Both the position numbers and the translations under genes were made by a program. The notes under the pieces are model-generated. The model saw only the letters and a program-made list of their open reading frames with translations, was not told where the DNA came from and searched no databases. 64,000 nucleotides of DNA from Clavibacter michiganensis subsp. tessellarius. Its GTDB lineage: Bacteria > Actinomycetota > Actinomycetes > Actinomycetales > Microbacteriaceae. The stretch is from NCBI RefSeq assembly GCF_021922985.1, contig NZ_CP040788.1, positions 1,674,001 to 1,738,000 of the forward strand. The letters run 5' to 3'. This document shows positions 1-64,000 of this stretch, piece after piece. Position 1 is the first letter of the stretch. Each line of letters begins with the position of its first letter.

Positions 1-919
1 CGTCCACCGGCAGGTAGTGCGTGACGGGGACGAGCCTGTCGACGAGCGCGGGCGCCAGCGACTCCATGCCCTCCACCGGGATGCCCTCGGCGATCTTGGC
101 GAGCATCTGCTGCAGGTTGGGGAACTCGTGCTGCATCTCGCGGGCGCGCTGGCGCACGGGCGCGCTCAGCAGCAGCTCGCGGCTCGGCGGCAGCTCGACC
201 GAGTCGACCGTCTCCTCGAGCGAGCGCTGGTCGGCGACCGCGAAGGGCCGCATCTGGTCGACCTCGTCGCCGAAGAACTCGACGCGGACGGGGTGGTCGG
301 AGACGGGCGGGAAGACGTCGAGGATGCCGCCGCGCACCGCGAACTCGCCGCGGCGCGTGACCATGTCGACGCGCGAGTACGCGAGGTCGACGAGGCGCAC
401 GGCGAGCTCGGACAGGTCGTGGCCGCGGCTTCCGGTGGCGAGCTGCACGGGCGGCAGCTCGGTGAGGTTGTCGGCGACGGGCTGCAGGGCCGCCCGCACC
501 GAGGCGACGATGACGAGCGGGCGCACCTGGTCGGCCGGCACCTCGCGGGCCCCCTGGCCGAGCGCGGCGTGCCACTGCTCCATGCGGCGGAGGGCGTGGA
601 TGCGCTTGCCGACGATCTCGGCGCTCGGGCTGAGGCGCTCGTGCGGCAGGGTCTCCCAGGCCGGGAACTCGAGGATCTCGGCGTCCGGCAGCACGGCGTC
701 GAGGCTGCGGCGCATGCCCTCCGACTCCCGGCCGGTGGCGGTGACGACGAGCAGGCACCCCGGGATGCCACGCTGGATGCGCTGGCGCAGGAGCCCCGCG
801 AGCAGCGGCCCCTGGAGCCCCTCTGTGAGGGAGAAGTCGGCGTCGCGGGAGGCCGATGCGAGGGCGTCGTCGAACGTGGAGGCGCGCGAGAGCGCCGGGA
901 TCAAGCCCTGGAGGATCAC
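1..919 (-). CDS. mfd: Transcription-repair coupling factor Mfd, N-terminal part (cut by window edge)
   Basis: Mfd is a DNA translocase that removes stalled RNA polymerase and recruits UvrA to lesions in the transcribed strand. About 306 N-terminal residues are visible; the helicase domains lie outside the window. The visible part matches the UvrB-like N-terminal module: an early LVVTATGRE strand, FPAWETLPHERLSPS near residue 80, and RRGEFAVRGGILDVFPP near residue 210, followed by VRVEFFGDEVDQMR. The chosen start is a GTG (VILQGLIPAL) 6 nt after a TACGAT box, with no ribosome binding site, which fits leaderless initiation. It lies 88 bp downstream of pth on the same strand, the usual actinobacterial order. 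Confidence 0.93.
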   Translation of the reverse strand, partial: MILQGLIPALSRASTFDDALASASRDADFSLTEGLQGPLLAGLLRQRIQRGIPGCLLVVTATGRESEGMRRSLDAVLPDAEILEFPAWETLPHERLSPSAEIVGKRIHALRRMEQWHAALGQGAREVPADQVRPLVIVASVRAALQPVADNLTELPPVQLATGSRGHDLSELAVRLVDLAYSRVDMVTRRGEFAVRGGILDVFPPVSDHPVRVEFFGDEVDQMRPFAVADQRSLEETVDSVELPPSRELLLSAPVRQRAREMQHEFPNLQQMLAKIAEGIPVEGMESLAPALVDRLVPVTHYLPVD

Positions 920-925
920 CCGACG

Positions 926-931
926 ATCGTA
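926..931 (-). promoter_or_regulatory. -10 box of mfd (leaderless promoter)
   Basis: TACGAT on the minus strand ends 6 nt before the GTG start of mfd. No purine-rich ribosome binding site precedes the start. The spacing places the transcription start at or very near the first base of the codon, the typical actinobacterial leaderless arrangement. No clear -35 hexamer is seen. Confidence 0.5.
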
Positions 932-1007
932 CGCGCCGCCGCCGACACGACCGGCGTCGTCCGCCGAGGGCGGACGGACCCACATCGGGCGGACGCCGGC
1001 GCGCGGA

Positions 1008-1595
1008 TCAGGACGCGGCGGTGTGGAAGCGCAGCTGCGCGGCGATGAGGCCGTCGGATGCGATCATCTCGATGGCGTCGGCCGCGTCCTCGAGCACGTT
1101 CGGCAGCACCTGCCGCTCGGTGGAGGAGAAGGGCTTGAGCACGAAGTCGGCGGCGTCCTGGCGGCCGGGCGGGCGGCCGATGCCGATGCGCACGCGCATG
1201 AAGTCCCCCGTCCCGGCGGAGGAGATGATGTCGCGGATCCCGTTGTGGCCGCCGTGCCCGCCACCCTGCTTGAGCTTCATCGCGTCGAACGGGATGTCGA
1301 GCTCGTCGTGCGCGACCACGAGCTGGGACGCCTCGAGAGAGAAGTACTTGAGGAGGTTCGCGACCGGGCCGCCGGACAGGTTCATGAAGGAGCTGGGCTT
1401 CGCGAGGATGAGCTTCGGCCCGCCGGGCACGGCACGTCCCTCCGCGACCTGCGCGTTGGCGCGGTGCGAGCGGAAGGTGGCGCGCATCCGGTCGGCGAGC
1501 ACGTCGAGCGCCATCTGCCCGACGTTGTGCCGGGTGCCCGCGTACTCCGGCCCGGGGTTGCCGAGGCCGACCACGAGCAGGGTCCGGTCGTCCAC
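1008..1595 (-). CDS. pth: Peptidyl-tRNA hydrolase
   Basis: Pth hydrolyses the ester bond of peptidyl-tRNAs that drop off the ribosome, so the tRNA can be reused. The 195-residue product has the normal family length. Family motifs are present: VVGLGNPGPEYAGTRHNVG at residues 8-26 with the catalytic His in TRHN, KPSSFMNLSG around residue 66, HDELDIPF around 95, and the Gly-rich GGGHGGHNGIRDI loop near 112. The start is GTG, preceded by GAGGAGAG at about 6 nt. That ribosome binding site sits in the last unit of the upstream 36-bp repeat array. The gene lies between rplY and mfd; the terminator after rplY suggests pth has its own promoter or depends on read-through. Confidence 0.97.
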   Translation of the reverse strand: MDDRTLLVVGLGNPGPEYAGTRHNVGQMALDVLADRMRATFRSHRANAQVAEGRAVPGGPKLILAKPSSFMNLSGGPVANLLKYFSLEASQLVVAHDELDIPFDAMKLKQGGGHGGHNGIRDIISSAGTGDFMRVRIGIGRPPGRQDAADFVLKPFSSTERQVLPNVLEDAADAIEMIASDGLIAAQLRFHTAAS

Positions 1596-1602
1596 GTGCG
1601 CT

Positions 1603-1710
1603 CTCCTCGGTTCGTCGTGCGCATCCCTCGGACGCGCTCTTCTCGGTTCGTCGTGCGCATCCCTCGGACGCGCTCTTCTCGGTTCGTCGTGCGCATCCCT
1701 CGGACGCGCA
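1603..1710. repeat. Tandem array of three 36-bp repeats in the rplY-pth gap
   Basis: Three contiguous 36-bp units lie at 1603-1638, 1639-1674 and 1675-1710 and are identical apart from one or two positions. A degenerate fourth unit starts at 1711. Each unit contains an inverted repeat of 8-bp arms around a 3-nt loop. In leftward RNA (the pth direction) the only imperfect pair is a G-U wobble, whereas in rightward RNA it would be an A-C mismatch. The unit nearest pth also carries the GAGGAGAG ribosome binding site. Having 36 bp (12 codons), the array leaves reading frames open through it. Confidence 0.9.
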
Positions 1711-1744
1711 CTCCTCGGTAGGTCGGTGCATCCGGGCGGATGCG

Positions 1745-1795
1745 CGGAGCCCGCCGGCCGCTGCCGGTGTCCCGGACGGCGGCCGACGGGCTCCG
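1745..1795 (-). terminator. Strong hairpin terminator downstream of rplY
   Basis: Two 17-nt arms (1745-1761 and 1779-1795) pair around a 17-nt loop. The only non-Watson-Crick pair is a G-U wobble in the leftward RNA. The hairpin begins 58 bp past the rplY stop codon. There is no T-run, as is common for intrinsic-like terminators in high-GC actinobacteria. Confidence 0.7.
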
Positions 1796-1852
1796 TGGTG
1801 CTGTCGTGCTGTCGTGCTGGTGATGCGTGCGCGGCCGGGGCCGCGGCGGGTG

Positions 1853-2497
1853 CTACTTGTCGTCGCCCGACTGGTCGCCCGTGGCGCCCTCGTCGGTGAC
1901 GCCGACCTCGGCGTCGCCCTCGGCCACGACGTCCTCGTCGACCGCGTCGGTCGTGAGGTCGAGCTGGGGCACGGAGACCGCGAGGACGAGCGTCTCGGGG
2001 TCGGTGACGAGCTTCGCGCCGGCGGGCAGGGTGACCTGGCCGGCCAGGACCTGCGTGCCCTCCTCGAAGCCCTCGATGGAGACGACGAAGCTCTCGGGGA
2101 TGTGCGTGGCCTCGACGTCGACCGTGATGGACGTGTACTCGAGGCTGTGGATCGTGCCGGGGTAGGACTCGCCCTCGACGTGGATCGGGACCTCGACCTC
2201 GACGCGCTCGCCCTGGCGGACGACGATGAGGTCGACGTGCTCGATGATCTGGCGCACGGGGTCCTTCTGGACGTCCTTCACGAGCGCGAGCTGCGGCGTG
2301 CCCTCGATGTCGAGCGTGATGATCTGGTTGGCCTTGCGGATGATGAGCATGAGCTCGTGGCCCGGCAGCGTGACGTGCTGCGGGTCGGTGCCGTGGCCGT
2401 AGATGACCGCGGGGATCTTGCCGATCGCGCGGATCTTGCGGGCCGCGCCCTTGCCGAACTGCGTGCGCAGCTCCGCGGTGAGGTTGTTGTCAACCAT
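1853..2497 (-). CDS. rplY: 50S ribosomal protein L25 / general stress protein Ctc
   Basis: This 214-residue protein is the long two-domain (TL5/Ctc) form of L25, which binds 5S rRNA in the large subunit. Residues 1-95 form the 5S-binding domain, with FGKGAARKIRAIGKIPAVIYG near the N-terminus and VKDVQKDPVRQIIEHVDL near residue 75. Residues 96-185 form the C-terminal beta domain (VEVEVPIHVEGES, LPAGAKLVTDPETLVLAV). The last 30 residues are an acidic tail. ATG is preceded by TAGGAG at a good distance. A strong hairpin follows the stop. Order rplY-pth-mfd is conserved in actinobacteria. Confidence 0.96.
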   Translation of the reverse strand: MVDNNLTAELRTQFGKGAARKIRAIGKIPAVIYGHGTDPQHVTLPGHELMLIIRKANQIITLDIEGTPQLALVKDVQKDPVRQIIEHVDLIVVRQGERVEVEVPIHVEGESYPGTIHSLEYTSITVDVEATHIPESFVVSIEGFEEGTQVLAGQVTLPAGAKLVTDPETLVLAVSVPQLDLTTDAVDEDVVAEGDAEVGVTDEGATGDQSGDDK

Positions 2498-2667
2498 GGT
2501 GTCGCTCCTAGTGCGGCCCGTGAGGGCTCGCGTCGTGTGTGTGTCGTCTGCTCGAACGCTTGCGCGTGAGGAATGAGGTGCGAGCCCCGTCCACCGCGTC
2601 GATAACGGACCGCCGCCGTGCTCGCGCACGGCTCCCGCGATCCCTCGCCGAAGTTCAACCCCCGATG

Positions 2668-4578
2668 CTACCGGACGGACGCGTCCCCGGTCGACGGGTC
2701 GACGGCGGCGGCCGGCGCCGGGGATCCCGGCGCGGGCGGCGTGGACTGCCCCACGCGGAGGCGCAGCCCGTCGTGCACGCCGTCGACGACGTCCTCGAAC
2801 GCGACCGGGCTGCCGAGCGTGGCCGAGACGTAGACGCTGACGACCGTCGCGAGCGACAGGAACGCGTCGTCGACCGTGACGCCCGCGGGCCGGCCGGTGC
2901 GCAGCGCGTCCGCGATGTCGTCGTACTGGCGGTAGTGGCCCTCGAGGTAGGTGTTGTCGAGGCGCGGCGAGCGCGGCAGGTCGGCGTCGTGCATCTCGAG
3001 CTCGGCGTCGTTGCGCACGTCCGCCTGCGCGGGCACGCCCGACTCGGGCGCCGCGTGGAAGTAGGTGAGGGATCCGGCCTCGATGACCGCGGATCCGCGG
3101 GTGCCCTGCACCTGCACGCGCGTGTCGAGCCCGGGGTAGCCGGCCGTCGTCGCCTGCAGCGTCGCGAGGGCGCCGGAGGCGAAGCGGATCACGGCGACCG
3201 CGACGTCCTCCACCTCGATGCCGTCGTGCGCGAGCAGCGCGGTCTGCGCGTACACCTCGACCGGCCGGCCGAGGTAGGAGACGAGCAGGTCGAGCGTGTG
3301 GACGCCCTGGTTCATGAGCGCGCCGCCGCCGTCGAGGTCCCACGTGCCGCGCCAGTGGCCGGAGTCGTAGAAGCCTTGGCTGCGCCACCACGGCGCGCTC
3401 GCGACCGCGGAGGTGAGGCGGCCGAGGCGGCCCGAGCGCACGGCCCGGTCGACCACGACGCTCGAGGGGTTGAAGCGGTGCTGGCTGATGACCGTGGAGA
3501 GGATCCCCCGCCCGGCGGCCTCGCGCGCCAGCTCGGCGATGCGGCGGCCGCGCGCCAGGTCGACGTCGAGCGGCTTCTCGATGACGACGTGCAGGCCCGC
3601 GGCGAGCGCCTCCTCGGCGAGGCCGATGTGCAGGCCGCTCGGCGTGCAGATCACGACGAGCTCGGCGGCGTCCTCGCGGATGAGGTCGCCGAGGCGCGCG
3701 AAGACCCGCGGACGCTCGGCGCGCAGCTCGTCGACGACCACGTCGGCGAGCTCCTGCGCGGTGGCGTCCGTGACGTCGACGAGGGCCGCGACCCGGAAGT
3801 CGGGGTGCTCGGCGAGGACGCGCGCGTGGTGCGTGCCGATCACGCCGCAGCCGACGATGGCGACGCGGATGGGCTCGTGCACGGCGGCGGCGGGCGCGCC
3901 GTCCCCGGTGGCCGCGCGTGCGACGTCGGCGCGCGGCACGTCCTCGTCGGAGCGCGCCTCCCGCACGAGGGCCGGGACGTCGGCCTCGGGCACCGCGGCG
4001 GCGGGCTCCGTCGAGGCGGCGGGCTCGTCGTCGAGGCGACCGGGCGACGCCGTGCGCCCGCCCGGGAGCAGCTCCCGCACGGCCGCGTCGGCCAGGGCGA
4101 CGGGGTCGTCGGTGATGTCGAGGGTGATGCCCTGCTCGTCGTCGCCGAGCGGCTCGAGCGTGCGCAGCTGCGACGCGAGGAGGCTCGACGGCATGAAGTG
4201 GCCCTCGCGGCCACCGAGGCGCTCGGCGAGCAGGTCGTGGTCGCCGGCGAGGTGCACGAAGACGGCGTCGGGCGCGGCCGCGCGGAGGATGTCGCGGTAG
4301 TCCCGCTTGAGCGCGCTGCACGCGACGACGGGCCCGCCCTCGGGACGTCCGGCGAGCGCCCGGCCCACCTCCTCGAGCCAGGGGCGGCGGTCGTCGTCGT
4401 CGAGGGCGTGGCCCTCGGCCATCTTGCGGCGGTTCGACTCGGGGTGCAGGTCGTCGCCGTCGAGGAAGGGCACGCCGGCGTCCTGCGCGAGGATCTCGCC
4501 CACGGTCGACTTCCCGGAGCCGGAGACCCCCATCACGATCACGGGCGGGAACGGGCGGACGGCGTCGATGCGGATCAC
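2668..4578 (-). CDS. Gluconokinase - Gfo/Idh/MocA oxidoreductase fusion
   Basis: This 636-residue protein joins two enzymes. Residues 12-170 are a GntK-type gluconokinase: P-loop GVSGSGKST at 17-25, FLDGDDLHPESNRRKM just after it, then ACSALKRDYRDILR and GHFMPSSLLASQL. It should make 6-phosphogluconate from gluconate and ATP. After a 65-residue Ala/Pro/Glu linker, from about residue 236, comes an NAD(P)-dependent Gfo/Idh/MocA dehydrogenase with a VAIVGCGVIGTHHARVL Rossmann motif and the EKPLDVD signature; its substrate is unknown. GntK and Gfo proteins are normally separate chains. The gene is divergent from gnd, whose enzyme uses the kinase product. The GTG start used here has poorly spaced GGGAG, and an internal GTG at residue 13 is possible. 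Confidence 0.88.
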   Translation of the reverse strand: MIRIDAVRPFPPVIVMGVSGSGKSTVGEILAQDAGVPFLDGDDLHPESNRRKMAEGHALDDDDRRPWLEEVGRALAGRPEGGPVVACSALKRDYRDILRAAAPDAVFVHLAGDHDLLAERLGGREGHFMPSSLLASQLRTLEPLGDDEQGITLDITDDPVALADAAVRELLPGGRTASPGRLDDEPAASTEPAAAVPEADVPALVREARSDEDVPRADVARAATGDGAPAAAVHEPIRVAIVGCGVIGTHHARVLAEHPDFRVAALVDVTDATAQELADVVVDELRAERPRVFARLGDLIREDAAELVVICTPSGLHIGLAEEALAAGLHVVIEKPLDVDLARGRRIAELAREAAGRGILSTVISQHRFNPSSVVVDRAVRSGRLGRLTSAVASAPWWRSQGFYDSGHWRGTWDLDGGGALMNQGVHTLDLLVSYLGRPVEVYAQTALLAHDGIEVEDVAVAVIRFASGALATLQATTAGYPGLDTRVQVQGTRGSAVIEAGSLTYFHAAPESGVPAQADVRNDAELEMHDADLPRSPRLDNTYLEGHYRQYDDIADALRTGRPAGVTVDDAFLSLATVVSVYVSATLGSPVAFEDVVDGVHDGLRLRVGQSTPPAPGSPAPAAAVDPSTGDASVR

Positions 4579-4660
4579 TCCCTGCGGTTCGGTGAGGAAC
4601 TCGTGCGGCGCTCCGTGCGGGTGCGCTCATCCATCCTACGAGACGCTCCCCGACGCCCCG

Positions 4661-4688
4661 CTGACGGTCGGGGGCCCGGGCGTAGCCT
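4661..4688 (+). promoter_or_regulatory. gnd promoter
   Basis: CTGACG (4661-4666) and TAGCCT (4683-4688) are separated by 16 bp. They lie about 30 bp upstream of the gnd ATG, which is preceded by a strong AAGGAGG ribosome binding site. Confidence 0.5.
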
Positions 4689-4717
4689 GAGGACGACTGT
4701 CGACAAGGAGGCATCAG

Positions 4718-6172
4718 ATGTCAGATGACCAGCAGGGCACGGCCAACATCGGCGTGGTGGGGCTCGCGGTGATGGGGTCGAACCTCGCCCGCAACCTCGC
4801 GAGCCGCGAGGGCAACACGGTCGCCGTGTACAACCGCACCACCCAGAAGACCACCGACCTCGTCGAGGAGCACCCCGAGGCGGGCTTCGTCGCCGCCACC
4901 TCGATCGAGGAGTTCGCGGCGTCGCTCCAGCGGCCCCGCACCGCGATCATCATGGTCAAGGCCGGGCGCGGCACCGACGCCGTCATCGAGCAGCTCACCG
5001 AGGCGTTCGAGGAGGGCGACATCATCGTCGACGGCGGCAACGCGCTGTTCACCGACACGATCCGCCGCGAGAAGGAGGTCCGCGCGAAGGGCCTCCACTT
5101 CGTCGGCGCCGGCATCTCCGGCGGCGAGGAGGGCGCGCTCAAGGGGCCGAGCATCATGCCCGGCGGCACCGCCGAGGCGTACGAGACTCTCGGCCCGATC
5201 CTCGAGTCGATCGCCGCGGTCGCGGAGGGCAAGCCCTGCGTCACCCACATCGGCACCGACGGCGCCGGCCACTTCGTGAAGATGATCCACAACGGCATCG
5301 AGTACGCCGACATGCAGCTCATCGCCGAGTCGTTCGACCTCCTCCGCCGCGTCGGCGGCCACGAGCCGGACGCCATCGCGGACGTGTTCGAGGAGTGGAA
5401 CGGGGGCGACCTCGAGTCGTACCTCATCGAGATCACGGCCGAGGTGCTCCGGCAGAAGGACGCGTCGACCGGGAAGCCGCTCGTCGACGTCATCGTCGAC
5501 CAGGCCGGATCCAAGGGCACGGGCGTCTGGACGGTGCAGAACTCGGTGGGCCTCGGCGTGCCGGTGGGCGGGATCGCGGAGGCCGTGTTCGCGCGCGCCG
5601 TGTCCTCGAAGCCCGAGCAGCGGAAGGCCGTGCAGGCCACCATCACGAGCCGTCCCGAGATCCAGTCGGGCGGCGACACCTTCGAGGACGACGTCCGCGC
5701 CGCGCTCTACGCGAGCAAGGTCGTCGCGTACGCGCAGGGCTTCGACGCGATCATCGCCGGCGCGAAGGAGTACGGCTGGGACATCGACAAGGGCAAGGTC
5801 GCGGAGATCTGGCGCGGCGGCTGCATCATCCGGGCCCAGTTCCTCAACCGCATCGTCGAGGCGTACGAGAAGGACTCCGGCCTCGCGACGCTGCTCGAGG
5901 ACCCGTACTTCGCCAAGGCCGTCGCCGACGGCGAGCAGGCCTGGCGCCGGGTCGTCTCGGTCGCCGCGCTGTCCGGCATCCCGGTGCCCGGCTTCGCGTC
6001 GGCGCTGAGCTACTACGACTCGCTCGCCTCCGAGCGCCTGCCCGCCGCCCTGGTGCAGGGCCAGCGCGACTTCTTCGGCGCGCACACGTACCACCGCACC
6101 GACAAGGAGGGCACCTTCCACACGCTGTGGTCCGGCGACCGCTCCGAGGTCGAGGCGGAGGACACGCACTAG
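4718..6172 (+). CDS. gnd: 6-phosphogluconate dehydrogenase (decarboxylating, NADP-type)
   Basis: The enzyme oxidatively decarboxylates 6-phosphogluconate to ribulose 5-phosphate in the oxidative pentose phosphate pathway. At 484 residues it is the long, homodimeric form. It has the nucleotide-binding GLAVMGSNLARNLA motif at 15-28, NRTTQKT choosing a phosphate-bearing cofactor, VDGGNALFTDT, the substrate signature GISGGEEGALKGPSIMPGG near 130, and HFVKMIHNGIEYADMQ containing the catalytic Lys near 187. RGGCIIRAQFL is near 370. ATG has AAGGAGG about 7 nt upstream. The gluconokinase fusion across the divergent promoter supplies its substrate. A perfect hairpin terminator follows. Confidence 0.97.
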   Translation: MSDDQQGTANIGVVGLAVMGSNLARNLASREGNTVAVYNRTTQKTTDLVEEHPEAGFVAATSIEEFAASLQRPRTAIIMVKAGRGTDAVIEQLTEAFEEGDIIVDGGNALFTDTIRREKEVRAKGLHFVGAGISGGEEGALKGPSIMPGGTAEAYETLGPILESIAAVAEGKPCVTHIGTDGAGHFVKMIHNGIEYADMQLIAESFDLLRRVGGHEPDAIADVFEEWNGGDLESYLIEITAEVLRQKDASTGKPLVDVIVDQAGSKGTGVWTVQNSVGLGVPVGGIAEAVFARAVSSKPEQRKAVQATITSRPEIQSGGDTFEDDVRAALYASKVVAYAQGFDAIIAGAKEYGWDIDKGKVAEIWRGGCIIRAQFLNRIVEAYEKDSGLATLLEDPYFAKAVADGEQAWRRVVSVAALSGIPVPGFASALSYYDSLASERLPAALVQGQRDFFGAHTYHRTDKEGTFHTLWSGDRSEVEAEDTH

Positions 6173-6193
6173 GCGCGTCTCCCCCGCACGACA

Positions 6194-6224
6194 CGAGCCC
6201 GCCGGTCGAGGACCGGCGGGCTCG
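6194..6224. terminator. Perfect bidirectional hairpin terminator
   Basis: A 14-bp perfect stem (6194-6207 with 6211-6224) closes a GAG triloop. It sits between the convergent gnd and the secreted-protein gene at 6242 and can serve both. It lacks a U-tract. Confidence 0.8.
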
Positions 6225-6241
6225 CGCACGTCAGGGGACGG

Positions 6242-6682
6242 TCACCTGTGCCAGAAGGAGATGCCGGCGTCGCCCGGGTACTTGGCGTCGTACTTCGACG
6301 TGTACTTGTAGATCAGGTTGACGTCCATGTCCCGGCAGAGGTCCGATCCCCCCTCCGCCCCGACCCGGGTGTCGAAGAGCTCGCACGTGACCATGACGAA
6401 GGAGAGGCGGCCGCTCGACGTGGGGTAGGCCTGGTCGTAGTACGCGCGCATGAAGTCAAGCTTCTGGGAGCACGTCTCGTTGTTCTCGTCGTCCTTGTAG
6501 ATCTTCGCCACCAGACCGGTGCCGTAGTTACCGCCCGTCGCGGAGTTGTAGACCCCGCACACGCGGTAGTTGGGCTGTGCGTGCGCGGCGGTCGCCGGGC
6601 CCATCACCGCACCCGTCACCCCCAGCCCGATCGTGAGCAGCGCGGCCGGCATCATCGCCGCCGCGCGCGTGGCATTCCTCAT
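6242..6682 (-). CDS. Small secreted cysteine-containing protein, unknown function
   Basis: I do not recognise the family. The 146-residue product has a clear signal peptide: basic start (MRNATRAAA), hydrophobic stretch, and a likely cut after TAAHA near residue 35. The mature part (about 110 residues) is hydrophilic with four cysteines (RVCGVY, ETCSQK, VTCELF, DLCRDM), which suggests two disulfides. It is rich in Tyr and Asp and ends in GISFWHR. The ATG at 6682 has GAAGGA at about 9 nt upstream. Longer starts would put extra residues before the signal peptide. The gene is convergent with gnd and shares its terminator. It could be an extracellular enzyme inhibitor or interaction protein, but nothing in the sequence decides this. 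Confidence 0.75.
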   Translation of the reverse strand: MRNATRAAAMMPAALLTIGLGVTGAVMGPATAAHAQPNYRVCGVYNSATGGNYGTGLVAKIYKDDENNETCSQKLDFMRAYYDQAYPTSSGRLSFVMVTCELFDTRVGAEGGSDLCRDMDVNLIYKYTSKYDAKYPGDAGISFWHR

Positions 6683-6840
6683 CGCTCTCGTCCTTCCGTC
6701 GTCTTCCAGGGAGGCCGCGGACCGTGCGCCGCGGTCGCCGGCAGGGTAGGCGCGCCTCCGCCCTCCACGCGCGGATGCCTCACACGTGTGCACACGACGC
6801 GGCATCCGCTCGGCTGCGCTCCTCTGTCAGACTGGGGCGG

Positions 6841-7215
6841 ATGGACGACGACGAGCACCCGGAGCTGGCCGGCTACGAGCCGCACCGCCCGCGGAGCCTG
6901 CGCAGCAGGCGCACGCTGCTCGTGATGCGGGTCGTCGTCGTGGTCGGGATCGTGAGCCTGCTGCTCCCCGGCGTCGTCACCATGGTGCGCGTCGGCGCGA
7001 ACACGGCCGACATGGCGTGCGCCGACTTCGTCGCCTTCGAGCGCCCCGACTCCCCCTCCTACGAGGTGCGGTTCCAGCTGTTCGGGCCCGGCGTCGTGGG
7101 CTACGAGTGCTACACGAGGTACGCCTTCGGCGGCGACGAGCACATCACGTCGCTCGGGCTCATCCCCTCGGGCCGCGTCGCGCGCGAGGTCGTCGAGCGG
7201 AACTCGCGGGACTGA
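6841..7215 (+). CDS. Small single-span membrane protein, unknown function
   Basis: The 124-residue protein has a charged N-terminus (acidic, then RPRSLRSRRT), one membrane span at about residues 27-48 (LLVMRVVVVVGIVSLLLPGVV) and an external part of about 75 residues. That part has two cysteines (MACADF, YECYTRY) and Gly-rich loops. The short basic stretch before the span suggests an N-in topology. The start follows a CAGACT box at about 7 nt, so initiation may be leaderless; no ribosome binding site is evident. The neighbours, the secreted protein at 6242 and prs, are both on the other strand, so it is a single-gene unit. I know no family for it. Confidence 0.7.
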   Translation: MDDDEHPELAGYEPHRPRSLRSRRTLLVMRVVVVVGIVSLLLPGVVTMVRVGANTADMACADFVAFERPDSPSYEVRFQLFGPGVVGYECYTRYAFGGDEHITSLGLIPSGRVAREVVERNSRD

Positions 7216-7272
7216 TCCCGGGGCCGCCGGCCGCGCGGGACGCGGCGGCGGCGTGGGCGTGGGCGCTCGGGC

Positions 7273-8250
7273 CTAGGCCGCGCCGTCGAACATGCTCGTG
7301 ACGGATCCGTCGTCGAAGACCTCGTGGATCGCGCGGGCGAGCAGCGGCGCGATGGGCAGCACCGTGAGCTTGTCCCAGCGCTTCTCCTCGGGGATCGGGA
7401 GCGAGTCCGTGACCACCACCGAGTCGATGTGCGGGCTGTTCAGGATCTGCGTCGCGGGGTCCGAGAAGACGGCGTGCGTCGCCGCGACCACGACGCCCGT
7501 CGCGCCGTTCTTCTTCAGCGCCTCGGCGGCCGAGACGATGGTGCGGCCGGTGTCGATGAGGTCGTCGACCAGCAGGCAGACGCGGCCCGAGACGTCGCCG
7601 ACGATCTCGTGCACGGTGACCTGGTTGTGCACCTTCGGGTCGCGGCGCTTGTGGATGATGGCGAGCGGGGCGCCGAGCTTGTCGCTCCAGATGTCGGCGA
7701 CGCGGACGCGGCCCATGTCGGGCGAGACGACCGTGAGGGTCTTGGAGTCGAGCACGGAGCGCATGTGCTCGAGGAGCACGGGCATCGCGAACAGGTGGTC
7801 GACGGGGCCGTCGAAGAAGCCCTGGATCTGCGCGGCGTGCAGGTCGACCGACATGATGCGGTCGGCGCCGGCGGCCTTGAAGAGGTCGGCGACGAGGCGG
7901 GCGGAGATCGGCTCGCGGCCGCGGCCCTTCTTGTCCTGGCGCGCGTAGGGGTAGAACGGCGCGACGACCGTGATGCGCTTGGCGGAGGCCCGCTTCATCG
8001 CGTCGACCATGATGAGCTGCTCCATGAGCCACTCGTTGATGGGCGCCGTGTGCGACTGGATGACGAAGGCGTCGCTGCCGCGCACGCTCTCGTCGTACCG
8101 GATGTAGAGCTCGCCGTTGGCGAAGGTCCGCGCGTCCGTGTGCACGAGGGTGGTCTCGAGCTCCTCCGCGATCTGCTCGGCGAGCTCGGGGTGGGCTCGA
8201 CCGGAGACGATCACGAGCCGCTTCTCACCAGCAGTCTTGATTGCGGACAC
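7273..8250 (-). CDS. prs: Ribose-phosphate pyrophosphokinase (PRPP synthetase)
   Basis: Prs makes PRPP from ribose 5-phosphate and ATP for nucleotide, histidine, tryptophan and cell-wall arabinan synthesis. At 325 residues the length is normal. Motifs seen are FANGELYIRYDESVRGSD near residue 43, PYARQDKKGRGREPIS near 105, the metal-binding DLHAAQIQGFF near 137, KRRDPKVHNQ near 200 and the PRPP loop LLVDDLIDTGRTI near 226. The GTG start is preceded by CGGAG at about 5 nt. The gene begins 33 bp after glmU on the same strand, the conserved glmU-prs pair, and is probably cotranscribed with it. Confidence 0.97.
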   Translation of the reverse strand: MSAIKTAGEKRLVIVSGRAHPELAEQIAEELETTLVHTDARTFANGELYIRYDESVRGSDAFVIQSHTAPINEWLMEQLIMVDAMKRASAKRITVVAPFYPYARQDKKGRGREPISARLVADLFKAAGADRIMSVDLHAAQIQGFFDGPVDHLFAMPVLLEHMRSVLDSKTLTVVSPDMGRVRVADIWSDKLGAPLAIIHKRRDPKVHNQVTVHEIVGDVSGRVCLLVDDLIDTGRTIVSAAEALKKNGATGVVVAATHAVFSDPATQILNSPHIDSVVVTDSLPIPEEKRWDKLTVLPIAPLLARAIHEVFDDGSVTSMFDGAA

Positions 8251-8283
8251 GGGACTCCGTTTCGTCAGTGCTGCTCGGTGTTG

Positions 8284-9810
8284 TCAGGCGTCGGACGCGT
8301 CGTCCGCCCGCCCGTCGGCGGCCTCGACGGCGGCCCGGGCCTCGGGGGTGCCCGGTCGCTTGGCCTCGGTCCAGCCGACCATGTTGCGTTGCGGCGCCAC
8401 CGAGATGCCGAGTGCGCCGGGCGGGACGTCCTTGCGGATGACGGCACCGGCACCCGTGTAGGAGCCCGTACCGATCCTAACCGGTGCGACGAGGACGTTC
8501 CGCGAGCCGAGGTGCACGTGGTCGCCCACCTCCGTGTGGTGCTTGGCGTGCCCGTCGTAGTTGGCGAAGACGGCCCCCGCGCCGATGTTCGTGTGCGCGC
8601 CGATGGTCGCGTCGCCCACGTAGCTGAGGTGCGGGACCTTGCTGTGCTCGCCGATCTCGACGTTCTTCGTCTCGACGTACGCGCCGATCTTGCCGTCGTC
8701 GCCGAGGCGCGTGCCGGGGCGCAGGAAGGAGAAGGGGCCGACCGTGGCGCGGGCGCCGATGACGGCGAGCTGCGCGTCCGTGCGGCGGACCACCGCGTCC
8801 TCCCCCACCTCGGTGTCGCGGAGCGTGGTGTCGGGTCCGACGATCGCGCCCGCGGCGACCGTCGAGGCGCCGAGGATCTGCGTGCCGGGGAGGATCGTGA
8901 CGTCGGCGGCGAGCGCGGCCTTCACGTCGATCCACGTGGTGCGGGGGTCCTCGATGGTCGCGCCCGCGAGCTGCCAGCGGCGGATGATGCGCGCGTTCAG
9001 CTCGGTGGCCGCGGCCGTGAGCTGCACGCGGTCGTTGATGCCGGCGACGAGCCAGCTGTCGCGCACGGGCAGGGCCTCGATGGCGCCGCCCGCGCGGCGG
9101 ATCACGTCGGCCGCGTCGGTGAGGTACTTCTCGCGCTGCGCGTTCTCGGTGCCGATGGCGCCGAGGGTCTGTCGGAGCGCCTCGGCGTCGAACACGTAGA
9201 CGCCCGCGTTGACCTCGTCGATGCGCAGCTGCTCGCCGGTGGCGTCCTTCTGCTCGACGATGGCCTCGAACGCGCCGTGCTCGCCGCGGATGATGCGGCC
9301 GTTGCCGGTGGGGTCCTGCAGGCGGGCGGTGAGGAGCGTGAGGTCGTTGCGCGCCTGGCGGTGCGCGGAGACGAGGGAGCGCAGCGTCGCGGCGTCGAGC
9401 AGGGGCACGTCGCCGGAGAGCACGACGACCTGGCCGGTGAAGCCGTCGGGCAGGGCGGTGATGCCCACCTCGACCGCGCGGCCCGTGCCGGGGATGTCGT
9501 CCTGGTCGACGACGAGCGCCTGCGGCGAGAGCTCGCGGACGACCTCGACCACCTGGTCGCGCTCGTGGCGGACCACCGTGACGATGTGGCGCGCGCCCAG
9601 CTCCTCGGCCGTCGCGAGCACGTGGCCGACGAGCGGCAGGCCGGCGAGGCGGTGCAGGACCTTCGGGAGGCGCGAGCGCATGCGGGTCCCCTGGCCGGCC
9701 GCGAGGATCACGACGGCGATGGAGGGGCTGCGCGGCTCGCCGTCGACGTCGAGCTCGCCGGTCACGATGGGGATCTCGCGGGTCCTCGGCGTGCTGTCTG
9801 AGTCGGTCAT
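8284..9810 (-). CDS. glmU: Bifunctional GlmU (GlcN-1-P acetyltransferase / GlcNAc-1-P uridyltransferase)
   Basis: GlmU carries out the last two steps to UDP-N-acetylglucosamine, the precursor of peptidoglycan. The 508-residue chain has the uridyltransferase domain first, with LAAGQGTRMRSRLPKVLH after a 30-residue acidic extension, then GDVPLLDA, and NAGVYVFDAE near residue 190. From about residue 270 there is a left-handed beta-helix acetyltransferase domain of hexapeptide repeats, with RPGTRLGDDGKIGAYVETKN and NYDGHAKHHTEVGD. The ATG has GGGAG upstream at about 6 nt. prs follows at 33 bp, and tRNA-Gln lies 51 bp upstream on the same strand. Confidence 0.97.
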   Translation of the reverse strand: MTDSDSTPRTREIPIVTGELDVDGEPRSPSIAVVILAAGQGTRMRSRLPKVLHRLAGLPLVGHVLATAEELGARHIVTVVRHERDQVVEVVRELSPQALVVDQDDIPGTGRAVEVGITALPDGFTGQVVVLSGDVPLLDAATLRSLVSAHRQARNDLTLLTARLQDPTGNGRIIRGEHGAFEAIVEQKDATGEQLRIDEVNAGVYVFDAEALRQTLGAIGTENAQREKYLTDAADVIRRAGGAIEALPVRDSWLVAGINDRVQLTAAATELNARIIRRWQLAGATIEDPRTTWIDVKAALAADVTILPGTQILGASTVAAGAIVGPDTTLRDTEVGEDAVVRRTDAQLAVIGARATVGPFSFLRPGTRLGDDGKIGAYVETKNVEIGEHSKVPHLSYVGDATIGAHTNIGAGAVFANYDGHAKHHTEVGDHVHLGSRNVLVAPVRIGTGSYTGAGAVIRKDVPPGALGISVAPQRNMVGWTEAKRPGTPEARAAVEAADGRADDASDA

Positions 9811-9861
9811 GCGATCTCCCTGATCTGCGTAGCGTCTGTCCGGCGCGGCCGGATGGCGTCG

Positions 9862-9933
9862 CTCCGCCCCCAGGATTCGAACCTGGACCTCACAGCTCCA
9901 AAGGCTGAAGTGCTGCCGTTACACCAAGGCGGA
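9862..9933 (-). tRNA. tRNA-Gln (anticodon UUG)
   Basis: The minus strand folds as a 72-nt cloverleaf. The acceptor stem is a 7-bp TCCGCCT/GGGCGGA pair, with a G-T wobble at its inner end, and discriminator G. The D-loop region is GTGTAACGGCAGCAC. The anticodon loop CTTTGGA has UUG at positions 34-36, reading CAA glutamine codons. The T arm is CCAGG-TTCGAAT-CCTGG. The anticodon stem has four good pairs and a mismatched outer pair. CCA is not encoded. Confidence 0.92.
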
Positions 9934-10035
9934 CCGCTCACGGCCCGGCCGTGCGCAGGTCGAGTCTGCCAGAGGTGCCCGGGGCGGCCCGCACCGGCGA
10001 CCGGGCCGGGGCCGCCGGACCGGCATGATGGGGGG

Positions 10036-10539
10036 ATGCCCAGCCGCGACGAGGTCGACCGCATCGTCGACGCGTGGCGGCGCGAGCGGCCCGACCTCGA
10101 CTTCTCCCCGCTCGAGGTGCTCTCGCGGGTCGGCCGGCTGTCGCGGCTGCTCGAGCGCGCGCGGCGCTCCGCGTTCCAGGAGTCGGAGCTCGAGTCGTGG
10201 GAGTTCGACGTGCTGTCGGCGCTCCGGCGGGCGGGCGATCCCTACCAGCTGAGCCCCAAGGCGCTCCTGCAGCAGACGCTCGTCTCCTCCGGCACCATGA
10301 CGAACCGCATCGACCGGCTGGTGGCGCGCGGGCTCGTGGAGCGGCGGACGGATCCGCACGACGGGCGCGGGATCCTCGTCGTCATGTCGGCCGCGGGGCG
10401 CTCGCGGGTCGACACGGCGATCACGCGGCTCGTCGCCGAGGAGGCCGAGCTGCTGGAGACGATGGCGGCGGGCGACCGCGACGTGCTGGCGGGGCTGCTC
10501 AAGCAGCTCATCCTCGACTTCGACGACGACGGGGCCTGA
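10036..10539 (+). CDS. MarR-family transcriptional regulator
   Basis: The 167-residue protein has the MarR winged-helix layout. Long N-terminal and C-terminal dimerisation helices flank a DNA-binding core: LSPKALLQQTLVSSGTMTNRIDRL (helix-turn-helix) near residue 75, then the wing RGLVERRTDPHDGRGILVVMS near 98. Members usually repress a nearby gene and respond to phenolic or oxidant ligands. No adjacent codirectional gene exists, so the target is not evident. Initiation is probably leaderless: a CATGAT box ends 5 nt before the ATG and G-rich sequence lies between. The upstream neighbour is tRNA-Gln on the opposite strand. Confidence 0.88.
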   Translation: MPSRDEVDRIVDAWRRERPDLDFSPLEVLSRVGRLSRLLERARRSAFQESELESWEFDVLSALRRAGDPYQLSPKALLQQTLVSSGTMTNRIDRLVARGLVERRTDPHDGRGILVVMSAAGRSRVDTAITRLVAEEAELLETMAAGDRDVLAGLLKQLILDFDDDGA

Positions 10540-10567
10540 CCCGCGGGTCCCGTGGAAGGCCGCGCGC

Positions 10568-10924
10568 TCAGGCGTGCGCGACGCAGCGGCGCGCGGCCGG
10601 GCGGATCTCGAGCCGGCCCGCGGGGATCGGCTCGCCGCAGACCTCGCAGCGGCCGTAGGTCCCCGCGTCGAGGCGCGCGACCGCGGCGTCGACGTCCGCG
10701 AGGCGCACGCGGGCCTCGCGGATCATCGCGTCGGACTGCGAGCGCTCGAACGCGAGGGTCGCGCCCTCGGGGTCGTGCTCGTCGTCGGAGTTCGCGTCCT
10801 GGCGCGCCTCGACGATGGCCGCCACGTCCCGGTCGAGGCCGCGGATGAGCGCGAGCGTGTCGGCCCGGAGCGCGGCGAGGGCCGCGCGCGGGTCCGCCGG
10901 AGCGGACGCGGCGTCGTCGGCCAC
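10568..10924 (-). CDS. TraR/DksA-type zinc finger protein
   Basis: This 118-residue protein resembles the small DksA/TraR proteins that bind the RNA polymerase secondary channel or act as zinc-finger stress factors. It has an N-terminal helical coiled-coil region (residues 10-85) and the C-terminal motif YGRCEVCGEPIPAGRLEIRP near residue 90. The finger is unusual: the first pair is CxxC (CEVC), but the second pair reads CVAH, so the fourth zinc ligand would be His. The GTG start lies 7 nt after the stop codon of the flavin oxidoreductase gene, so the two are probably cotranscribed. The basal DksA loop residues cannot be assigned with certainty. Confidence 0.82.
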   Translation of the reverse strand: MADDAASAPADPRAALAALRADTLALIRGLDRDVAAIVEARQDANSDDEHDPEGATLAFERSQSDAMIREARVRLADVDAAVARLDAGTYGRCEVCGEPIPAGRLEIRPAARRCVAHA

Positions 10925-10931
10925 GGGCCGG

Positions 10932-11939
10932 CTACGCGGCGACGAGGGCGTGCGCGTCCGCGAGCAGCTCGACCGAGCGGAGCCGCTCGGGCGTGCGCTG
11001 CGACGCGTGCCCGACGATGACCTCGTCGACGCCCGCCTGCTCCGCGAACCGGTTCGCGTAGTCGGAGACCTCGGCGCCCGTGCCGATGCCCGTGTAGGTC
11101 ATCATGCTGGCGACGTGGGCGCCGACCGGGGCCTCGAGGAGCCGGTCGAGCTCGTCGTCGGTGAAGGTCTGCGTGGCCGGGATCTGGCCGCTCTGGCGGA
11201 GCAGCATCATCAGGCGCGCACGGCGGACGGCGGCGAACTGGCGCTCGGCGTCGGCGCGGTCGTCGGCCGCGATGGCGTTGATGCCCGCGATCGCGTACGG
11301 CTCCTGCAGCTGCTCCGAGGGGCGGAAGTCGCGGCGGTAGATGCGGATCGCCTCGAGGAGCGCGTCGGGCGCGAAGTGCGAGGCGAAGGCGTACGGCAGC
11401 CCGAGGGCGGCGGCCAGCTGCGCGCCGAAGAGCGAGGAGCCGAGGATGTAGAGGGGCACGCGCGTGCCCGCGCCGGGCGTCGCGGAGACGCCGGGCACCT
11501 GGCTCTCGCCGGAGAGGAAGCCCTGCAGCTCGACGACGTCCTCGGGGAAGCGGTCGGACGATCCCGGGTCGCGGCGGAGCGCCCGGAACGTGGCCTGGTC
11601 GCTGCCCGGGGCGCGGCCCAGGCCGAGGTCGATGCGGCCCGGGTGCAGCGTCTCGAGCGTGCCGAACTGCTCCGCGATGGCGAGCGGCGAGTGGTTCGGC
11701 AGCATGACGCCGCCGGAGCCGAGCCGGATGGTCGACGTCTGGCTCGCGACGTGGGCGATGAGCACGCTCGTCGCGCTCGACGCGATGCTGGCCATGTTGT
11801 GGTGCTCCGCGTACCAGACGCGGCGGTACCCGCTCCGCTCGGCCTGCTGGGCGAGGGCGACGGAGGCGGCGAAGCTGTCGCGCGCCGTCTCCCCGGGGGC
11901 GATGGGGGCGAGGTCGAGGATGGAGAGCGGGACGGTCAT
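10932..11939 (-). CDS. LLM-class flavin-dependent oxidoreductase (luciferase-like monooxygenase)
   Basis: The 335-residue protein belongs to the luciferase-like TIM-barrel flavoproteins, which use FMNH2 (or F420) on varied small substrates. The N-terminal [19 protein letters not shown] and [17 protein letters not shown] near residue 40 are typical of the MsnO8/YhbW-type subgroup. [41 protein letters not shown] follows near residue 75 (quoted in parts: [28 protein letters not shown]). The substrate cannot be told. ATG 11939 begins the conserved region; no good ribosome binding site is seen. It is followed at 7 nt by the TraR/DksA-like gene. Confidence 0.88.
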
Positions 11940-12027
11940 GCAGGGGTCAACAGCGGGACGGCCGCGAGTGTTCCTGGCCGCGTGGGTCGCGCGGATCCGG
12001 GCGCGTCGCGGGCGGGCCGCGGTGTCG

Positions 12028-12888
12028 TCAGGCGGTGGGCGCGGGGGTGCGGAACGGCGCCGCGGCATCCGGAGCGGGGTCCGCGGCGGCGGCTCCGGCG
12101 GCACCGGCGTGCGCTTCGGCAGGACCGGCGGCACCGACGCCCGCATCCGTCCCGCCGGCGGACGCGCCCGCCGCCGTCCGCTTCCGCCGCGCGACCGACC
12201 ACGCCGCGACGAGCCCCGCGAGCACCGCGCAGACGCCGGTCGCGAGCAGGATCCGCACGGCCTCCCCCGGCCCGGCGGGCACGAGCGGCAGCAGGATCTG
12301 CACGGCGAGCACGAGCATCACCCCGGCGATCACGGTGTCGAGCACGCGCCACGCGGCCGGCCGCGCGAGCACGGGCGCGAAGACGCGCGCGGCGGCCGCG
12401 AGGAGCGTGAACCAGACGCAGCTGGCGACCATCGCGCCCGCGCCGAAGGCCCAGCGCCCGTCGCCGTGGCCCGCGGCGACGGATCCGACGAGGAGCACCG
12501 TGTCGAGGTAGACGTGCGGGTTCAGCCAGGTGAGCGCGAGGCAGGCGGCGACGACCGCGCCGAGCGACCGGGGCGCGGAGGCGGCGACCGCGAGTCCCTG
12601 CGGAGCCGCGGCGCAGAGGAGCGAGAGCGCCGCGTAGCCGGCGAGGAAGCAGGCGCCGAGGATCCGGATCACGACGATCGCCACGGGCGCCGCCTCGATG
12701 ACCGCGCCGATGCCGCTCACGCCGAGCGCGATGAGGACCACGTCGGAGACCGCGCAGATGAGCACCACCACGACCACGTGCTCGCGCCGCGTGCCCTGCC
12801 GGAGGAGGAAGGCGTTCTGCGCGCCGATGGCGGCGATGAGCGAGAAGCCGAGCCCGAAGCCGGACAGCGCATGCGCGAGGGGGTGCAT
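12028..12888 (-). CDS. lysE: LysE/ArgO-family basic amino acid exporter
   Basis: This 286-residue membrane protein matches the LysE translocator family, which exports lysine and/or arginine and prevents harmful build-up during peptide growth. It has [16 protein letters not shown] near residue 18, the family signature, then six hydrophobic segments and the conserved [15 protein letters not shown] near residue 118. The last 60 residues form an Ala/Gly-rich tail not found in the core family. The start at 12888 follows a TAGCGT box by 7 nt (leaderless). The gene is divergent from a LysR-type regulator, the same layout as Corynebacterium lysE-lysG. Whether Lys or Arg is exported is not decided by the sequence. 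Confidence 0.9.
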
Positions 12889-12960
12889 GACGACCACGCT
12901 AGGCGCGCGCCGCGCATCAGACCAGCTCATGTTCCTGCGGCACCGTTAGCATCGCTGATG
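12889..12960. promoter_or_regulatory. Divergent lysE / lysG promoter region
   Basis: The 70-bp gap holds two outward -10 boxes: TAGCGT for lysE (minus, 12896-12901, 7 nt from its ATG) and TAGCAT for the regulator (plus, 12947-12952). CATCAG at 12915-12920 and CTGATG at 12955-12960 form a widely spaced inverted pair that could be part of the LysG operator. With both genes starting at or near their promoters, one bound regulator could govern both. Confidence 0.5.
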
Positions 12961-13854
12961 ATGGACATCCGCACCGAGCACCTGCGCACACTGGCCGCCG
13001 TCATCGACACCGGCACGCTCGACGCGGCCGCCCGCGCGCTCCGGCTGACGCCCTCCGCGGTGAGCCAGCGGATCACGGCGCTGGAGCGCAGCGCCGGCCG
13101 CGTCCTCCTCCGCCGCACCCGCCCGGCGACCACCACGGAGGCGGGCGACGCCGTGCTCCGGCACGCGCGCCAGGTGCTCCTGCTCGAGCGCGACCTCGAC
13201 GGGCTGCTCGGCGTGGGCGATGCCGACGCGCCGCGCGCCGGCACCGCGGCCGTGCCCGTGGTCGTTAACGGCGACTCGCTCGCGTCGTGGCTGCTGCCCG
13301 CCTTCGCGGCGCTCGCGGCCGAGACCGGCCAGGCCGTCGAGGTGCTGCGCGAGGACGAGCACCACTCCCTCGACCTCCTGCGCGACGGATCCGCGATGGC
13401 CGCCGTCACGAGCGTGCGCGAGGCGGTGCAGGGCTGCACCTCGGAGCGCCTCGGCCGGATGCGGTACCGCGCGCTCGCGACCCCCGCCTACGTCGCCGCG
13501 CACCTCCCCGACGGGCCCACGCCGAGCGCGCTGGCCGTGGCTCCGCTCGTCATGTTCGACCGCAAGGACGCGATGCAGGACCGCTGGCTCCGCGGCCGCC
13601 GCGCGCCCGCCGGCCAGCCGCGCCACTACGTGCCGTCGTCCGCGGAGTTCGTCACGGCCGTCACGCTCGGCATGGGCTGGGGCATGCTGCCGGACCTGCA
13701 GAGCGAGGACCTCGTCGCGTCGGGCGCGCTGGTGCCGCTCGACGCCGGATCGCACGTGGACGTGGCGCTGCACTGGCAGCGCTGGAGCGTCGACTCCCCC
13801 GTGCTCGCCGACCTCACGCGCCACGTGCGCGCCGCGGCCGCCTCGCTCCGGTAG
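12961..13854 (+). CDS. lysG: LysG/ArgP-type LysR-family regulator
   Basis: The 297-residue protein is a LysR-type activator of the ArgP/LysG group. The N-terminal helix-turn-helix is TGTLDAAARALRLTPSAVSQ at residues 17-36, followed by RITALERSAGRVLLRRTRP. The effector domain starts near residue 95 with VVVNGDSLASWLLPA and includes VLREDEHHSLDLLRDGSAMAAV and VTLGMGWGMLPD, both typical of ArgP. It should bind Lys or Arg and switch on the divergent exporter gene. Two ATGs stand side by side (12958 and 12961). The second is 8 nt, the first 5 nt, after the TAGCAT box; neither has a ribosome binding site. Confidence 0.92.
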   Translation: MDIRTEHLRTLAAVIDTGTLDAAARALRLTPSAVSQRITALERSAGRVLLRRTRPATTTEAGDAVLRHARQVLLLERDLDGLLGVGDADAPRAGTAAVPVVVNGDSLASWLLPAFAALAAETGQAVEVLREDEHHSLDLLRDGSAMAAVTSVREAVQGCTSERLGRMRYRALATPAYVAAHLPDGPTPSALAVAPLVMFDRKDAMQDRWLRGRRAPAGQPRHYVPSSAEFVTAVTLGMGWGMLPDLQSEDLVASGALVPLDAGSHVDVALHWQRWSVDSPVLADLTRHVRAAAASLR

Positions 13855-13911
13855 GGAGCGGGCGGCCGCGGGTCGTGCCGTCGCGGCGCACGCGGCGGGC
13901 GCGGCGCCGGA

Positions 13912-14571
13912 TCAGCGCCGGAGCGCCGCCCGGGCCAGCGTGTTGCCGAGGAGCTGCACCACCTGCACGAGCACGATGATGATCAGCACGGCCGCCCAGG
14001 TCACCACCGGCTCGAACTGCCGGTAGCCGTAGACGATGGCGAAGTCGCCGAGGCCGCCGCCGCCGACCGCGCCCGCCACCGCCGTCATGTCGACGATGCC
14101 GACGAAGACGAACGTGTAGCCGAGGATCAGCGGCCCGAGCGCCTCGGGGAGCAGCAGCGTGAAGATGATCCGCAGCGGGCTCGCGCCCACGGAGCGGGCC
14201 GCCTCGATCACGCCCGGCTGCACCGTCAGCAGGTTCTGCTCCACGATGCGGCTGATCGCGAAGGACGCCCCGAGCGACAGCGTGAAGATGACCGCCGGCT
14301 GCCCGATGCCGCTGCCGGTGACGGCGCGGGCGAGGGGCTGGGCGGCGACCAGGAAGATCACGAACGGGATGGGCCGGAACGTGTTCACCACGACGTTGAG
14401 CACCGCGAACACGGGCCGGTTCGCGAGCAGGCTGCCGGCGCGCGTGAGGTAGAGCCCGAGGCCCATGATCAGGCCGCCGAGCCCGCCGAACAGGAGCGTG
14501 AGCAGCACCATGGTGAGCGTCTCGACCGTGGAGCGGCCGAGGAGCGGCAGGAGCGGGGTCAGCGCGTCCAT
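13912..14571 (-). CDS. metI: Methionine ABC transporter permease MetI
   Basis: MetI is the membrane subunit of the D/L-methionine importer. The 219-residue protein has five hydrophobic segments and the permease coupling motif EAARSVGASPLRIIFTLLLPEALGPL near residues 122-147 (EAA loop: EAARSVGASPLRII). NTFRPIPFVIFL near residue 63 and AVAGAVGGGGLGDFAIVYGYRQF near residue 165 are characteristic of MetI. Its ATG is 1 nt after the stop of metN, so the two are translationally linked. It is the last gene of metQ-metN-metI. Confidence 0.96.
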   Translation of the reverse strand: MDALTPLLPLLGRSTVETLTMVLLTLLFGGLGGLIMGLGLYLTRAGSLLANRPVFAVLNVVVNTFRPIPFVIFLVAAQPLARAVTGSGIGQPAVIFTLSLGASFAISRIVEQNLLTVQPGVIEAARSVGASPLRIIFTLLLPEALGPLILGYTFVFVGIVDMTAVAGAVGGGGLGDFAIVYGYRQFEPVVTWAAVLIIIVLVQVVQLLGNTLARAALRR

Positions 14572-14572
14572 C

Positions 14573-15610
14573 TCAGACCACCTCCGTGACGGTGACGCCG
14601 GCGCGGTCGGCGGCGAGCACCTGGTCGATGCGCGGGGCGTCGCCCGTGAGCGCGAGGGTCAGGTTGCCGAACGTGCGGCCCTGGACGTCGGTGATGCCGC
14701 CGTGCACGACCTCGAACGCGACGCCCGCCTCGGCGAGCGCGCGGAACACCTCGGTCTGGGTGGCGCCGCCGTCGGCGAAGGACAGCGTGACGAGCCGGCC
14801 GGGGTGCCGCTCGCGGAGCCGGGCGACCTCGTCGGCCTCCGGCACGCCCGCGACGACCGTCGAGACGAAGCGGCGGGCCGCGTCGCTCGTGGGCCGCGAG
14901 AAGACGTCGAAGACCTCGCCCTGCTCGATGACGCGGCCGGAGTCCATGACGGCCACGCGGTCGGCGATGGACTTGATGACCTCCATCTCGTGCGTGATCA
15001 CCACGATGGTGACGCCGAGCTCCTCGTTCACCCGGCGGAGCAGCGCGAGCACCTCGCCCGTGGTCTCCGGGTCCAGGGCGCTCGTGGCCTCGTCGGCGAG
15101 CAGGATCGCGGGGCTCGTCGCGAGCGCGCGGGCGATGCCCACGCGCTGCTTCTGGCCGCCGGAGAGCTCGTCGGTCCGCGCGTGCGCCTTGTCGGCGAGG
15201 CCGACGAAGTGCAGGAGGTCGCTGATCCGCCGCTGCTGCGCGTCGCGCGGCATGCCCGCGACCTGCAGCGGGTACGCCACGTTGCCCCACACCGTCTTCG
15301 ACGTGAAGAGGTTGAACTGCTGGAAGACCATGCCGATGCCGAGGCGCAGCTTCCGCAGCTCGCGCTCGGGCAGGTCCTGGATCTCGCGACCGTCGACCGC
15401 GACCGTGCCGGACGTCGGCCGCTCGAGCGCGTTCACCAGCCGCACCAGCGTGCTCTTGCCCGCGCCGGAGTAGCCGATGATGCCGAACACCTCGCCGCGG
15501 CGGATGTCGAGGTCGACGTCCGCGAGGGCGGCGAGGCCCGGCTCGCCCTTCGCGCGCGGCGGGTAGGTCTTGCCGACGCCCCGCAGGGAGACGTGCGGGG
15601 CGTCCGTCAT
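14573..15610 (-). CDS. metN: Methionine ABC transporter ATPase MetN
   Basis: MetN powers methionine import. The 345-residue chain has Walker A GYSGAGKST near residue 45, Q-loop GMVFQQFNLF, signature LSGGQKQRVGIARAL near 148 and Walker B ILLADEATSALD. From about residue 260 there is a C-terminal NIL-type domain (VTLSFADGGATQTEVFRALA), the regulatory domain that binds methionine and shuts the transporter in trans. The ATG overlaps the metQ stop (ATGA), so metQ and metN are translationally coupled. Confidence 0.96.
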   Translation of the reverse strand: MTDAPHVSLRGVGKTYPPRAKGEPGLAALADVDLDIRRGEVFGIIGYSGAGKSTLVRLVNALERPTSGTVAVDGREIQDLPERELRKLRLGIGMVFQQFNLFTSKTVWGNVAYPLQVAGMPRDAQQRRISDLLHFVGLADKAHARTDELSGGQKQRVGIARALATSPAILLADEATSALDPETTGEVLALLRRVNEELGVTIVVITHEMEVIKSIADRVAVMDSGRVIEQGEVFDVFSRPTSDAARRFVSTVVAGVPEADEVARLRERHPGRLVTLSFADGGATQTEVFRALAEAGVAFEVVHGGITDVQGRTFGNLTLALTGDAPRIDQVLAADRAGVTVTEVV

Positions 15611-16554
15611 CGAACCGCCTTCTGATCGGCGACGGCCTTCTCGGTGGTGGTGAGGAGGTCCTGCAGCTCGGCCTGCGGCGTCTTCAGCGGCACGGCCGTG
15701 CCGCCCGAGTTCTCGACCAGCGCGTCGATGACCGCGGGGGTGTCCTCGAAGATCCGCGCCAGCTTCGCGTAGGTCTCGTTCGTGGCGTCGTCGGCGCGGC
15801 TGGCGAAGACGTTGACGTAGGCGAGGGCCTTGGGGTCGCTGGGGTCGTCCTGCGCGAGGGCGCTGTCGGCGGTGAGGCCGGCGTCGGTGATGAAGTCGTT
15901 GTTGATGATGACGGCGTCGGCGTCCGGCAGCGAGGTCGCGGTGAGCGCGGCGTCCACCGTCGTGACGGTGACCTTCGACGCGGCCTGGTCGACGTCGTCG
16001 AGGGTGGAGACGCTGGATCCGCCGCCCTTCAGCGTGAGCAGGCCCTCGCGCTGGAGCAGGAGGAGGCCGCGGGCGAGGTTCGACTCGTCGTTCGGCAGGA
16101 TGACGGTGCCGCCCCGGGGGATCTCGTCGACCGAGCCGTGCTTCTGCGAGTAGAGCCCGAGCGGGTAGATCGCGGTGGCGCCGACGGGCGTGAGGTCGTC
16201 GCCCGCGCCCTCGTTGTACTGCGCGAGGTAGACGAGGTGCTGGAACTGGTTGAGGTCGATCTCGCCCTCGGACAGCGCGGGGTTCAGCTGCGGGTACTCG
16301 GAGAAGTTCACGATCTCCACGTCGATGCCCTGCTCCTTCGCCGCCTCGACGAAGACGGGCCACTGCGGGTCGCTCGCGCCGACGACGCCGATGCGGACGG
16401 CCTTGCCGCCGCCCGAGAAGGCGCCGGTCGCGAAGAGGACGGCGCCGACGACCGCCAGGACCACGACGATGCCCACGATCGCGATGACGAGCCGGTTGCG
16501 CCGCTTCGGGGCGTCGATCAGGGGGGCCGGGGTGGGCGATGCCGGGGTGGTCAT
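15607..16554 (-). CDS. metQ: Methionine-binding protein MetQ (NlpA family), membrane anchored
   Basis: The 315-residue substrate-binding protein captures methionine for MetNI. After a basic stretch (PKRRNR) a single hydrophobic helix at about residues 20-42 anchors it. There is no cysteine lipobox, unlike most MetQ proteins. The NlpA-family core follows: IGVVGASDPQWPVFVEAAK, VNFSEYPQLNPALSEGEID, DLNQFQHLVYLAQYN near residue 100, VILPNDESNLARGLLLLQREGLL near 150 and NNDFITDAGL near 220. ATG has AGAGGA at about 6 nt. It is the first gene of the operon and lies behind a 300-nt leader. Confidence 0.94.
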   Translation of the reverse strand: MTTPASPTPAPLIDAPKRRNRLVIAIVGIVVVLAVVGAVLFATGAFSGGGKAVRIGVVGASDPQWPVFVEAAKEQGIDVEIVNFSEYPQLNPALSEGEIDLNQFQHLVYLAQYNEGAGDDLTPVGATAIYPLGLYSQKHGSVDEIPRGGTVILPNDESNLARGLLLLQREGLLTLKGGGSSVSTLDDVDQAASKVTVTTVDAALTATSLPDADAVIINNDFITDAGLTADSALAQDDPSDPKALAYVNVFASRADDATNETYAKLARIFEDTPAVIDALVENSGGTAVPLKTPQAELQDLLTTTEKAVADQKAVR

Positions 16555-16868
16555 GGGGGTCCTCTCGATGGTGCGCGGTGCGGGGCTGCGGTGCCGGTGC
16601 TGTCCGGCGGTGGTGCGGGTGGTGGTCGGTGTCGGTGCTGCTGGGGTGCCTGTCGTGCGGGTCGTGCCGGGGTGCGGGTGGTGCCGGGTGAGCGGCGGGC
16701 ATGCGGACGCGCGGACGCGGACGCGGCCGGTCGAGGGCGTGCGGGAGCGGGACCCGCGCGGACGCGGGCCTCGACGACGCCGTGGCGGAGCGCGGCGGAC
16801 GCGCGCCTCGCGGGAGCGGGGACGCCGCCCGTGGCCTGTGGCCGCGTCCCTGCAGCACCTCGACGGTA
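16555..16868 (-). promoter_or_regulatory. Long C-rich leader and probable promoter of metQNI
   Basis: There is no gene in 16555-16960. A TACCGT -10 candidate on the minus strand (16863-16868) implies a leader of about 300 nt before metQ. From about 16570 to 16700 the leader RNA is extremely C-rich with A and almost no U, full of CAC and ACC triplets, and looks unstructured. That is the composition of a Rho-loading (rut) region. The promoter-proximal half is GC-rich and can fold. I looked for SAM-I, SAM-II and SAM-IV consensus pieces and found none. A long frame with His/Pro/Thr codons is open through the leader, but no start codon with a ribosome binding site supports it. Confidence 0.4.
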
Positions 16869-16960
16869 GGCCGCGCCGCCGCGGCCTGTCGAACCGAGCC
16901 GTAACACGGGGACACCGCGGGGGCCCGCCCGATGTGGCAGGGTCGGCCACGGAGGTGCCC

Positions 16961-17866
16961 ATGCACGACGACGACGACGCCGTCACCGCGCTCCCCCTCG
17001 AGGAGCTGCGGCGCCGCGTGTACGCGCAGGGGGCCGACGAGCGCGACGAGCGGTGGATCCGCGCGGCCGCCGAGCTGGCCCGCCGCGAGCGCGCGTCCCG
17101 GCCCGCGGGGTCCGGGGACGAGGACGCGGACGCCGCGGACGCCTCCGACGCCTCCGACGGCTACGGCGACGCCGGCTCTCGCGCGGACGGCGACGGGTCC
17201 GGGTCCGACCCCGACTCCCCCGCCGGCCCCGCCGCGCCCGCCCCGCGCCGCGCGTCCCGCCGCGCCCTCGCCGGGGCGGCCGCCGCCGTGCTCGCGGTCG
17301 GGCTCCTCGCGGGCGGGGCCGTCGGCCGGGCCATGGGCGGCGGATCCTCCGACCCGGCCCCGGACGCGGCCGCCGGCGCGGCTCCCGTCCCCGGGGCCGA
17401 CGCGCCCCCGTCCGCCACCGGATCCGCCGGCACCGGATCCGCCGCCGCGAGCCCCGGCGCGCCCGCCCTCCTCGGCCCCGACTCCACCTCCGACCAGCGC
17501 AGCCGCCCGGTCGGCGCGGTCTTCGACGGCCCGCAGGAGGACGCGGACCGTCCGCCGAAGGCCGTGCGCGCCGACGTCGACGCCACCTCCATCCGCGCGG
17601 TGCAGACGAGCGTCGGGCTCTACGCGGGGCTGTCGACCACGGGCGACCTCTGCCTCATCGTCTTCCCGAGCGGCGGCGCGGGCGTCGTCACGTGCGCGTC
17701 GCCCGACCGCGTCGCGTCCGACGGCCTGCGCGTCGCGTGGACCACGGAGTTCCCGTCGCGCAACCGGGACGGCTCGACGGGCATGATCACGGGCGACGTG
17801 GAGGCGACCTGGTCGGGCGACGACCTCATCACCCTGACGACGCCGGACCGCATCCTCGCGTACTGA
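16961..17866 (+). CDS. Single-span membrane protein, paralog A1
   Basis: I know no named family. The 301-residue protein has a cytoplasmic N-terminus with the motif VYAQGADERDERWIRAAAEL near residue 22, then RRERAS, a charged Asp/Gly/Ser linker, one span at about residues 107-127 (LAGAAAAVLAVGLLAGGAVG), an Ala/Pro-rich stalk, and an external domain of about 130 residues. That domain contains DGPQEDADRP, IRAVQTSVGLYAGL, DLCLIVFPS and a second Cys (VTCAS). It ends in LAY. The next gene is a clear tandem paralog. GGAGG precedes the ATG at 5 nt. A shared GATGTGG-AGGGTCGGC block lies upstream of both. The layout resembles a sensor or anti-sigma factor, but no zinc motif or anti-sigma helix is recognisable. 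Confidence 0.78.
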   Translation: MHDDDDAVTALPLEELRRRVYAQGADERDERWIRAAAELARRERASRPAGSGDEDADAADASDASDGYGDAGSRADGDGSGSDPDSPAGPAAPAPRRASRRALAGAAAAVLAVGLLAGGAVGRAMGGGSSDPAPDAAAGAAPVPGADAPPSATGSAGTGSAAASPGAPALLGPDSTSDQRSRPVGAVFDGPQEDADRPPKAVRADVDATSIRAVQTSVGLYAGLSTTGDLCLIVFPSGGAGVVTCASPDRVASDGLRVAWTTEFPSRNRDGSTGMITGDVEATWSGDDLITLTTPDRILAY

Positions 17867-17926
17867 GCGGACTCGCGCGGCCGCCTCGGGCGATGTGGGA
17901 GGGTCGGCGCGGGAAGGGGATCGCGC

Positions 17927-18745
17927 ATGCACCCACGCACGTCCGGCCACGACGACGGGCTCCGCTCGCTGACGACCGACGAGCTCCGCCGGGCCGTCTA
18001 CGCGCAGGGCGCCGACGCGGCCGACGAGCGGTGGATCCGCGCCGCCGCCGAGCTCACGCGCCGCGAGCGCGCGTCGCAGCCCGACGACCACGCCGACGCG
18101 GCGGACGACGCGGCCGACCCGGCGGCTCCGCCCGCCCGATCCCGCCGCGCGCTCGCGTGGGCCGGCGCCGCGCTGGTAGTCGGGCTGCTCGCGGGTGCGG
18201 GCGTCGCCGCGGCCGTGGGCGGATCCCCGGCGCCGTCCGCCGACGCCACCGCGACCCCGTCCTCGGACGCGACCGCCGACGCGGAGGACGCCCCGGACCC
18301 GGCGCGCATGCGCTCGCTCCTCGGCACCGACATCACCCGCACCTCGGGCGGCGTCGCGGTCGACGGGATCCTCGCCGCCCCGCAGGAGCAGGCCGACCGG
18401 CCGCTCCGGTCCCCCGGCGGCGACGTCGACCTCACCACCATCCGCGGCGTGCAGACGAGCGTCGGCCTCTACGTGGCGCGCACGATCTCCGGCGACGCGT
18501 GCCTGCTCGTGTACCCGTGGAGCGGATCCCGTCCCGACGCGGACGGCACGCCGGGCTCCGGCGTCGCCGCGTGCGCCCCGCCCGCGCAGCTCGCGGTCTC
18601 GGGCCTCGAGGTCACCTGGATCGCGGACATGCCGGTGCGCCAGTTCGACGGCGGCGTGCGGATGCGCGGCGGCGGCCTCACCGCCGTCTGGGCGCCCGAC
18701 GGCAAGCTCACCCTGAGCTCGCCCGACGTGCCGCTGGCCTACTGA
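17927..18745 (+). CDS. Single-span membrane protein, paralog A2
   Basis: This 272-residue protein is a tandem duplicate of the gene before it. Shared blocks in the same order are VYAQGADAADERWIRAAAEL then RRERAS, one span at about residues 75-95 (ALAWAGAALVVGLLAGAGVA), APQEQADRP, IRGVQTSVGLYVA, two cysteines (DACLLVY, AACAPP) and a final LAY. The linker and stalk have diverged. This suggests that the cytoplasmic 25-residue motif and the external domain are under selection. It starts at ATG after GGAAGGGG, and the 20 bp around 17890-17910 repeat the block upstream of A1. Function is unknown. Confidence 0.78.
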   Translation: MHPRTSGHDDGLRSLTTDELRRAVYAQGADAADERWIRAAAELTRRERASQPDDHADAADDAADPAAPPARSRRALAWAGAALVVGLLAGAGVAAAVGGSPAPSADATATPSSDATADAEDAPDPARMRSLLGTDITRTSGGVAVDGILAAPQEQADRPLRSPGGDVDLTTIRGVQTSVGLYVARTISGDACLLVYPWSGSRPDADGTPGSGVAACAPPAQLAVSGLEVTWIADMPVRQFDGGVRMRGGGLTAVWAPDGKLTLSSPDVPLAY

Positions 18746-18757
18746 CCGCCCGCGCGA

Positions 18758-20575
<1,818 letters not shown>

Positions 20576-20723
20576 CGCACGAGCCTAGGTGACCCTCGCC
20601 CGGGGAATTCCCGCGAGCGGTCCGCCGTTGGCTCCCCTCGTGGCCCGCGAGGGCCGCGCGCTCGACGGGGAGCGGCCCGCCCGGCGGCTCGTCCCCGGGA
20701 TCCGCCGACCGCGAGGAGCGCGC

Positions 20724-21974
20724 ATGACCACCGACACCCGAGCCGTCCCCGCCCGCCGCGAGTCGGCCGCCGGCCTCCTCGTCTACGCGCTCACGCTGCT
20801 CGTCCTCGTCGCCTCGGGCGCCGCGCCCTCGCCCCTCTACCCCGTGTACCAGGCGGAGTGGGCGCTGCCGCCCGTCGTGCTCACGGCCGTGTTCGCCGTG
20901 TACGTCGCCGGCCTCCTCGCGACGCTGCTCACGGCCGGCCGGCTCTCCGACCACATCGGCCGGCGGCCCGTGATCCTCGGCGCCCTCGTCGTCTCCACGG
21001 TCGCGATGCTCGTGTTCGCCTTCGCGCACGACGGGCTCGCGCTCGTCGTCGCCCGCATCCTGCAGGGCCTCGCGATCGGCCTGGCCACGGGCGCGCTCGG
21101 CGCCGGCATGATCGACCACCAGCCGCGCCGCCGCTCCGGCCTCGCGGCGTTCCTCAACGGCGTCGTCCCGCCGGCGGCGCTCACGGTCGGCGCGCTCGGC
21201 AGCGGCTTCCTCGTGGCCTACGGCCCCGCGCCCGAGGAGACCGTGTTCGTCGTGCTGGCGGCGCTCATGGTCGCCGCCGGGATCGCCGTCGCGTTCGTGC
21301 CCGAGCGGCAGCCCCGCCGGGCCGGGGCGCTCCGGTCGCTGATCCCGTCCGTCGCCGTGCCGCGCGACGCCCGCGCCGTGTTCACCGCGGTCGTCGGCGG
21401 CATGATCGCGAGCTGGGCGCTCGGCGGCATGTTCCTGGCCTTCATCGGATCCGTGCTCGGCGAGACCTTCGGCCTGCACAGCGCGGCGCTCACGGGCGCG
21501 GCCATCGCGCTCTTCACCGGCACCGGCGCGATCACCGGCGTCGTGATCCGCACCCGCGACGCCCGCCGCAGCCTCGTCGTCGGCGTAGTCGCCCTGGTGC
21601 TCGGCCCGGTCGGCCTCGTCGCCGCCATCTGGACCGCGTCGCTCCCCCTCTTCGCGGTCGCCGCGGTGGTCGGCGGCGTCGGCTTCGGCGCCGGCTTCCA
21701 GGCGGGCCTCCGGCTCGTGCTCGCGGAGGCGCCCGTCGACCAGCGCGCGAGCCTGCTCTCCTCCGTCTACGTCGCGAGCTACCTCGCGTTCGGCGTCCCG
21801 AGCGTGGTCGCCGGGGTGTTCGTGCAGGCGGACGGACTGCCGATCGTCCTCAGCGTCTACGGCGCGTTCGTCGCGGCGAGCGCCCTGGTGGCGCTCGTCC
21901 TGCAGCTCACCGGCCGCCGCACGCGCCGGGCCGAGCGGATCGCCGACGCGCTGGACGCCGCCGCCGTCTCCTGA
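20724..21974 (+). CDS. MFS transporter (drug/metabolite exporter type)
   Basis: The 416-residue protein has about 12 hydrophobic helices. GRLSDHIGRRPVILGAL near residue 72 is the classic MFS loop 2-3 motif. GAAPSPLYPVYQAEW near residue 31 is seen in sugar-efflux or drug exporters of the DHA type. The ligand is not evident. The gene stands alone. ATG is preceded by GAGGAG at 6 nt. The reading frame is open upstream to 20589, but that extension is hydrophilic, lacks a ribosome binding site and overlaps the promoter of the ABC-F gene, so the shorter start is preferred. Confidence 0.85.
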   Translation: MTTDTRAVPARRESAAGLLVYALTLLVLVASGAAPSPLYPVYQAEWALPPVVLTAVFAVYVAGLLATLLTAGRLSDHIGRRPVILGALVVSTVAMLVFAFAHDGLALVVARILQGLAIGLATGALGAGMIDHQPRRRSGLAAFLNGVVPPAALTVGALGSGFLVAYGPAPEETVFVVLAALMVAAGIAVAFVPERQPRRAGALRSLIPSVAVPRDARAVFTAVVGGMIASWALGGMFLAFIGSVLGETFGLHSAALTGAAIALFTGTGAITGVVIRTRDARRSLVVGVVALVLGPVGLVAAIWTASLPLFAVAAVVGGVGFGAGFQAGLRLVLAEAPVDQRASLLSSVYVASYLAFGVPSVVAGVFVQADGLPIVLSVYGAFVAASALVALVLQLTGRRTRRAERIADALDAAAVS

Positions 21975-22144
21975 TCACGCCGCGTCCGGAGGCCGGGGCC
22001 GACATGCGCCCCCCTCGAGCCGGTGCCGCGAGCGGGACGCTCCGGGGTACCATCGGGGCGCCGCGCGGCCCGCTGCACCTCCTGCGCCGCCCGTCCCCCG
22101 GCCGGCATCCCGTCCGGCCGCGCCCGAACCGAAGGAAGACCCCC

Positions 22145-22315
22145 GTGGCATTCATCGTCGTCCTGCTCGTCCTCTGGCTGATCCTCACGGTCGTCGGCTT
22201 CGCCATCAAGGGCCTCGTCTGGCTCGGGATCATCGGCATCATCCTGGTCATCGGCACCATCGTGCTCGGCGCCCTCCGCCGCCGCTACAACGCGGCGAAG
22301 ACGCCCAAGGCCTAG
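22145..22315 (+). CDS. Small hydrophobic membrane protein
   Basis: The 56-residue product is almost wholly hydrophobic. Two membrane segments (FIVVLLVLWLILTVVGFAI and LVWLGIIGIILVIGTIVLGAL) join through the short loop KG, and the tail is basic (RRRYNAAKTPKA). Small proteins of this kind are widespread in actinobacteria with unknown function. The GTG start has a good GAAGGA ribosome binding site 7 nt upstream. Its stop and the stop of the convergent ABC gene share the same CTAG tetranucleotide (22312-22315). Confidence 0.78.
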   Translation: MAFIVVLLVLWLILTVVGFAIKGLVWLGIIGIILVIGTIVLGALRRRYNAAKTPKA

Positions 22316-23025
22316 GCGCCGCCTGTGGTGGCGCGGTGACCTCGCTCGAGCGACACCACCCGGCTGCAGGCCGCGGCCACCTCGGGATCGTGGGTGACGA
22401 TCACGACGGCGGTCCCCCGGCGCCGCATGCCGTCGAGGAGGTCGAGCACGCGCGCGCGGTTCGCCGGATCCAGCGAACCGGTCGGCTCGTCGGCCAGCAC
22501 GAGCGCCCGCGGCCGGAGCGCCAGCCGCGCCAGGGCCAGGCGCTGCTGCTCGCCGCCGGACAGCTCGTAGACGCGATCGCGGGCGTGATCGGCCAGCCCG
22601 ACCGACGCCAGCGCCTCCTCCCGCATCTCGGCACGTGATCGGCGGGTGCCTCCCGTCCACGCCTGGGCGACGCGGAGGTTGCCCTCCGCGGTCTCCTCGT
22701 CCAGGAGCGCGAAGCTCTGGAAGAGGTACCCGATCCGTTCCGCGAGCAGACGACGCGCGCCCCGGGATCCGGGACGTGGGGCGGACCGGTCGAAGAGCCG
22801 CAGGTCCCCGGAGGTCGGGCGGTCGAGGAGGCCGATCATGTTCAGCACCGTGGACTTCCCGCACCCGCTCCGACCGGTCAGGGCCACCATCTCGCCCGCC
22901 TCGACGCGCAGCGAGAGCCCGCGCACCACCTCCCGTCCGCGGAACGAGCGGGTGACGTCGGTGAGCTCGCAGACCGCGGTCCCGGGAGCCGCGGAGGTGA
23001 CGTGCGTGGATCCGGTCTCGTGCAT
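22312..23025 (-). CDS. Bacteriocin-type ABC transporter ATPase (lactococcin 972 group)
   Basis: The 237-residue ATPase is a LolD/MacB-like subunit with Walker A GRSGCGKST near residue 51, Q-loop YLFQSFALLDEETAEGNL near 100, signature LSGGEQQRLALARLAL near 155 and Walker B LVLADEPTGSLDP. ETAEGNL after the Q-loop and the partner genes fit the ATPase subgroup found with lactococcin-972 bacteriocins. Its ATG overlaps the stop of the upstream membrane protein (ATGA), so both are made together. No separate permease gene is present, so the large membrane protein is presumably its partner. Likely role: export of, or self-protection against, the peptide encoded at 25392. Confidence 0.88.
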   Translation of the reverse strand: MHETGSTHVTSAAPGTAVCELTDVTRSFRGREVVRGLSLRVEAGEMVALTGRSGCGKSTVLNMIGLLDRPTSGDLRLFDRSAPRPGSRGARRLLAERIGYLFQSFALLDEETAEGNLRVAQAWTGGTRRSRAEMREEALASVGLADHARDRVYELSGGEQQRLALARLALRPRALVLADEPTGSLDPANRARVLDLLDGMRRRGTAVVIVTHDPEVAAACSRVVSLERGHRATTGGA

Positions 23026-25301
23026 CAGAAGGCTCCCTTGAGGATGTCGACGGTGCGCCGTCGCTCGAGGCGCACCGCCCAGGCCGCGGAGACGACCAGC
23101 TCGATGGCGAGCACGGCCGCCGTGGCGATCAGGACCCCGCCCACTCCCGAATCCGCGCTGCTCCCGTCCGCCGCCGTCGCGGTGCCGAGGCCCGCGTAGC
23201 CCGCGGCGTGCGCGGCGAGCGCGGCGCCGACTTGGACCGCCCAGACCGCGCCGAGCACGCCGAGGGACTCCGCGTAGCGCCGCACGAGCCCGTGGCCGAA
23301 CATCTTGCGGATCACGATCCGGCGGGAGAACCGCTCGAACATCAGGCCGACGCTCTGCAGGGTCAGCACGAGGACGCCCACGAGCAGGAGCGCACCCACG
23401 AGGGCGAGGAGCCGCAGCTCGTCGTCGAGGCGCTGCACCTCCGCCGCCTGGTGGTCGTCGAGGGTGGTCAGGTGGGTGAGGTTGTCATCCAGGTGGAGCC
23501 GCCGGAGCGTCGGGGCGAGCTCGGCCAGCGTGGCCTCTGTCGAGCCGCCGTCGAGACGGACCTTGAGGGCATCGCCGATCCCGCCGCTCATCATGTTCGC
23601 GCGGTCGAACCCGACGCTGCCCGCCCGGGTCATGACCTGCACGACGGGGTCCGTCACGTTCCCGCCGTCATCCGCCCCCACCGACGGGTCGAAGGCGAAG
23701 AGGCGCTGGCCGGGTCGGGTCCAGATGATCCGCACCTGCTGCCTCGACGTGTCGAGCCCCCCGTCGCGATGGAAGAGGGATCGGTCCGCCTGCCCCATGC
23801 CGCGCCGCGCATCCTGGAAGGTGCGCCGCAGATCGTCCTCCCGTCCGTGCATCGTCGCCGGGACGAGCACGGTCCAGTCCGCGTCCCCCTCGTCGACGAC
23901 CACGGGCTCCCCGCCCTCGTCGAGGATCGGGAACGCCGTCAGGTAGGCGGGGTTGACGACGAGGGAGGCGAGATGCGTCGATCCGCCGCGCGACCCGCCA
24001 TCCGGACTCGGGAGATCAGGGATCCGCAGCCCCGACGCGTCGACGTACAGCGCGCCACGCGCATCGAGCTCGTCGTAGAGGTCGTACGCCTCGTTCGCGA
24101 GGCGGCCCAGGTCCGACCCGCCCCCGACCTCGCCGTCGTCGCCGATCGCCTGCGGATGGAACACCGCATAGCCCGAGGCCCGGCTCCAGCTGCCGACCAG
24201 CTCCTGCTGGTGCCGGATGACCTGGACCTGCGATGCCGTGGTCGCGCCCGTGATCACGAGCGCGACGGTCGCGGCGGCCTTCAGCGTCGTGCTGGTCCAG
24301 AAGAGCGCTCGCGTGTCCTTCCGGTCCTTCAGGGCATCCGCGATGCGCAGCCGTCGGATCGTGACGCAGGTGAGGGACGAGGCGACGAGGAGCGCGCCGA
24401 GGAGCCGGGCGATCGCGCCGCCCACGATGACCGCCAGCGCGACGGTGCTCCCGGGCACGAGCGGAGTGGCCGCCACCGCGAGCGCTCCGGTGGTCCCCAC
24501 GGTGAGGAGCAGGAGCCGGCCCGTGGTGAGGAACCACACCTCGAACGTGCCGCGGCCGTGCAGCCGGAGCACGCCCGTGCGCCGTGCCTGCGCGAGCTGG
24601 CGGTAGAGGATGAGGATGACGACGAACAGGAACAGGATGACGACGACGGCGGTCACCGGCTCGACCCCGCCCGTGCTCGATCCTCCGCCGCTGTGCGGCG
24701 TCGCCAGGAGGTCGGCCGTGAGGTCCGCCTCGGGAGCGCGCTCGTCGACGAGCGCGGCGACTCGCTCCAGGAATGCGCGGCAGTCCTCCTGGGACCGGCA
24801 CTCCATGCGGTACGCGCCGTCGGGCAGCAGGGTGTCGAACGCGGTGCGCAGGGGCCGGATGAGGAACCGGTCGTCCTCGCCGAGGTCCGCGATGGTGCCG
24901 ACGGCCGAGGGGTCGCCGACCGCCGCCGTGGCGACGGAGCCGGTGCTGCCCCGGGACTCCTCCGGCGTGAGGAACCGCCCCGTCGACAGCGGGAAGGCGC
25001 CCGGCAGCTGCGATCCGTCAGTGAGGAGGACGTAGAGCGTCGTCCTCTCCTGCGCGCCCTCGACGCCCTCCGCCCGGCGGACGACCGAGACGCCGGTCTC
25101 CTGGGAAGCGGTGGCGAAGGCGTCCGCGACGATGTCCGGATCCGTCGTCTCGGGCAGGACCGGGACGACGAACGGCGAGCCCCACCCCGCGGCGACCGCG
25201 TCGCGTGCCGCGCGGTCCCGCATGTCGGCGTCGACGGCGGCGGCTCCCGCGACGACGAAGGTGAGCACCACGCAGAGGAGGACGAGGAGCCTCGAGATCA
25301 T
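23025..25301 (-). CDS. Bacteriocin-associated integral membrane protein (DUF1430 type)
   Basis: This 758-residue protein has the layout of the multi-span protein that accompanies lactococcin-972-type bacteriocins (TIGR01654-like). An N-terminal span (RLLVLLCVVLTFVVAGAAAV) is followed by an external region of about 180 residues, then four spans between about residues 205 and 355 (for example AVVVILFLFVVILILYRQL). A second external region of about 250 residues and three C-terminal spans from about residue 630 follow. This is a FtsX/MacB-like permease arrangement. The protein is coupled by ATGA to the ATPase gene. It probably serves in immunity or peptide export; which of the two is not decided here. 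It begins 90 bp downstream of the peptide gene. Confidence 0.85.
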   Translation of the reverse strand: MISRLLVLLCVVLTFVVAGAAAVDADMRDRAARDAVAAGWGSPFVVPVLPETTDPDIVADAFATASQETGVSVVRRAEGVEGAQERTTLYVLLTDGSQLPGAFPLSTGRFLTPEESRGSTGSVATAAVGDPSAVGTIADLGEDDRFLIRPLRTAFDTLLPDGAYRMECRSQEDCRAFLERVAALVDERAPEADLTADLLATPHSGGGSSTGGVEPVTAVVVILFLFVVILILYRQLAQARRTGVLRLHGRGTFEVWFLTTGRLLLLTVGTTGALAVAATPLVPGSTVALAVIVGGAIARLLGALLVASSLTCVTIRRLRIADALKDRKDTRALFWTSTTLKAAATVALVITGATTASQVQVIRHQQELVGSWSRASGYAVFHPQAIGDDGEVGGGSDLGRLANEAYDLYDELDARGALYVDASGLRIPDLPSPDGGSRGGSTHLASLVVNPAYLTAFPILDEGGEPVVVDEGDADWTVLVPATMHGREDDLRRTFQDARRGMGQADRSLFHRDGGLDTSRQQVRIIWTRPGQRLFAFDPSVGADDGGNVTDPVVQVMTRAGSVGFDRANMMSGGIGDALKVRLDGGSTEATLAELAPTLRRLHLDDNLTHLTTLDDHQAAEVQRLDDELRLLALVGALLLVGVLVLTLQSVGLMFERFSRRIVIRKMFGHGLVRRYAESLGVLGAVWAVQVGAALAAHAAGYAGLGTATAADGSSADSGVGGVLIATAAVLAIELVVSAAWAVRLERRRTVDILKGAF

Positions 25302-25391
25302 CGGCTCGTCGGCGAGGTCGAGTTCAGCACCGCGCGTCTCCCCTGCGGAGCGAGCGCGTCCGGCCGTTCGATTCGCGGGGGCTGATCACGA

Positions 25392-25712
25392 TCAGTAGTT
25401 GTCCCAGTACGCGTATCCGTGCTGGAAGGGAGAGCAATGGACCTGGGCGTCGGCCCAGCTGCCCGCCTCCGCGTACTCCTTGTCGGCGTTGCTGTCATCC
25501 GGGCATCGGACGGTGGCCGAGTGCAGGTGGAGCGCGGTCCGATAATTGGAGTACACGCTCTTGTCGAACACGGAATGGACGTGCGTGCTGTAGTCCCAGT
25601 AGCACTGGCAGTTCACGGGCTTGTAGCTGTTCTCCGCGAGGGCCGGAGCCGCGGATGCTCCGATGATCCCCACGGAGATCAAAGCGGTCGCGAGAAGAGC
25701 GCGTCTATGCAC
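25392..25712 (-). CDS. Lactococcin 972-like secreted bacteriocin precursor
   Basis: The 106-residue precursor starts with a Sec signal peptide (HRRALLATALISVGIIGASA) and probably is cut after APALA near residue 26. This leaves about 80 residues. Family hallmarks are YSNYRTALHLHSATV near residue 58 (compare the SNYxxxxxxHSATV pattern of lactococcin 972), AGSWADAQV near 88, and an aromatic end, HGYAYWDNY. Unlike lactococcin 972, this peptide has four cysteines (QCQCYW region, VRCPD, VHCSPF), which may form disulfides. The GTG start has AAAGGA at about 7 nt. GC content is visibly lower than in neighbours. Lactococcin 972 itself binds lipid II and blocks septum formation; whether this member does so is inference. 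Confidence 0.87.
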   Translation of the reverse strand: MHRRALLATALISVGIIGASAAPALAENSYKPVNCQCYWDYSTHVHSVFDKSVYSNYRTALHLHSATVRCPDDSNADKEYAEAGSWADAQVHCSPFQHGYAYWDNY

Positions 25713-25753
25713 GGGGTGTCCTTTGTCCGGGGGCGGCGAGCGCCGATGACCGG

Positions 25754-25759
25754 AACCTA
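25754..25759 (-). promoter_or_regulatory. -10 candidate of the bacteriocin operon
   Basis: TAGGTT on the minus strand lies 41 nt upstream of the GTG start of the bacteriocin precursor. No convincing -35 hexamer is present. The leader between this box and the start carries the AAAGGA ribosome binding site. Confidence 0.4.
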
Positions 25760-25829
25760 GGACACGCGCTCCGCTCCGCGCGCGACTGTCCACATGCTCG
25801 GGCGGCGCTCGGCGACGCGGCCGAAGGGG

Positions 25830-26261
25830 CTACCCGAGCGACGCCACCCACTCGCTCGTGCCGTCGTCGAAGGCCTGCTGCTTCCAGATGGGGACGCGCT
25901 GCTTGACCTCGTCCACGAGCAGGCCGCACGCGGCGAACGCGTCCGCCCGATGCGCGGAGGAGACGGCGCACGTGAGCGCCACGTCGCCGATGCCGAGGCG
26001 GCCGATGCGGTGCTCGACGGCGATCCGCACGTCGGGGTAGCGGGCGGAGACGTCGAGCGCGACCTGCCGGATCGCCTGGCGGGCGGCCGGATGCGCGGAG
26101 TAGTCGAGCCAGAGGACGCCCCTGCCGTCGTCGTGGTCGCGCACGACGCCCTCGAACGTCACGACGGCGCCGGCGTCGTCGGCGCGGACGGCGTCGGCGC
26201 AGTCCTCGACGCGGATCGCGCCGCCCGCGATGCGCGCGAAGAGGACGCGGTCGGCGGTCAC
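25830..26261 (-). CDS. moaE: Molybdopterin synthase catalytic subunit MoaE
   Basis: MoaE, with thiocarboxylated MoaD, inserts the two sulfurs that turn cyclic pyranopterin phosphate into molybdopterin. The 143-residue protein shows GAVVTFEGVVRDHDDGRGV near residue 30 and LDYSAHPAARQAIRQVA near residue 51. HRIGRLGIGDVALTCAVSSAHR follows near 85 (quoted in part: HRIGRLGIGDVAL, VSSAHRADAF). The catalytic loop VDEVKQRVPIWKQQ near 120 carries the essential lysines. Its GTG start overlaps the stop of mog (GTGA). The partner gene moaD is 32 kb away. Confidence 0.95.
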   Translation of the reverse strand: MTADRVLFARIAGGAIRVEDCADAVRADDAGAVVTFEGVVRDHDDGRGVLWLDYSAHPAARQAIRQVALDVSARYPDVRIAVEHRIGRLGIGDVALTCAVSSAHRADAFAACGLLVDEVKQRVPIWKQQAFDDGTSEWVASLG

Positions 26262-26839
26262 GAGGCGGCTCCCCGGTCGTCGACCGCGTCGTCGTCGGCG
26301 CCCGAGTCGAAGTCGGCGCCCGTGTCCGTGTCGGCCGCCGTGTCCGTCGCCGGGTGCACGGAGCCGCGGATCTGCGCGAGCACGTGGTCGAGGATCCGGT
26401 CGAGCAGCCCCAGCCCGTCGCGTACGCCGCCCGGCGAGCCGGGCAGGTTCATCACGAATGCGCCGCCCGCGACGCCCGCATGCCCGCGCGTGAGCACGGC
26501 CGTCGGCGTGTGGGCCGTGCCGAGGCGGCGGGCCTCCTCCATGATCCCGGGGATCTCGAGGTCGAGCAGCGGCGCCGTCGCCTCGGGGGTGCGGTCGGTG
26601 GGCGTGATGCCCGTGCCGCCCGTGGTGAGGATCACGCGCGCGCCGCCCGCGACCGCCTCGGCGAGCGCGGCAGCCACCCCGGGTCCGTCGGCGCGCACGT
26701 GCGGGCCGTCGACCGCGAAGCCGCGCTCGGCGAGCCAGGCGGCGATGACGGGACCCGTGCGGTCCTCGTACTCCCCGGCGGCGGCGCGCGTGGACGCGAC
26801 GATCACGACCGCCACACCCCGCGCATCCGCGGCGGTCAT
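26258..26839 (-). CDS. mog: MogA/MoaB-family molybdenum cofactor protein
   Basis: The 193-residue protein belongs to the MogA/MoaB group, which adenylates molybdopterin before metal insertion by MoeA. Motifs are VVIVASTRAAAGEYEDRTGP at residues 10-29, LTTGGTGITPTDRTPEAT near residue 70 (the phosphate-binding GGTG loop) and FVMNLPGSPGGVRDGL near residue 125. The last 30 residues are an Asp/Ala-rich tail. It sits between moaC and moaE with 4-bp overlaps on both sides, so the four genes form one operon. MogA or MoaB identity cannot be settled by eye. Confidence 0.93.
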   Translation of the reverse strand: MTAADARGVAVVIVASTRAAAGEYEDRTGPVIAAWLAERGFAVDGPHVRADGPGVAAALAEAVAGGARVILTTGGTGITPTDRTPEATAPLLDLEIPGIMEEARRLGTAHTPTAVLTRGHAGVAGGAFVMNLPGSPGGVRDGLGLLDRILDHVLAQIRGSVHPATDTAADTDTGADFDSGADDDAVDDRGAAS

Positions 26840-27333
26840 GCCCGCTCCCAGTCGCCGGACTTGCCGCCCTGCTTCTCGCGCACGAGCACATCGGTGATCA
26901 CGGCCCGCGCGTCGACGGCCTTGAGCATGTCGTAGAGCGTGAGCGCGGCGACCGAGGCCGCGGTGAGCGCCTCCATCTCCACGCCGGTGACGCCCGTGGT
27001 GCTCACCGACGCGACGACCGTGAGGCGGTCGTCGGCCCCCGTGATGTCGATCTCGATGCGCCCGATGGGCAGCGGGTGGCAGAGCGGGATGAGGCTGGAT
27101 GTCTGCTTCGCCGCCATGATCCCCGCGATTCGCGCCGTGCCGACCGCCTCGCCCTTGGGGAGGTCGCCCGAGATCACGGCGGACACGACCTCCGGCCGGG
27201 TCACGAGCACGGCCTGCGCGACGGCGCGGCGCTTCGTCGTGGCCTTGTCGGTGACGTCGACCATGTGCGCGGATCCGTCCTGCCGCAGGTGGGTGAGGGA
27301 CGGCGCGGCGGCGCTCGTCGCGGGATCAGTCAT
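26836..27333 (-). CDS. moaC: Cyclic pyranopterin monophosphate synthase MoaC
   Basis: MoaC converts the MoaA product to cyclic pyranopterin monophosphate. The 165-residue protein has the family features SAHMVDVTDKATTKRRAVAQ at residues 21-40, IMAAKQTSSLIPLCHPLPI near residue 72, GVTGVEMEALTAASVAALTLYDM near residue 115 (quoted in part: TGVEMEALTAASVAALT), and KAVDARAVITDV with the C-terminal KQGGKSGDW. Length is normal. The ATG overlaps the moeA stop by 8 bp. Its partner enzyme MoaA is encoded at 57365. Confidence 0.96.
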   Translation of the reverse strand: MTDPATSAAAPSLTHLRQDGSAHMVDVTDKATTKRRAVAQAVLVTRPEVVSAVISGDLPKGEAVGTARIAGIMAAKQTSSLIPLCHPLPIGRIEIDITGADDRLTVVASVSTTGVTGVEMEALTAASVAALTLYDMLKAVDARAVITDVLVREKQGGKSGDWERA

Positions 27334-28621
27334 CGATGCTCCAGACGGTGACGGGGTCGCCGGCCTCGAGCCGGGCGGGACCTGCGGGGATGTGGACGAG
27401 ATGGGTGGCGGTCGCGTACGCGTGCAGGAGGTGGGATCCGGGGCCGCCGACCGCGATCACCCGACCGTCGGCGTCGAGGCGCCCGCGTCGCACCTGGTGC
27501 TTCCCGACCGGCGAGTCGAGCGGCTCCGCCAGCGGCAGCTCGCGGGACGGGCGCTCCGGGTGCGCGTGCCCGGCGATCCGCCGGAGCACGGGACGGAGGA
27601 ACAGCTCGAACGAGACGAGGGCGCTCACGGGGTTGCCGGGGAAGGCGACGACCGGGATCCGGGAGCCGCCGAGCTCGGCCGTCCCGAGCCCCTGCGGCCC
27701 ACCCGGCTGCACGGCCACGGAGACGAACTCGACGCCGCCGCCGGCGAGCACGTCGCGGACGACCTCGTAGGCGCCCGCGCTCACGCCGCCCGTGGTGACG
27801 AGGAGGTCGACGCCCGTCGCGGCGTCGCGGAGGGCGTCGCGCACGCGGTCGGGGTCGTCGGAGGCGACCCGCATCGGGCGGACGACGGCGCCGGCCTCCT
27901 GCAGGGACGCGGCGAGCGCGACGGAGTTGGCGTCGTGGATCTGCCCGGGCGCGAGCTCCTCGCCGGGCCCGCGCAGCTCGAGGCCCGTGGAGAGGAGGAG
28001 GACGACGGGACGGCGGCGGACGGCGACGTGCACGACGCCGGCCGATGCCAGGACGCCGAGGTGCGCAGGCAGGAGGCGCGTGCCGGCGGCGACGAGCACG
28101 CCGCCCGCGGCGAGGTCGCTGCCCTGCGCGCGGACGAAGGCGCCCGGATCCACGGGGGCGACGAAGGAGACGGTCGCGTCGGTCGCCGTCTCGTCGACGA
28201 AGCGGTCGGGGATCGCGGCCTCGATGGGGACGATCGCGTCGGCGCCGGACGGGACGGGCGCGCCGGTCATGCAGGGGGCCGCGGTCCCGGGCGCGAGGGG
28301 CGCGGGCGCGACGCCCGCGGGGACGCGCGGCGCGATGCGGAGGACCGCGGGGCGCGCGTCTGTCGCGGTCGCGAGGTCGGCGACGCGCACCGCGTAGCCG
28401 TCCATCTGCGAGTTGCGGAAGGGCGGCAGGTCGATGCCGCTCCGCACGTCGTCGGCGAGGACGCGGCCGGCGTGCCGGTGCGGATCCGCCGCGAGGGCGT
28501 CGGCGTCGACCGCGAGCTCCTCGGAGGGCAGGTCGGCGAGCGGGGCGAGGAGGGCCGCGACCGCGGATCGGTGCTCGGCCACGCTGCGGCGCGCTCGGCC
28601 GGCGGAGCGGTCGGAGGTCAT
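27326..28621 (-). CDS. moeA: Molybdopterin molybdenumtransferase MoeA
   Basis: MoeA inserts molybdenum into adenylated molybdopterin. The 431-residue protein shows SGIDLPPFRNSQMDGYAVR near residue 60, the catalytic-region motif PCMTGAPVPSGADAIVPIE near residue 112, STGLEL followed by GQIHDANS near 215, LLVTTGGVSAGAYEVVRDVL near 270 and VAFPGNPVSALVSFELFLRP near 325. The C-terminal domain from about residue 350 is present. ATG 28621 is preceded by GATGAT and GGGGG; a longer frame upstream is Pro/Arg-rich and unlikely. It is the first gene of moeA-moaC-mog-moaE. Confidence 0.95.
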   Translation of the reverse strand: MTSDRSAGRARRSVAEHRSAVAALLAPLADLPSEELAVDADALAADPHRHAGRVLADDVRSGIDLPPFRNSQMDGYAVRVADLATATDARPAVLRIAPRVPAGVAPAPLAPGTAAPCMTGAPVPSGADAIVPIEAAIPDRFVDETATDATVSFVAPVDPGAFVRAQGSDLAAGGVLVAAGTRLLPAHLGVLASAGVVHVAVRRRPVVLLLSTGLELRGPGEELAPGQIHDANSVALAASLQEAGAVVRPMRVASDDPDRVRDALRDAATGVDLLVTTGGVSAGAYEVVRDVLAGGGVEFVSVAVQPGGPQGLGTAELGGSRIPVVAFPGNPVSALVSFELFLRPVLRRIAGHAHPERPSRELPLAEPLDSPVGKHQVRRGRLDADGRVIAVGGPGSHLLHAYATATHLVHIPAGPARLEAGDPVTVWSIDD

Positions 28622-28761
28622 GCCCCCATCATCCCCCGGGGCAGGCGGGGCTCGGGGGCGGCGCTCGGGGGCGGCGTCGGCGGACCCATGCGCGCCCGGG
28701 CCCCGCGCACCGGCCCCGGCGGGCCTTGCCACCGTCGCCGAGCACGGGCGACCATGGGCCC

Positions 28762-28986
28762 ATGGACCCGCACGAGCGCCGATCCGCCGTCATCCGCCGC
28801 GTGGCCGCCGGGGTCGGCGGCGTCCTCGTCGTCGCGGCCGTCGTGCTGGGCGTGGTCGGGGTCGTCGTCTCGACGGGCGGATCCGACCTGGGCCTCCTCG
28901 CGCTCGTCGCGGCCCTCGCCCTGGTCACCGCGGGGGCGGGGCTGATCGCCGCGGCCGTCCGCTCGGCGGCCGGTCGCCGGGGCTGA
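28762..28986 (+). CDS. Small two-span membrane protein
   Basis: The 74-residue product has a short basic N-terminus (MDPHERRSAVIRR), two hydrophobic helices (about residues 15-36, VAAGVGGVLVVAAVVLGVVG, and 44-66, GLLALVAALALVTAGAGLIA) and a basic tail (RSAAGRRG). No family is recognised. It is divergent from moeA. No ribosome binding site is seen; the start codon lies in a run of overlapping CCATGG sequences, so another nearby ATG frame cannot be fully excluded. Codon use (GC in third positions) favours this frame. Confidence 0.55.
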   Translation: MDPHERRSAVIRRVAAGVGGVLVVAAVVLGVVGVVVSTGGSDLGLLALVAALALVTAGAGLIAAAVRSAAGRRG

Positions 28987-29104
28987 GCCCGCCGCGTCCC
29001 CGGACGGGCGCCGTCCGCTCCTCCCCAGGCGTCCGCGGCGGATGCGTGTCCGGGTCCCGAAGCCGCCCCTGCCCCCCGGCGCCCGGCCGTCCTAGGGTCG
29101 GACC

Positions 29105-29878
29105 ATGACCATCGCCGCCCGCGGGCAGACCCTCGTCGACCTCCACACCGCACCCGAGCTCCTGAGGGTGGTGAACGTGTGGGACGCCATCACCGCCTCC
29201 GCCATCGGCTCGCTCCCCGAGACGAAGGCGCTCGCCACCGCGAGCCACTCCATCGCCGCGACCTTCGGCTACGAGGACGGCGAGAAGATCCCGCTCGACC
29301 TCCACCTCGACATGATCGGCCGCATCGTCACGGCCGTCGAGCAGCCGGTCTCGGCCGACCTCGAGTCGGGCTACGGGGACGCGGGCGAGACCGTGCGCCG
29401 CGCCATCGGCGTGGGCGTCGTCGGCGCGAACCTCGAGGACGGCATGCGCCCCCTCGACGAGTCGATCCGCGCGGTCGAGGCGGCCGTCGCCGCCGCGCAG
29501 GCCGAGGGCGTGCCGTTCGCGCTCAACGCCCGCACCGACGCCTACGTGCTGGGCGGCGACCGCGACCGGTCCGACATCCTCGCCGACGCCGTCGAGCGAA
29601 GCCGTGCCTACATGGCCGCGGGCGCCACCTCTATCTTCGTGCCCGGCCCGCTCACGGAGGACGAGGTCCGCACCCTCGTCGACGCGCTCGGCCCGCAGGT
29701 CCTCACGGTCATCGGCGTCCCCGGTTCCCTCTCCCCCGCCCGATTCGAGGAGCTCGGCGTCGCGCGCATCTCCTACGGCCCGTGGACCCAGCGCGTCGCG
29801 CTCACCGCGCTGCAGGACACGGCGAAGGACCTCTACGCGGGCGGCGCGCTCCCCGAGGGGACGCGCCCGCTCAACTGA
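29105..29878 (+). CDS. Isocitrate lyase / PEP mutase superfamily protein
   Basis: The 257-residue protein has the TIM-barrel pattern of the PEP mutase/isocitrate lyase group, whose members cut or form C-C or C-P bonds next to a carboxylate. Visible motifs are VVNVWDAITASAIG near residue 22, PVSADLESGYGD near residue 82 (metal-binding Asp region), GVNLEDG-type VVGANLEDGMRP near 106 and FALNARTDAYVLG near 138. The KKCGH catalytic loop of true isocitrate lyases is absent, so the activity is likely a lyase on another small acid (for example oxaloacetate or methylisocitrate-like). TAGGGT (29093-29098) ends 6 nt before the ATG, so initiation is leaderless. It stands alone. Confidence 0.88.
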   Translation: MTIAARGQTLVDLHTAPELLRVVNVWDAITASAIGSLPETKALATASHSIAATFGYEDGEKIPLDLHLDMIGRIVTAVEQPVSADLESGYGDAGETVRRAIGVGVVGANLEDGMRPLDESIRAVEAAVAAAQAEGVPFALNARTDAYVLGGDRDRSDILADAVERSRAYMAAGATSIFVPGPLTEDEVRTLVDALGPQVLTVIGVPGSLSPARFEELGVARISYGPWTQRVALTALQDTAKDLYAGGALPEGTRPLN

Positions 29879-29971
29879 CGCCGTCACGCGGACCCGGGCT
29901 CGGCCGTCGCGGCGGAGCCCGCGTCCGGCGTGCACTGGTTGACTGCTGCCACCGCCCCCGAAGGAGCCCCC

Positions 29972-30901
29972 GTGACCGACACCCCCGCACCGGCGGACGC
30001 CGCCGCACCCGCATCCACCCCGCGCGCCGACATCGGCGTCATCGGCGGATCCGGCCTCTACGCCCTGCTCGACCCCGCGACCAGCACGTCCCATCGCATC
30101 GAGACGCCGTTCGGCCCCACCTCGAGCGAGGTGACCGTGGGCGAGCTGGCCGGGCGGCGCATCGCGTTCCTCACCCGCCACGGCGCCGACCACTCGGTCG
30201 CGCCGCACCTCATCGACTACCGGGCGAACGTCTGGGCGCTCGCCTCGCTCGGCGTCTCGGCCATCGTGTCGTCGTCGGCCGTAGGCGGCGTCTCGCCGGA
30301 CTACCCGCCGGGATCGCTCGTGCTGACGGACCAGCTCCTCGACCGCACCTGGGGACGACCGGACACCTTCTTCGACCAGGGCGTCGTGCAGCACCTCTCC
30401 GCCGCGGATCCGTTCGACCCCGAGCTGCACGGCCTCGCCGCCGCCGCGCTCGTGGAGCTGGAGGGCGGCGACCGCGCCGATCCTGCCGGGCCGCTGCGCA
30501 CCTCGGGCACGGTCGTCGTCGTCCAGGGACCGCGCTTCTCCACGCGCGCCGAGTCGCTGTGGTTCCGCCAGGCGGGCGCCCACATCGTCAACATGACGCA
30601 GTACCCGGAGGTGGTGCTCGCGTCCGAGCTGAACATCGGCACCGTGAACCTGTCGTTCGTCACCGACGCCGACGCCGGCCTCGCGCCGCTCCCCGGCGAA
30701 CAGGGCGACGCCGTCACCGCGGAGCTCGTGTTCGCGCGGCTCCGGGACGCGCAGCCGCGCATCGTGCGCGCGATCGAGGCGGTCATCCGCGCGATCCCCG
30801 CCGACTACCGCGGCCGGCCCCTCATCGACCCGGATGCGGTCGCCTCCGTGCTCGCGCGGCCCGCCTCGGGCGCCGGCGACGCGACGGGCGCGCGCTCGTG
30901 A
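29972..30901 (+). CDS. MTA/purine nucleoside phosphorylase (MtnP-like)
   Basis: The enzyme should phosphorolyse 5'-methylthioadenosine or a purine nucleoside, salvaging the base. The 309-residue protein has IGVIGGSGLYALLD near residue 22, RHGADHSVAPHLIDYRAN near 65 (the family RHG motif), SSSAVGGVSPDYPPGSLVL near 95, VVVQGPRFSTRAES near 180, and the MTA-type NMTQYPEVVLASEL near 205. A Thr/Ser pocket with NMTQYPE favours MTAP over other PNPs, but sequence alone is not decisive. The GTG start at 29972 has GAAGGAG at 6 nt. Its stop overlaps the start of the sugar epimerase gene (GTGA), so the two are made together. Confidence 0.88.
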   Translation: MTDTPAPADAAAPASTPRADIGVIGGSGLYALLDPATSTSHRIETPFGPTSSEVTVGELAGRRIAFLTRHGADHSVAPHLIDYRANVWALASLGVSAIVSSSAVGGVSPDYPPGSLVLTDQLLDRTWGRPDTFFDQGVVQHLSAADPFDPELHGLAAAALVELEGGDRADPAGPLRTSGTVVVVQGPRFSTRAESLWFRQAGAHIVNMTQYPEVVLASELNIGTVNLSFVTDADAGLAPLPGEQGDAVTAELVFARLRDAQPRIVRAIEAVIRAIPADYRGRPLIDPDAVASVLARPASGAGDATGARS

Positions 30902-31962
30902 GCGACGGGATCCTCCTCGTCACGGGCGGAGCGGGCTTCATCGGCGGCACCGTCGTCGCGGCGGCGCTTGCGGAGGGCCGTCGCGTGCGGATCCTCGACT
31001 CGCTGCGGGCGGACGTGCACGGCGGCGCACCCGAGATCGACCCGCGGGCGGAGCTCGTGCACGGCGACGTCACGGATCCGGACCAGGTGGCCCGCGCGCT
31101 CGACGGCGTCGACGTCGTGTGCCACCAGGCCGCGAAGGTCGGCCTCGGCGTCGACTTCCTCGACGCCCCCGACTACGTGCACACGAACGACGGCGGGACC
31201 GCGGTGCTGCTCGCCGCCATGACGCGCGCCGGCGTCGACCGCCTCGTGCTCGCGAGCTCCATGGTCGTCTACGGCGAGGGGGCCTACGCGGGCGCCGCCG
31301 GCCCGGTGCGCCCGCCCGCGCGCCGCGTCGCCGACCTCGACGCCGGGATGTTCGACCCCGTCGATCCCGCCACGGGCGAGCCGCTCGTGCCCGCGCTCAT
31401 CGGCGAGGACGTGCCGCTGGATCCGCGCAACGTCTACGCCACCACGAAGCTCGCGCAGGAGAACCTCGCGAGCTCGTGGACCCGCGCCACGGGCGGTCGC
31501 GCCGCGGCCCTCCGCTACCACAACGTCTACGGGCCCGGCATGCCGCAGAACACCCCCTACGCGGGCGTCGCGTCGCTGTTCCGGTCGGCGCTGGCCCGCG
31601 GCGAGGCGCCCCGCGTCTTCGAGGACGGCCGGCAGCGCCGCGACTTCGTGCACGTGCGCGACGTCGCCGGCGCGAACCTCGCCGCCCTCGCGTGGACCGC
31701 GGACCGCGACCCCGGGTCCTTCCGCGCCTTCAACGTGGGCAGCGGCACCGTGCACACCATCGGCGAGATGGCCGAGGCGCTCGCTCGCGAGGCGGGCGGA
31801 TCCGCGCCCGTCACCACGGGCGAGTACCGGCTGGGCGACGTGCGGCACATCACGGCGTCGTCCGACAGGCTCCGCACGGAGCTCGGCTGGGAGCCGCAGG
31901 TGGGCTTCGAGGAGGGCATGCGCGAGTTCGCGACGGCGCCGCTGCGGAGCGCGGTCGGCTGA
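30898..31962 (+). CDS. NAD-dependent epimerase/dehydratase (extended SDR)
   Basis: The 354-residue protein is an extended short-chain dehydrogenase of the nucleotide-sugar epimerase type. It has VTGGAGFIGGTVVAAAL at residues 8-24, DVTDPDQVARAL near 60, HQAAKVGLGVD near 78, SSMVVYGEGAY near 117 and the catalytic YATTKLAQENL near 180, then RYHNVYGPGMP and QRRDFVHVRDVAGAN near 250. A 25-residue insertion sits between the Ser strand and the YxxxK motif. It is coupled to the phosphorylase gene by a GTGA overlap, an unusual partner for a sugar epimerase. The substrate is unknown. Confidence 0.9.
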   Translation: MSDGILLVTGGAGFIGGTVVAAALAEGRRVRILDSLRADVHGGAPEIDPRAELVHGDVTDPDQVARALDGVDVVCHQAAKVGLGVDFLDAPDYVHTNDGGTAVLLAAMTRAGVDRLVLASSMVVYGEGAYAGAAGPVRPPARRVADLDAGMFDPVDPATGEPLVPALIGEDVPLDPRNVYATTKLAQENLASSWTRATGGRAAALRYHNVYGPGMPQNTPYAGVASLFRSALARGEAPRVFEDGRQRRDFVHVRDVAGANLAALAWTADRDPGSFRAFNVGSGTVHTIGEMAEALAREAGGSAPVTTGEYRLGDVRHITASSDRLRTELGWEPQVGFEEGMREFATAPLRSAVG

Positions 31963-31970
31963 GGGGCGCT

Positions 31971-32030
31971 GGGTCGGGTCGGGTCGGGTCCGGGCGAGTC
32001 CGGGCGGGTCGGGTCCGGGCGGGTCGGGTC
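31971..32030. repeat. GGGTC simple repeat downstream of the epimerase gene
   Basis: About 60 bp consist of GGGTC, GGGTCC and GGGC units (for example four G-runs within the first 20 bases). The G-runs on the plus strand, spaced by 2 nt, meet the usual pattern for a G-quadruplex. No gene overlaps it. It lies 10 bp past the epimerase stop. Confidence 0.75.
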
Positions 32031-32129
32031 GAATTGCGCCACGGCGCGTCGTACCCGGGTGCCGCCCGGCCGTCGACCCCGGCACCTCCGGCCGACGACG
32101 CCCACGCGGCGTCGCACGAGACTGGGGGC

Positions 32130-32579
32130 ATGACCCCCGCATCACGCCGCCGCATCGCCGCGCGCTCCGGGATCGCCCTCGCCGTCGGCGCCGCGTCCCT
32201 CGCGCTCGCCGGCTGCTCGGGCATCACCGACGACATCGCCGACATCTACTCGATCACCTACGAGGTCACGACCAGCGGACCCGCCGACGGCGGGCTGACC
32301 GACGTGTCGTACGCCGAGGCGTCGCACCGAGGACGACCGTCGATCGTCCAGGAGGTCGGGCAGGCGTCGCTCGCCCCCGGCGACGACTCGGCGAGCTCCA
32401 TCTGGTCGGTCGAGTCGGTCGTCACCGCGGAGGACTGGGCCTTCGTGCAGGCGACGCCGGTGGACGGCGAGGCGCTCACCTGCCGGATCCTGGTCGACGG
32501 CGTGAAGGAGATCGCCTCGTCGACGGCCGCGGCAGGCCAGCCCGTGACGTGCCAGGTGCCGACCGCGCCGTTCAGCTGA
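32130..32579 (+). CDS. Small lipoprotein, MmpS-like
   Basis: The 149-residue protein has a lipoprotein signal (RRRIAARSGIALAVGAASLA, lipobox LAGC with Cys near residue 29). The mature part starts with a beta-rich stretch, ITYEVTTSGPADGGLTDVSY, and ends with LTCRILVDGVKEIASSTAAA and VTCQV. The TCRILVDG element and a paired Cys resemble the MmpS-type small membrane-associated beta proteins of actinobacteria, though no MmpL gene is near. The start lies 6 nt after a GAGACT box and has no strong ribosome binding site. It forms its own unit. Function is not established. Confidence 0.78.
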   Translation: MTPASRRRIAARSGIALAVGAASLALAGCSGITDDIADIYSITYEVTTSGPADGGLTDVSYAEASHRGRPSIVQEVGQASLAPGDDSASSIWSVESVVTAEDWAFVQATPVDGEALTCRILVDGVKEIASSTAAAGQPVTCQVPTAPFS

Positions 32580-32624
32580 CGCGGCCGGCCGACCCGAGCG
32601 GCCGGCCGGTCCGCATCCCGCCGC

Positions 32625-33413
32625 TCAGTACTTCGCGGACTGCCCGCCGTCGATCGGCAGCACGGCCGCGTTCACGTACGCCGCGTCCGAGGACAGCAGG
32701 AACGCGACGACCGACGCGATCTCGTCCGCCTCGCCGTAGCGCTTCGTCGGGTTGCCCTGGATGAACTGCTCCGCGGCACCGCGCGGGTCGTCGGCGCTGA
32801 TCTGCTTCATGGAGGCCTCGACCATCGGGGTCCAGATGGCCCCGGGCGCGATCGCGTTGACGCGGATGCCGAACTCGCCGTACTCGACGGCCGAGTTGCG
32901 GGTGAGGCCGACGACGCCGTGCTTCGCGGCCGCGTAGCCGGACTGGTTGCCGACGCCGCGGATCCCGCCGACGCTCGCGGTGTTCACGACCATGCCGGAG
33001 CCCTGCGCGCGCATGACGGCGAGGACCTTCTCGAGGCCGAGGAAGACCCCGCGCAGGTTGATGGCGACGACCTTGTCGAACTCCGCCGCGGTGAAGTCCT
33101 CGGTGAGGTTCTGGCGGCCCTCGATGCCGGCGTTGTTGAAGAAGCCGTCGATGCGGCCGAAGCGCTCAACGGTCTGCTGCACGTACGCATCGACGTCGGA
33201 CTCCTGGGACACGTCGGCGATGACGGTGAGGACCTCGGCGTCGGACGCGGCGGCGGTGACGGCCTCGACGGTGGCCTGGAGGCCCTGCTCGGAGATGTCG
33301 ACGAGCGCGAGCTTCGCGCCCTCCGAGGCGAGGCGGACGGCGGCGGCGCGGCCGAGGCCGGATCCGCCGCCGGTGATGAGGACGACCTGGTCGGTGAAAC
33401 GGGTGGTGGTCAT
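32625..33413 (-). CDS. SDR-family NAD(P) oxidoreductase (glucose 1-dehydrogenase-like)
   Basis: The 262-residue classical short-chain dehydrogenase has the cofactor motif LITGGGSGLGRAAAVRLAS at residues 13-31, NNAGIEGRQNLTED near 92, the catalytic Ser in NTASVGGIRGVGNQ near 142 and YAAAKHGVVGL near 158, then RVNAIAPGAIWTPMV. It ends with IDGGQSAKY, as in secondary alcohol or sugar dehydrogenases. Substrate is not evident. ATG has CAGGAGA at 6 nt. A perfect 20-bp palindrome (33469-33488) lies 55 bp upstream, close to the likely transcription start, suggesting repressor control by an unlinked regulator. Confidence 0.93.
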   Translation of the reverse strand: MTTTRFTDQVVLITGGGSGLGRAAAVRLASEGAKLALVDISEQGLQATVEAVTAAASDAEVLTVIADVSQESDVDAYVQQTVERFGRIDGFFNNAGIEGRQNLTEDFTAAEFDKVVAINLRGVFLGLEKVLAVMRAQGSGMVVNTASVGGIRGVGNQSGYAAAKHGVVGLTRNSAVEYGEFGIRVNAIAPGAIWTPMVEASMKQISADDPRGAAEQFIQGNPTKRYGEADEIASVVAFLLSSDAAYVNAAVLPIDGGQSAKY

Positions 33414-33468
33414 GGGGTCTCCTGACGAGTCGGGGACGGCGGCCCGCGTCTCGTGGGCGGAGCCACTG

Positions 33469-33488
33469 GTCCATGCGATCGCATGGAC
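33469..33488. promoter_or_regulatory. Perfect 20-bp palindrome, probable operator of the SDR gene
   Basis: GTCCATGCGATCGCATGGAC reads the same on both strands. It sits between the CPBP gene (ends 33493) and the SDR gene (starts 33413). On the minus strand TACGGT and TAGGGA -10-like boxes immediately precede it. This places it over the probable start of the SDR transcript, a usual place for a TetR- or GntR-type repressor. Confidence 0.6.
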
Positions 33489-33492
33489 ATCC

Positions 33493-34539
33493 CTACCGTA
33501 GGTCGGTTTCCTGGACGCGGCCTTCGCGCGCGGCGGGCCCCGCGCGCACCGCGCGCAGCCCGGGCGCCCGCCGCTCCCTCCGCCACCGGACGGCGACGAA
33601 GACGATCCCGGCGAGCACGATGTGCACGAGCACCAGCGCGATCGCGTCCGGCTCGACGAACGCGACGTCCCAGCCCGACGACGCCCAGTCCATGCCGCCC
33701 AGCAGCATGCGGGTGACCGTGAGCTGCGTCCAGTGGAACGCCATCGCGATGAGGAGCGCGCCCTCCATCGGGATCCGCCGCGCGGCGACGAGCGCGAGGC
33801 CGAACAGACCGAGCTGGAGCACGTAGACGATCGCGTCGTTCCCGTCGGGCACCGGCGTGAAGGCGCCGGTGTCGGATCCGGCGATGGTCCGTAGGATCCA
33901 GCGGCCGGACTCGATGACGACGCCGATCGCCGGGAAGAGGGCGGTGGTAAGGAGCGTGGCGACGACGAGGCCGGTGCCGTCTCGGAGGTTCGTCCACATG
34001 TACCCGCGGAGGGCGAGCTCCTCGGGGATCGCCTCGTAGAGCGCGAGGACGACGCCGTTGAGGAGGAGGAACCCGGCGAAGGCGGCGAGGTCGACGCCGT
34101 CGACGCGGATCCAGCCGAGGAGGGCGGCCGGGACCCAGACGGCGGCGCCCGTGACGGCTCCGACGCCGACGCCCAGCGCGATCGGCGGCCCGACGCGGCG
34201 GGACAGGCCCAGGCTCACGAGGCTGCGGCGGTCGACCTTCCGTCGCAGGAGGACCACGACGGGCACGACGAGCGCGGACATCAGCACGGCCTGCAGCACG
34301 ACCTTCCCCAGCAGGCCGGCCCCGGTCGCCTTCGCGACCGCGTCCGCGATGCCGATGGCGACGCCGAGCCCCGCGCCGACCACGACCCAGGCGAGGAGCG
34401 CGACCGCGACGGCGCGGATCCACGACTGCGGGCGTCGCGTCTGCGCGTCGAGGCGCGGATCCGACGCCAGGGCGGCGGCCTCGTCCCGGTCCTCGGATGC
34501 GGACGGGGCGGAGGAGGAGGGGCGGGCGGATGCGGGCAC
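33493..34539 (-). CDS. CPBP-family intramembrane metalloprotease
   Basis: The 348-residue protein has about eight hydrophobic helices. The CPBP (Abi/CAAX-like) signature is present: EAIPEELALRGYMW near residue 178 (EExxxR motif) and the second metal site AMAFHWTQLTVTRM near 280, both needed for catalysis in this family. The first 45 residues are a hydrophilic Ser/Ala/Asp leader. Actinobacterial members may process membrane proteins or act in bacteriocin self-protection. No bacteriocin gene is adjacent here (the one at 25.4 kb is 8 kb away). The GTG start has weak ribosome binding. A later start before the first helix is possible. Confidence 0.88.
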   Translation of the reverse strand: MPASARPSSSAPSASEDRDEAAALASDPRLDAQTRRPQSWIRAVAVALLAWVVVGAGLGVAIGIADAVAKATGAGLLGKVVLQAVLMSALVVPVVVLLRRKVDRRSLVSLGLSRRVGPPIALGVGVGAVTGAAVWVPAALLGWIRVDGVDLAAFAGFLLLNGVVLALYEAIPEELALRGYMWTNLRDGTGLVVATLLTTALFPAIGVVIESGRWILRTIAGSDTGAFTPVPDGNDAIVYVLQLGLFGLALVAARRIPMEGALLIAMAFHWTQLTVTRMLLGGMDWASSGWDVAFVEPDAIALVLVHIVLAGIVFVAVRWRRERRAPGLRAVRAGPAAREGRVQETDLR

Positions 34540-34650
34540 GGGACTCGTCTCGTCGGCGGATCGTGGGCGGCGGTCGTCCCACCCATGCTGGCCGCGGCGT
34601 CCACGGCGCGCGGCCTCGACGGCGGCACGGCCCGCTTCTGGGGCGCGGGA

Positions 34651-35184
34651 TCAGGCCGCGGACGCCCCCGCGGGGCCGTCGGCCGACACCGCCGGCTCCG
34701 TCGCCTGCTCCGGCTCCGGCTGCGGCTCCGTCGACGGCTCCGGCTGCGGCTCCGTCGACGGCTCCGTGAAGTCGAACACGAGCACCCCGTGCGGGTCCGG
34801 CGCCAGCAGCGGGCCGACGTGGTCCTTGAAGGCGGCGTGCTGCGGGTCGATGCGCGTCGGATCCGCGATGAGCGGCTCCCCGAGGTAGAGGTTGCGGTCG
34901 CCCTCCGAGGAGAAGGTGAGCACGAAGCCCAGCTCGAAGCCGCGGCCGACGCCCTCGGGGCTCGACTGCCGACCCGCGTGCAGGGACCGGATGTACGGGC
35001 CGGATCCGTCGGGGTGCGGGGAGTCGGCGAGCGCGCGGAAGCGGCGCTCGACCTCGTCGCGCTCGGCGTCCGTCGCGTCGTCGCGGAGGCGGAACAGCAC
35101 GACGTGGTGCACGAGCCCGGGGACGTGGTCGCGGGCGGTGAGCTCGGCGTCGGTGAGGGAGGGGTAGGGGGTGACGGGGGTCAT
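34651..35184 (-). CDS. Dabb-domain (stress-responsive alpha/beta barrel) protein
   Basis: The 177-residue protein contains one Dabb domain, residues 23-130: VHHVVLFRLRDDATDAERDE starts it, then RFRALADSP, YIRSLHAGRQ, FELGFVLTFSSEGDRNLYL and a closing GVLVFDF strand. Such small dimeric domains occur in polyketide cyclases and in stress proteins of unknown role. The C-terminal 45 residues are a low-complexity Glu/Pro/Thr tail containing a direct repeat EPSTEPQP-EPSTEPQP (24-bp units near 34711-34758). No ribosome binding site is clear at ATG 35184, and the frame is open further upstream. Confidence 0.8.
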   Translation of the reverse strand: MTPVTPYPSLTDAELTARDHVPGLVHHVVLFRLRDDATDAERDEVERRFRALADSPHPDGSGPYIRSLHAGRQSSPEGVGRGFELGFVLTFSSEGDRNLYLGEPLIADPTRIDPQHAAFKDHVGPLLAPDPHGVLVFDFTEPSTEPQPEPSTEPQPEPEQATEPAVSADGPAGASAA

Positions 35185-35311
35185 GGATCGAGCCTGGCCC
35201 GCCCGCCCGCGATCGGCACGGCCGCGGGGCGATGACCCCCGTCCGGGCCCTGTCGCCGGGGGCGCGCGGCACGTAGCCTCGGAGGATCCGGCGAGGCGAC
35301 GAGGAGGCCGC

Positions 35312-36511
35312 ATGCGCGCATCCGGCACCGACCGCGCGGCCGACGACGACGCGCTCGCCCGACGCCTCCGCGACGACGACGCCGCGACCCGCCGCCTCGA
35401 CGACCTCCGCGGCGCCGCCTACGGCCGGGACGCGTCCGCGGCGCCGCTCGTCGCCGTGCCCGCCGTCCTCCGGGAGGCGACCGGCATCGAGGATGCCGCG
35501 CTCCCCGCCCCGCTGATCGCCCTGCTGACCGAGGAGGTGCGGCTCGTCGCCGAGGGCCGCGCGCTGCTCGACGGCGAGCGGCGGGCCTCGGCGTCCCCCG
35601 CGCGGGCCGCTGTCACCGCCGCCGCCGGATCCGCCGGTCCCGCGTCCGCCGACGCCGACGGAGACGGAGACGCCGATACCGACGCCGATACCGACTCCGA
35701 CGCCGATGCCGATGCTTCCACCGCGGACGAGCCCCCGACGACCGCACCCGCGGCGCAGCCCGACGACGCGCCGCCCGCCCGCGCCGACCGCCGCATCCGG
35801 CCGGGCGTCCTGGTCGCCGCCGTCACGGCGGCCCTCGCGCTCGGCGGCCTCCTCGGCGCCTCCGGATCCGGCCTGCTCGACGACGCGGTCCCCGCCGCCG
35901 CCCCGACCGCGTCCTCCCCCGCCGACGGCCGCGGATCCCGCGTGGAGGCGATGGGCACGCCCGACGGCCGCCGCGCGTCCGCCGTCCCGCCGTTCACGGC
36001 CTCGCCGCCGCCGCACGTCAGCGCGACCGACGAGGAGATGGCGGCCGTCTACCGGCGCGAGGCCGACGCGAGCTGGGAGCTGCTCGCGTCCGGCGTCCCG
36101 GGCGCCGTGCGGCCCGAGGTGGCCCTCGAGCGCGTCGTGTCCGAGGAGGACTTCCCGGAGCAGCAGGTCGAGTGCCTCCGGGCCGCGGGCATCGAGGCGT
36201 CGGTCGTCGGCGGGGGCGGCATCACCTACCAGGACGCGGATCCGGTCGAGGTGTGGTCCTGCTACGCGCGCTTCCCGATGCAGCAGCCCGACCCGCGCAC
36301 CGACGCCGAGCTCGCCTACGAGCACGACTACCTCGTCTCGTTCCTCCTGCCCTGCTACGCCGTCGCGGGCCGGCCGTACACGGATGCGGTGCCCGGCCGT
36401 GAGGAGTACGTGGCGCGCGCGAAGGCCGGGGACCCGTGGTCCCCGATCCCCGACGGCATGGACGGCGCGCTGTCGTCCCGCTGCCCGGCGCAGCCGCCGG
36501 CGTGGGGATGA
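35312..36511 (+). CDS. Single-span membrane protein, paralog B1
   Basis: The 399-residue protein has a cytoplasmic N-terminus with LARRLRDDDAATRRLDDLRG and AAYGRD at about residues 13-40, an Ala-rich region, a long Asp/Ala repeat (DADGDGDADTDADTDSDADA) near residue 115, one span at about 170-190 (GVLVAAVTAALALGGLLGAS) and an external domain. That domain has FPEQQVECLRAAGIEASVV near residue 285, VEVWSCYARFP and LPCYAV, giving four Cys in all (with SSRCPAQ). It resembles the next gene in order and motifs. GAGGAGG precedes the ATG, and TAGCCT lies at 35274-35279. No named family; function unknown. Confidence 0.78.
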   Translation: MRASGTDRAADDDALARRLRDDDAATRRLDDLRGAAYGRDASAAPLVAVPAVLREATGIEDAALPAPLIALLTEEVRLVAEGRALLDGERRASASPARAAVTAAAGSAGPASADADGDGDADTDADTDSDADADASTADEPPTTAPAAQPDDAPPARADRRIRPGVLVAAVTAALALGGLLGASGSGLLDDAVPAAAPTASSPADGRGSRVEAMGTPDGRRASAVPPFTASPPPHVSATDEEMAAVYRREADASWELLASGVPGAVRPEVALERVVSEEDFPEQQVECLRAAGIEASVVGGGGITYQDADPVEVWSCYARFPMQQPDPRTDAELAYEHDYLVSFLLPCYAVAGRPYTDAVPGREEYVARAKAGDPWSPIPDGMDGALSSRCPAQPPAWG

Positions 36512-37419
36512 GCGCCGACCCGGCTCCGGATGGCGCCCTCCGTCGGCGCCTCCGCGACGACCCGGACGCCGCGGCGCACCTGGCCGAGCTGCGGCGGGCC
36601 GTCTACGGACGCGACGGATCCGACGACGCGACCCGCGACGCGCTCCTCGACGCGGAGCGGCGGCTGACGACCGAGGGGCGGCGGATGCTCAAGCGGGACG
36701 CGGCGGCGGACGCGGTCACCCGAGGCCCAGCGCCGGGGTCCGGCACCGCGGACACCGCGGGCCCCGCGGACACGGCATCGGGGGCATCGGCCCGCCCGCA
36801 CGGCTCGGCCGCGGCCTCCGCGACTCCGCCCGCCGACGCCGCCCCCGACGGCGCGGATGCCGTGGACGCCGCCGACGCAGCGGACGCCGCGCCCGCCCGC
36901 CGCCGCCTCCTCCGCCCCGGCCCGCTCACCGCCGCGATCGCCGCCGTCTGCCTGGTCGCGGGCCTCGCATCCGCCTCCGCCGCCGGCCTCCTCCCCGACG
37001 GCGACGGCGACGGCGACGGCGCACGCGACCGGGCGCCCACGTCCACGCCGGGCCCGCCGTCCGCCCCCGGTCCCCGGCTCGGCGTGCCCGCCCCCGACTT
37101 CACGCCCCAGCCGCCGACCGAGACGCGCGGGGAGCTCAGCGACGCGGAGACCGCCGTGGCCCTCCGGGATGCCGCGGACGCCGCCTGGGAGCAGGTCGTC
37201 CGGGAGCGGCCGGACGCGGTGCGCCCCGACGTGCCGGTCGAGCGGGTGCTCGCGGGCGAGGCGTGGGTGCGGCAGCAGGCGTCGTGCCTCGGCGAGTCCG
37301 GCGTGCGCGTGCAGGTTATCGGCACGGGCGACGACGCGCGCCTCGGCACCGACTCGGCGGATCCCATCGTGCGCTACGTCTGCCGGGTCCGCTTCCCGGT
37401 CGCGCCCGGAGGACCATGA
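36508..37419 (+). CDS. Single-span membrane protein, paralog B2
   Basis: The 303-residue protein starts within the stop of B1 (ATGA) and is its diverged tandem copy. Shared features are LRRRLRDDPDAAAHLAELRRAVYGRD at the N-terminus (quoted in part: LRRRLRDDPDAAAHL, RRAVYGRD), a later basic helix RRLTTEGRRMLKRD, Ala/Asp low complexity, one span at about residues 140-160 (GPLTAAIAAVCLVAGLASAS), and an external domain with AAWEQVVRERPDAVRPDVPVE and ASCLGESGVRVQVIG. That matches the WELL...AVRPEV and ECLRAAGIEA blocks of B1. C-terminal FPVA also aligns. It lacks the last 80 residues of B1. Pairing in one operon suggests a two-subunit membrane unit. Confidence 0.78.
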   Translation: MSADPAPDGALRRRLRDDPDAAAHLAELRRAVYGRDGSDDATRDALLDAERRLTTEGRRMLKRDAAADAVTRGPAPGSGTADTAGPADTASGASARPHGSAAASATPPADAAPDGADAVDAADAADAAPARRRLLRPGPLTAAIAAVCLVAGLASASAAGLLPDGDGDGDGARDRAPTSTPGPPSAPGPRLGVPAPDFTPQPPTETRGELSDAETAVALRDAADAAWEQVVRERPDAVRPDVPVERVLAGEAWVRQQASCLGESGVRVQVIGTGDDARLGTDSADPIVRYVCRVRFPVAPGGP

Positions 37420-37507
37420 CGGACGCCGCCCGGGATCGGCTGCACGGCCGCTCCGCGGATCGCCCGCTCCCGCCGCGGCTCTCCCAGGGGAGCGTCGACG
37501 CCGCGGT

Positions 37508-37513
37508 TAGGGT
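37508..37513 (+). promoter_or_regulatory. -10 box of the permease operon (leaderless)
   Basis: TAGGGT lies 7 nt before the GTG of the 15-codon ORF at 37521, the same spacing as other leaderless starts in the window. It is therefore the best promoter candidate for the permease and DUF1980 genes. Confidence 0.5.
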
Positions 37514-37520
37514 GGTTCCC

Positions 37521-37568
37521 GTGCGACCGCCCCTCGGACCCCGGCCCCGCGCCACCGGTCCGCGATGA
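37521..37568 (+). CDS. Putative leaderless 15-residue leader peptide ORF
   Basis: A GTG 7 nt after the TAGGGT box opens a 15-codon frame reading VRPPLGPRPRATGPR. Its TGA overlaps the ATG of the permease gene (CGATGAC). This geometry allows translational coupling: ribosomes that finish the leader could restart on the permease. Four prolines, one PP pair and four arginines in 15 codons could slow ribosomes. The permease itself has no good ribosome binding site, which supports the idea. An alternative is that the permease really starts elsewhere and the leader is chance. Confidence 0.4.
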   Translation: MRPPLGPRPRATGPR

Positions 37569-38791
37569 CGGACCGGCACAGCCCCTTCGCCCCGGACGAC
37601 GACGGCGCCTCGCCCTTCGACCGGCCCGCGCGGTCCGCCCGTCCGCGACGCGAGCGGATCCGCGACCGGCGCCCCCGCGACGTCGACGCGGCGGCCGGCA
37701 CGACGCCCGGCACCGCGACCGCCGCCGCCACCGCCACCCTCACCGCACCGCCCCCGCCCGCCGCGCACGCCCACGCCCACGACCACGACGCCCCGCGCCC
37801 GTCCGCCTCCGGGATCCGCACCGGTCTCGTCACGGGCCTCGCCCTCGTCCTCCTGCTCCTCGCCCTCCGCGCCGCCTCCCCCGCGCTCGGCGACAGCGTC
37901 CTGCCCGACCGCCTGCAGGACCTCGTCACCCTCTCGGTCAGCGTCATCGTGGAGTCGCTGCCGTTCGTGATCCTCGGCATCGTCCTGTCGATCGTCGTGC
38001 AGGTGTGGGTGCCGCCCGGCGTCATCGAGCGCCGCCTGCCGCGGAACCCCTTCGCGCGCCGCGCCTGCATCTCGTTCCTCGGCATGGCGCTGCCGGTCTG
38101 CGAGTGCGGCAACGTGCCGCTCGCCCGCGGCCTGGTGGTGCGCGGGTTCACGGTGCCGGAGTCGATCACGTTCCTGCTGGCCGCGCCGATCCTCAACCCG
38201 ATCACCATCATCACGACGCACGCGGCCTTCGGCTGGGACGGCTGGATCCTCGTGGCCCGCCTCGTCGGCGGCTTCCTCATCGCGAACGTGGTCGGCTGGC
38301 TGTTCAGCCTCCACCCCGATCCCGACCGCCTCCTCACCGACGAGTTCCGCGCCGAGTGCGCCCTGCCCGACCCGCACGCGCACGGCGGCGCCCGCGTCCG
38401 GAAGTCGATCTCGCTGTTCGGCCGCGAGGCGACCACGATCATGCCGGCGCTCGTCATCGGTTCCCTGCTGGCCGGCCTCATCCAGGTCGCGGTGCCGCGC
38501 GAGGTGCTCGTCACGCTCGGCGGCAGCCCGATCCTCTCGGTGCTCGCGCTGATGCTCCTGGCCTTCGTCGTCTCGGTCTGCTCCAACGTCGACGCGTTCT
38601 TCGTGCTCTCGTTCGGATCCGTGTTCCTGCCCGGCGGCATCGTCGCCTTCCTGGTGTTCGGCCCGGTCATCGACGTGAAGATGCTCGCGCTCATGCGCAC
38701 CACCTACTCGACCCGCACGCTCGTGATGATCACCTCGGTCGTCGCGCTGATCAGCCTCGCGCTGGGATGGGGTGTCAATGCGATCGCCTGA
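37565..38791 (+). CDS. Permease of the UPF0718/DUF318 family
   Basis: The 408-residue protein has a hydrophilic 85-residue N-terminus containing the His-rich HAHAHDHDAP (residues 67-76), then about eight membrane spans. Family motifs are PVCECGNVPLARGL near residue 177, FLLAAPILNPITIITTHAAF near 202 and SVCSNVDAFFVLSFG near 337. UPF0718 permeases are linked to efflux or trafficking of metals or organoarsenicals (ArsP is a member). With the DUF1980 gene next to it and His clusters in both, a metal-related role is likely, but the metal is unknown. No good ribosome binding site is seen, so it probably relies on coupling to the upstream 15-codon ORF. Confidence 0.86.
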   Translation: MTDRHSPFAPDDDGASPFDRPARSARPRRERIRDRRPRDVDAAAGTTPGTATAAATATLTAPPPPAAHAHAHDHDAPRPSASGIRTGLVTGLALVLLLLALRAASPALGDSVLPDRLQDLVTLSVSVIVESLPFVILGIVLSIVVQVWVPPGVIERRLPRNPFARRACISFLGMALPVCECGNVPLARGLVVRGFTVPESITFLLAAPILNPITIITTHAAFGWDGWILVARLVGGFLIANVVGWLFSLHPDPDRLLTDEFRAECALPDPHAHGGARVRKSISLFGREATTIMPALVIGSLLAGLIQVAVPREVLVTLGGSPILSVLALMLLAFVVSVCSNVDAFFVLSFGSVFLPGGIVAFLVFGPVIDVKMLALMRTTYSTRTLVMITSVVALISLALGWGVNAIA

Positions 38792-39659
38792 CGACCGGAC
38801 GGACGACGACCGGACCGCCGACGAGCGGCCCGCCCCCGCCCTCCGCCGCGCGCGCCGCCGCCGCGCCGCGGGCGGCCGCGCCTCCTCCACCGTGGGCCTC
38901 GTGCTCCTCGCCGCGTGCATCGTCTCGACGCTGTGGCTCACGATCACCGGCCAGCTCGGCCTCTACATCCACCCGCGCTACTTCGTCTTCACGGCGATCA
39001 TGGCGGTCATCGGCCTCGTCGCCACCGTCGCCGGCTTCGCCCTCCGCCCCGCCGAGGCGGCCGACGACCACGACCACGCGCACGACCACGACGGCGGCGG
39101 ATCCGCGTCCCCCGCCGCCCGACGCACCCTCCGCGCCCGCGCCTCCCGCGTCGCCGTCGCGACGGTCGTCACGATCACGGTCGTCGCCGTCCTCGTGCTC
39201 CCGCCGCGCACGCTCACCCAGAGCACGGTGACCCAGCGGGCCCTCAACTCGAGCACGGTCGCCTCCGACGCCGCGCCCGACCAGGAGCTCCTCGGCACGA
39301 GCGACTTCTCGACCCTCGGCGTCAAGGACTGGTCGCAGCTCCTCGTGCAGACCACGGACCCCACCTTCTTCACCTCGAAGTCCGTCGACATCACGGGATT
39401 CGTCAGCGCCGACCCCGACGACCCGGACGACGTCTTCTACGTGACCCGCTTCGTCGTCACCTGCTGCGCGGTCGACGCGCAGCCGGTCGGCGTGCCCGTC
39501 TACCAGCCGGGCTGGAAGTCGACGCTCCAGACCGACGAGTGGGTCGAGGTGAAGGGTCCGTTCGCCTCGAACCCGAGCGCGAAGAGCCGGCAGCCGCTCG
39601 CCGTGATGCCGCAGGGCGTGACGAAGGTCGACCAGCCCGCCGACCCCTACGTCTACTGA
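38778..39659 (+). CDS. TIGR03943/DUF1980-type membrane protein, partner of the permease
   Basis: The 293-residue protein has a basic N-terminus, two spans (about residues 38-58 and 68-88), a His-rich loop (DDHDHAHDHDGG), another span near residue 130, and an external domain that begins with DFSTLGVKDWSQLLVQTTDP. VDITGFVSADPDDPDDVFYV and TRFVVTCCAVDAQPVGVPVY follow, the core DUF1980 motifs with the paired Cys. A permease plus this protein is a recurrent pair in bacteria. The gene overlaps the permease by 14 bp. Either ATG 38778 or GTG 38772 could be the start; both give nearly the same protein. Confidence 0.87.
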   Translation: MRSPDDRTDDDRTADERPAPALRRARRRRAAGGRASSTVGLVLLAACIVSTLWLTITGQLGLYIHPRYFVFTAIMAVIGLVATVAGFALRPAEAADDHDHAHDHDGGGSASPAARRTLRARASRVAVATVVTITVVAVLVLPPRTLTQSTVTQRALNSSTVASDAAPDQELLGTSDFSTLGVKDWSQLLVQTTDPTFFTSKSVDITGFVSADPDDPDDVFYVTRFVVTCCAVDAQPVGVPVYQPGWKSTLQTDEWVEVKGPFASNPSAKSRQPLAVMPQGVTKVDQPADPYVY

Positions 39660-39666
39660 GCCGCCC

Positions 39667-41061
39667 GTGACCGACGCCGCCCGATCCCCGCGCGCCTTCC
39701 GCCGGGCGTTCACCGCCGTGATCCTCGTGCTCGTGCTCGTCGCCGGCGGCCTGCTCGCGGTCGCCGGCAGCCAGGGGCCGCGGCTCGTGCGCACCGACGT
39801 GGATCCGCTCGCCGTCGTGCAGCAGTCGCGCCAGCGGCTCGTGCTCGCGGCGAACCGGCCGGTCGAGCCGATCGACGCGTCCCGCGTGCGGATGGAGCCC
39901 GGCGCCGACTTCACCGTGGACACGCAGGCCGACCGCATCATCCTCGACTTCACGCGCCCGCTCGCCTACGACGCCGACTACACCGTCTCGATCGACGGCG
40001 TGCGGGGCGTCGGCGGCGGCCCCGCGTCGGACCTCGCGACGTCGTTCCGCACGGGCGACCCCGGCATGTACGTGCTCGTGCGGGGCGGCGAGCAGCAGGC
40101 CGACCGGATCCTCCGCCAGAGCGTCGCCGGCAGCGGCGGCGAGGGCACGAGCGACGTGGTATTCCAGGCCACGAAGATCCAGGAGTACGCGGTCGTCGGG
40201 AAGTCGCTCGTGGTCGCGACCCTCCAGGACGACGGCACGAACGGCCTCGTCATCGCGGCGCTCGACGGATCCGGCCAGGCCGACCTCCCGCTCCCCGGCC
40301 GCGGCACGCTCGACGACCTGCACGCGGAGGACGCCGGCACGACGGTCGGCTTCCGCTTCACGAGCGCCGACGGCGGCGCCTACGACGACACCCTCATGGT
40401 CGACGACGTGGGCGCCGGCGCCGCCCCCACCCCGGTGACGGGCCTCGACGGGCGGGAGCTCAGCGTGCAGGCGTGGGGCTTCGTGCCCGGCCGCCCGCAG
40501 CTCGTGGCGCACGGGCAGGACGGCGACATGTACCTGGTGACGGTCGACGGATCCGCGCCCATCGTGCCGCTCGGCCGCCACGGGACGCTCGGCCCGTTCT
40601 CCGCGGACGGCACCCGGCTCGCGGTCACGGATCCGGGCTCGACGACCGAGATCGACCTCCGGACCGCGCAGCAGACGCAGCTGCCCACCGAGACGGGCGG
40701 GGCCGACCTGCAGTACGACGGCGCGATCTCGTTCGTCCCGGGCGACGACGCCGCGGTCCTCCGCGTGCGCACGTCCCTCGACGCGGCGACCGGCACCGCC
40801 ACGCAGCGGCTCGTGGTCGTGCGCGACGGGACGGCGAGCGACGTGTACGTGCCCGCGGATCCCGCGACCCGCATCACGGGCCTGAAGGTGACGCCCAACG
40901 GCCGCTTCGCGCTGCTCGAGACGGTGCCGGATCCGGCCCGCGGCGCGAGCGACGACTACCCGCGGAACCCCCGCGACTCGACCGTCACCACGCTGTTCGT
41001 CGAGCTGGCCACCGGCACGGTGACCCGCAGCGTCGCGGGCTTCGCGGTCACGATCGGCTGA
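39667..41061 (+). CDS. Secreted Ig-like/beta-propeller protein, unknown function
   Basis: The 464-residue protein begins with a basic segment, one hydrophobic helix (FTAVILVLVLVAGGLLAVAG, residues 15-34) and then a domain with FTVDTQADRIILDFTRPLAY and DADYTVSIDGVRG. That matches a big Ig-like (SbsA-type) fold. From about residue 130, repeated strands of 40-50 residues, each with phrases like VVATLQDDGTNGLVIAALDG and LGPFSADGTRLAVTD, suggest a beta-propeller. The family is not identified. The GTG start is 7 nt after the DUF1980 stop, so it is the last gene of the permease operon. Its membrane anchoring fits an exported sensor or binding protein. Confidence 0.78.
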   Translation: MTDAARSPRAFRRAFTAVILVLVLVAGGLLAVAGSQGPRLVRTDVDPLAVVQQSRQRLVLAANRPVEPIDASRVRMEPGADFTVDTQADRIILDFTRPLAYDADYTVSIDGVRGVGGGPASDLATSFRTGDPGMYVLVRGGEQQADRILRQSVAGSGGEGTSDVVFQATKIQEYAVVGKSLVVATLQDDGTNGLVIAALDGSGQADLPLPGRGTLDDLHAEDAGTTVGFRFTSADGGAYDDTLMVDDVGAGAAPTPVTGLDGRELSVQAWGFVPGRPQLVAHGQDGDMYLVTVDGSAPIVPLGRHGTLGPFSADGTRLAVTDPGSTTEIDLRTAQQTQLPTETGGADLQYDGAISFVPGDDAAVLRVRTSLDAATGTATQRLVVVRDGTASDVYVPADPATRITGLKVTPNGRFALLETVPDPARGASDDYPRNPRDSTVTTLFVELATGTVTRSVAGFAVTIG

Positions 41062-41163
41062 CGCCCGGGGTACCGCCACGTGGGCGGAGAGCCCGCCGAC
41101 TGTTCGAGCATTCTTACGTCTGGCTCCTGCATGCAATCCGGTTGATTCGGACTTGGCACGCCA

Positions 41164-42372
41164 TCACTGCTTACGCCACGTGCCGCACCTGGTGGAGCTG
41201 AAGGAGTAATCACCCGGTCGGATGATCACCTCTGCGCGCAGACCGTCGTTGATGAAGTTGTTGTCGATGATCTCGCCAGCCGCATCCGTCCGCTCCCAGT
41301 AGCAGCCGTCGAGTTCCCCCTCCGTGACATAAGTGCCCGGCTGGATGACTTCGCCGATGCGCTTCACACCTTCGCCGAACGCGCGCCCCTCCGCGATGGC
41401 AGCGTCCTCCGCGATGGAGTTGTCCACGCGCGCTCGCACGTCAGCCGCCTTGGGATGCTCCGGGCAGACGGTGAGAGCACCGGCGAGCTCCTTGGCCTGA
41501 CTCGTGCTGTAGCTCTCCATGCCGGCGTAGCTGCCGAATCCCAGCTCGGCACAGATGCTCTGCAAGGTGCCGTTGCCTTCGAGGCTGCTGATCGCGCCGG
41601 ACGCCAGCGCAGCCCTCTGCGTCTCGGTGTAGAACGTGCCGCTCTTGGTGCCGGACTCACAACGACTGAGTGGCAGCGTCGACGCCCACACGGAACGGAA
41701 GTCGGGAAATTGATGGGTCTGATGAGCGGTGTCCATGCAGGACATGGACCATGTGTATGGCTTTCCCACGGTCGTCATGCCGTTCTTCACGCGGGAGACC
41801 GCGGAATTGATGGCACTCGTGTCAGTGACCGAGACGCTCTCCAAATCCTTGGTCGCATCGGCCAGATCAGCGACGATGTCCTCCGGCGCGTAGCTGAGGT
41901 CCGTGAGCAGGAACTCACGGACGTCATCGAGGGTCTCTTCGCGAGACACGAGTGCATCCGACCGGGCGTCGTTGGCCAGACGGTCAGCACGCACTTGCGC
42001 CTCTCGGGCTGTCGCCTGCTCCCTCTGTTGTGTCTCGATGCCGCCGATGGTGACGGGGACGACGACCGCCACGAGGAGAAGCAAGAAGACGAGGCCGCCG
42101 ACGATCCACCGCCCTCGAACTGAGCTAACGAAAGCCAGACCAGGGCCGACGAGTTCGCGGACGCTGCGAAACGGAGCAGCCGATGGACGACGATGCCCAG
42201 GGTTTCGCGGCCCGGCTGACGGCATCGAATCGGCGTAGGCATCCGGCTCGACGCTCGGATCCCCCTGGCCCTGAGCGCTTCGCCGTTCCCCCGTCCACGC
42301 GGAGCCGTCCCAGAACACCTCGATGTCAGGATCGGTTTGATGGGGAAACCAACCGGGCGGAGTCGCTGTCAC
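41164..42372 (-). CDS. DUF2510 membrane protein, lower GC than neighbours
   Basis: The 402-residue protein opens with a DUF2510 domain: PPGWFPHQTDPDIEVFWDGS and AWTGERR (residues 5-31). A hydrophilic linker, one span at about residues 90-112 (IVGGLVFLLLLVAVVVPVTI), a charged coiled coil (QQREQATAREAQVRADRLAN) and a cysteine-containing external region follow. The C-terminal 60 residues, from IGEVIQPGTYVTEGELDGC, repeat a pattern seen in other secreted actinobacterial proteins. GC content is clearly lower than in surrounding genes and codons ending in A/T are common, so recent gain is likely. The GTG start has no strong ribosome binding site. Function unknown. Confidence 0.8.
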   Translation of the reverse strand: MTATPPGWFPHQTDPDIEVFWDGSAWTGERRSAQGQGDPSVEPDAYADSMPSAGPRNPGHRRPSAAPFRSVRELVGPGLAFVSSVRGRWIVGGLVFLLLLVAVVVPVTIGGIETQQREQATAREAQVRADRLANDARSDALVSREETLDDVREFLLTDLSYAPEDIVADLADATKDLESVSVTDTSAINSAVSRVKNGMTTVGKPYTWSMSCMDTAHQTHQFPDFRSVWASTLPLSRCESGTKSGTFYTETQRAALASGAISSLEGNGTLQSICAELGFGSYAGMESYSTSQAKELAGALTVCPEHPKAADVRARVDNSIAEDAAIAEGRAFGEGVKRIGEVIQPGTYVTEGELDGCYWERTDAAGEIIDNNFINDGLRAEVIIRPGDYSFSSTRCGTWRKQ

Positions 42373-42579
42373 CTCGTCAGCCTGGACGTGAGGCGCTCCG
42401 ACGGACAGACCCCTTCCGGGGGCACTTCTTGTGCATGTGCTGCCTACGACGGCGAAGTCGTTGTCAGTGGAGAGCCCGAGGACGCGACTCCGACCGCCCC
42501 CGCACGCGCCGACGGCCCCGGCTCCCGGTGAGGGAGACGAGGCCGTCGATGCGTTCTGCTGTGAGCGCAGGTGGTGCGT

Positions 42580-42594
42580 CCCGGCGGAGCCGGG
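42580..42594 (-). terminator. Small hairpin after the lipoprotein gene
   Basis: CCCGGC and GCCGGG form a 6-bp stem around a 3-nt loop, 6 bp past the stop codon of the lipoprotein gene that ends at 42601. The short stem and missing U-run make it only a candidate terminator. Confidence 0.35.
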
Positions 42595-42600
42595 TGGGTG

Positions 42601-43296
42601 CTACTTGGTGTTGACGGTGATCTTGGCGATGCCGACGACGAGCTGGTCGGTGACGGCGGTGGTGCCGAAGGTGCTGTTCAGCAGCGACGCGGCGTCGGGG
42701 CTGACCTTGACCGTGGTGCCCTCGAGGACGGCGTTGTCGCCCTCCATGGCGAGGGGCTTCAGGGTCGTGCCGTCGAGGTTGAAGATGTAGACGTCCTTCA
42801 TGACCTCGCCGTCGCCGACCTGGACCGACCCGGTGAGGCGGCTGGTGCCGGGGTCGATGACGAAGTCGGTGAGCTTCACGACGGTGGAGCCGGCGGTGAG
42901 GCTGATGCCGGAGCCGGAGTGGTCGATCTCGCCCTGGACGTAGGGGCGGTAGGACTGCTGGGGGTCGAAGTACTTCACGTTGCCGCCGGTGATGGGGAAC
43001 GCGAGGGTGCCGGTGGCGCCGTCGAGGGTCGCGGTGCCGATGACGCCGGGGGTCAGGCCCAGTGTCGTGAGGGCGCCGGTGAAGCCGGAGTCGAGCGTGA
43101 CCTTGGTGTCGACGCCGGTCAGGGTCGGGATCGACGCGAGCGGCGTGGGGTTCGCCTCGGTCGTCGCGGTCGCGGCGGGCTTCGACGAGGACGAGGAGGA
43201 CGAGCCGGAGTCGGAGGGGGTCGAGCAGGCGGCGAGGCCGACGACGAGGAAGCCGGCGGTGGCGAGGCCGAAGACGGACTTGGTGAGGTTGCGCAT
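42601..43296 (-). CDS. Lipoprotein with HtaA-like beta pattern, unknown function
   Basis: The 231-residue product is a lipoprotein: signal MRNLTKSVFGLATAGFLVVG and lipobox LAAC with Cys near residue 24. A Ser/Ala/Thr-rich spacer (SGSSSSSSSKPAATATT) leads to a beta-rich domain. Repeated strands there include GTLAFPITGGNVKYFDPQ, GEIDHSGSGISLTAGSTVV and LTDFVIDPGTSRLTGSVQV. The phrase order (GGNV..., GEIDHSGSGISL..., LTDFVIDP) resembles HtaA-type heme-binding domains, but I see no clear heme ligands. ATG has GAAGGAA at about 6 nt. A 7-bp hairpin (43321-43338) lies in the upstream leader. It is divergent from the PadR regulator. Confidence 0.8.
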   Translation of the reverse strand: MRNLTKSVFGLATAGFLVVGLAACSTPSDSGSSSSSSSKPAATATTEANPTPLASIPTLTGVDTKVTLDSGFTGALTTLGLTPGVIGTATLDGATGTLAFPITGGNVKYFDPQQSYRPYVQGEIDHSGSGISLTAGSTVVKLTDFVIDPGTSRLTGSVQVGDGEVMKDVYIFNLDGTTLKPLAMEGDNAVLEGTTVKVSPDAASLLNSTFGTTAVTDQLVVGIAKITVNTK

Positions 43297-43472
43297 GATG
43301 TTTCCTTCGCTGTGTGGGCTGGGATCCACCCGGATCCCCCGGGCGACACAGGGACTTCGGCGCCGCGGCGGAACGGGTTGGGACGGGTTCTCCTTTCCCA
43401 GGTGAAGGCCAGGTTCGCGGTGCGCTCCCCCGGGATCACGGGGAAGCGCCGCCACCGTCGGATACGCGCCTG

Positions 43473-43527
43473 TTGACTTCCGACTGTCGGCGACATATCG
43501 TCGATGCATCGCGACAGCACGTCGCGA
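43473..43527 (+). promoter_or_regulatory. padR promoter with two operator-like palindromes
   Basis: A -35 TTGACT (43473-43478), 17-bp spacer and -10 TATCGT (43496-43501) form the best-matched promoter in the window. TGTCGGCGACA (43485-43495), a palindrome with one central base, lies in the spacer. TCGCGAC-agcac-GTCGCGA (43509-43527), 7-bp arms around 5 nt, lies just past the transcription start. Both fit binding by a PadR dimer, so autorepression is likely. Confidence 0.65.
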
Positions 43528-43559
43528 TCCCCTGACATCCCGACCGGAAGGAGCGCGAC

Positions 43560-44303
43560 ATGCGCACCCACGACCAGCACGCGGACCACGACCCGCGCCA
43601 CGACCACCACCACGACCACCACGACCGCTCCCGCGACGGCGTCCCCGCCGACCGCCACGAGCCCCGCATGCAGCACCACCGCGGCGGCCGCCCGCGCATC
43701 ATGCCCGGCCACCCGCTCGCCCGCGGCTTCCACCCGGGCGAGGGCGGATCCGGGTTCCCGGGCTTCCCCGGCGCCGGCGGCTTCCCCGGCATGGGCGGCT
43801 TCCCGGGCATGGGCGGCTTCGGCGGCCCCGGCTTCGGCCCGGGACGCGGACGCGGCGGACGCGGTCGCGCCCGCCGCGGCGACGTCCGCCTCGCGATCCT
43901 CTCCCTCCTCGCGGAGGAGCCCTCGAACGGCTACGGCCTCATCACCGGCATCGCCGCGAAGAGCGAGGGCGCCTGGCGGCCGAGCCCCGGATCCGTCTAC
44001 CCCACGCTCCAGCAGCTCGTCGACGAGGACCTCATCGTCGCCGACGAGACCGGATCCAAGAGCGTCTACTCCCTCACCGACGCGGGCCGCGCCCACGTCG
44101 AGGAGAACCGCGCGGGCATCGACGCCGCCTGGGCCGCGACCACCGACCGCTCCGAGGGCGAGGACGCGTTCCAGACGAGCCTCATGAAGCTCGCCGGCGT
44201 GATCAAGCCGCTCATGCACGACGCGACCGACGCCCAGCGCCAGGCTGCGGCGGCGAAGCTCGACGAGACGCGGCGCGCGCTGTACGCGATCCTCGCCGAC
44301 TGA
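43560..44303 (+). CDS. PadR-family regulator with His- and Gly-rich N-terminal extension
   Basis: The 247-residue protein has a normal PadR winged-helix domain in its C-terminal half: RLAILSLLAEEPSNGYGLIT near residue 110, then RPSPGSVYPTLQQLVDEDLI and SVYSLTDAGRAHVEEN, and a C-terminal helical dimerisation region. The first 105 residues are unlike typical PadR proteins. They hold a His cluster (DPRHDHHHDHHDR), then basic residues, then a Gly/Phe/Pro run with repeated GGFPGMGGFPGMGGF. Such His-rich tails can bind metals. ATG follows GAAGGAG at about 6 nt. Two palindromes overlap its promoter. It may control the divergent lipoprotein gene and itself. A strong terminator follows. Confidence 0.9.
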   Translation: MRTHDQHADHDPRHDHHHDHHDRSRDGVPADRHEPRMQHHRGGRPRIMPGHPLARGFHPGEGGSGFPGFPGAGGFPGMGGFPGMGGFGGPGFGPGRGRGGRGRARRGDVRLAILSLLAEEPSNGYGLITGIAAKSEGAWRPSPGSVYPTLQQLVDEDLIVADETGSKSVYSLTDAGRAHVEENRAGIDAAWAATTDRSEGEDAFQTSLMKLAGVIKPLMHDATDAQRQAAAAKLDETRRALYAILAD

Positions 44304-44322
44304 TCCCGGGCATCACCCGGAG

Positions 44323-44360
44323 ACGACGGCGGCCCCCGCTGGTGCGGGGGCCGTCGTCGT
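44323..44360. terminator. Strong hairpin terminator between padR and acidic-protein gene
   Basis: A 17-bp stem with one mismatch closes a TGGT loop (44323-44360). It separates the padR stop (44303) from the convergent acidic-protein gene (ends 44373) and may act for both. Confidence 0.75.
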
Positions 44361-44372
44361 GCGCGGGGCGGG

Positions 44373-44630
44373 TCAGCGCGCGGCCGCTCCGGTGTCGAGG
44401 TCGTCGCCGGCCTCGAGGTCGGGGCCGTCGGACTCGGTGATGTCGATGCCGAGGCCGCCGTTCTCGTCGTCGCCCGCGTCCACGGCGTCGTCGTCGAGCG
44501 GCACGACGCGCTCGGCGTCGATGGCCTCCTCGGCGTCGCGGGCGTCGGTGCCGACGAGCTCCTCCTCGTCGACGCCGGTGTCGTCCAGGTCGCGGTCGGC
44601 GGGGTCGCGGGGGTTCTCGATGTCGCTCAC
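44373..44630 (-). CDS. Small highly acidic protein
   Basis: The 85-residue protein has about one third Asp and Glu (for example RDLDDTGVDEEELVGTDARD and DDAVDAGDDENGG) and few basic residues. It has no hydrophobic segment, so it is probably cytosolic and poorly folded. I know no family; similar acidic short proteins occur in Microbacteriaceae. The GTG start has a strong AGGAGAG ribosome binding site. It lies between padR, with which it shares a terminator, and the molybdopterin oxidoreductase operon. A role as a nucleic-acid mimic or ion buffer would be speculation. Confidence 0.75.
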   Translation of the reverse strand: MSDIENPRDPADRDLDDTGVDEEELVGTDARDAEEAIDAERVVPLDDDAVDAGDDENGGLGIDITESDGPDLEAGDDLDTGAAAR

Positions 44631-44751
44631 GGTGCTCTCCTCTTCTGGTCGATGCGGCGCGGTGGCGCCGTGCATCGACCGTACGCGTCCCCGCTCCGCG
44701 CGTCCGGGGAGCGGCGCCCGGCACGAGGACGGCGGCGCGAGGGCGGACGGG

Positions 44752-46371
44752 TCAGGAGACGCCGACGGTGATCCGGTGCCAGCCCGTCGCGCCGTCGGGG
44801 GCGGGCGGCGCCTCGTCGGAGGTCTGCGTGGCGCCCGTGGTGTCGGTCGCGCGCACCTCCACGCTGTGGGATCCGCTCGCCGCGTCCCAGGCATACGACC
44901 ACTGCCGCCAGGTGTCCGTGCCCACGCCGTCGCCCAACGTCGCCTCGACCCAGTCGCCCTCGTCGACGCGCACCTCCACCTTCTCGATGCCGGTGTGCTG
45001 CGCCCAGGCCATGCCGGCGATCGCCGTGCGGCCCGCGTCGACGCGCGCGCCGGAGCGCGGGGTGTCGATGCGGGAGCCGGTCTTGATCGGGCCGCGCTCG
45101 GTCCAGCCGCGGGTCGACCAGTACGCGACGTCCTCGGCGAAGGTCGTGACCTTCAGCTCGGTGACCCACTTCGTGGCGGAGACGTAGCCGTACAGGCCGG
45201 GCACCACCATCCGCACCGGGAAGCCGTGCTCCTGCGGGAGCGGCTCGCCGTTCATGCCGACCGCGAGGATCGCCGCGCGGTCGGGATCCGTGAGCGCCTC
45301 GAGCGGCGTGCTGGCGGTCCAGCCGTCCTGGCTCGTGGAGAGCACCATGTCGGCACCCGCGGTGGGGCGGGCGCGCTCGAGCAGCAGCCGGATGGGGTAC
45401 CCGAGCCACAGCGCGTTGCCGATGAGGTCGCCGCCGACCTCGTTCGAGACGCAGGTGAGGGTCGTCACGTGCTCCTCGAGCGGGAGGGCGAGCAGCTCGG
45501 CGAAGGTGATCTCGACCTCCTGCTCGACCATGCCGGTGATCCGCAGCGTCCAGGAGGCCGCGTCGACCGACGGCACCTGCAGCGCGGTGTCGATCCGGTA
45601 GAAGTCGGCCGCGGGCGTGAGGAAGGGGGCGAGCCCGGGGACGCCGAGCTCGGCGGACGCGGGGATCGCGGCGGCGGGCGTCGCCGCGCGCGGGAGCACG
45701 AGGGTGCGGCGGAAGTCGTCCACGCGGGCCGCGGCGGCGTTGACCCCGCGGGCCACGGATCCGGCGACCACGGAGGCGGCGCCGGCCACGACCGTCATGA
45801 GGAGGAAGGTGCGCCGCTCGACGCGCGCGCCGGATCCCGCGGTGAGCGGCGCGCGGGCGGCCGGGCGGGCGATGCCGCGCACGGGCTCCGCGGTCTGCGC
45901 GGCGTAGGAGGACGCGCGGGCGGAGGCGTCGCGCCAGTCGCGGAGGCGGTCGGCGCCGCGGTGGAGGACGAAGACGCCCGCGATCATGCCGACGATGGTG
46001 GGGATCGCCGCGGCGCCCGTGGCCCCGGCGCGCGTGGTGGCGGCGAGCACGGCGACGCCGGCGAACAGCGCGAGCACGACCACGCCGAGCGGCGGGCGGC
46101 GCACCTGGAGGATGCCGGCGAGCGCGGCCGCGGCGAGCACCACGACGCCGAGCACCACGATGAGGGCGACCTTGTCGCCCGTGCCGAACAGGGCGATCAC
46201 CGCGTCCTTGACGCCCGCGGGCACGAGGTCGATGACGAGCGCGCCGACCGCGAGCACCGGGCTGGCCGCGGGCGCGACGAAGGCCGCCGCGATCTCGGCG
46301 ACGGCCAGCACGGCGAGCGCCGCGACGACCCCCAGGAACGCCGACCACGCGCGGAGGGCCGCGCGGGTCAC
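44752..46371 (-). CDS. Membrane-anchored molybdopterin oxidoreductase (sulfite oxidase family)
   Basis: The 539-residue protein has about five N-terminal membrane helices (residues 5-150), an RRTFLLMTVVAGAAS segment near residue 185 and a sulfite-oxidase-type molybdopterin domain with YRIDTALQVPSVDAASWTLR near residue 240. The Mo-ligand cysteine is in TLTCVSNEVGGDLIGNALW near 290. PLPQEHGFPVRMVVPGLYGY near 352 and a C-terminal Mo-co dimerisation domain from about 425 (VRVDEGDWVEATL) complete it. The active site should face outside. The electron acceptor and substrate are unknown. Its GTG overlaps the stop of the histidine kinase gene (GTGA), so it is coupled to a two-component system. Confidence 0.93.
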   Translation of the reverse strand: MTRAALRAWSAFLGVVAALAVLAVAEIAAAFVAPAASPVLAVGALVIDLVPAGVKDAVIALFGTGDKVALIVVLGVVVLAAAALAGILQVRRPPLGVVVLALFAGVAVLAATTRAGATGAAAIPTIVGMIAGVFVLHRGADRLRDWRDASARASSYAAQTAEPVRGIARPAARAPLTAGSGARVERRTFLLMTVVAGAASVVAGSVARGVNAAAARVDDFRRTLVLPRAATPAAAIPASAELGVPGLAPFLTPAADFYRIDTALQVPSVDAASWTLRITGMVEQEVEITFAELLALPLEEHVTTLTCVSNEVGGDLIGNALWLGYPIRLLLERARPTAGADMVLSTSQDGWTASTPLEALTDPDRAAILAVGMNGEPLPQEHGFPVRMVVPGLYGYVSATKWVTELKVTTFAEDVAYWSTRGWTERGPIKTGSRIDTPRSGARVDAGRTAIAGMAWAQHTGIEKVEVRVDEGDWVEATLGDGVGTDTWRQWSYAWDAASGSHSVEVRATDTTGATQTSDEAPPAPDGATGWHRITVGVS

Positions 46372-47630
46372 GGGGCGACCGGCTTGCTGTACGGCAGGAT
46401 CACGTCGAAGCGGCAGCCGCCGTCGATGTTCTGGACGGTCACGTCGCCGTCGTGCGCGCGGACGATGCCGCGCACGATCGCGAGGCCCAGGCCCGCGCCG
46501 CCGCCGCCCGACGCGTAGCCGCCGTCGTGCGAGCCCTCCGCCTGCACGGCGGGATCCGGCGCCGCGGCCTCCGCGGACGGGGCCGGGAAGTCGGGTCCGA
46601 GCGCGGCCTTCGCGGCGGCGCTCGCGCCGTACGCGCGCGGGGTGCGGGATCCGGTGCTGCGCCAGCCGGCGTCGAACACGCGCGGGAGGTCGGCCTCGGG
46701 GATGCCGCCCGCGGTGTCCTCGACCGAGAGCACGGCGAGGTTGCCGGAGTCGCGGTGCGCGGAGATGACGATGCGGCCGCCCGGCAGCGACTGCTGGATG
46801 GCGTTCATGACGAGGTTGCCGACCACGCGCGACAGCTCGCGGGGATCGCCCTGCACCACGAGGTCGTCGTGCGCGGTCACGCCGCGGAGGTCGACCTGGC
46901 GCGCCTGGGCGACCGGGCCGAGCTCGGCGACGGTGTCGCTCACGACGTCGTAGAGGGAGACGCGCTCGACGGCGAGCTCGAGGCTGCCGGAGTTGATCCG
47001 GGACAGCTCGAACAGGTCGTCGACCATGCCGTTGAGGCGGTTCGCCTGCACGCGGATCTGGCGGAAGTAGCGGTGCTCGTCGTCGACCATGCCGTCCTCG
47101 AGCGACTCGGCCATGGCGCGGATCCCGGCGAGCGGCGTGCGCAGGTCGTGCGACATCCACGCGATGAGCTCGCGGCGGCTGCGCTCCTGCGCCTCCATGC
47201 GGTCGCGGGCGTCGGCGAGGCGGCGGTTGGCCGCGCTCAGCTCGCGGGCCAGCTGCGCGAACTCGGTGCTCGTGGGGCGGCCGGGCTCGACCGCGGCCTC
47301 CTCGCCCATCGACGCGGCGTAGCGGCCGAGCTCGCGGCTGCCGCGCACGAGGGTCATGCCGAGCATCGCGGCCATCACGAGGGAGACGAGGGCGGAGACC
47401 GCGGCGACGGAGAGGAACGCGGTGAGGCCGGCGTCGTCGACGAGCATGCCGGCGGTGACGGCGACCATGCCGCCCACGACCGAGAGCACGGCGGCGAGCG
47501 CGACGACGCAGATCTGGAGCACGAGCGACCGGCGACGGAGCAGGCGCAGCAGGACGCTCGCGCCGAGGCCGACGATGGCGGCGCAGACGAGCGCCGTCAG
47601 GACGACGATGAGGAAGGAGTCGGGGGTCAC
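46368..47630 (-). CDS. Sensor histidine kinase
   Basis: The 420-residue kinase has two N-terminal spans (residues 5-28 and about 40-62), a third hydrophobic stretch, and a HAMP-like segment. The H-box is RRELIAWMSHDLRTPLAGI with the phospho-accepting His near residue 163; N-box VVGNLVMNAIQQS follows, then the G1 box VEDTAGGIPEADLPRVFDAG. The G2 box GAGLGLAIVRGIV is about 70 residues further on. The ATP lid thus carries an extra 50-residue Ala/Pro/Gly-rich insertion (PRAYGASAAAKAALGPDF and on), not usual for the family. It pairs with the response regulator upstream and the molybdopterin oxidoreductase downstream; all joints are GTGA overlaps. Confidence 0.92.
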   Translation of the reverse strand: MTPDSFLIVVLTALVCAAIVGLGASVLLRLLRRRSLVLQICVVALAAVLSVVGGMVAVTAGMLVDDAGLTAFLSVAAVSALVSLVMAAMLGMTLVRGSRELGRYAASMGEEAAVEPGRPTSTEFAQLARELSAANRRLADARDRMEAQERSRRELIAWMSHDLRTPLAGIRAMAESLEDGMVDDEHRYFRQIRVQANRLNGMVDDLFELSRINSGSLELAVERVSLYDVVSDTVAELGPVAQARQVDLRGVTAHDDLVVQGDPRELSRVVGNLVMNAIQQSLPGGRIVISAHRDSGNLAVLSVEDTAGGIPEADLPRVFDAGWRSTGSRTPRAYGASAAAKAALGPDFPAPSAEAAAPDPAVQAEGSHDGGYASGGGGAGLGLAIVRGIVRAHDGDVTVQNIDGGCRFDVILPYSKPVAP

Positions 47631-48508
47631 GCGTCGTCCCCGGGGGCGGGGGCGGACGCGTCGGCCGGCTCGGCGGCAGCGGCGGGCGAGGCGGCAGCGG
47701 GCGCTGCGGGCGCTGCGGGAGCCGCGGGCGCCGCCGCGTCCGGGTCGAACCGGTACCCCACGCCCCAGACGGTGCCGAGGAGCACGGGGTGCGCGGGATC
47801 CGCCTCGATCTTCTCCCGCAGGCGCCGCACGTGGACGGTGACGGTGGAGAGGTCGCCGATCTCCCAGCCCCACACGGAGCGGAGGAGGTCGTCGCGGCCG
47901 AAGACGCGGCGGGGGTTCCGCAGCAGGAAGGCGAGCAGGTCGAACTCGCGGGAGGTGAGGGAGAGCATCGCGCCGGCCTGGTGGATCTCGCGCGCGCCCA
48001 GGTCGAGCACGAATGGGCCCGCCACGAACGGCGGCTCCGGCACGGCCTCGGGCACGGTGCGGCGCAGCACGGCGCGCACGCGCAGCACGAGCTCGCGCGG
48101 GGAGAAGGGCTTGGCGAGGTAGTCGTCGGCGCCGGCGTCGAGGCCGTTGACGCGGTCCTCGCCCTGGCCGAGCGCGGTGAGCATCACGACGGGGACGGGC
48201 GAGTCGGGGTTCTCGGCGCGGATCCGGCGGCACACCTCGAGGCCGTCGAGCCCGGGGAGCATGCGGTCGAGCACGACGAGGTCGGGCATCCGCTCGGTCG
48301 CGACGCGCACGGCCTCGAGGCCGTCGGCCACGGTCTCCACCTGGAAGCCGGAGGCCTTGAGGTAGCGGCACACCACCTCGTTGACGGTCGGGTCGTCCTC
48401 CACCACGAGGATGCGGCGGCCGCGGAGCGGATCCTGCCGCGAGGGATCGGGCCGCGCGGCGTCGGGGCGGGCGGCGTCGGCGCGCGCGGGGTCGTAGGTG
48501 GGGCTCAC
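47627..48508 (-). CDS. OmpR-family response regulator
   Basis: The 293-residue regulator has a receiver domain at about residues 30-145: ILVVEDDPTVNEVV, the phosphorylated Asp in PDLVVLDRMLPGLDGLEV, and KPFSPRELVLRV. A winged-helix DNA-binding domain lies at about 165-260 (LTSREFDLLAFLLRNPRRVF, then VTVHVRRLREKIEADPAHP). The C-terminal 35 residues are an Ala/Pro repeat tail. It starts with GTG 6 nt after TAGTCT (48515-48520), so initiation is leaderless. It is the first gene of a three-gene unit with the sensor kinase and a molybdopterin oxidoreductase. Confidence 0.94.
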   Translation of the reverse strand: MSPTYDPARADAARPDAARPDPSRQDPLRGRRILVVEDDPTVNEVVCRYLKASGFQVETVADGLEAVRVATERMPDLVVLDRMLPGLDGLEVCRRIRAENPDSPVPVVMLTALGQGEDRVNGLDAGADDYLAKPFSPRELVLRVRAVLRRTVPEAVPEPPFVAGPFVLDLGAREIHQAGAMLSLTSREFDLLAFLLRNPRRVFGRDDLLRSVWGWEIGDLSTVTVHVRRLREKIEADPAHPVLLGTVWGVGYRFDPDAAAPAAPAAPAAPAAASPAAAAEPADASAPAPGDDA

Positions 48509-48617
48509 CCGGCCAGACTATGCGCGCTCCCTGGGGCCGGACCCGCGCGGTGTCCGGCTTGCGAGCGAGCCGTCACCCCTGCGCGGACGCCCACCCGCGT
48601 GCTCCTAGGCTCGACGG

Positions 48618-49325
48618 ATGACGGAAGCGCTCGTGGACGTGGTCCTCCCCTGCCTCGACGAGGAGGAGGCCCTGCCCTGGGTGCTCTCGCGCCTGCCCGA
48701 GGGGTACCGCGGGATCGTCGTCGACAACGGCTCCACCGACCGGTCCGCCGAGGTCGCGCGGGAGCACGGCGCGCTCGTCGTCGCCGAGTCGCGCCGCGGG
48801 TTCGGGGCGGCGGCGCACGCCGGGCTCGAGGCGGCGACCGCGCCGCTGGTCGCGTTCTGCGACGCCGACGCGTCGATGGATCCCGCCCTCCTCCCCCGCG
48901 TCGTCGACCCCGTCCGCCACGGCGAGCGCGACCTCGTGCTCGGCCGCCGCGTGCCGTCGGCGCGCGGCGCCTGGCCGCTGCACGCGCGCATCGCGAACCT
49001 GGAGCTCGCGCGGCGGCTGCGGCGGATCACGGGCGTGCCGCTGCACGACCTCGGCCCGATGCGCTGCGGGCGGCGCGAGGAGCTGCTGGCCCTCGGGATC
49101 CTCGACCGGCGCAGCGGCTATCCGCTGGAGATGCTGCTGCGCGCGTCGGCGGCCGGGTGGAGCATCCTGGAGGTGGACATGCCGTACGCGCCGCGCGTGG
49201 GGCGGTCCAAGGTCACCGGCACCGTGCGCGGGACCGTCACGGCCGTCCGCGACATGTCGCGCGTGCTCGCGGAGGCGCGGGCCGCCGCGGCCGACGCCGA
49301 CCACGCACCGGGAGGATCCGCATGA
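48618..49325 (+). CDS. Glycosyltransferase family 2 protein
   Basis: The 235-residue soluble protein has a GT-A fold of the dolichol-phosphate-mannose synthase type: VDVVLPCLDEEEALPWVLSR at residues 6-25, IVVDNGSTDRSAEV near 32 and the nucleotide-sugar-binding FCDADASMDP near 78. C-terminal membrane helices, often present in this family, are missing. TAGGCT (48606-48611) ends 6 nt before the ATG, so initiation is leaderless. The next gene begins in its stop (ATGA). The sugar and acceptor are unknown. It is divergent from the response regulator. Confidence 0.9.
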   Translation: MTEALVDVVLPCLDEEEALPWVLSRLPEGYRGIVVDNGSTDRSAEVAREHGALVVAESRRGFGAAAHAGLEAATAPLVAFCDADASMDPALLPRVVDPVRHGERDLVLGRRVPSARGAWPLHARIANLELARRLRRITGVPLHDLGPMRCGRREELLALGILDRRSGYPLEMLLRASAAGWSILEVDMPYAPRVGRSKVTGTVRGTVTAVRDMSRVLAEARAAAADADHAPGGSA

Positions 49326-50005
49326 CCGCCGTCGTCGTCATCGCCAAGGAGTGCATCCCGGGCCGCGTGAAGACGCGCCTGCACCCGCCGTTCACGCTCG
49401 AGCAGGCCGCGGAGCTCGCCTCCGCCGCCCTCGCGGACACGCTCGCCGCCGTGGACGCCGCCGCCCCCGAGCGCCGCGTCCTCCTCTTCGACGGCACGAC
49501 GCCGCCCGCCGAGGCCGCGGGATACGACGTGATCCCGCAGGTCGCCGGCGACCTCGACGAGCGCCTCGCCGCCATGTTCGACGCGCTCGACGGGCCCGTC
49601 CTCCTCGTGGGGATGGACACGCCGCAGCTCACCGCCGACCTCCTCCGTCCCGTGCTCGACTCGTGGGCCGACGGCGGGCGCGGACCCGACGCCTGGTTCG
49701 GACCGGCGAACGACGGCGGCTTCTGGGCGCTCGGCCTCCGCGACCCGGACGGCGCGCTCGTGCGCGGCGTGCCCATGTCGCGCGACGACACCGGCGCCGT
49801 GCAGCTGTCGCGCCTCATCGACGCCGGGCTCGACGTCGCGATGCTGCCCGAGCTCACCGACGTGGACACCGTGGACGACGCCCGCGAGGCGGCCGACGCG
49901 GCCCCCGCCCATCGCTTCGCCGCCGCGCTCCGAATCCTGATGACCGGCGCGGGCACCCCCGCTGCCGCCGCCCCGCACGTCGCATCGCAGAGGGACCCCG
50001 CATGA
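49322..50005 (+). CDS. DUF2064 (TIGR04282-type) glycosyltransferase-like protein
   Basis: The 227-residue protein has the DUF2064 features VVVIAKECIPGRVKTRLHPP at residues 4-23, LLFDGTTPPAEA near residue 54, VLLVGMDTPQLTADLLRP near 93 and the strict FGPANDGGFWALGLR near 120. Family members look like nucleotide-sugar transferases and are usually next to a GT2 gene, as here. The ATG overlaps the GT2 stop, and its own stop overlaps the start of the methyltransferase (both ATGA). The catalytic role is not known. Confidence 0.9.
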   Translation: MTAVVVIAKECIPGRVKTRLHPPFTLEQAAELASAALADTLAAVDAAAPERRVLLFDGTTPPAEAAGYDVIPQVAGDLDERLAAMFDALDGPVLLVGMDTPQLTADLLRPVLDSWADGGRGPDAWFGPANDGGFWALGLRDPDGALVRGVPMSRDDTGAVQLSRLIDAGLDVAMLPELTDVDTVDDAREAADAAPAHRFAAALRILMTGAGTPAAAAPHVASQRDPA

Positions 50006-50700
50006 GCCTGGCCGTCGACCACCCCGAGGACCGCGCGCCCGCGCGCGACCGCACCTTCGGATCCGGTGGCGGCGAGCCGTACGCCCGGGCGCTCCGCGAC
50101 TCCGGCGAGGTGCTGTTCCTCTCCCTCACGGCGGACGACGACAGCGCCGAGGTCATCGACATCAGCCGGTGGAGCGCCGACGCCGACGAGGTGGACGCGA
50201 GCCTGCTCGCCGACGCCTGCGGCCCCGTGCTCGACATCGGCTGCGGCCCGGGCCGCATGGTCCGCGCCGCGATGGACGCCGGGCTCGGCGCCCTCGGCAT
50301 CGACGTCTCGCCCACCGTGGTCGAGATGGCCGTCGGACAGGGCCTCCCCGTCCTGCACCGCTCGGTCTTCGAGCGCCTCCCCCGCGAGGGCGGCTGGGGC
50401 ACGCTCCTCCTCCTCGACGGCAACATCGGCATCGGCGGCGACGCGGGCGCCCTGCTCGCCCGCTGCGGCGAGTTGCTCGACGACGACGGCGCGCTCGTGG
50501 TGGAGACCCACCCGGATCCCACGCGCGACCGCACCTTCGAGTGCACGGTCGAGGACGGTCAGGGCCGCGCCAGCGACCCCTTCCCCTGGGCGCAGGTCGG
50601 CCGTGACGCCGTCGCGCGCCTCGCCGAGGGCGCCGGGCTCGCGCCCGCTCAGTCCTGGGTGACCGGCGGCCGGTCCTTCTCGCGCCTCGTCCGCGCGTAG
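50002..50700 (+). CDS. Class I SAM-dependent methyltransferase
   Basis: The 232-residue protein has the SAM-binding motif VLDIGCGPGRMVRAAMDAG near residue 76, then LGIDVSPTVVEMA and a GTLLLLDGNIGIGGDAGALL strand. The C-terminal strands VVETHPDP and WVTGGRSFSRLV complete the fold. Its acceptor is not evident; next to a GT2 and a DUF2064 gene it may act on a sugar or lipid-linked product. It begins in the stop of the DUF2064 gene. Its 3' end runs 52 bp into the convergent membrane-protein gene that ends at 50649. Confidence 0.88.
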   Translation: MSLAVDHPEDRAPARDRTFGSGGGEPYARALRDSGEVLFLSLTADDDSAEVIDISRWSADADEVDASLLADACGPVLDIGCGPGRMVRAAMDAGLGALGIDVSPTVVEMAVGQGLPVLHRSVFERLPREGGWGTLLLLDGNIGIGGDAGALLARCGELLDDDGALVVETHPDPTRDRTFECTVEDGQGRASDPFPWAQVGRDAVARLAEGAGLAPAQSWVTGGRSFSRLVRA

Positions 50701-51113
50701 AGCGCCGCGATCACGGCCGTCGCCACCGCGGTGGCGACCCACATGAGGGCGAGCCGCGGCGCGTAGTCGGCGATGAGGATCGTCGGGTTGTCGTTGCCGA
50801 TCGCCCGCGCGCGGATCTCCGGGACGACCACGAGGGTCATCAGGGCCATCACGACCACACCCGCCTGCACGATGACGACGGCGCCGGGCGGCACCCTTCG
50901 GCCCGCGCGGCGGATCAGGAGGCCCGCGACGAACACGACGGGCGACAGGATCGCGTCGTGCACGAGGATCGCGACGAGCAGGAACACCGCCACGCCCACG
51001 ACCTGGTCGACGCGCTGCGTGTCGAGCAGGGTGCGCGCGCCGAGGACGAGGCCGGCGACGCCGACCGCGATGAGCGCGACGCGGATCGCGAGGACGCCAC
51101 GGGTGCCGCTCAT
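50649..51113 (-). CDS. Four-span membrane protein, unknown function
   Basis: The 154-residue protein has about four membrane segments: residues 8-28 (LAIRVALIAVGVAGLVLGAR), 38-62, 74-98, and 120-142 (LALMWVATAVATAVIAALYA). A final basic tail is RREKDRPP. Its ATG overlaps the stop of the molybdopterin oxidoreductase gene (ATGA), so it could be an electron-transfer or assembly partner of that enzyme, although no heme or quinone ligand pattern is clear. Its last 52 bp overlap the 3' end of the methyltransferase gene on the other strand. Confidence 0.8.
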   Translation of the reverse strand: MSGTRGVLAIRVALIAVGVAGLVLGARTLLDTQRVDQVVGVAVFLLVAILVHDAILSPVVFVAGLLIRRAGRRVPPGAVVIVQAGVVVMALMTLVVVPEIRARAIGNDNPTILIADYAPRLALMWVATAVATAVIAALYARTRREKDRPPVTQD

Positions 51114-52357
51114 CACATCGCCTCCAGGGTCGAGAGCCACTTGGTCTGCAGCACGCCGGGACGCCCGGGCGCGATCATGCGCGCCGGGTAGCCGTGCTGG
51201 ATGTCGAGGGGAGCGCCGTCGAGCTCGAGCGCCACGAGGGTGAGCGGGTCGCGCACGTACTCGGGTCCCATCTCGGTGCGCCGGAAGCCGCCGCGCTCCT
51301 CGAGGCTCGTGACCCGGAGGCGCGCGCCCGGGTCGGCGCCGACCGCGTCCATCAGGTCCTTCAGGCGCACGCCGCGCCAGGTCGCCGACTGGCTCCAGCC
51401 CTCGACGCAGGCGATGGGGAGCGTGGCGGTGACGAGCTCCATCGCGCGCAGGTCGTCCATCGTGAAGGCGCGCGAGGAGGATCCGGTCGAGACCGTGAGC
51501 GTCCACCCGGGGTCGACGGCCGTCTCGGTGACGCCCGCGGCCTCGGCCGTGCGGTTGACGGGGAGCGCCTGCGGGCCCGTGCCCATGACGCGGGGGCCGA
51601 AGGCGTTGAACGGGGCGAGGATCCGGAAGGACTGGCCCGCGGTGAGCGCCACGACGGCGGCCACCGACGCGCCCACCGTCACGAGGAAGCCGCGGCGGGC
51701 GACCGGCGTCGGCGGGACGGGCGTGCCGTCGATCCACGCGGTGACGCGGCCGGTGATGCCGCGCGGGGCGTGCCCGGCGGGCGCGGCGGCGTCCGGCGCG
51801 GCGGCATCCGGCGCGTCGGCGACGATGGGCGACTCGTCGGCCTGCCCGCGCCGCCAGTGGCCGGCGATGGCGGGCAGCTTCACGCCGATGTGGATCGCGA
51901 GCGACCCGATCACCACGAACGCCAGCGCGTAGTGCGTCTGCCGGAAGTAGAAGGGGAACGGCACCCACTGGAAGGTGTTGAGGAGGCCCATCGTCACCTC
52001 GAGGAGCGAGGCGCCCACGAACACCGCGATGGACGCGCGCTCGAGGAACGAGACGACCCCGGTGACCGGCGGGTACGTGAGCAGCTCGGGGAACACGATC
52101 CAGAGCTTGGCGAGCAGCAGCGGCACGCAGGCGATGCCCGCGGTGATGTGGATGCCCTGCGTCACCCGGTACAGCGAGACGGGCGCCGTGGGGAAGCGCA
52201 TCCACGGCAGCGGGTCCTGGAGGAAGTGGCTGTAGAGGCCCGTGCCGAAGCAGACCAGGAAGGCGAGGCCGAGCAGGCGGCCGATGACGACCGCCATCCG
52301 GGTCGTGCGGGCGGGCGACGCGAGCCGGCGCCGTGCCTCGTGCATCAGCGTCCGCAT
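51113..52357 (-). CDS. Membrane molybdopterin oxidoreductase with N-terminal cytochrome b-like helices
   Basis: The 414-residue protein has four or five N-terminal spans (residues 20-180) with paired His residues (GLYSHFLQ, QGIHITAGI, RQTHYALAF, AIHIGV), like a b-type cytochrome. A span with RRGFLVTVGASVAAVVAL lies near residue 222. The Mo domain follows: FNAFGPRVMGTGPQALPVNR near 252 and the Mo-ligand Cys in LPIACVEGWSQSATWRGVRL near 312. GYPARMIAPGRPGVLQTKW is at the end. The C-terminal dimerisation domain of sulfite oxidases is absent. ATG has AGGAAGG at about 5 nt. It is coupled to the four-span protein and divergent from a glycosyltransferase gene. Confidence 0.92.
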   Translation of the reverse strand: MRTLMHEARRRLASPARTTRMAVVIGRLLGLAFLVCFGTGLYSHFLQDPLPWMRFPTAPVSLYRVTQGIHITAGIACVPLLLAKLWIVFPELLTYPPVTGVVSFLERASIAVFVGASLLEVTMGLLNTFQWVPFPFYFRQTHYALAFVVIGSLAIHIGVKLPAIAGHWRRGQADESPIVADAPDAAAPDAAAPAGHAPRGITGRVTAWIDGTPVPPTPVARRGFLVTVGASVAAVVALTAGQSFRILAPFNAFGPRVMGTGPQALPVNRTAEAAGVTETAVDPGWTLTVSTGSSSRAFTMDDLRAMELVTATLPIACVEGWSQSATWRGVRLKDLMDAVGADPGARLRVTSLEERGGFRRTEMGPEYVRDPLTLVALELDGAPLDIQHGYPARMIAPGRPGVLQTKWLSTLEAM

Positions 52358-52435
52358 GGGGGCCTTCCTTCGCCTGCCGGACGACGGGCGGCGCCCGGTC
52401 GGCGGTCGTCGAGCCGCGCGACGACACAATGGGGT

Positions 52436-53902
52436 GTGCGCACCGCCCTCACCGCCTTCGTCCTGCTCGTGATGTCCGTGCTCACCGGGTGGTCGGTGGT
52501 CGCGTTCGATCTGTTCGGCGACGCCGACGACGAGGCCTTCTTCCGTCGCGAGGGTGCCGCGCCGTTCTTCTGGCTCGTGGTCGTCATCTGGGTGGTGTTC
52601 GGAGCGGCGGTCCTCCTGGTGCGGAAGCTGCCGGCGCGATCCGCCGCTGCGCTCATCATCCTCGGATCGGTGGCGATCGGCGGCGCCGCGCTGGTGGGAC
52701 CGCCGAACACCAGCACCGACTCCGCGCGCTATGCGTGGGACGGCATCGTGCAGAACGCGGGCGAGTCGCCGTACCGGTACACCCCCGCCGACCCCGAGCT
52801 CCGCGACCTCCGGCCCGAGTGGTTGTACCCCGAGACGGTCGTCGGGTCCGACGGAGCGGCGACCTGCGAGGGGAAGCGGATCATGGGCGTGCGCGAGGAG
52901 GAGACGCACGAGCCCATGTGCACGGCCCTCAACCGCCCGAAGGTGCCCACCATCTACCCGCCGATGGCCGAGCTGTTCTTCGCCGGCGTGCGCGCGGTCG
53001 TGCCCACGGGCGTCGAGTACGGGGCGTTCCAGGTCGCGGGCCTCCTGATGATGACGGCCGTGACGCTCCTGCTCCTGCGCGCGCTGCGGAAGCGCGGCAG
53101 GCCGCTCTGGTGGGCCGCGCTCTGGGCGTGGTGCCCGCTCGTGGCGAGCGAGGTCGTGACGAACTCGCACGTCGACGCGCTGGGGGCGCTGCTCGCGCTC
53201 GCGGCGTCGCTGCTCGTCGCGGGCGGGATGCGCTGGCGCGGCGGCATCGCGCTCGGGGCGGCGATCGCCACCAAGCTCATCCCGGTGATCGCGGCCCCGG
53301 CGCTGCTGCGGAAGCAGCCGTGGAAGGTGATCACCGCCGCGGTCGTGACGTTCGCCCTGCTCTACGTGCCGTACGTCATCAGCACCGGGATCGCGGTGCT
53401 CGGCTACCTACCTGGCTACCTCCAGGAGGAGGGCTACGACGACGGCGGGCGCTTCCCCCTCATCGAGCTCGTGGTGCCGGGGCGGTTCGGGCTCATAGCG
53501 GTCGCGGTGATCCTCGCGGTGACCGCCGGGCTCGTCTGGTGGCGCACCGACCCGGCGGATCCGTGGCTCGGCCAGCTCGTGATGATCGGCGTCACCCTGC
53601 TCGCCGTGAGCCCGCGCTACCCCTGGTACGCGCTGCTGCTCATCCCGTTCATCGCCATGACGGGCCGCGGCGAGTGGTTCGCGGTGGTGGCGGCGCTCGC
53701 GCTGCGGCTGTTCGCGCCGGACGAGTGGGCGTGGCAGATCGCGCTCGCGGCGGCGGTGGTGGTCGTCGTGGTCGGCTCGCTGGTGCGCCTCGGGCCGGAC
53801 GGGCGGCGGCGGCTCGTGCCGGCGGCCGTGCGGCGACGGCTCGGGCGGGATCGCGACCGGGACGGCGACCGCGTGGCGGTGGACGGGCCCGGCGCGGGCT
53901 GA
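52436..53902 (+). CDS. Polytopic glycosyltransferase-like membrane protein
   Basis: The 488-residue protein has about 11 membrane spans and a first external loop rich in Asp, Arg and Pro. DSARYAWDGIVQNAGESPYRY near residue 100 and PTIYPPMAELFFAG near 175 resemble GT-C mannosyltransferases (GT87 group), where an Asp in loop 1 is catalytic. The donor would be a polyprenyl-phosphate sugar, but the exact family is uncertain. GTG 52436 begins the first helix; a CACAAT box lies about 6 nt upstream, so initiation may be leaderless. It stands between the molybdopterin oxidoreductase and modC, the latter convergent. Confidence 0.82.
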   Translation: MRTALTAFVLLVMSVLTGWSVVAFDLFGDADDEAFFRREGAAPFFWLVVVIWVVFGAAVLLVRKLPARSAAALIILGSVAIGGAALVGPPNTSTDSARYAWDGIVQNAGESPYRYTPADPELRDLRPEWLYPETVVGSDGAATCEGKRIMGVREEETHEPMCTALNRPKVPTIYPPMAELFFAGVRAVVPTGVEYGAFQVAGLLMMTAVTLLLLRALRKRGRPLWWAALWAWCPLVASEVVTNSHVDALGALLALAASLLVAGGMRWRGGIALGAAIATKLIPVIAAPALLRKQPWKVITAAVVTFALLYVPYVISTGIAVLGYLPGYLQEEGYDDGGRFPLIELVVPGRFGLIAVAVILAVTAGLVWWRTDPADPWLGQLVMIGVTLLAVSPRYPWYALLLIPFIAMTGRGEWFAVVAALALRLFAPDEWAWQIALAAAVVVVVVGSLVRLGPDGRRRLVPAAVRRRLGRDRDRDGDRVAVDGPGAG

Positions 53903-53975
53903 TCCGGCGCGGCGCGGGGCTGATCCGGCGCCGCCTGCGCTGGTCTGGCCCCGCGCGGGTCAGGCCCTGCCGGGG

Positions 53976-55169
53976 TCAGGCCCCGCACGGGACCCGCACG
54001 CGCAGCAGCTCGCCGGTCGCGGGACGCAGCGCCGCGAAGGCCGCGGCGTCGAGCTCGGCGGTGACCTCGGCGCCCGCGACGGGCACCGGGCCGGGAGATG
54101 CGCCGGGCGACGTGCCGGGCATCACCTCGGGCACCGCGTCCGAGCCGACCGGCGCCGGCGCGACCAGGCGCAGGGTGACCCGGATCCGCCCCGCCGCGGC
54201 CTCCACGCGCCGGACGGCGCCGGTCGCGCGCACGTGCCCGGGATCGCCCTGCCCCTGCTCGCCCGGGCCCGAGTCCGCGCCCGAGTCCCCGTCCCCGTCC
54301 CCGGGAGGGCCGACGCGGGACAGCTCGACGTCGGCGGGCGCGGCGAAGAGCACGCCGGGGCGACCCGCCGCATCCCGCACCGCGACGCGGTTCATGCCGA
54401 GGAGGCGCGCGACGTAGCCGGTGGCCGGGCGCGCGGCCACCTCGGCGGCGGCGCCCTCCTGCACGGCGCGGCCGTCCTCCAGCACGAGGATCCGGTCGGC
54501 GAGCGCGAGCGCGTCCACCGGGTCGTGCGTCACGAGGACGGCCGCGCCGCCGAACCGGCGGAGCTCGTCGGCGAGGAGGTCGCGCACGTCGAGGCGCGTG
54601 CCCGCGTCGAGCGCCGCCATGGGCTCGTCGAGGAGCAGGAGCGGCGGCTCGAGCACGAGCGCGCGGGCGAGCGCGACGCGCTGGGACTGGCCGCCGGAGA
54701 GCGCGGCCGGGCGCCGGTCGGCGAGGTGGGCGATCCCGAGCCGGTCGAGGAGGGCCCGGGCGCGGCCCTCGGCATCCGCCCGCGGGACGCCGTGCGCGCG
54801 CGGCCCGAACGCGACGTTCCCGAGCGCGGAGAGGTGCGGGAAGAGGAGGTGGTCCTGGAAGACGACGCCGATCCCGCGGCCCTCGGCGGGGATCCGCACG
54901 GCCGGATCCCCGTCCCCCGCGCGCTCCAGCTCGCGCCCGTCGAGCGCGACGCGTCCCGCCGTGAGCGGCGCGAGGCCGGCGAGCGCGCGCAGCAGCGTGG
55001 ACTTCCCGGCGCCGTTCGGCCCGACGACCGCGGTCGTGGATCCGGCCGGCACCCGCAGGGCGACGTCGAGGCGGAAGGCGGCGCGCTCCACGACGACGCG
55101 GGCGTCCAGGCCGTCCGGCCGTTCCCGTCCGTCCGGGCCGCCCGGGCTCGGCGCGGCGGCCGGGCTCAC
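53976..55169 (-). CDS. modC: Molybdate ABC transporter ATPase ModC
   Basis: ModC drives molybdate import. The 397-residue chain has Walker A GPNGAGKST near residue 49, Q-loop GVVFQDHLLFPHLSALGNVA near 95, signature LSGGQSQRVALARAL near 145 and Walker B LLLLDEPMAALD. From about residue 255 a TOBE/MOP-like C-terminal region with VAVRDAAGRPGVLFAAP, expected to bind molybdate, is interrupted by low-complexity Asp/Gly/Pro (residues 287-320). The GTG start overlaps the modB stop (GTGA). Order modA-modB-modC is canonical. The regulator gene precedes modA. Confidence 0.93.
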   Translation of the reverse strand: MSPAAAPSPGGPDGRERPDGLDARVVVERAAFRLDVALRVPAGSTTAVVGPNGAGKSTLLRALAGLAPLTAGRVALDGRELERAGDGDPAVRIPAEGRGIGVVFQDHLLFPHLSALGNVAFGPRAHGVPRADAEGRARALLDRLGIAHLADRRPAALSGGQSQRVALARALVLEPPLLLLDEPMAALDAGTRLDVRDLLADELRRFGGAAVLVTHDPVDALALADRILVLEDGRAVQEGAAAEVAARPATGYVARLLGMNRVAVRDAAGRPGVLFAAPADVELSRVGPPGDGDGDSGADSGPGEQGQGDPGHVRATGAVRRVEAAAGRIRVTLRLVAPAPVGSDAVPEVMPGTSPGASPGPVPVAGAEVTAELDAAAFAALRPATGELLRVRVPCGA

Positions 55170-55978
55170 GCGTGCACCCCCGAGGCCCACCGGTCGCGCA
55201 GGCTCACGAGCACGACCACCGACACCGCGAGGAGCACGAGGCTGAGGACGACCGCCGCGTCCGGATCTGTCTGCAGCGCCAGGTAGGCCGACAGCGGCAC
55301 CGTCTGCGTCACCCCCGGGAAGCTGCCCGCGAACGTGAGCGTCGCGCCGAACTCGCCCAGCGCGCGGGCGAAGCAGAGCACCGCGCCCGCGCCGATCCCG
55401 GGCGCGACGAGCGGCAGGGTCACGCGGCGGAGCACGGTCCAGCGGCTCGCGCCGAGCGTCGCGGCGGCGTCCTCGAAGCGGCGGTCGGCGCCGCGCAGCG
55501 CCCCCTCCACCGCGAGCACGAGGAACGGCATGGCCACGAAGGTCTCGGCGATCACCACGGCCGGCGTCGTGAACGGGATCGTGATCCCCGTCAGCGCCTC
55601 CAGCGGCCCGCCCACCAGCCCGCGCCGCCCCAGCAGGAGCAGCAGCGCCACCCCGCCGATCACGGGCGGCAGCACGAGCGGCACGGTCACGAGCGCCCGG
55701 AGCATCCGCTGCACCACGGGCGGCCGGCCCGCCGAGCGCGAGAGCACGAACGCGAGCGGCACCCCGAGCACGAGGCTCAGCGCCGTCGCGCCGAGGGCGC
55801 TGCCGAGCGAGAGGCCGAGGGCGCGTGCGATGCCGGGATCCGCCAGCCGCTCCCCCAGCGTCGCCCACGGCGCGCGCACCACGAGCGCGGCGAGCGGCAG
55901 CACCAGGAACGCGAGCGCGACGCCCGCGGGGATCCAGAGGAGGGCGGGCACGCGGTCGGCCCGCGCGTCACGGGGCAC
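55166..55978 (-). CDS. modB: Molybdate ABC transporter permease ModB
   Basis: The 270-residue protein has six membrane segments and a typical ModB core: ATALSLVLGVPLAFVLSR near residue 65, VTVPLVLPPVIGGVALLLL near 100, EDAAATLGASRWTVLRRVTL near 175 (the loop that contacts ModC) and GAVLCFARALGEFGATLTFAG near 208 (quoted in part: CFARALGEFGATLTF). The GTG start overlaps the modA stop by 11 bp. It lies in the modABC operon. Confidence 0.95.
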   Translation of the reverse strand: MPRDARADRVPALLWIPAGVALAFLVLPLAALVVRAPWATLGERLADPGIARALGLSLGSALGATALSLVLGVPLAFVLSRSAGRPPVVQRMLRALVTVPLVLPPVIGGVALLLLLGRRGLVGGPLEALTGITIPFTTPAVVIAETFVAMPFLVLAVEGALRGADRRFEDAAATLGASRWTVLRRVTLPLVAPGIGAGAVLCFARALGEFGATLTFAGSFPGVTQTVPLSAYLALQTDPDAAVVLSLVLLAVSVVVLVSLRDRWASGVHA

Positions 55979-56759
55979 GGAACCCCGCGGCGTCGAAGCG
56001 GGCGCGGGCGGCGTCGCCGGCCACGAAGTCGGCGAAGGCCGCCGCGGCGGCGGGGGACGCGGATCCGGCGAGCGGCGCGACGACGCAGTCGGTGGTCACG
56101 TTCGCGTCGTCCGGCAGCGGCACGCCCTGGACGCGGTCGCCGGCGGCGCGCACGTCGGTCTCGTAGACCACCGCGGCGTCCACCTCGCCGAGCTCGACGC
56201 GCGTGAGGGCGGCGCGCACGTCCTGCTCGAGCGAGTCCGGCCGCGGCGTGACGCCCGCCTGCCGGAACGCCTGCGCGGCCGCGGCGCCGCACGGCACCTC
56301 CGGCGCGCAGAGCGCGAGCGTGCGGCCGGCCTCGGCGAAGTCGGCGAGGCCCCGGACGCCGCCCGGGTTCCCCGGCGGCACCGCGATCTCGAGGGCGTTG
56401 CGGGCGAACACGCGCGGATCCGCGGCCGTCTCCCCCGCGTCGACCACCGTCGTCATCGTGGCGGTGGAGGCGGACGCGAACACGTCGGCGGGCGCGCCCT
56501 GCACGATCTGCTGCGCGAGCGTCGAGCTGCCGCCGTAGGAGACCGTGACGGTCAGGCCCGGGTGCTGGGCCTCGAAGTCGGCCGCGACCTCGTCCATGCT
56601 GCCGGTGAGGGAGGCGGCGGCCTGCACGACGAGGGTGCCGGAGAGGGAGTCGGGGGCGGGATCGGGGACGCCGGCGGGCGCGGATCCGCCCGCGGAGCAT
56701 CCGGCCAGGAGCGACGCCGCGAGCGCGCCGACGGCGACCGCGCGCAGCCCGCGCGTCAC
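55968..56759 (-). CDS. modA: Molybdate-binding lipoprotein ModA
   Basis: The 263-residue substrate-binding protein has a lipoprotein signal with lipobox LAGC (Cys near residue 21). The ModA core includes LVVQAAASLTGSMDEVAADF near residue 44, VSYGGSSTLAQQIVQGAPAD near 72 and VFASAS, the residues that coordinate the oxyanion (Ser and Gly loops). RFARNALEIAVP-type FARNALEIAVPPGNPGG is near 120. Its start (GTG 56759) overlaps the stop of the HTH-TOBE regulator gene (GTGA). Confidence 0.95.
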   Translation of the reverse strand: MTRGLRAVAVGALAASLLAGCSAGGSAPAGVPDPAPDSLSGTLVVQAAASLTGSMDEVAADFEAQHPGLTVTVSYGGSSTLAQQIVQGAPADVFASASTATMTTVVDAGETAADPRVFARNALEIAVPPGNPGGVRGLADFAEAGRTLALCAPEVPCGAAAAQAFRQAGVTPRPDSLEQDVRAALTRVELGEVDAAVVYETDVRAAGDRVQGVPLPDDANVTTDCVVAPLAGSASPAAAAAFADFVAGDAARARFDAAGFRAP

Positions 56760-57271
56760 GCCCGCCCGCCCGTCAGCGACTCGGGCGCGAGCGCCTCGAC
56801 GCCGACGTTGGTGGCCTTCACGGTCGCGACCGCGGGCGAGCCGACCTCGAGTCCGAGCTCGTCGGCGGCCTCGCGGCTGATGAGCGACACCACCCGGAAC
56901 GGCCCCGCCTGGATCTCGACCTGCGCCATCACCCCGTCGCGCACGACGCGCGTGACGATGCCGGGCATCCGGTTGCGCGCCGAGGCGAGCGGCCGACGGG
57001 AGCCGGATGCGGCGAGCGCCCCGTCCGCCGCGAGCTCGGTCGCGAGGTGGGCGAGCTGCACGCCGTCGACGAGGATCAGCCGCCCCTCGCCGCGCACGAG
57101 GTCGAGCCGGCCGGCGTCGGCCCAGCGGCGGAGGGTGTCGTCGCTCACGCCGATGAGCGCGGCGGCCTCGCTCACGCGGTACCGGGTGGGCGCGGCGGCG
57201 GCGCGCCCACGGTCGGCGGCCTCATCGGCATCCGCGGCTCGACGGGGCGTCCGGTCCCTGTTCTGCGTCAT
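56756..57271 (-). CDS. HTH-TOBE molybdate-responsive regulator
   Basis: The 171-residue protein combines a MerR/excisionase-type helix-turn-helix, TRYRVSEAAALIGVSDDTLR at residues 29-48, followed by RWADAGRL, and a C-terminal TOBE/Mop domain (residues 100-165). The latter contains NRMPGIVTRVVRDGVMAQVE and LISREAADELGLEVGSPAVA, and should sense molybdate. Such proteins typically control the modABC genes that follow, here coupled by an overlap. The ATG lies 6 nt after TAGGAT (57278-57283), so initiation is leaderless. It is divergent from moaA, so it may also govern cofactor synthesis. Confidence 0.92.
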   Translation of the reverse strand: MTQNRDRTPRRAADADEAADRGRAAAAPTRYRVSEAAALIGVSDDTLRRWADAGRLDLVRGEGRLILVDGVQLAHLATELAADGALAASGSRRPLASARNRMPGIVTRVVRDGVMAQVEIQAGPFRVVSLISREAADELGLEVGSPAVATVKATNVGVEALAPESLTGGRA

Positions 57272-57364
57272 GCAGCGATCCTAGGCACCGCGCACGCGGC
57301 GCGCGGCGAGTCGACGGATCCGCTCGGCGTCGGACCCGCCGCGGGGCGCGCGTAGCCTGGACGC
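57272..57364. promoter_or_regulatory. Divergent leaderless promoters of mod and moa operons
   Basis: The 93-bp gap holds TAGGAT on the minus strand (57278-57283, 6 nt from the regulator ATG) and TAGCCT on the plus strand (57353-57358, 6 nt from the moaA ATG). A shared regulatory site, presumably for the HTH-TOBE protein, would have to lie between them. The middle of the gap has GCGCG-rich inverted repeats (CGCGCACGCGGCGCGCG region) but no unique operator can be named. Confidence 0.55.
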
Positions 57365-58450
57365 ATGAGCACCTCGCTGGGGATGCCGGCGATGCCGCGT
57401 CCCGCCGCCGCGCCGGGCCCCGCCCGTCCCGACGACCCGGCGCTCCTCGACACGCACGGCCGCCGCGCGACCGACCTCCGGATCTCGCTCACCGACCGCT
57501 GCAACCTGCGCTGCACGTACTGCATGCCGGCGGAGGGACTCCCCTTCACGCCCGACCGGCAGGCGCTCCAGCTCGCCGAGATCGAGCGGCTCGTGCGCAT
57601 CGGCACGCGCGACCTCGGCGTGCGTCAGGTGCGCTTCACGGGCGGCGAGCCGCTGCTCCGCCGCGACCTCCTCGAGATCATCGCCGCGTGCGCCGCCCTC
57701 CCCGACCGGCCCGAGATCTCGCTCACCACCAACGCCATCGGCCTCGCCTCGCGCGCGCAGGCCCTCAAGGACGCGGGGCTCGACCGGATCAACGTCTCGC
57801 TCGACTCCGTGCACGCCGAGACCTTCCGCCTGATCACGCGCCGGCCGTTCCTCGACCGCGTGCTCGAGGGCATCGACGCCGCGGCGGCCGTGGGGCTCGC
57901 GCCCATCAAGATCAACGCGGTGCTCGTGCGCGGCGTCAACGACGACCAGGCCGCCGACCTCCTGGAGTGGGCGGTCGCCGGCGGCCACCAGCTGCGCTTC
58001 ATCGAGCAGATGCCGCTCGACGCCGACCATGCATGGGACCGCGACGAGATGATCACGGCGGCCGAGATCCGCGGCCGGCTGTCGGAGCGCTTCACGCTCG
58101 TACCCGACGAGGATCCGCGGGACGGCGCCCCCGCGGAGCTGTGGCGCGTGCACTCCCACGAGGGCGGCGCCGGCACCGCGATGCTCGGCCGCGTGGGCGT
58201 CATCGCGAGCGTCACCGAGCCGTTCTGCGCCGACTGCCGCCGCACCCGCCTCACCGCGACGGGCGGCGTGCGCAGCTGCCTCTTCTCGCACACCGAGACC
58301 GACCTGCTCGCGCCTCTCCGGTCCGGCGCCTCCGACGCCGAGATCGCCGACCTCTGGCGCGGCGCGATGTGGGCGAAGCCGAAGGGCCACGGCATGGACC
58401 AGGCCGACTTCATCCAGCCGGCCCGCTCCATGAGCGCGATCGGGGGCTGA
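57365..58450 (+). CDS. moaA: GTP 3',8-cyclase MoaA
   Basis: MoaA is the radical SAM enzyme that opens molybdenum cofactor synthesis by cyclising GTP, with two 4Fe-4S clusters. The 361-residue protein has the radical SAM cysteines in RCNLRCTYCMPAEG near residue 45, then VRFTGGEPLLRRDLLE near 92, RINVSLDSVHAETFRLIT near 140, KINAVLVRGVNDDQ near 180 and the second cluster CADCRRTRLTATGGVRSCLF near residue 283. The C-terminal half of its partner reaction is carried by MoaC at 26836. ATG lies 6 nt after TAGCCT, leaderless. The first 27 residues are an Ala/Pro-rich extension. moaD follows at 1 nt. Confidence 0.97.
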   Translation: MSTSLGMPAMPRPAAAPGPARPDDPALLDTHGRRATDLRISLTDRCNLRCTYCMPAEGLPFTPDRQALQLAEIERLVRIGTRDLGVRQVRFTGGEPLLRRDLLEIIAACAALPDRPEISLTTNAIGLASRAQALKDAGLDRINVSLDSVHAETFRLITRRPFLDRVLEGIDAAAAVGLAPIKINAVLVRGVNDDQAADLLEWAVAGGHQLRFIEQMPLDADHAWDRDEMITAAEIRGRLSERFTLVPDEDPRDGAPAELWRVHSHEGGAGTAMLGRVGVIASVTEPFCADCRRTRLTATGGVRSCLFSHTETDLLAPLRSGASDAEIADLWRGAMWAKPKGHGMDQADFIQPARSMSAIGG

Positions 58451-58451
58451 C

Positions 58452-58718
58452 GTGATCGTGCCCGTGGAGCTCTTCGCCGCCGCGTCCGCCGCGCTCGGCC
58501 GCACGACCGACGAGCTCGACCTGCCCGACGGCGCCGTGCTCGGCGACCTGATGGACGCGCTCGGCGCCCGTGCCGCGGCGAGCCCGGATCCGGCGAACGC
58601 GTCCGCCGTCCTCGCCCGCTGCACCTACCTCGTCGAGGGCGTCGCCACGACCGACCGCGACGCGCCCCTCACGGCGGGCAGCGCGGTGGACGTGCTGCCG
58701 CCGTTCTCGGGGGGCTGA
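58452..58718 (+). CDS. moaD: Molybdopterin synthase sulfur carrier subunit MoaD
   Basis: MoaD carries the thiocarboxylate sulfur used by MoaE. The 88-residue ubiquitin-like protein has VPVELFAAASAALGRTTDEL near the N-terminus, a central loop with ANASAVLARCTYLVEGV and the required C-terminal PPFSGG. The GTG start lies 1 nt past the moaA stop, so both are coupled. The MoeB-like activator is not in the window. Confidence 0.95.
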   Translation: MIVPVELFAAASAALGRTTDELDLPDGAVLGDLMDALGARAAASPDPANASAVLARCTYLVEGVATTDRDAPLTAGSAVDVLPPFSGG

Positions 58719-58733
58719 CGCTAGGAGACGGGC

Positions 58734-59597
58734 ATGTCAGAGCTATATCACTACACAAACGCAGCTGCACTTATAGGAATCGTCGAGAATCGCGAGCTAT
58801 GGGCTACGCAATCCAATTATCTCAACGACCCTACGGAAGTCACGTACGGAGCACGTGCACTCGCTTCGCGCTTGGCGGAGACGGCCGCGTCGTTCGGGAG
58901 AGACGAGGACTTGCTGGTCCAAGCCGAAACTCTTCTACGCCAGCAGTACTTTGACTCGCACTCTGCAGATCTTGTAGTAGAAGAACGATCTTTTGTGACC
59001 AGCTTCTCACGATCTGACGAAAGCCTCACCCTGTGGCGCCTATATGCGGGTCGCAATGGATTTGCTGTTGGCTTCGATCAAGTCGCGCTACTCACTTGGC
59101 TCAACAGATCACAGTACTTCTCAAGCGACAAAGACCCGGAAGAGGATGAAGGCCTAAAGAACAATTTTCAGCTGGCTGGATCCATCCAGGATGTAGCTTA
59201 TGGAGAAGGCGGATTAGACAAATTGGTCGCGGATATTAGGGACATCGGTCTCGACAAAGCGGAACGCGAGCAAGTCGACGCCGAGCTCAGGACTATATTT
59301 AAGAGCCTTTCGTACCGCAAGCATGACGCATTTGCCGATGAAAGAGAAGCTCGACTAGTCGTCAGAACAGTTGGCCACCATGCACTCGACGCGCGCGTTC
59401 GCGTATCGGCAAGTGGCTCCCTGGTCTCCTACCGCACATTCTACTTTCCGCGCGAAGCGATCCGTAGCATCACAATTGCCCCTAGCGCCAATGCCTCACA
59501 GCAGCGACGCGCGCTCGAAAGCCTGATGACCGACGGCGATAGGGGATCGTACAACCATGTCTCGATTCGGGAATCGGAGCTCCCCTTCAACTGGTAA
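58734..59597 (+). CDS. DUF2971 protein, atypical low GC
   Basis: The 287-residue protein starts SELYHYTNAAALIGIVENRE and continues LWATQSNYLNDPTEVTYG (residues 24-41), the hallmark of DUF2971. SFSRSDESLTLWRLYAGRNG near residue 93 and the closing FYFPREAIRSITIAP are also family-like. DUF2971 proteins are patchily distributed; the H-Y-T and LND blocks have been compared with ADP-ribosyltransferase folds, but I cannot confirm that by eye. GC is about 50%, against about 73% around it, with A/T-ending codons, so it was gained by transfer. It has its own TAGGAG ribosome binding site and begins 15 bp after moaD, so it can be read from the moa promoter. Confidence 0.86.
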   Translation: MSELYHYTNAAALIGIVENRELWATQSNYLNDPTEVTYGARALASRLAETAASFGRDEDLLVQAETLLRQQYFDSHSADLVVEERSFVTSFSRSDESLTLWRLYAGRNGFAVGFDQVALLTWLNRSQYFSSDKDPEEDEGLKNNFQLAGSIQDVAYGEGGLDKLVADIRDIGLDKAEREQVDAELRTIFKSLSYRKHDAFADEREARLVVRTVGHHALDARVRVSASGSLVSYRTFYFPREAIRSITIAPSANASQQRRALESLMTDGDRGSYNHVSIRESELPFNW

Positions 59598-59619
59598 TAG
59601 AAGGCAAGCCGCCGCCACC

Positions 59620-59742
59620 GTGGCGTCATCGCACCGGGCCCGGAACGCGGCGCTCGCGTGGCTCATGATCCTCATCGCGGTCGTGGCGCTCGGCTCGCTC
59701 CTGCTGCTGCTGCTCGGCGTGGCGCGCGCGGCCGCGTCGTGA
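59620..59742 (+). CDS. Small single-span membrane peptide
   Basis: A 40-residue product starting at GTG 59620 (VASSHRARNAALAWLMILIA) has a basic head and one strongly hydrophobic span rich in Leu. GC content is normal for the genome again, unlike the DUF2971 gene it follows. An earlier ATG at 59557, inside the DUF2971 gene, would give 61 residues. GAAGG about 15 nt upstream of the GTG is a weak ribosome binding site. The gene could be real or chance. Confidence 0.4.
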   Translation: MASSHRARNAALAWLMILIAVVALGSLLLLLLGVARAAAS

Positions 59743-59766
59743 CCGCGGGCTCGGGGACGGAACCGG

Positions 59767-60726
59767 TCAGGCCGCACCCCTCCCCGCGAGCAGGGCGCCG
59801 AGGACGGCCGCGCCCTGGTGCGCGTCCGCCACCGTCACCAGCCGCGCCCGGCCGCCGCGCAGCCGCACGACGAGGCCCGGGCCGGATCGCGTGACGTACG
59901 CGACGCCGCGCCCCGAGAGCCGCAGGCCCCAGCCGCCCCACTGGCCGGGCGACACGTCCTCCCAGCCGCCGGACTCGATCCGGTCGAGGGGCGCGCGCAT
60001 GACGGGGATCCGCGTCCACGACGACGTGACCCGGAAGCCGCGGGCGTCCACGGTGACGTCGACGCGCGCCAGGACGAGGATCGCGAGGCCCGCCACGATC
60101 GGCGGGATGGAGGAGAGCGCGGCGGTCCCGGCGTCCAGGCCGGACGTGGTCGCGGCGACCACGACGCCGAGCGCCACGACGGCCGCGCCGATGCCGGCGA
60201 ACCACGCGCTCCCCGCGCGGGCGCGCCAGGCGACCCGGGCCGTCGCGGTCACCGGGAGCGCCGGCACGTCGTGCGCGGGGACGGGCGACGCGTGCCGCAC
60301 GAGCGCGACCAGCGGGATCGCGGCCGCCAGCGCCCCGACCCCGAGGAGCACCACGCTCCACGCGACCGGGAGCGTGCCGTCGCCGGCCGCGGCGCTGACG
60401 GCGATCGCGATCCACCCGGCGGCGAGGAGGCCCGCGACGAGGTTCGCGACGGCCACCCACGTGGCCGCGGTGCGCCGGTCGGTCGCGCGCAGGGACAGCA
60501 CGGCGATCACGACGGCGACGGCCGTCACGCCGACGGCCGCCGCGAGCAGCCCCCACGGCGAGCCCCAGCCGTCGGGCGTGCCGTCGGCGGCGAAGTGGAC
60601 GGCGACCCGCGCGGGCAGCGTCGGCGCGAGCGCGACGGCCGCGGCGGCGAGGGCCGCGAGGAGCACGATCCCGGGGGCGACGACCGCCGCGCGGACCCCG
60701 GTCGGCAGCGGTCGCGTGTCGGTCAT
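59767..60726 (-). CDS. DUF1648-domain membrane protein
   Basis: The 319-residue protein has about eight membrane spans. The DUF1648 motif is at the start: LPARVAVHFAADGTPDGWGS near residue 37. A basic region and a cytoplasmic C-terminal part from about residue 220 with beta strands (VTVDARGFRVTSSWTRIPVM, then DRIESGGWEDVSPGQWGGW) follow; it resembles a PH-like or bacterial Pleckstrin domain. Family members near a GntR gene are typical of envelope-stress or antibiotic-responsive units. The ATG overlaps the GntR stop (ATGA), so the two are cotranscribed. Confidence 0.85.
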   Translation of the reverse strand: MTDTRPLPTGVRAAVVAPGIVLLAALAAAAVALAPTLPARVAVHFAADGTPDGWGSPWGLLAAAVGVTAVAVVIAVLSLRATDRRTAATWVAVANLVAGLLAAGWIAIAVSAAAGDGTLPVAWSVVLLGVGALAAAIPLVALVRHASPVPAHDVPALPVTATARVAWRARAGSAWFAGIGAAVVALGVVVAATTSGLDAGTAALSSIPPIVAGLAILVLARVDVTVDARGFRVTSSWTRIPVMRAPLDRIESGGWEDVSPGQWGGWGLRLSGRGVAYVTRSGPGLVVRLRGGRARLVTVADAHQGAAVLGALLAGRGAA

Positions 60727-61073
60727 CGTGCTCCCTTGATCATGGTGAGGAGGTCGTCGAGCGGCACCTCGAGGGTGTCCGCCTGCGTGCGCAGCTCCTC
60801 GACGAGCGTCCGCAGGCGGTCGAACGAGGCGTTGCCGGAGCGGATCACGGTGGCCCCGCGACCGCGCCGCAGCTCGATGAGGCCGTCCTCCTGGAGGGCG
60901 GCGTAGGCACGGAGGACCGTGTGCATGTTCACGTCGATCGAAGCTGCGAGGTCGCGCGCCGACGGCAACCGCTCGCCGCTCGCGAGCTCGCCGCGGGCGA
61001 TGGCGTAGCGGATCTGCGTGGCCACCTGGTCGGCGAGCGAGGCCTTCGCCGCGGGATCCACCGTGATGAGCAT
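60723..61073 (-). CDS. GntR-family regulator, YtrA subfamily
   Basis: The 116-residue protein is a short GntR member of the YtrA type. Its winged helix comprises SLADQVATQIRYAIARGELA and GERLPSARDLAASIDVNMHT (residues 34-53), then VLRAYAALQEDGLIELRRGR, and a brief C-terminal helix for dimerisation. YtrA regulators usually repress their own operon, often a membrane or ABC transporter response to cell-wall antibiotics. It lies directly upstream of a DUF1648 gene. ATG is 6 nt after TAGAAT (61080-61085), leaderless, and the probable operator overlaps this box. Confidence 0.9.
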   Translation of the reverse strand: MLITVDPAAKASLADQVATQIRYAIARGELASGERLPSARDLAASIDVNMHTVLRAYAALQEDGLIELRRGRGATVIRSGNASFDRLRTLVEELRTQADTLEVPLDDLLTMIKGAR

Positions 61074-61074
61074 A

Positions 61075-61091
61075 TTCGCATTCTATGCGAA
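61075..61091. promoter_or_regulatory. Operator-promoter of the GntR-DUF1648 operon
   Basis: TTCGCAT-tct-ATGCGAA is a perfect inverted repeat with 7-bp arms. It overlaps the minus-strand TAGAAT -10 box and ends 2 bp before the GntR start codon. A GntR dimer here would block its own promoter. The AT-rich site stands out from the surrounding GC. Confidence 0.7.
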
Positions 61092-61134
61092 CAATGCTCC
61101 TCAGGACCAGACGTCGGCCGGCCGCCTCGTCCGG

Positions 61135-61614
61135 TCAGCGCCCGTCGTACGCGGCCTGCAGCTCGGCGACCACGAGCCGGCCCATGCCCATCATCGCGGC
61201 CATGGCGCGCGCGGCGCCCGCGGGATCCGGGCCGCCGATCGTCGTCGCCATCGCCTCCGGGACGACCTGCCACCAGAAGCCCCAGCGGTCGCGCACCCAG
61301 CCGCACCGGCCCTCGGTGCCGCCGTCGGCGAAGGCGTCCCAGTACCGGTCGACCTCCTCCTGGCCGCCGGCCGAGATCGACAGAGACACAGCCTCGGTCG
61401 CCTGCATCCCGGGGCCGCCGTTGAGCAGGCGGATGCCCTGGCCGTCGAGCTCGACGTCCATCACGAGGGCGGTGCCGCGCAGGGCCGGATCCGGGAAGTC
61501 GTCGGGGTAGCGCGACACGTCGGTGATCCGCGACCCGGGGAACAGGTCGACGTAGAACCGAGCCGCCTCCTCGATGTCCTCGCCGAACCACAGGGTGGGG
61601 GTGATGCGCGGCAT
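61135..61614 (-). CDS. VOC-family protein (PhnB-like)
   Basis: The 159-residue protein belongs to the PhnB-like group of the vicinal oxygen chelate superfamily. It opens with ITPTLWFGEDIEEAARFYVD at residues 4-23, followed by LFPGSRITDVSRYPDD, and has ALVMDVELDGQGIRLLNGGP and VDRYWDAFADGGTEGRCGWV later, with the closing DRWGFWWQVVP. Two beta-alpha modules are seen. These proteins often have no known substrate (a methyltransferase name in databases is historic). ATG has GAGGAG at 6 nt. It stands between the GntR unit and the LacI gene. Confidence 0.88.
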   Translation of the reverse strand: MPRITPTLWFGEDIEEAARFYVDLFPGSRITDVSRYPDDFPDPALRGTALVMDVELDGQGIRLLNGGPGMQATEAVSLSISAGGQEEVDRYWDAFADGGTEGRCGWVRDRWGFWWQVVPEAMATTIGGPDPAGAARAMAAMMGMGRLVVAELQAAYDGR

Positions 61615-61730
61615 GGCTGCTCCTCGTGTTCGACGGCGGCCTCGTCGCGCGCCGTCGGGGCCACGCTAGCCAGCGGGGGGCGCGGGGGCCAGGCCCGGCC
61701 GCCCGGCCCGAGAGCCCGGCCCGGCCCGAC

Positions 61731-62795
61731 CTACGCCGACTCGCGCACCACCAGCTGATGCCGCACCGTGCGGACCACCTCGGGGCCGGATCGCGGCAGC
61801 TCGCCCGCGATCATGGCGACCGCGAGGTCGAGCGCGTGCCGGGCGAGCTCGTCGAGGTCCACCGCGAGCGTCGTGAGCGTGGGCGCGAGCAGGCGGCCGA
61901 GCGACAGGCCGTCGATGCCGACCACGCGCACGTCGCCCGGCACGTCGACGCCCGCGCGGCGGCAGGCGGAGAGCACGCCGAGCGCGCACACGTCGTTGAA
62001 CGCGACGATCGCGTCGGCCGTGCGCGGCCGGGCCACGATCCGCTCGGTCGCCTCCGCCGCCGCCTCCGCGGTGGGCGCGGACGCGCGCACGACGGACACG
62101 TCCATCCCCCGGGCCTCGAACGCGCGCACGAGCGACGTGGCACGCGCGCTGGGACCCGCGGCGACCGCGGCGTCGAGCACGACCGGATGCGTGACGCCGG
62201 CCGCCCGCAGGTGGTCGGCGAGCGCGTCGATCGCGTCGGAGGGATCGAGGAGGACGGCGGCGCGCACGGGCTCGCCGTGCGGATCCAGCTCCACGACCGG
62301 CACGGAGCCGAGCCGCGCGATCCACTCGCCGGCGCGCGAGCCGAGCGTGCCGATGACCGCGTCGGTCTGGGCGCCGAGCGCCTGGACCATGCGGTCGGAG
62401 TCGGCGGCGAGGCCCACGTCCGCGAGCGACACGTTCCAGCCGCGCGCCGCCGCGACGCGCACGACCGCGGAGGCGAGCTCCGGCGACCACGGGTTCCGGA
62501 GGTCGTCGACCACGAGGCCGAGCTGGTGGTCGCCGCCCGTCACGAGCCCGCGGCCGAAGCGCGACGGCCGGTAGGCGAGCTGATCCGCGGCGTCGAGCAC
62601 GCGCCGCTTCGTCTCCTCGCTGATGCCCGGCATGCCGTTCATCGCGCGCGTCACGGTCTGGCGGGAGACCCCGGCGGCGGACGCGACGTCGTGGATCGTG
62701 GCGCGGCCGGCCGGCTCCCGGCCAGCGGCGCCCTGGCCGGCGGCGCTCCGCCCAGCGTGGCCGTCCGACCCGCTCAGCCGCGCAGGTCCAGCCAC
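61731..62795 (-). CDS. LacI-family transcriptional regulator
   Basis: The 354-residue protein has the LacI helix-turn-helix at residues 34-55 (TIHDVASAAGVSRQTVTRAM), then the hinge helix with SEETKRRVLDAADQLAYRPS. A periplasmic-binding-protein-like domain follows (LGLVVDDLRNPWSPELASAV, ADAIVAFNDVCALGVLSACR, VRVVGIDGLSLGRLLAPTLT). The only start codon near the domain is GTG 62795, inside the end of the fused oxidoreductase gene and preceded by GGAG/AGGTGG, giving a 22-bp overlap. It should control the sugar-type gene(s) it overlaps. Confidence 0.9.
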   Translation of the reverse strand: MAGPARLSGSDGHAGRSAAGQGAAGREPAGRATIHDVASAAGVSRQTVTRAMNGMPGISEETKRRVLDAADQLAYRPSRFGRGLVTGGDHQLGLVVDDLRNPWSPELASAVVRVAAARGWNVSLADVGLAADSDRMVQALGAQTDAVIGTLGSRAGEWIARLGSVPVVELDPHGEPVRAAVLLDPSDAIDALADHLRAAGVTHPVVLDAAVAAGPSARATSLVRAFEARGMDVSVVRASAPTAEAAAEATERIVARPRTADAIVAFNDVCALGVLSACRRAGVDVPGDVRVVGIDGLSLGRLLAPTLTTLAVDLDELARHALDLAVAMIAGELPRSGPEVVRTVRHQLVVRESA

Positions 62796-64000
62796 GCCAC
62801 CTGCTCCGGGGTGAGCTCGACGGAGAGGCCCCGCATCGAGGAGCGCACCTCCGAGATGGTGCGCGGGCCGAACAGCGGGAAGGTCGGGAACGGCTGCGCC
62901 AGCACGTAGGCCAGCGCGATCGCCGTGGCCTGCACGCCGTGCTCCGCGCCCAGCTGCTCGGCGCGGCGGAGGCGCTCGAAGTTGTCGTCGCCGTAGTAGC
63001 AGCGCACGAGCTCCGGGTCGCTCAGGTCGTCGGGTCGGGCGCGGCCGGTGAAGAAGCCGCGGGCCTGCGACGACCACGGCAGCAGCGGGATCTGCCTCTC
63101 CTCCAGCCAGGCCTTGGACGCCGGGTCCGTCACGTGCACGCACCCGGCCCAGGGCACGTCGTACGCCTCGGCCAGGCCGAAGTGGTCGCTCAGCGCCTGG
63201 AATCCCGCGCGGCCGTTGGCCTGCGCGTACGCCTGCGCCTCGTCGAAGCGCTCGGGCGTCCAGTTGGAGACGCCGTAGGAGCGGATCCGCCCGGCGCGCT
63301 GGTGCTCGTCCATCACGTCGACGAACTCCCCCACCGGCACGTCGAGGTTGTCGCGGTGCATGAGGTAGATGTCGGCGTAGTCGGTGCCCTGGCGCTCGAG
63401 GCTCTCGAGCAGCTGGCGGGTGAGCGACTCGGGGTCGCAGTGCGGGGTGTGGGCGCCCTTGGTGATGACGACGACGTCCTCGCGGACGCCGCGGTTCCGG
63501 ATCCACCTCCCCAGGCGCCCCTCGAGCACGCCGCCGCCGTAGATGTAGCCGGTGTCGAAGGCGTTGCCGCCCTGCTCGACGAAGTGGTCGAAGATCGCGG
63601 ACGCGTGCGCCAGGTCGGGCTGGTTGTCGACGCCCATGACGAGCCGCGACATGCGCTTGCCGACGCCGGGGATCTCGCCGTAGAGCATCGGGCTGTCGTC
63701 GCGGACGCTCACGGGGCGGCCGGAGACCGTGGGGATGTCGGCGTCCTCGGCCTCGAACGGGTAGCGCAGGTCGAGCGCGGCGCGCCAGCGGTCGAGGGTG
63801 CGGGCGGTGGCGAGCGTCTCGTCGAGCGTCATCTGCGCGGCCTCGCCGAGGCCGGCCGCGAGGGCGTCGGTCGTGGCGTCGGCCTCGATGGCGTACGGCT
63901 TCGCGCCGGTGAAGGTGAGCGTGCGCGACTCCTCGCCGACGATCGAGACCTCGATGGCCGGGGCGTCGCCGAGGGTCCACGGGTCGCTGAGGTGGATGCG
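62774..64000 (-). CDS. Gfo/Idh/MocA - aldo/keto reductase fusion, partial at right edge
   Basis: The frame is open from the window edge, so only the C-terminal 408 residues are seen. The first 90 visible residues look like the end of a Gfo/Idh/MocA dehydrogenase: RIHLSDPWTLGDAPAIEVSI and MTLDETLATARTLDRWRAAL, the usual closing helix of that family. From about visible residue 110 an aldo/keto reductase follows: KRMSRLVMGVDNQPD, NAFDTGYIYGGGVLEGRLGR (catalytic Asp and Tyr), VVITKGAH with Lys, DIYLMHRDNL with the His and YGVSNWTPERFDEA. The two enzymes are usually separate chains. An internal ATG at 63832 has no good ribosome binding site, so the fusion is preferred. The LacI gene overlaps the end. 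Confidence 0.88.
   Translation of the reverse strand, partial: RIHLSDPWTLGDAPAIEVSIVGEESRTLTFTGAKPYAIEADATTDALAAGLGEAAQMTLDETLATARTLDRWRAALDLRYPFEAEDADIPTVSGRPVSVRDDSPMLYGEIPGVGKRMSRLVMGVDNQPDLAHASAIFDHFVEQGGNAFDTGYIYGGGVLEGRLGRWIRNRGVREDVVVITKGAHTPHCDPESLTRQLLESLERQGTDYADIYLMHRDNLDVPVGEFVDVMDEHQRAGRIRSYGVSNWTPERFDEAQAYAQANGRAGFQALSDHFGLAEAYDVPWAGCVHVTDPASKAWLEERQIPLLPWSSQARGFFTGRARPDDLSDPELVRCYYGDDNFERLRRAEQLGAEHGVQATAIALAYVLAQPFPTFPLFGPRTISEVRSSMRGLSVELTPEQVAWLDLRG

What the first reader, a model, noticed from the sequence alone, without database searches (positions are those of the whole stretch)
22312..25712. Lactococcin-972-like bacteriocin locus with a four-cysteine peptide
Three genes in order on one strand (secreted peptide, 758-residue multi-span protein, dedicated ABC ATPase) match the lactococcin 972 group, known best from Firmicutes. 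The peptide keeps the SNY...HSATV core, the AGSWA motif and an aromatic C-terminus, but adds four cysteines that the founding peptide lacks. That suggests a disulfide-stabilised variant in an actinobacterium. GC of the peptide gene is lower than its surroundings. If active, it would target cell wall synthesis of close relatives.
Basis: partly seen in the sequence, partly recalled or inferred. Interest (0 to 1): 0.85.

Follow-up and report, generated by a model that had tools for sequence, protein, structure and literature searches.

The report
Four-cysteine lactococcin-972-type bacteriocin operon
A plant-associated Clavibacter genome carries a small operon that probably makes a secreted peptide against rival bacteria, of a known family but with an unusual cysteine pattern, together with a membrane pump that more likely protects the producer than exports the peptide.

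The parts
25745..25800 (-). conserved upstream block (GTGGACAG...GTGTCCTAGGTTC on the gene strand), promoter-like
   Evidence: shared with G016, which lacks the peptide gene but keeps this block, and with G011, where a 70-aa two-TM ORF lies behind it; promoter function not tested
25392..25712 (-). peptide gene: 106-aa precursor, lactococcin 972 family (PF09683), GTG start
   Evidence: PF09683 33.8 bits; GC 0.626
25635..25712 (-). Sec-type signal peptide, residues 1-26, likely cleaved after ALA
   Evidence: by eye from the translation; no signal-peptide predictor was run
25395..25634 (-). mature 80-residue peptide, six-strand beta fold
25602..25610 (-). C35-x-C37, replacing the Gly-Gly before the conserved Trp
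   Evidence: in 5 of 5 close homologues and 0 of 17 looser relatives aligned; Gly in 55 of 55 (first column) and 53 of 55 (second) rows outside the close group
25503..25505 (-). C70
   Evidence: also a Cys in 5 of 17 looser relatives
25434..25436 (-). C93
   Evidence: also a Cys in 13 of 17 looser relatives
23025..25301 (-). 758-aa membrane protein (DUF1430 / TIGR01654-like): two MacB/FtsX-like halves, TM1-ECD-TM2-4 and TM5-ECD-TM6-8
   Evidence: predicted model
22312..23025 (-). 237-aa ABC ATPase, best model TIGR03608, nearest solved sequence MacB ATPase domain
22145..22315 (+). left flank: 56-aa small membrane protein; edge of the variable site in most Clavibacter genomes mapped
25830..26261 (-). 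right flank: moaE-like gene (name recalled, not searched); other edge of the variable site

Best explanation
A lactococcin-972-family bacteriocin operon of a Clavibacter. The peptide leaves the cell through Sec, folds into the lactococcin 972 beta-sandwich, is probably locked by disulfides (C70-C93 most likely; C35/C37 paired with each other or linking a dimer), and binds lipid II of close relatives, blocking septal cell-wall synthesis. The 758-aa protein and the ATPase form a type VII (MacB/FtsX/BceAB-like) ABC complex, one fused permease pair with two ATPases, which protects the producer by levering peptide off lipid II or out of the membrane. Shown here: genes, profile matches, predicted folds, natural splits of the membrane protein, cysteine conservation, and a genome that lacks the peptide but keeps the pair. 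Inferred: secretion, disulfides, lipid II binding, killing, the complex's make-up, immunity.
Against: The TIGR01653, TIGR01654 and TIGR03608 curated cut-offs are not reached. B has eight TMs and two outer domains, not the ten TMs and one domain of BceB. Fold matches of B are of modest quality over the whole chain (Foldseek TM 0.36/0.35 to YbbP, rmsd 14). A sequence profile of B finds no credible solved structure. The repeat signal between its halves is weak (hhalign probability 77%, P 2.1e-5). PMC9408558 (passage) argues that DUF1430 proteins may not be real ABC proteins. PMC11796350 (passages and Discussion) says the B and C genes were never verified in any lactococcin 972 locus, and that strains with intact but unexpressed B and C genes were killed. 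The peptide lost the near-universal Gly-Gly, so its target could differ. P0018 has C70 without C93, and nine relatives have C93 alone, so C70-C93 pairing is not forced. The G016 gap rests on one draft assembly.
Confidence: 0.68

Rival explanations
1. B and C are the dedicated exporter of the peptide, as TIGR03608's name says (putative bacteriocin export ABC transporter).
For: Best profile TIGR03608; MacB and HrtB, parts of export pumps, are among the fold matches.
Against: The peptide has a Sec-type leader by eye; G016 and three further B places lack a recognised peptide. Reports on two family members also point to Sec or to no dedicated transporter (PMC12345188 passages; PMC11796350 Discussion).
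Confidence: 0.15
2. The four cysteines with conserved His64, His92 and His98 (precursor numbering) hold a metal rather than two disulfides, and the metal site replaces the Gly-Gly structure.
For: A CxC motif and these histidines are kept in the five close homologues.
Against: Secreted small beta proteins usually oxidise paired cysteines (general knowledge); relatives have C70 and C93 without C35/C37. No metal test was possible.
Confidence: 0.12
3. The peptide is a member of the fold family but not an antibacterial: a surface, plant-directed or signalling peptide with ABC partners.
For: Gly-Gly lost; host genus is plant-associated; a fish-pathogen member, Sil, is reported to be both antimicrobial and immunomodulating (PMC4004548, title in a search listing).
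Against: Keeps the bacteriocin operon order; peptide-negative, B/C-positive G016 fits immunity; patchy distribution (B in 3 of 18 Clavibacter genomes).
Confidence: 0.1

Closest known systems
Lactococcin 972 operon of Lactococcus lactis pBL1 (lcn972-orf2-orf3)
   Different: Lcn972 has no cysteine (PMC8538875, passage); the window peptide has four, lacks the Gly of GTW, and falls below TIGR01653.
Arthrobacter- and Mycetocola-type relatives (P0005-P0018; three of them carry organism names)
   Same: Similar loops; Cys at the C93 position, at C70, or at both, in 13 of these 14; sister B and ATPase in G114/G224.
   Different: Keep the Gly-Gly before Trp and lack C35/C37; the Mycetocola peptide P0005 has no cysteine.
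BceAB-type transporters of Bacillus
   Different: BceB has ten TMs and one outer domain (PMC11466899, passages); here eight TMs and two.
YbbAP and MacB/LolCDE/FtsEX (type VII ABC)
   Same: Best fold match YbbP; MacB-like ATPase.
   Different: No credible sequence match of B in PDB; different operon partner.

Membership tests
Lactococcin_972 (Pfam PF09683) | score above Pfam gathering cut-off | tested here: met
   33.8 bits against 22
Lactococcin_972 (Pfam PF09683) | lactococcin 972 beta-sandwich fold | tested here: met
Lactococcin_972 (Pfam PF09683) | operon with a DUF1430-type membrane protein and an ABC ATPase | tested here: met
Lactococcin_972 (Pfam PF09683) | lipid II binding and septum inhibition | not testable with these tools
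   needs purified peptide
Lactococcin_972 (Pfam PF09683) | Gly-Gly before the conserved Trp (a common feature of the rows compared here, not a published definition) | tested here: not met
   Gly in 55 of 55 and 53 of 55 rows outside the close group at the two columns; CxC there in 5 of 5 close ones
TIGR01653 subfamily (lactococcin_972) | curated score cut-off | tested here: not met
   19.9 against 32.1 bits; not filed there
TIGR01654 / TIGR03608 subfamilies | curated score cut-offs | tested here: not met
   165.5 against 189.35; 224.7 against 254.85. 27 of 27 ATPases aligned, window's included, match TIGR03608 at E 1e-20 or better, best E 5.2e-71
Type VII ABC (MacB/FtsX fold) | TM-outer domain-three TM unit with MacB-like ATPase | tested here: met
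   predicted model and hydropathy only
FtsX family (Pfam PF02687) | Pfam match | tested here: not met
   only DUF1430 matched; DUF1430 is in the same Pfam clan as FtsX (PMC6588880, passage)
BceAB-type transporter | ten TMs and a single outer domain in one chain | tested here: not met
   eight TMs, two outer domains; works like, not a member

The most novel reading that the evidence does not exclude
In this lineage the lactococcin 972 scaffold has exchanged its Gly-Gly entrance for a C-x-C lock and changed how it grips its target, while its partners are a stand-alone type VII ABC target-protection device that outlives the peptide in some genomes; different small secreted proteins replace one another at the same chromosomal site, so the site is a bacteriocin exchange locus of Clavibacter.
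Probability: 0.25. Interest if true: 0.65.

Novelty: new variant of a known kind. Interest (0 to 1): 0.48.

Why it matters
According to PMC11796350 the roles of the two partner genes have not been verified experimentally in any lactococcin 972 locus. The two-half type VII build, its natural splits, and B/C pairs without a recognised peptide give a specific, testable answer: immunity by target protection. The cysteine series offers natural variants to test what stabilises this fold and its lipid II grip.

Tried and rejected
The search for related loci in genome contigs gave one locus, a 20-residue match in Anaeromassilibacillus: taken as chance. TIGR01653 over the own genome found nothing, although PF09683 did. 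No plasmid record matched the peptide (own and near records may be left out). Two of the own genome's three extra contigs, 8 kb of each, were compared with plasmids (the third, fetched, was not): Clavibacter made up 24 of 39 and 44 of 46 matching records, so the genus is clear and the species is not. A profile search of B against PDB sequences found nothing credible (best E 0.14). The internal-repeat test by hhalign was too weak to use alone. Papers: 'lactococcin 972' with Clavibacter gave one review, not read; 'CmmAMP-I' gave none; 'formosin' with 'bacteriocin' gave one staphylococcal skin-infection review, not read. Searches (40 of 125 papers listed; 20 of 38 listed) and the passages of PMC11521342 showed no paper on this operon in Clavibacter; subscription journals are mostly not held. 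Explanations dropped: chance ORF (homologues conserved); lanthipeptide (no modification genes seen in the operon, by eye).

Limits of counts: L095 and identical rows were dropped, leaving 60 rows, and my trimming cut the N-termini of P0003 and P0004, which have four cysteines, so the printed tally 17/39/1/3 for 0/2/3/4 Cys should read 17/37/1/5. A1 used 50 sequences, not every peptide; L065 (in-frame TAG) and L095 were among those left out. Of the 30 looser relatives (where only the 8000 candidates sharing most words were scored) 17 were aligned; the other 13 (P0019-P0024, P0028-P0034) I only read by eye, and each has GGGTW there. Searches used too strict limits for neighbour genes; one search is the one counted. 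One search warns of long branches in both trees. The absence of a peptide at G175:C2, G178 and G329 rests on the PF09683 search and a look by eye.

Full report
WHAT IS THERE. The window is Clavibacter DNA: the nearest named peptide is from Clavibacter sepedonicus (77% identical) and two of the genome's extra contigs match mostly Clavibacter plasmids; the species was not resolved. Three genes run leftwards between a 56-aa small membrane gene and a moaE-like gene (name recalled): peptide 25712-25392, B 25301-23025, ATPase C 23025-22312. C starts on the last base of B's stop. GC is 0.626, 0.730 and 0.744 against 0.744 for the window.

PROFILES. The peptide passes Pfam PF09683 (33.8 bits, cut-off 22) and misses TIGR01653 (19.9, cut-off 32.1). 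B and C have TIGR01654 and TIGR03608 as best NCBIfam models but below their curated cut-offs. Of the 28 B proteins aligned in A3, the window's included, 17 match TIGR01654 at E 1e-3 or better; 27 of 27 ATPases in A2, the window's included, match TIGR03608, best E 5.2e-71.

DISTRIBUTION. PF09683 occurs in 3 of 18 Clavibacter genomes, 44 of 398 Microbacteriaceae genomes and 4 of 396 genomes sampled over the phylum; each count includes the window's own genome. Within the 18 Clavibacter genomes only the window's and G012 have the four-cysteine type; G008 has six two-cysteine copies elsewhere.

CYSTEINES. I compared 60 peptide rows (tally corrected as told under Tried and rejected): 17 have no cysteine in the trimmed part, 37 two, one three, five four. 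A common two-cysteine pattern (HxxTAC...C; 27 rows with Cys at each of its two columns) is a close pair that does not match the window's four. An alignment search with the close group and two Mycetocola-type rows brought 30 looser relatives; I aligned 17 of the 30 with the five close ones and scored the four columns: all four Cys in 5; C70 and C93 in 4; C93 alone in 9; C70 alone in 1; none in 3. C35-x-C37 takes the place of the Gly-Gly before the conserved Trp; in the 55 rows outside the close group the two columns are Gly in 55 and 53, and the 13 relatives not aligned also have GGGTW by eye. The simplest order is C93, then C70, then C35/C37, with C70-C93 as the older bridge: an inference, and P0018 with C70 alone shows that loss or another order occurs. 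A single cysteine in ten relatives could link a dimer; lactococcin 972 is described as homodimeric in a cited title (reference list).

TWO OPERON CLASSES. Of 61 peptide places outside the window, 27 have a multi-span ORF of 657 aa or more and an ATPase scoring 232 bits or more with the window-based profile (class A, the window's), 22 have an ATPase scoring only 136-169 and no multi-span ORF by my filter (class B), and 12 have no such ATPase in range (two of these with a 218- or 242-aa multi-span ORF). The HxxTAC...C peptides (32 places) fall 4, 19 and 9 in these; cysteine-free ones (17) fall 12, 3 and 2; other cysteine patterns (12) fall 11, 0 and 1. In trees of B and of C, the window and G012 (with G016 for B) are sister to G114/G224, whose peptide has no cysteine, with 100/100 and 100/99 support.

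EXPORT OR IMMUNITY. The peptide has a Sec-type leader by eye. In G016 the aligned upstream flank and B lie about 30 bases apart: the peptide gene is absent, the upstream block is kept, B is 95% identical with an open frame, and C is open, ending a few residues earlier. No PF09683 match exists elsewhere in G016. An assembly fault cannot be excluded. Among 398 Microbacteriaceae genomes, 29 places match the B profile at E below 1e-60, and 4 of these (G016, G175:C2, G178, G329) have no PF09683 match nearby; I looked upstream of the last three by eye and saw no peptide, and a MarR-like ORF in G178 (name by eye). A divergent peptide could be missed. Published lcn972 work calls orf2-orf3 immunity genes (PMC4055356, passages), while PMC11796350 states that these roles are unverified and that strains with unexpressed B/C genes are killed. 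BceAB is proposed to free lipid II cycle intermediates from peptides (PMC7038271, abstract). I therefore read B/C as a target-protection immunity device, with export as the main rival.

THE SITE. Mapping 18 Clavibacter genomes: five (G001, G002, G006, G010, G017) join the two flanks with under 45 bases between the aligned parts; G000 and G012 have A-B-C; G016 has B-C behind a glycosyltransferase-type cluster; G009 and G015 have that cluster alone; G011 has it plus a 70-aa two-TM ORF; G003, G005 and G014 have it plus a 193-aa (181-aa frame in G003) secreted-looking ORF, a 78-aa two-TM ORF and a second copy of the moaE end; G008 has only the latter set; G007 and G013 have other ORFs; G004 was not resolved. 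Cargo names are mine from reading the translations. So the operon occupies a variable chromosomal site.

PRIOR WORK SEEN. Lactococcin 972-like clusters are in print for Curtobacterium, also Microbacteriaceae (PMC10456417, passages), and Brevibacterium. NCBI already names the C. sepedonicus orthologue a lactococcin 972 family bacteriocin.

VERDICT. A member of Pfam PF09683 outside the curated TIGR01653 range: a new variant of a known bacteriocin kind. The added value is the C-x-C exchange, the cysteine series, the two-half type VII nature of B, and the B/C pairs without a recognised peptide.

Noticed in passing
L044 (G008), 5000-18000: Six PF09683 copies in a Clavibacter genome: three different two-cysteine peptides in one locus, each found twice at a spacing of 7766 bases, suggesting a tandem duplication.
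   Followed up: partly
L135:7252-7833, L131:7172-7753, L133:7176-7757, L124:2166-2711: Low-GC cassette at the same site in four Clavibacter genomes: a secreted-looking ORF of about 193 aa (two of the four scanned, no Pfam family above its cut-off) plus a 78-aa two-TM ORF and a duplicated moaE end; possibly another bacteriocin. Whether it is the published Clavibacter protein CmmAMP-I (recalled) was not testable here.
   Followed up: partly
L069:8203-11612: Class B operon beside a two-cysteine peptide: lipoprotein-like ORF, adaptor-like ORF, ATPase and a single MacB-like permease (names by eye), a different partner set from the window's. Only this one class B locus was read.
   Followed up: partly
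L138 and L147 (G984), L139 (G1132), L137 (G936): The membrane protein is split into two ORFs; in G984 they flank the ATPase.
   Followed up: yes
L175 (G178): B homologue without a recognised peptide, behind a MarR-like ORF (by eye): possible stand-alone resistance pair.
   Followed up: no
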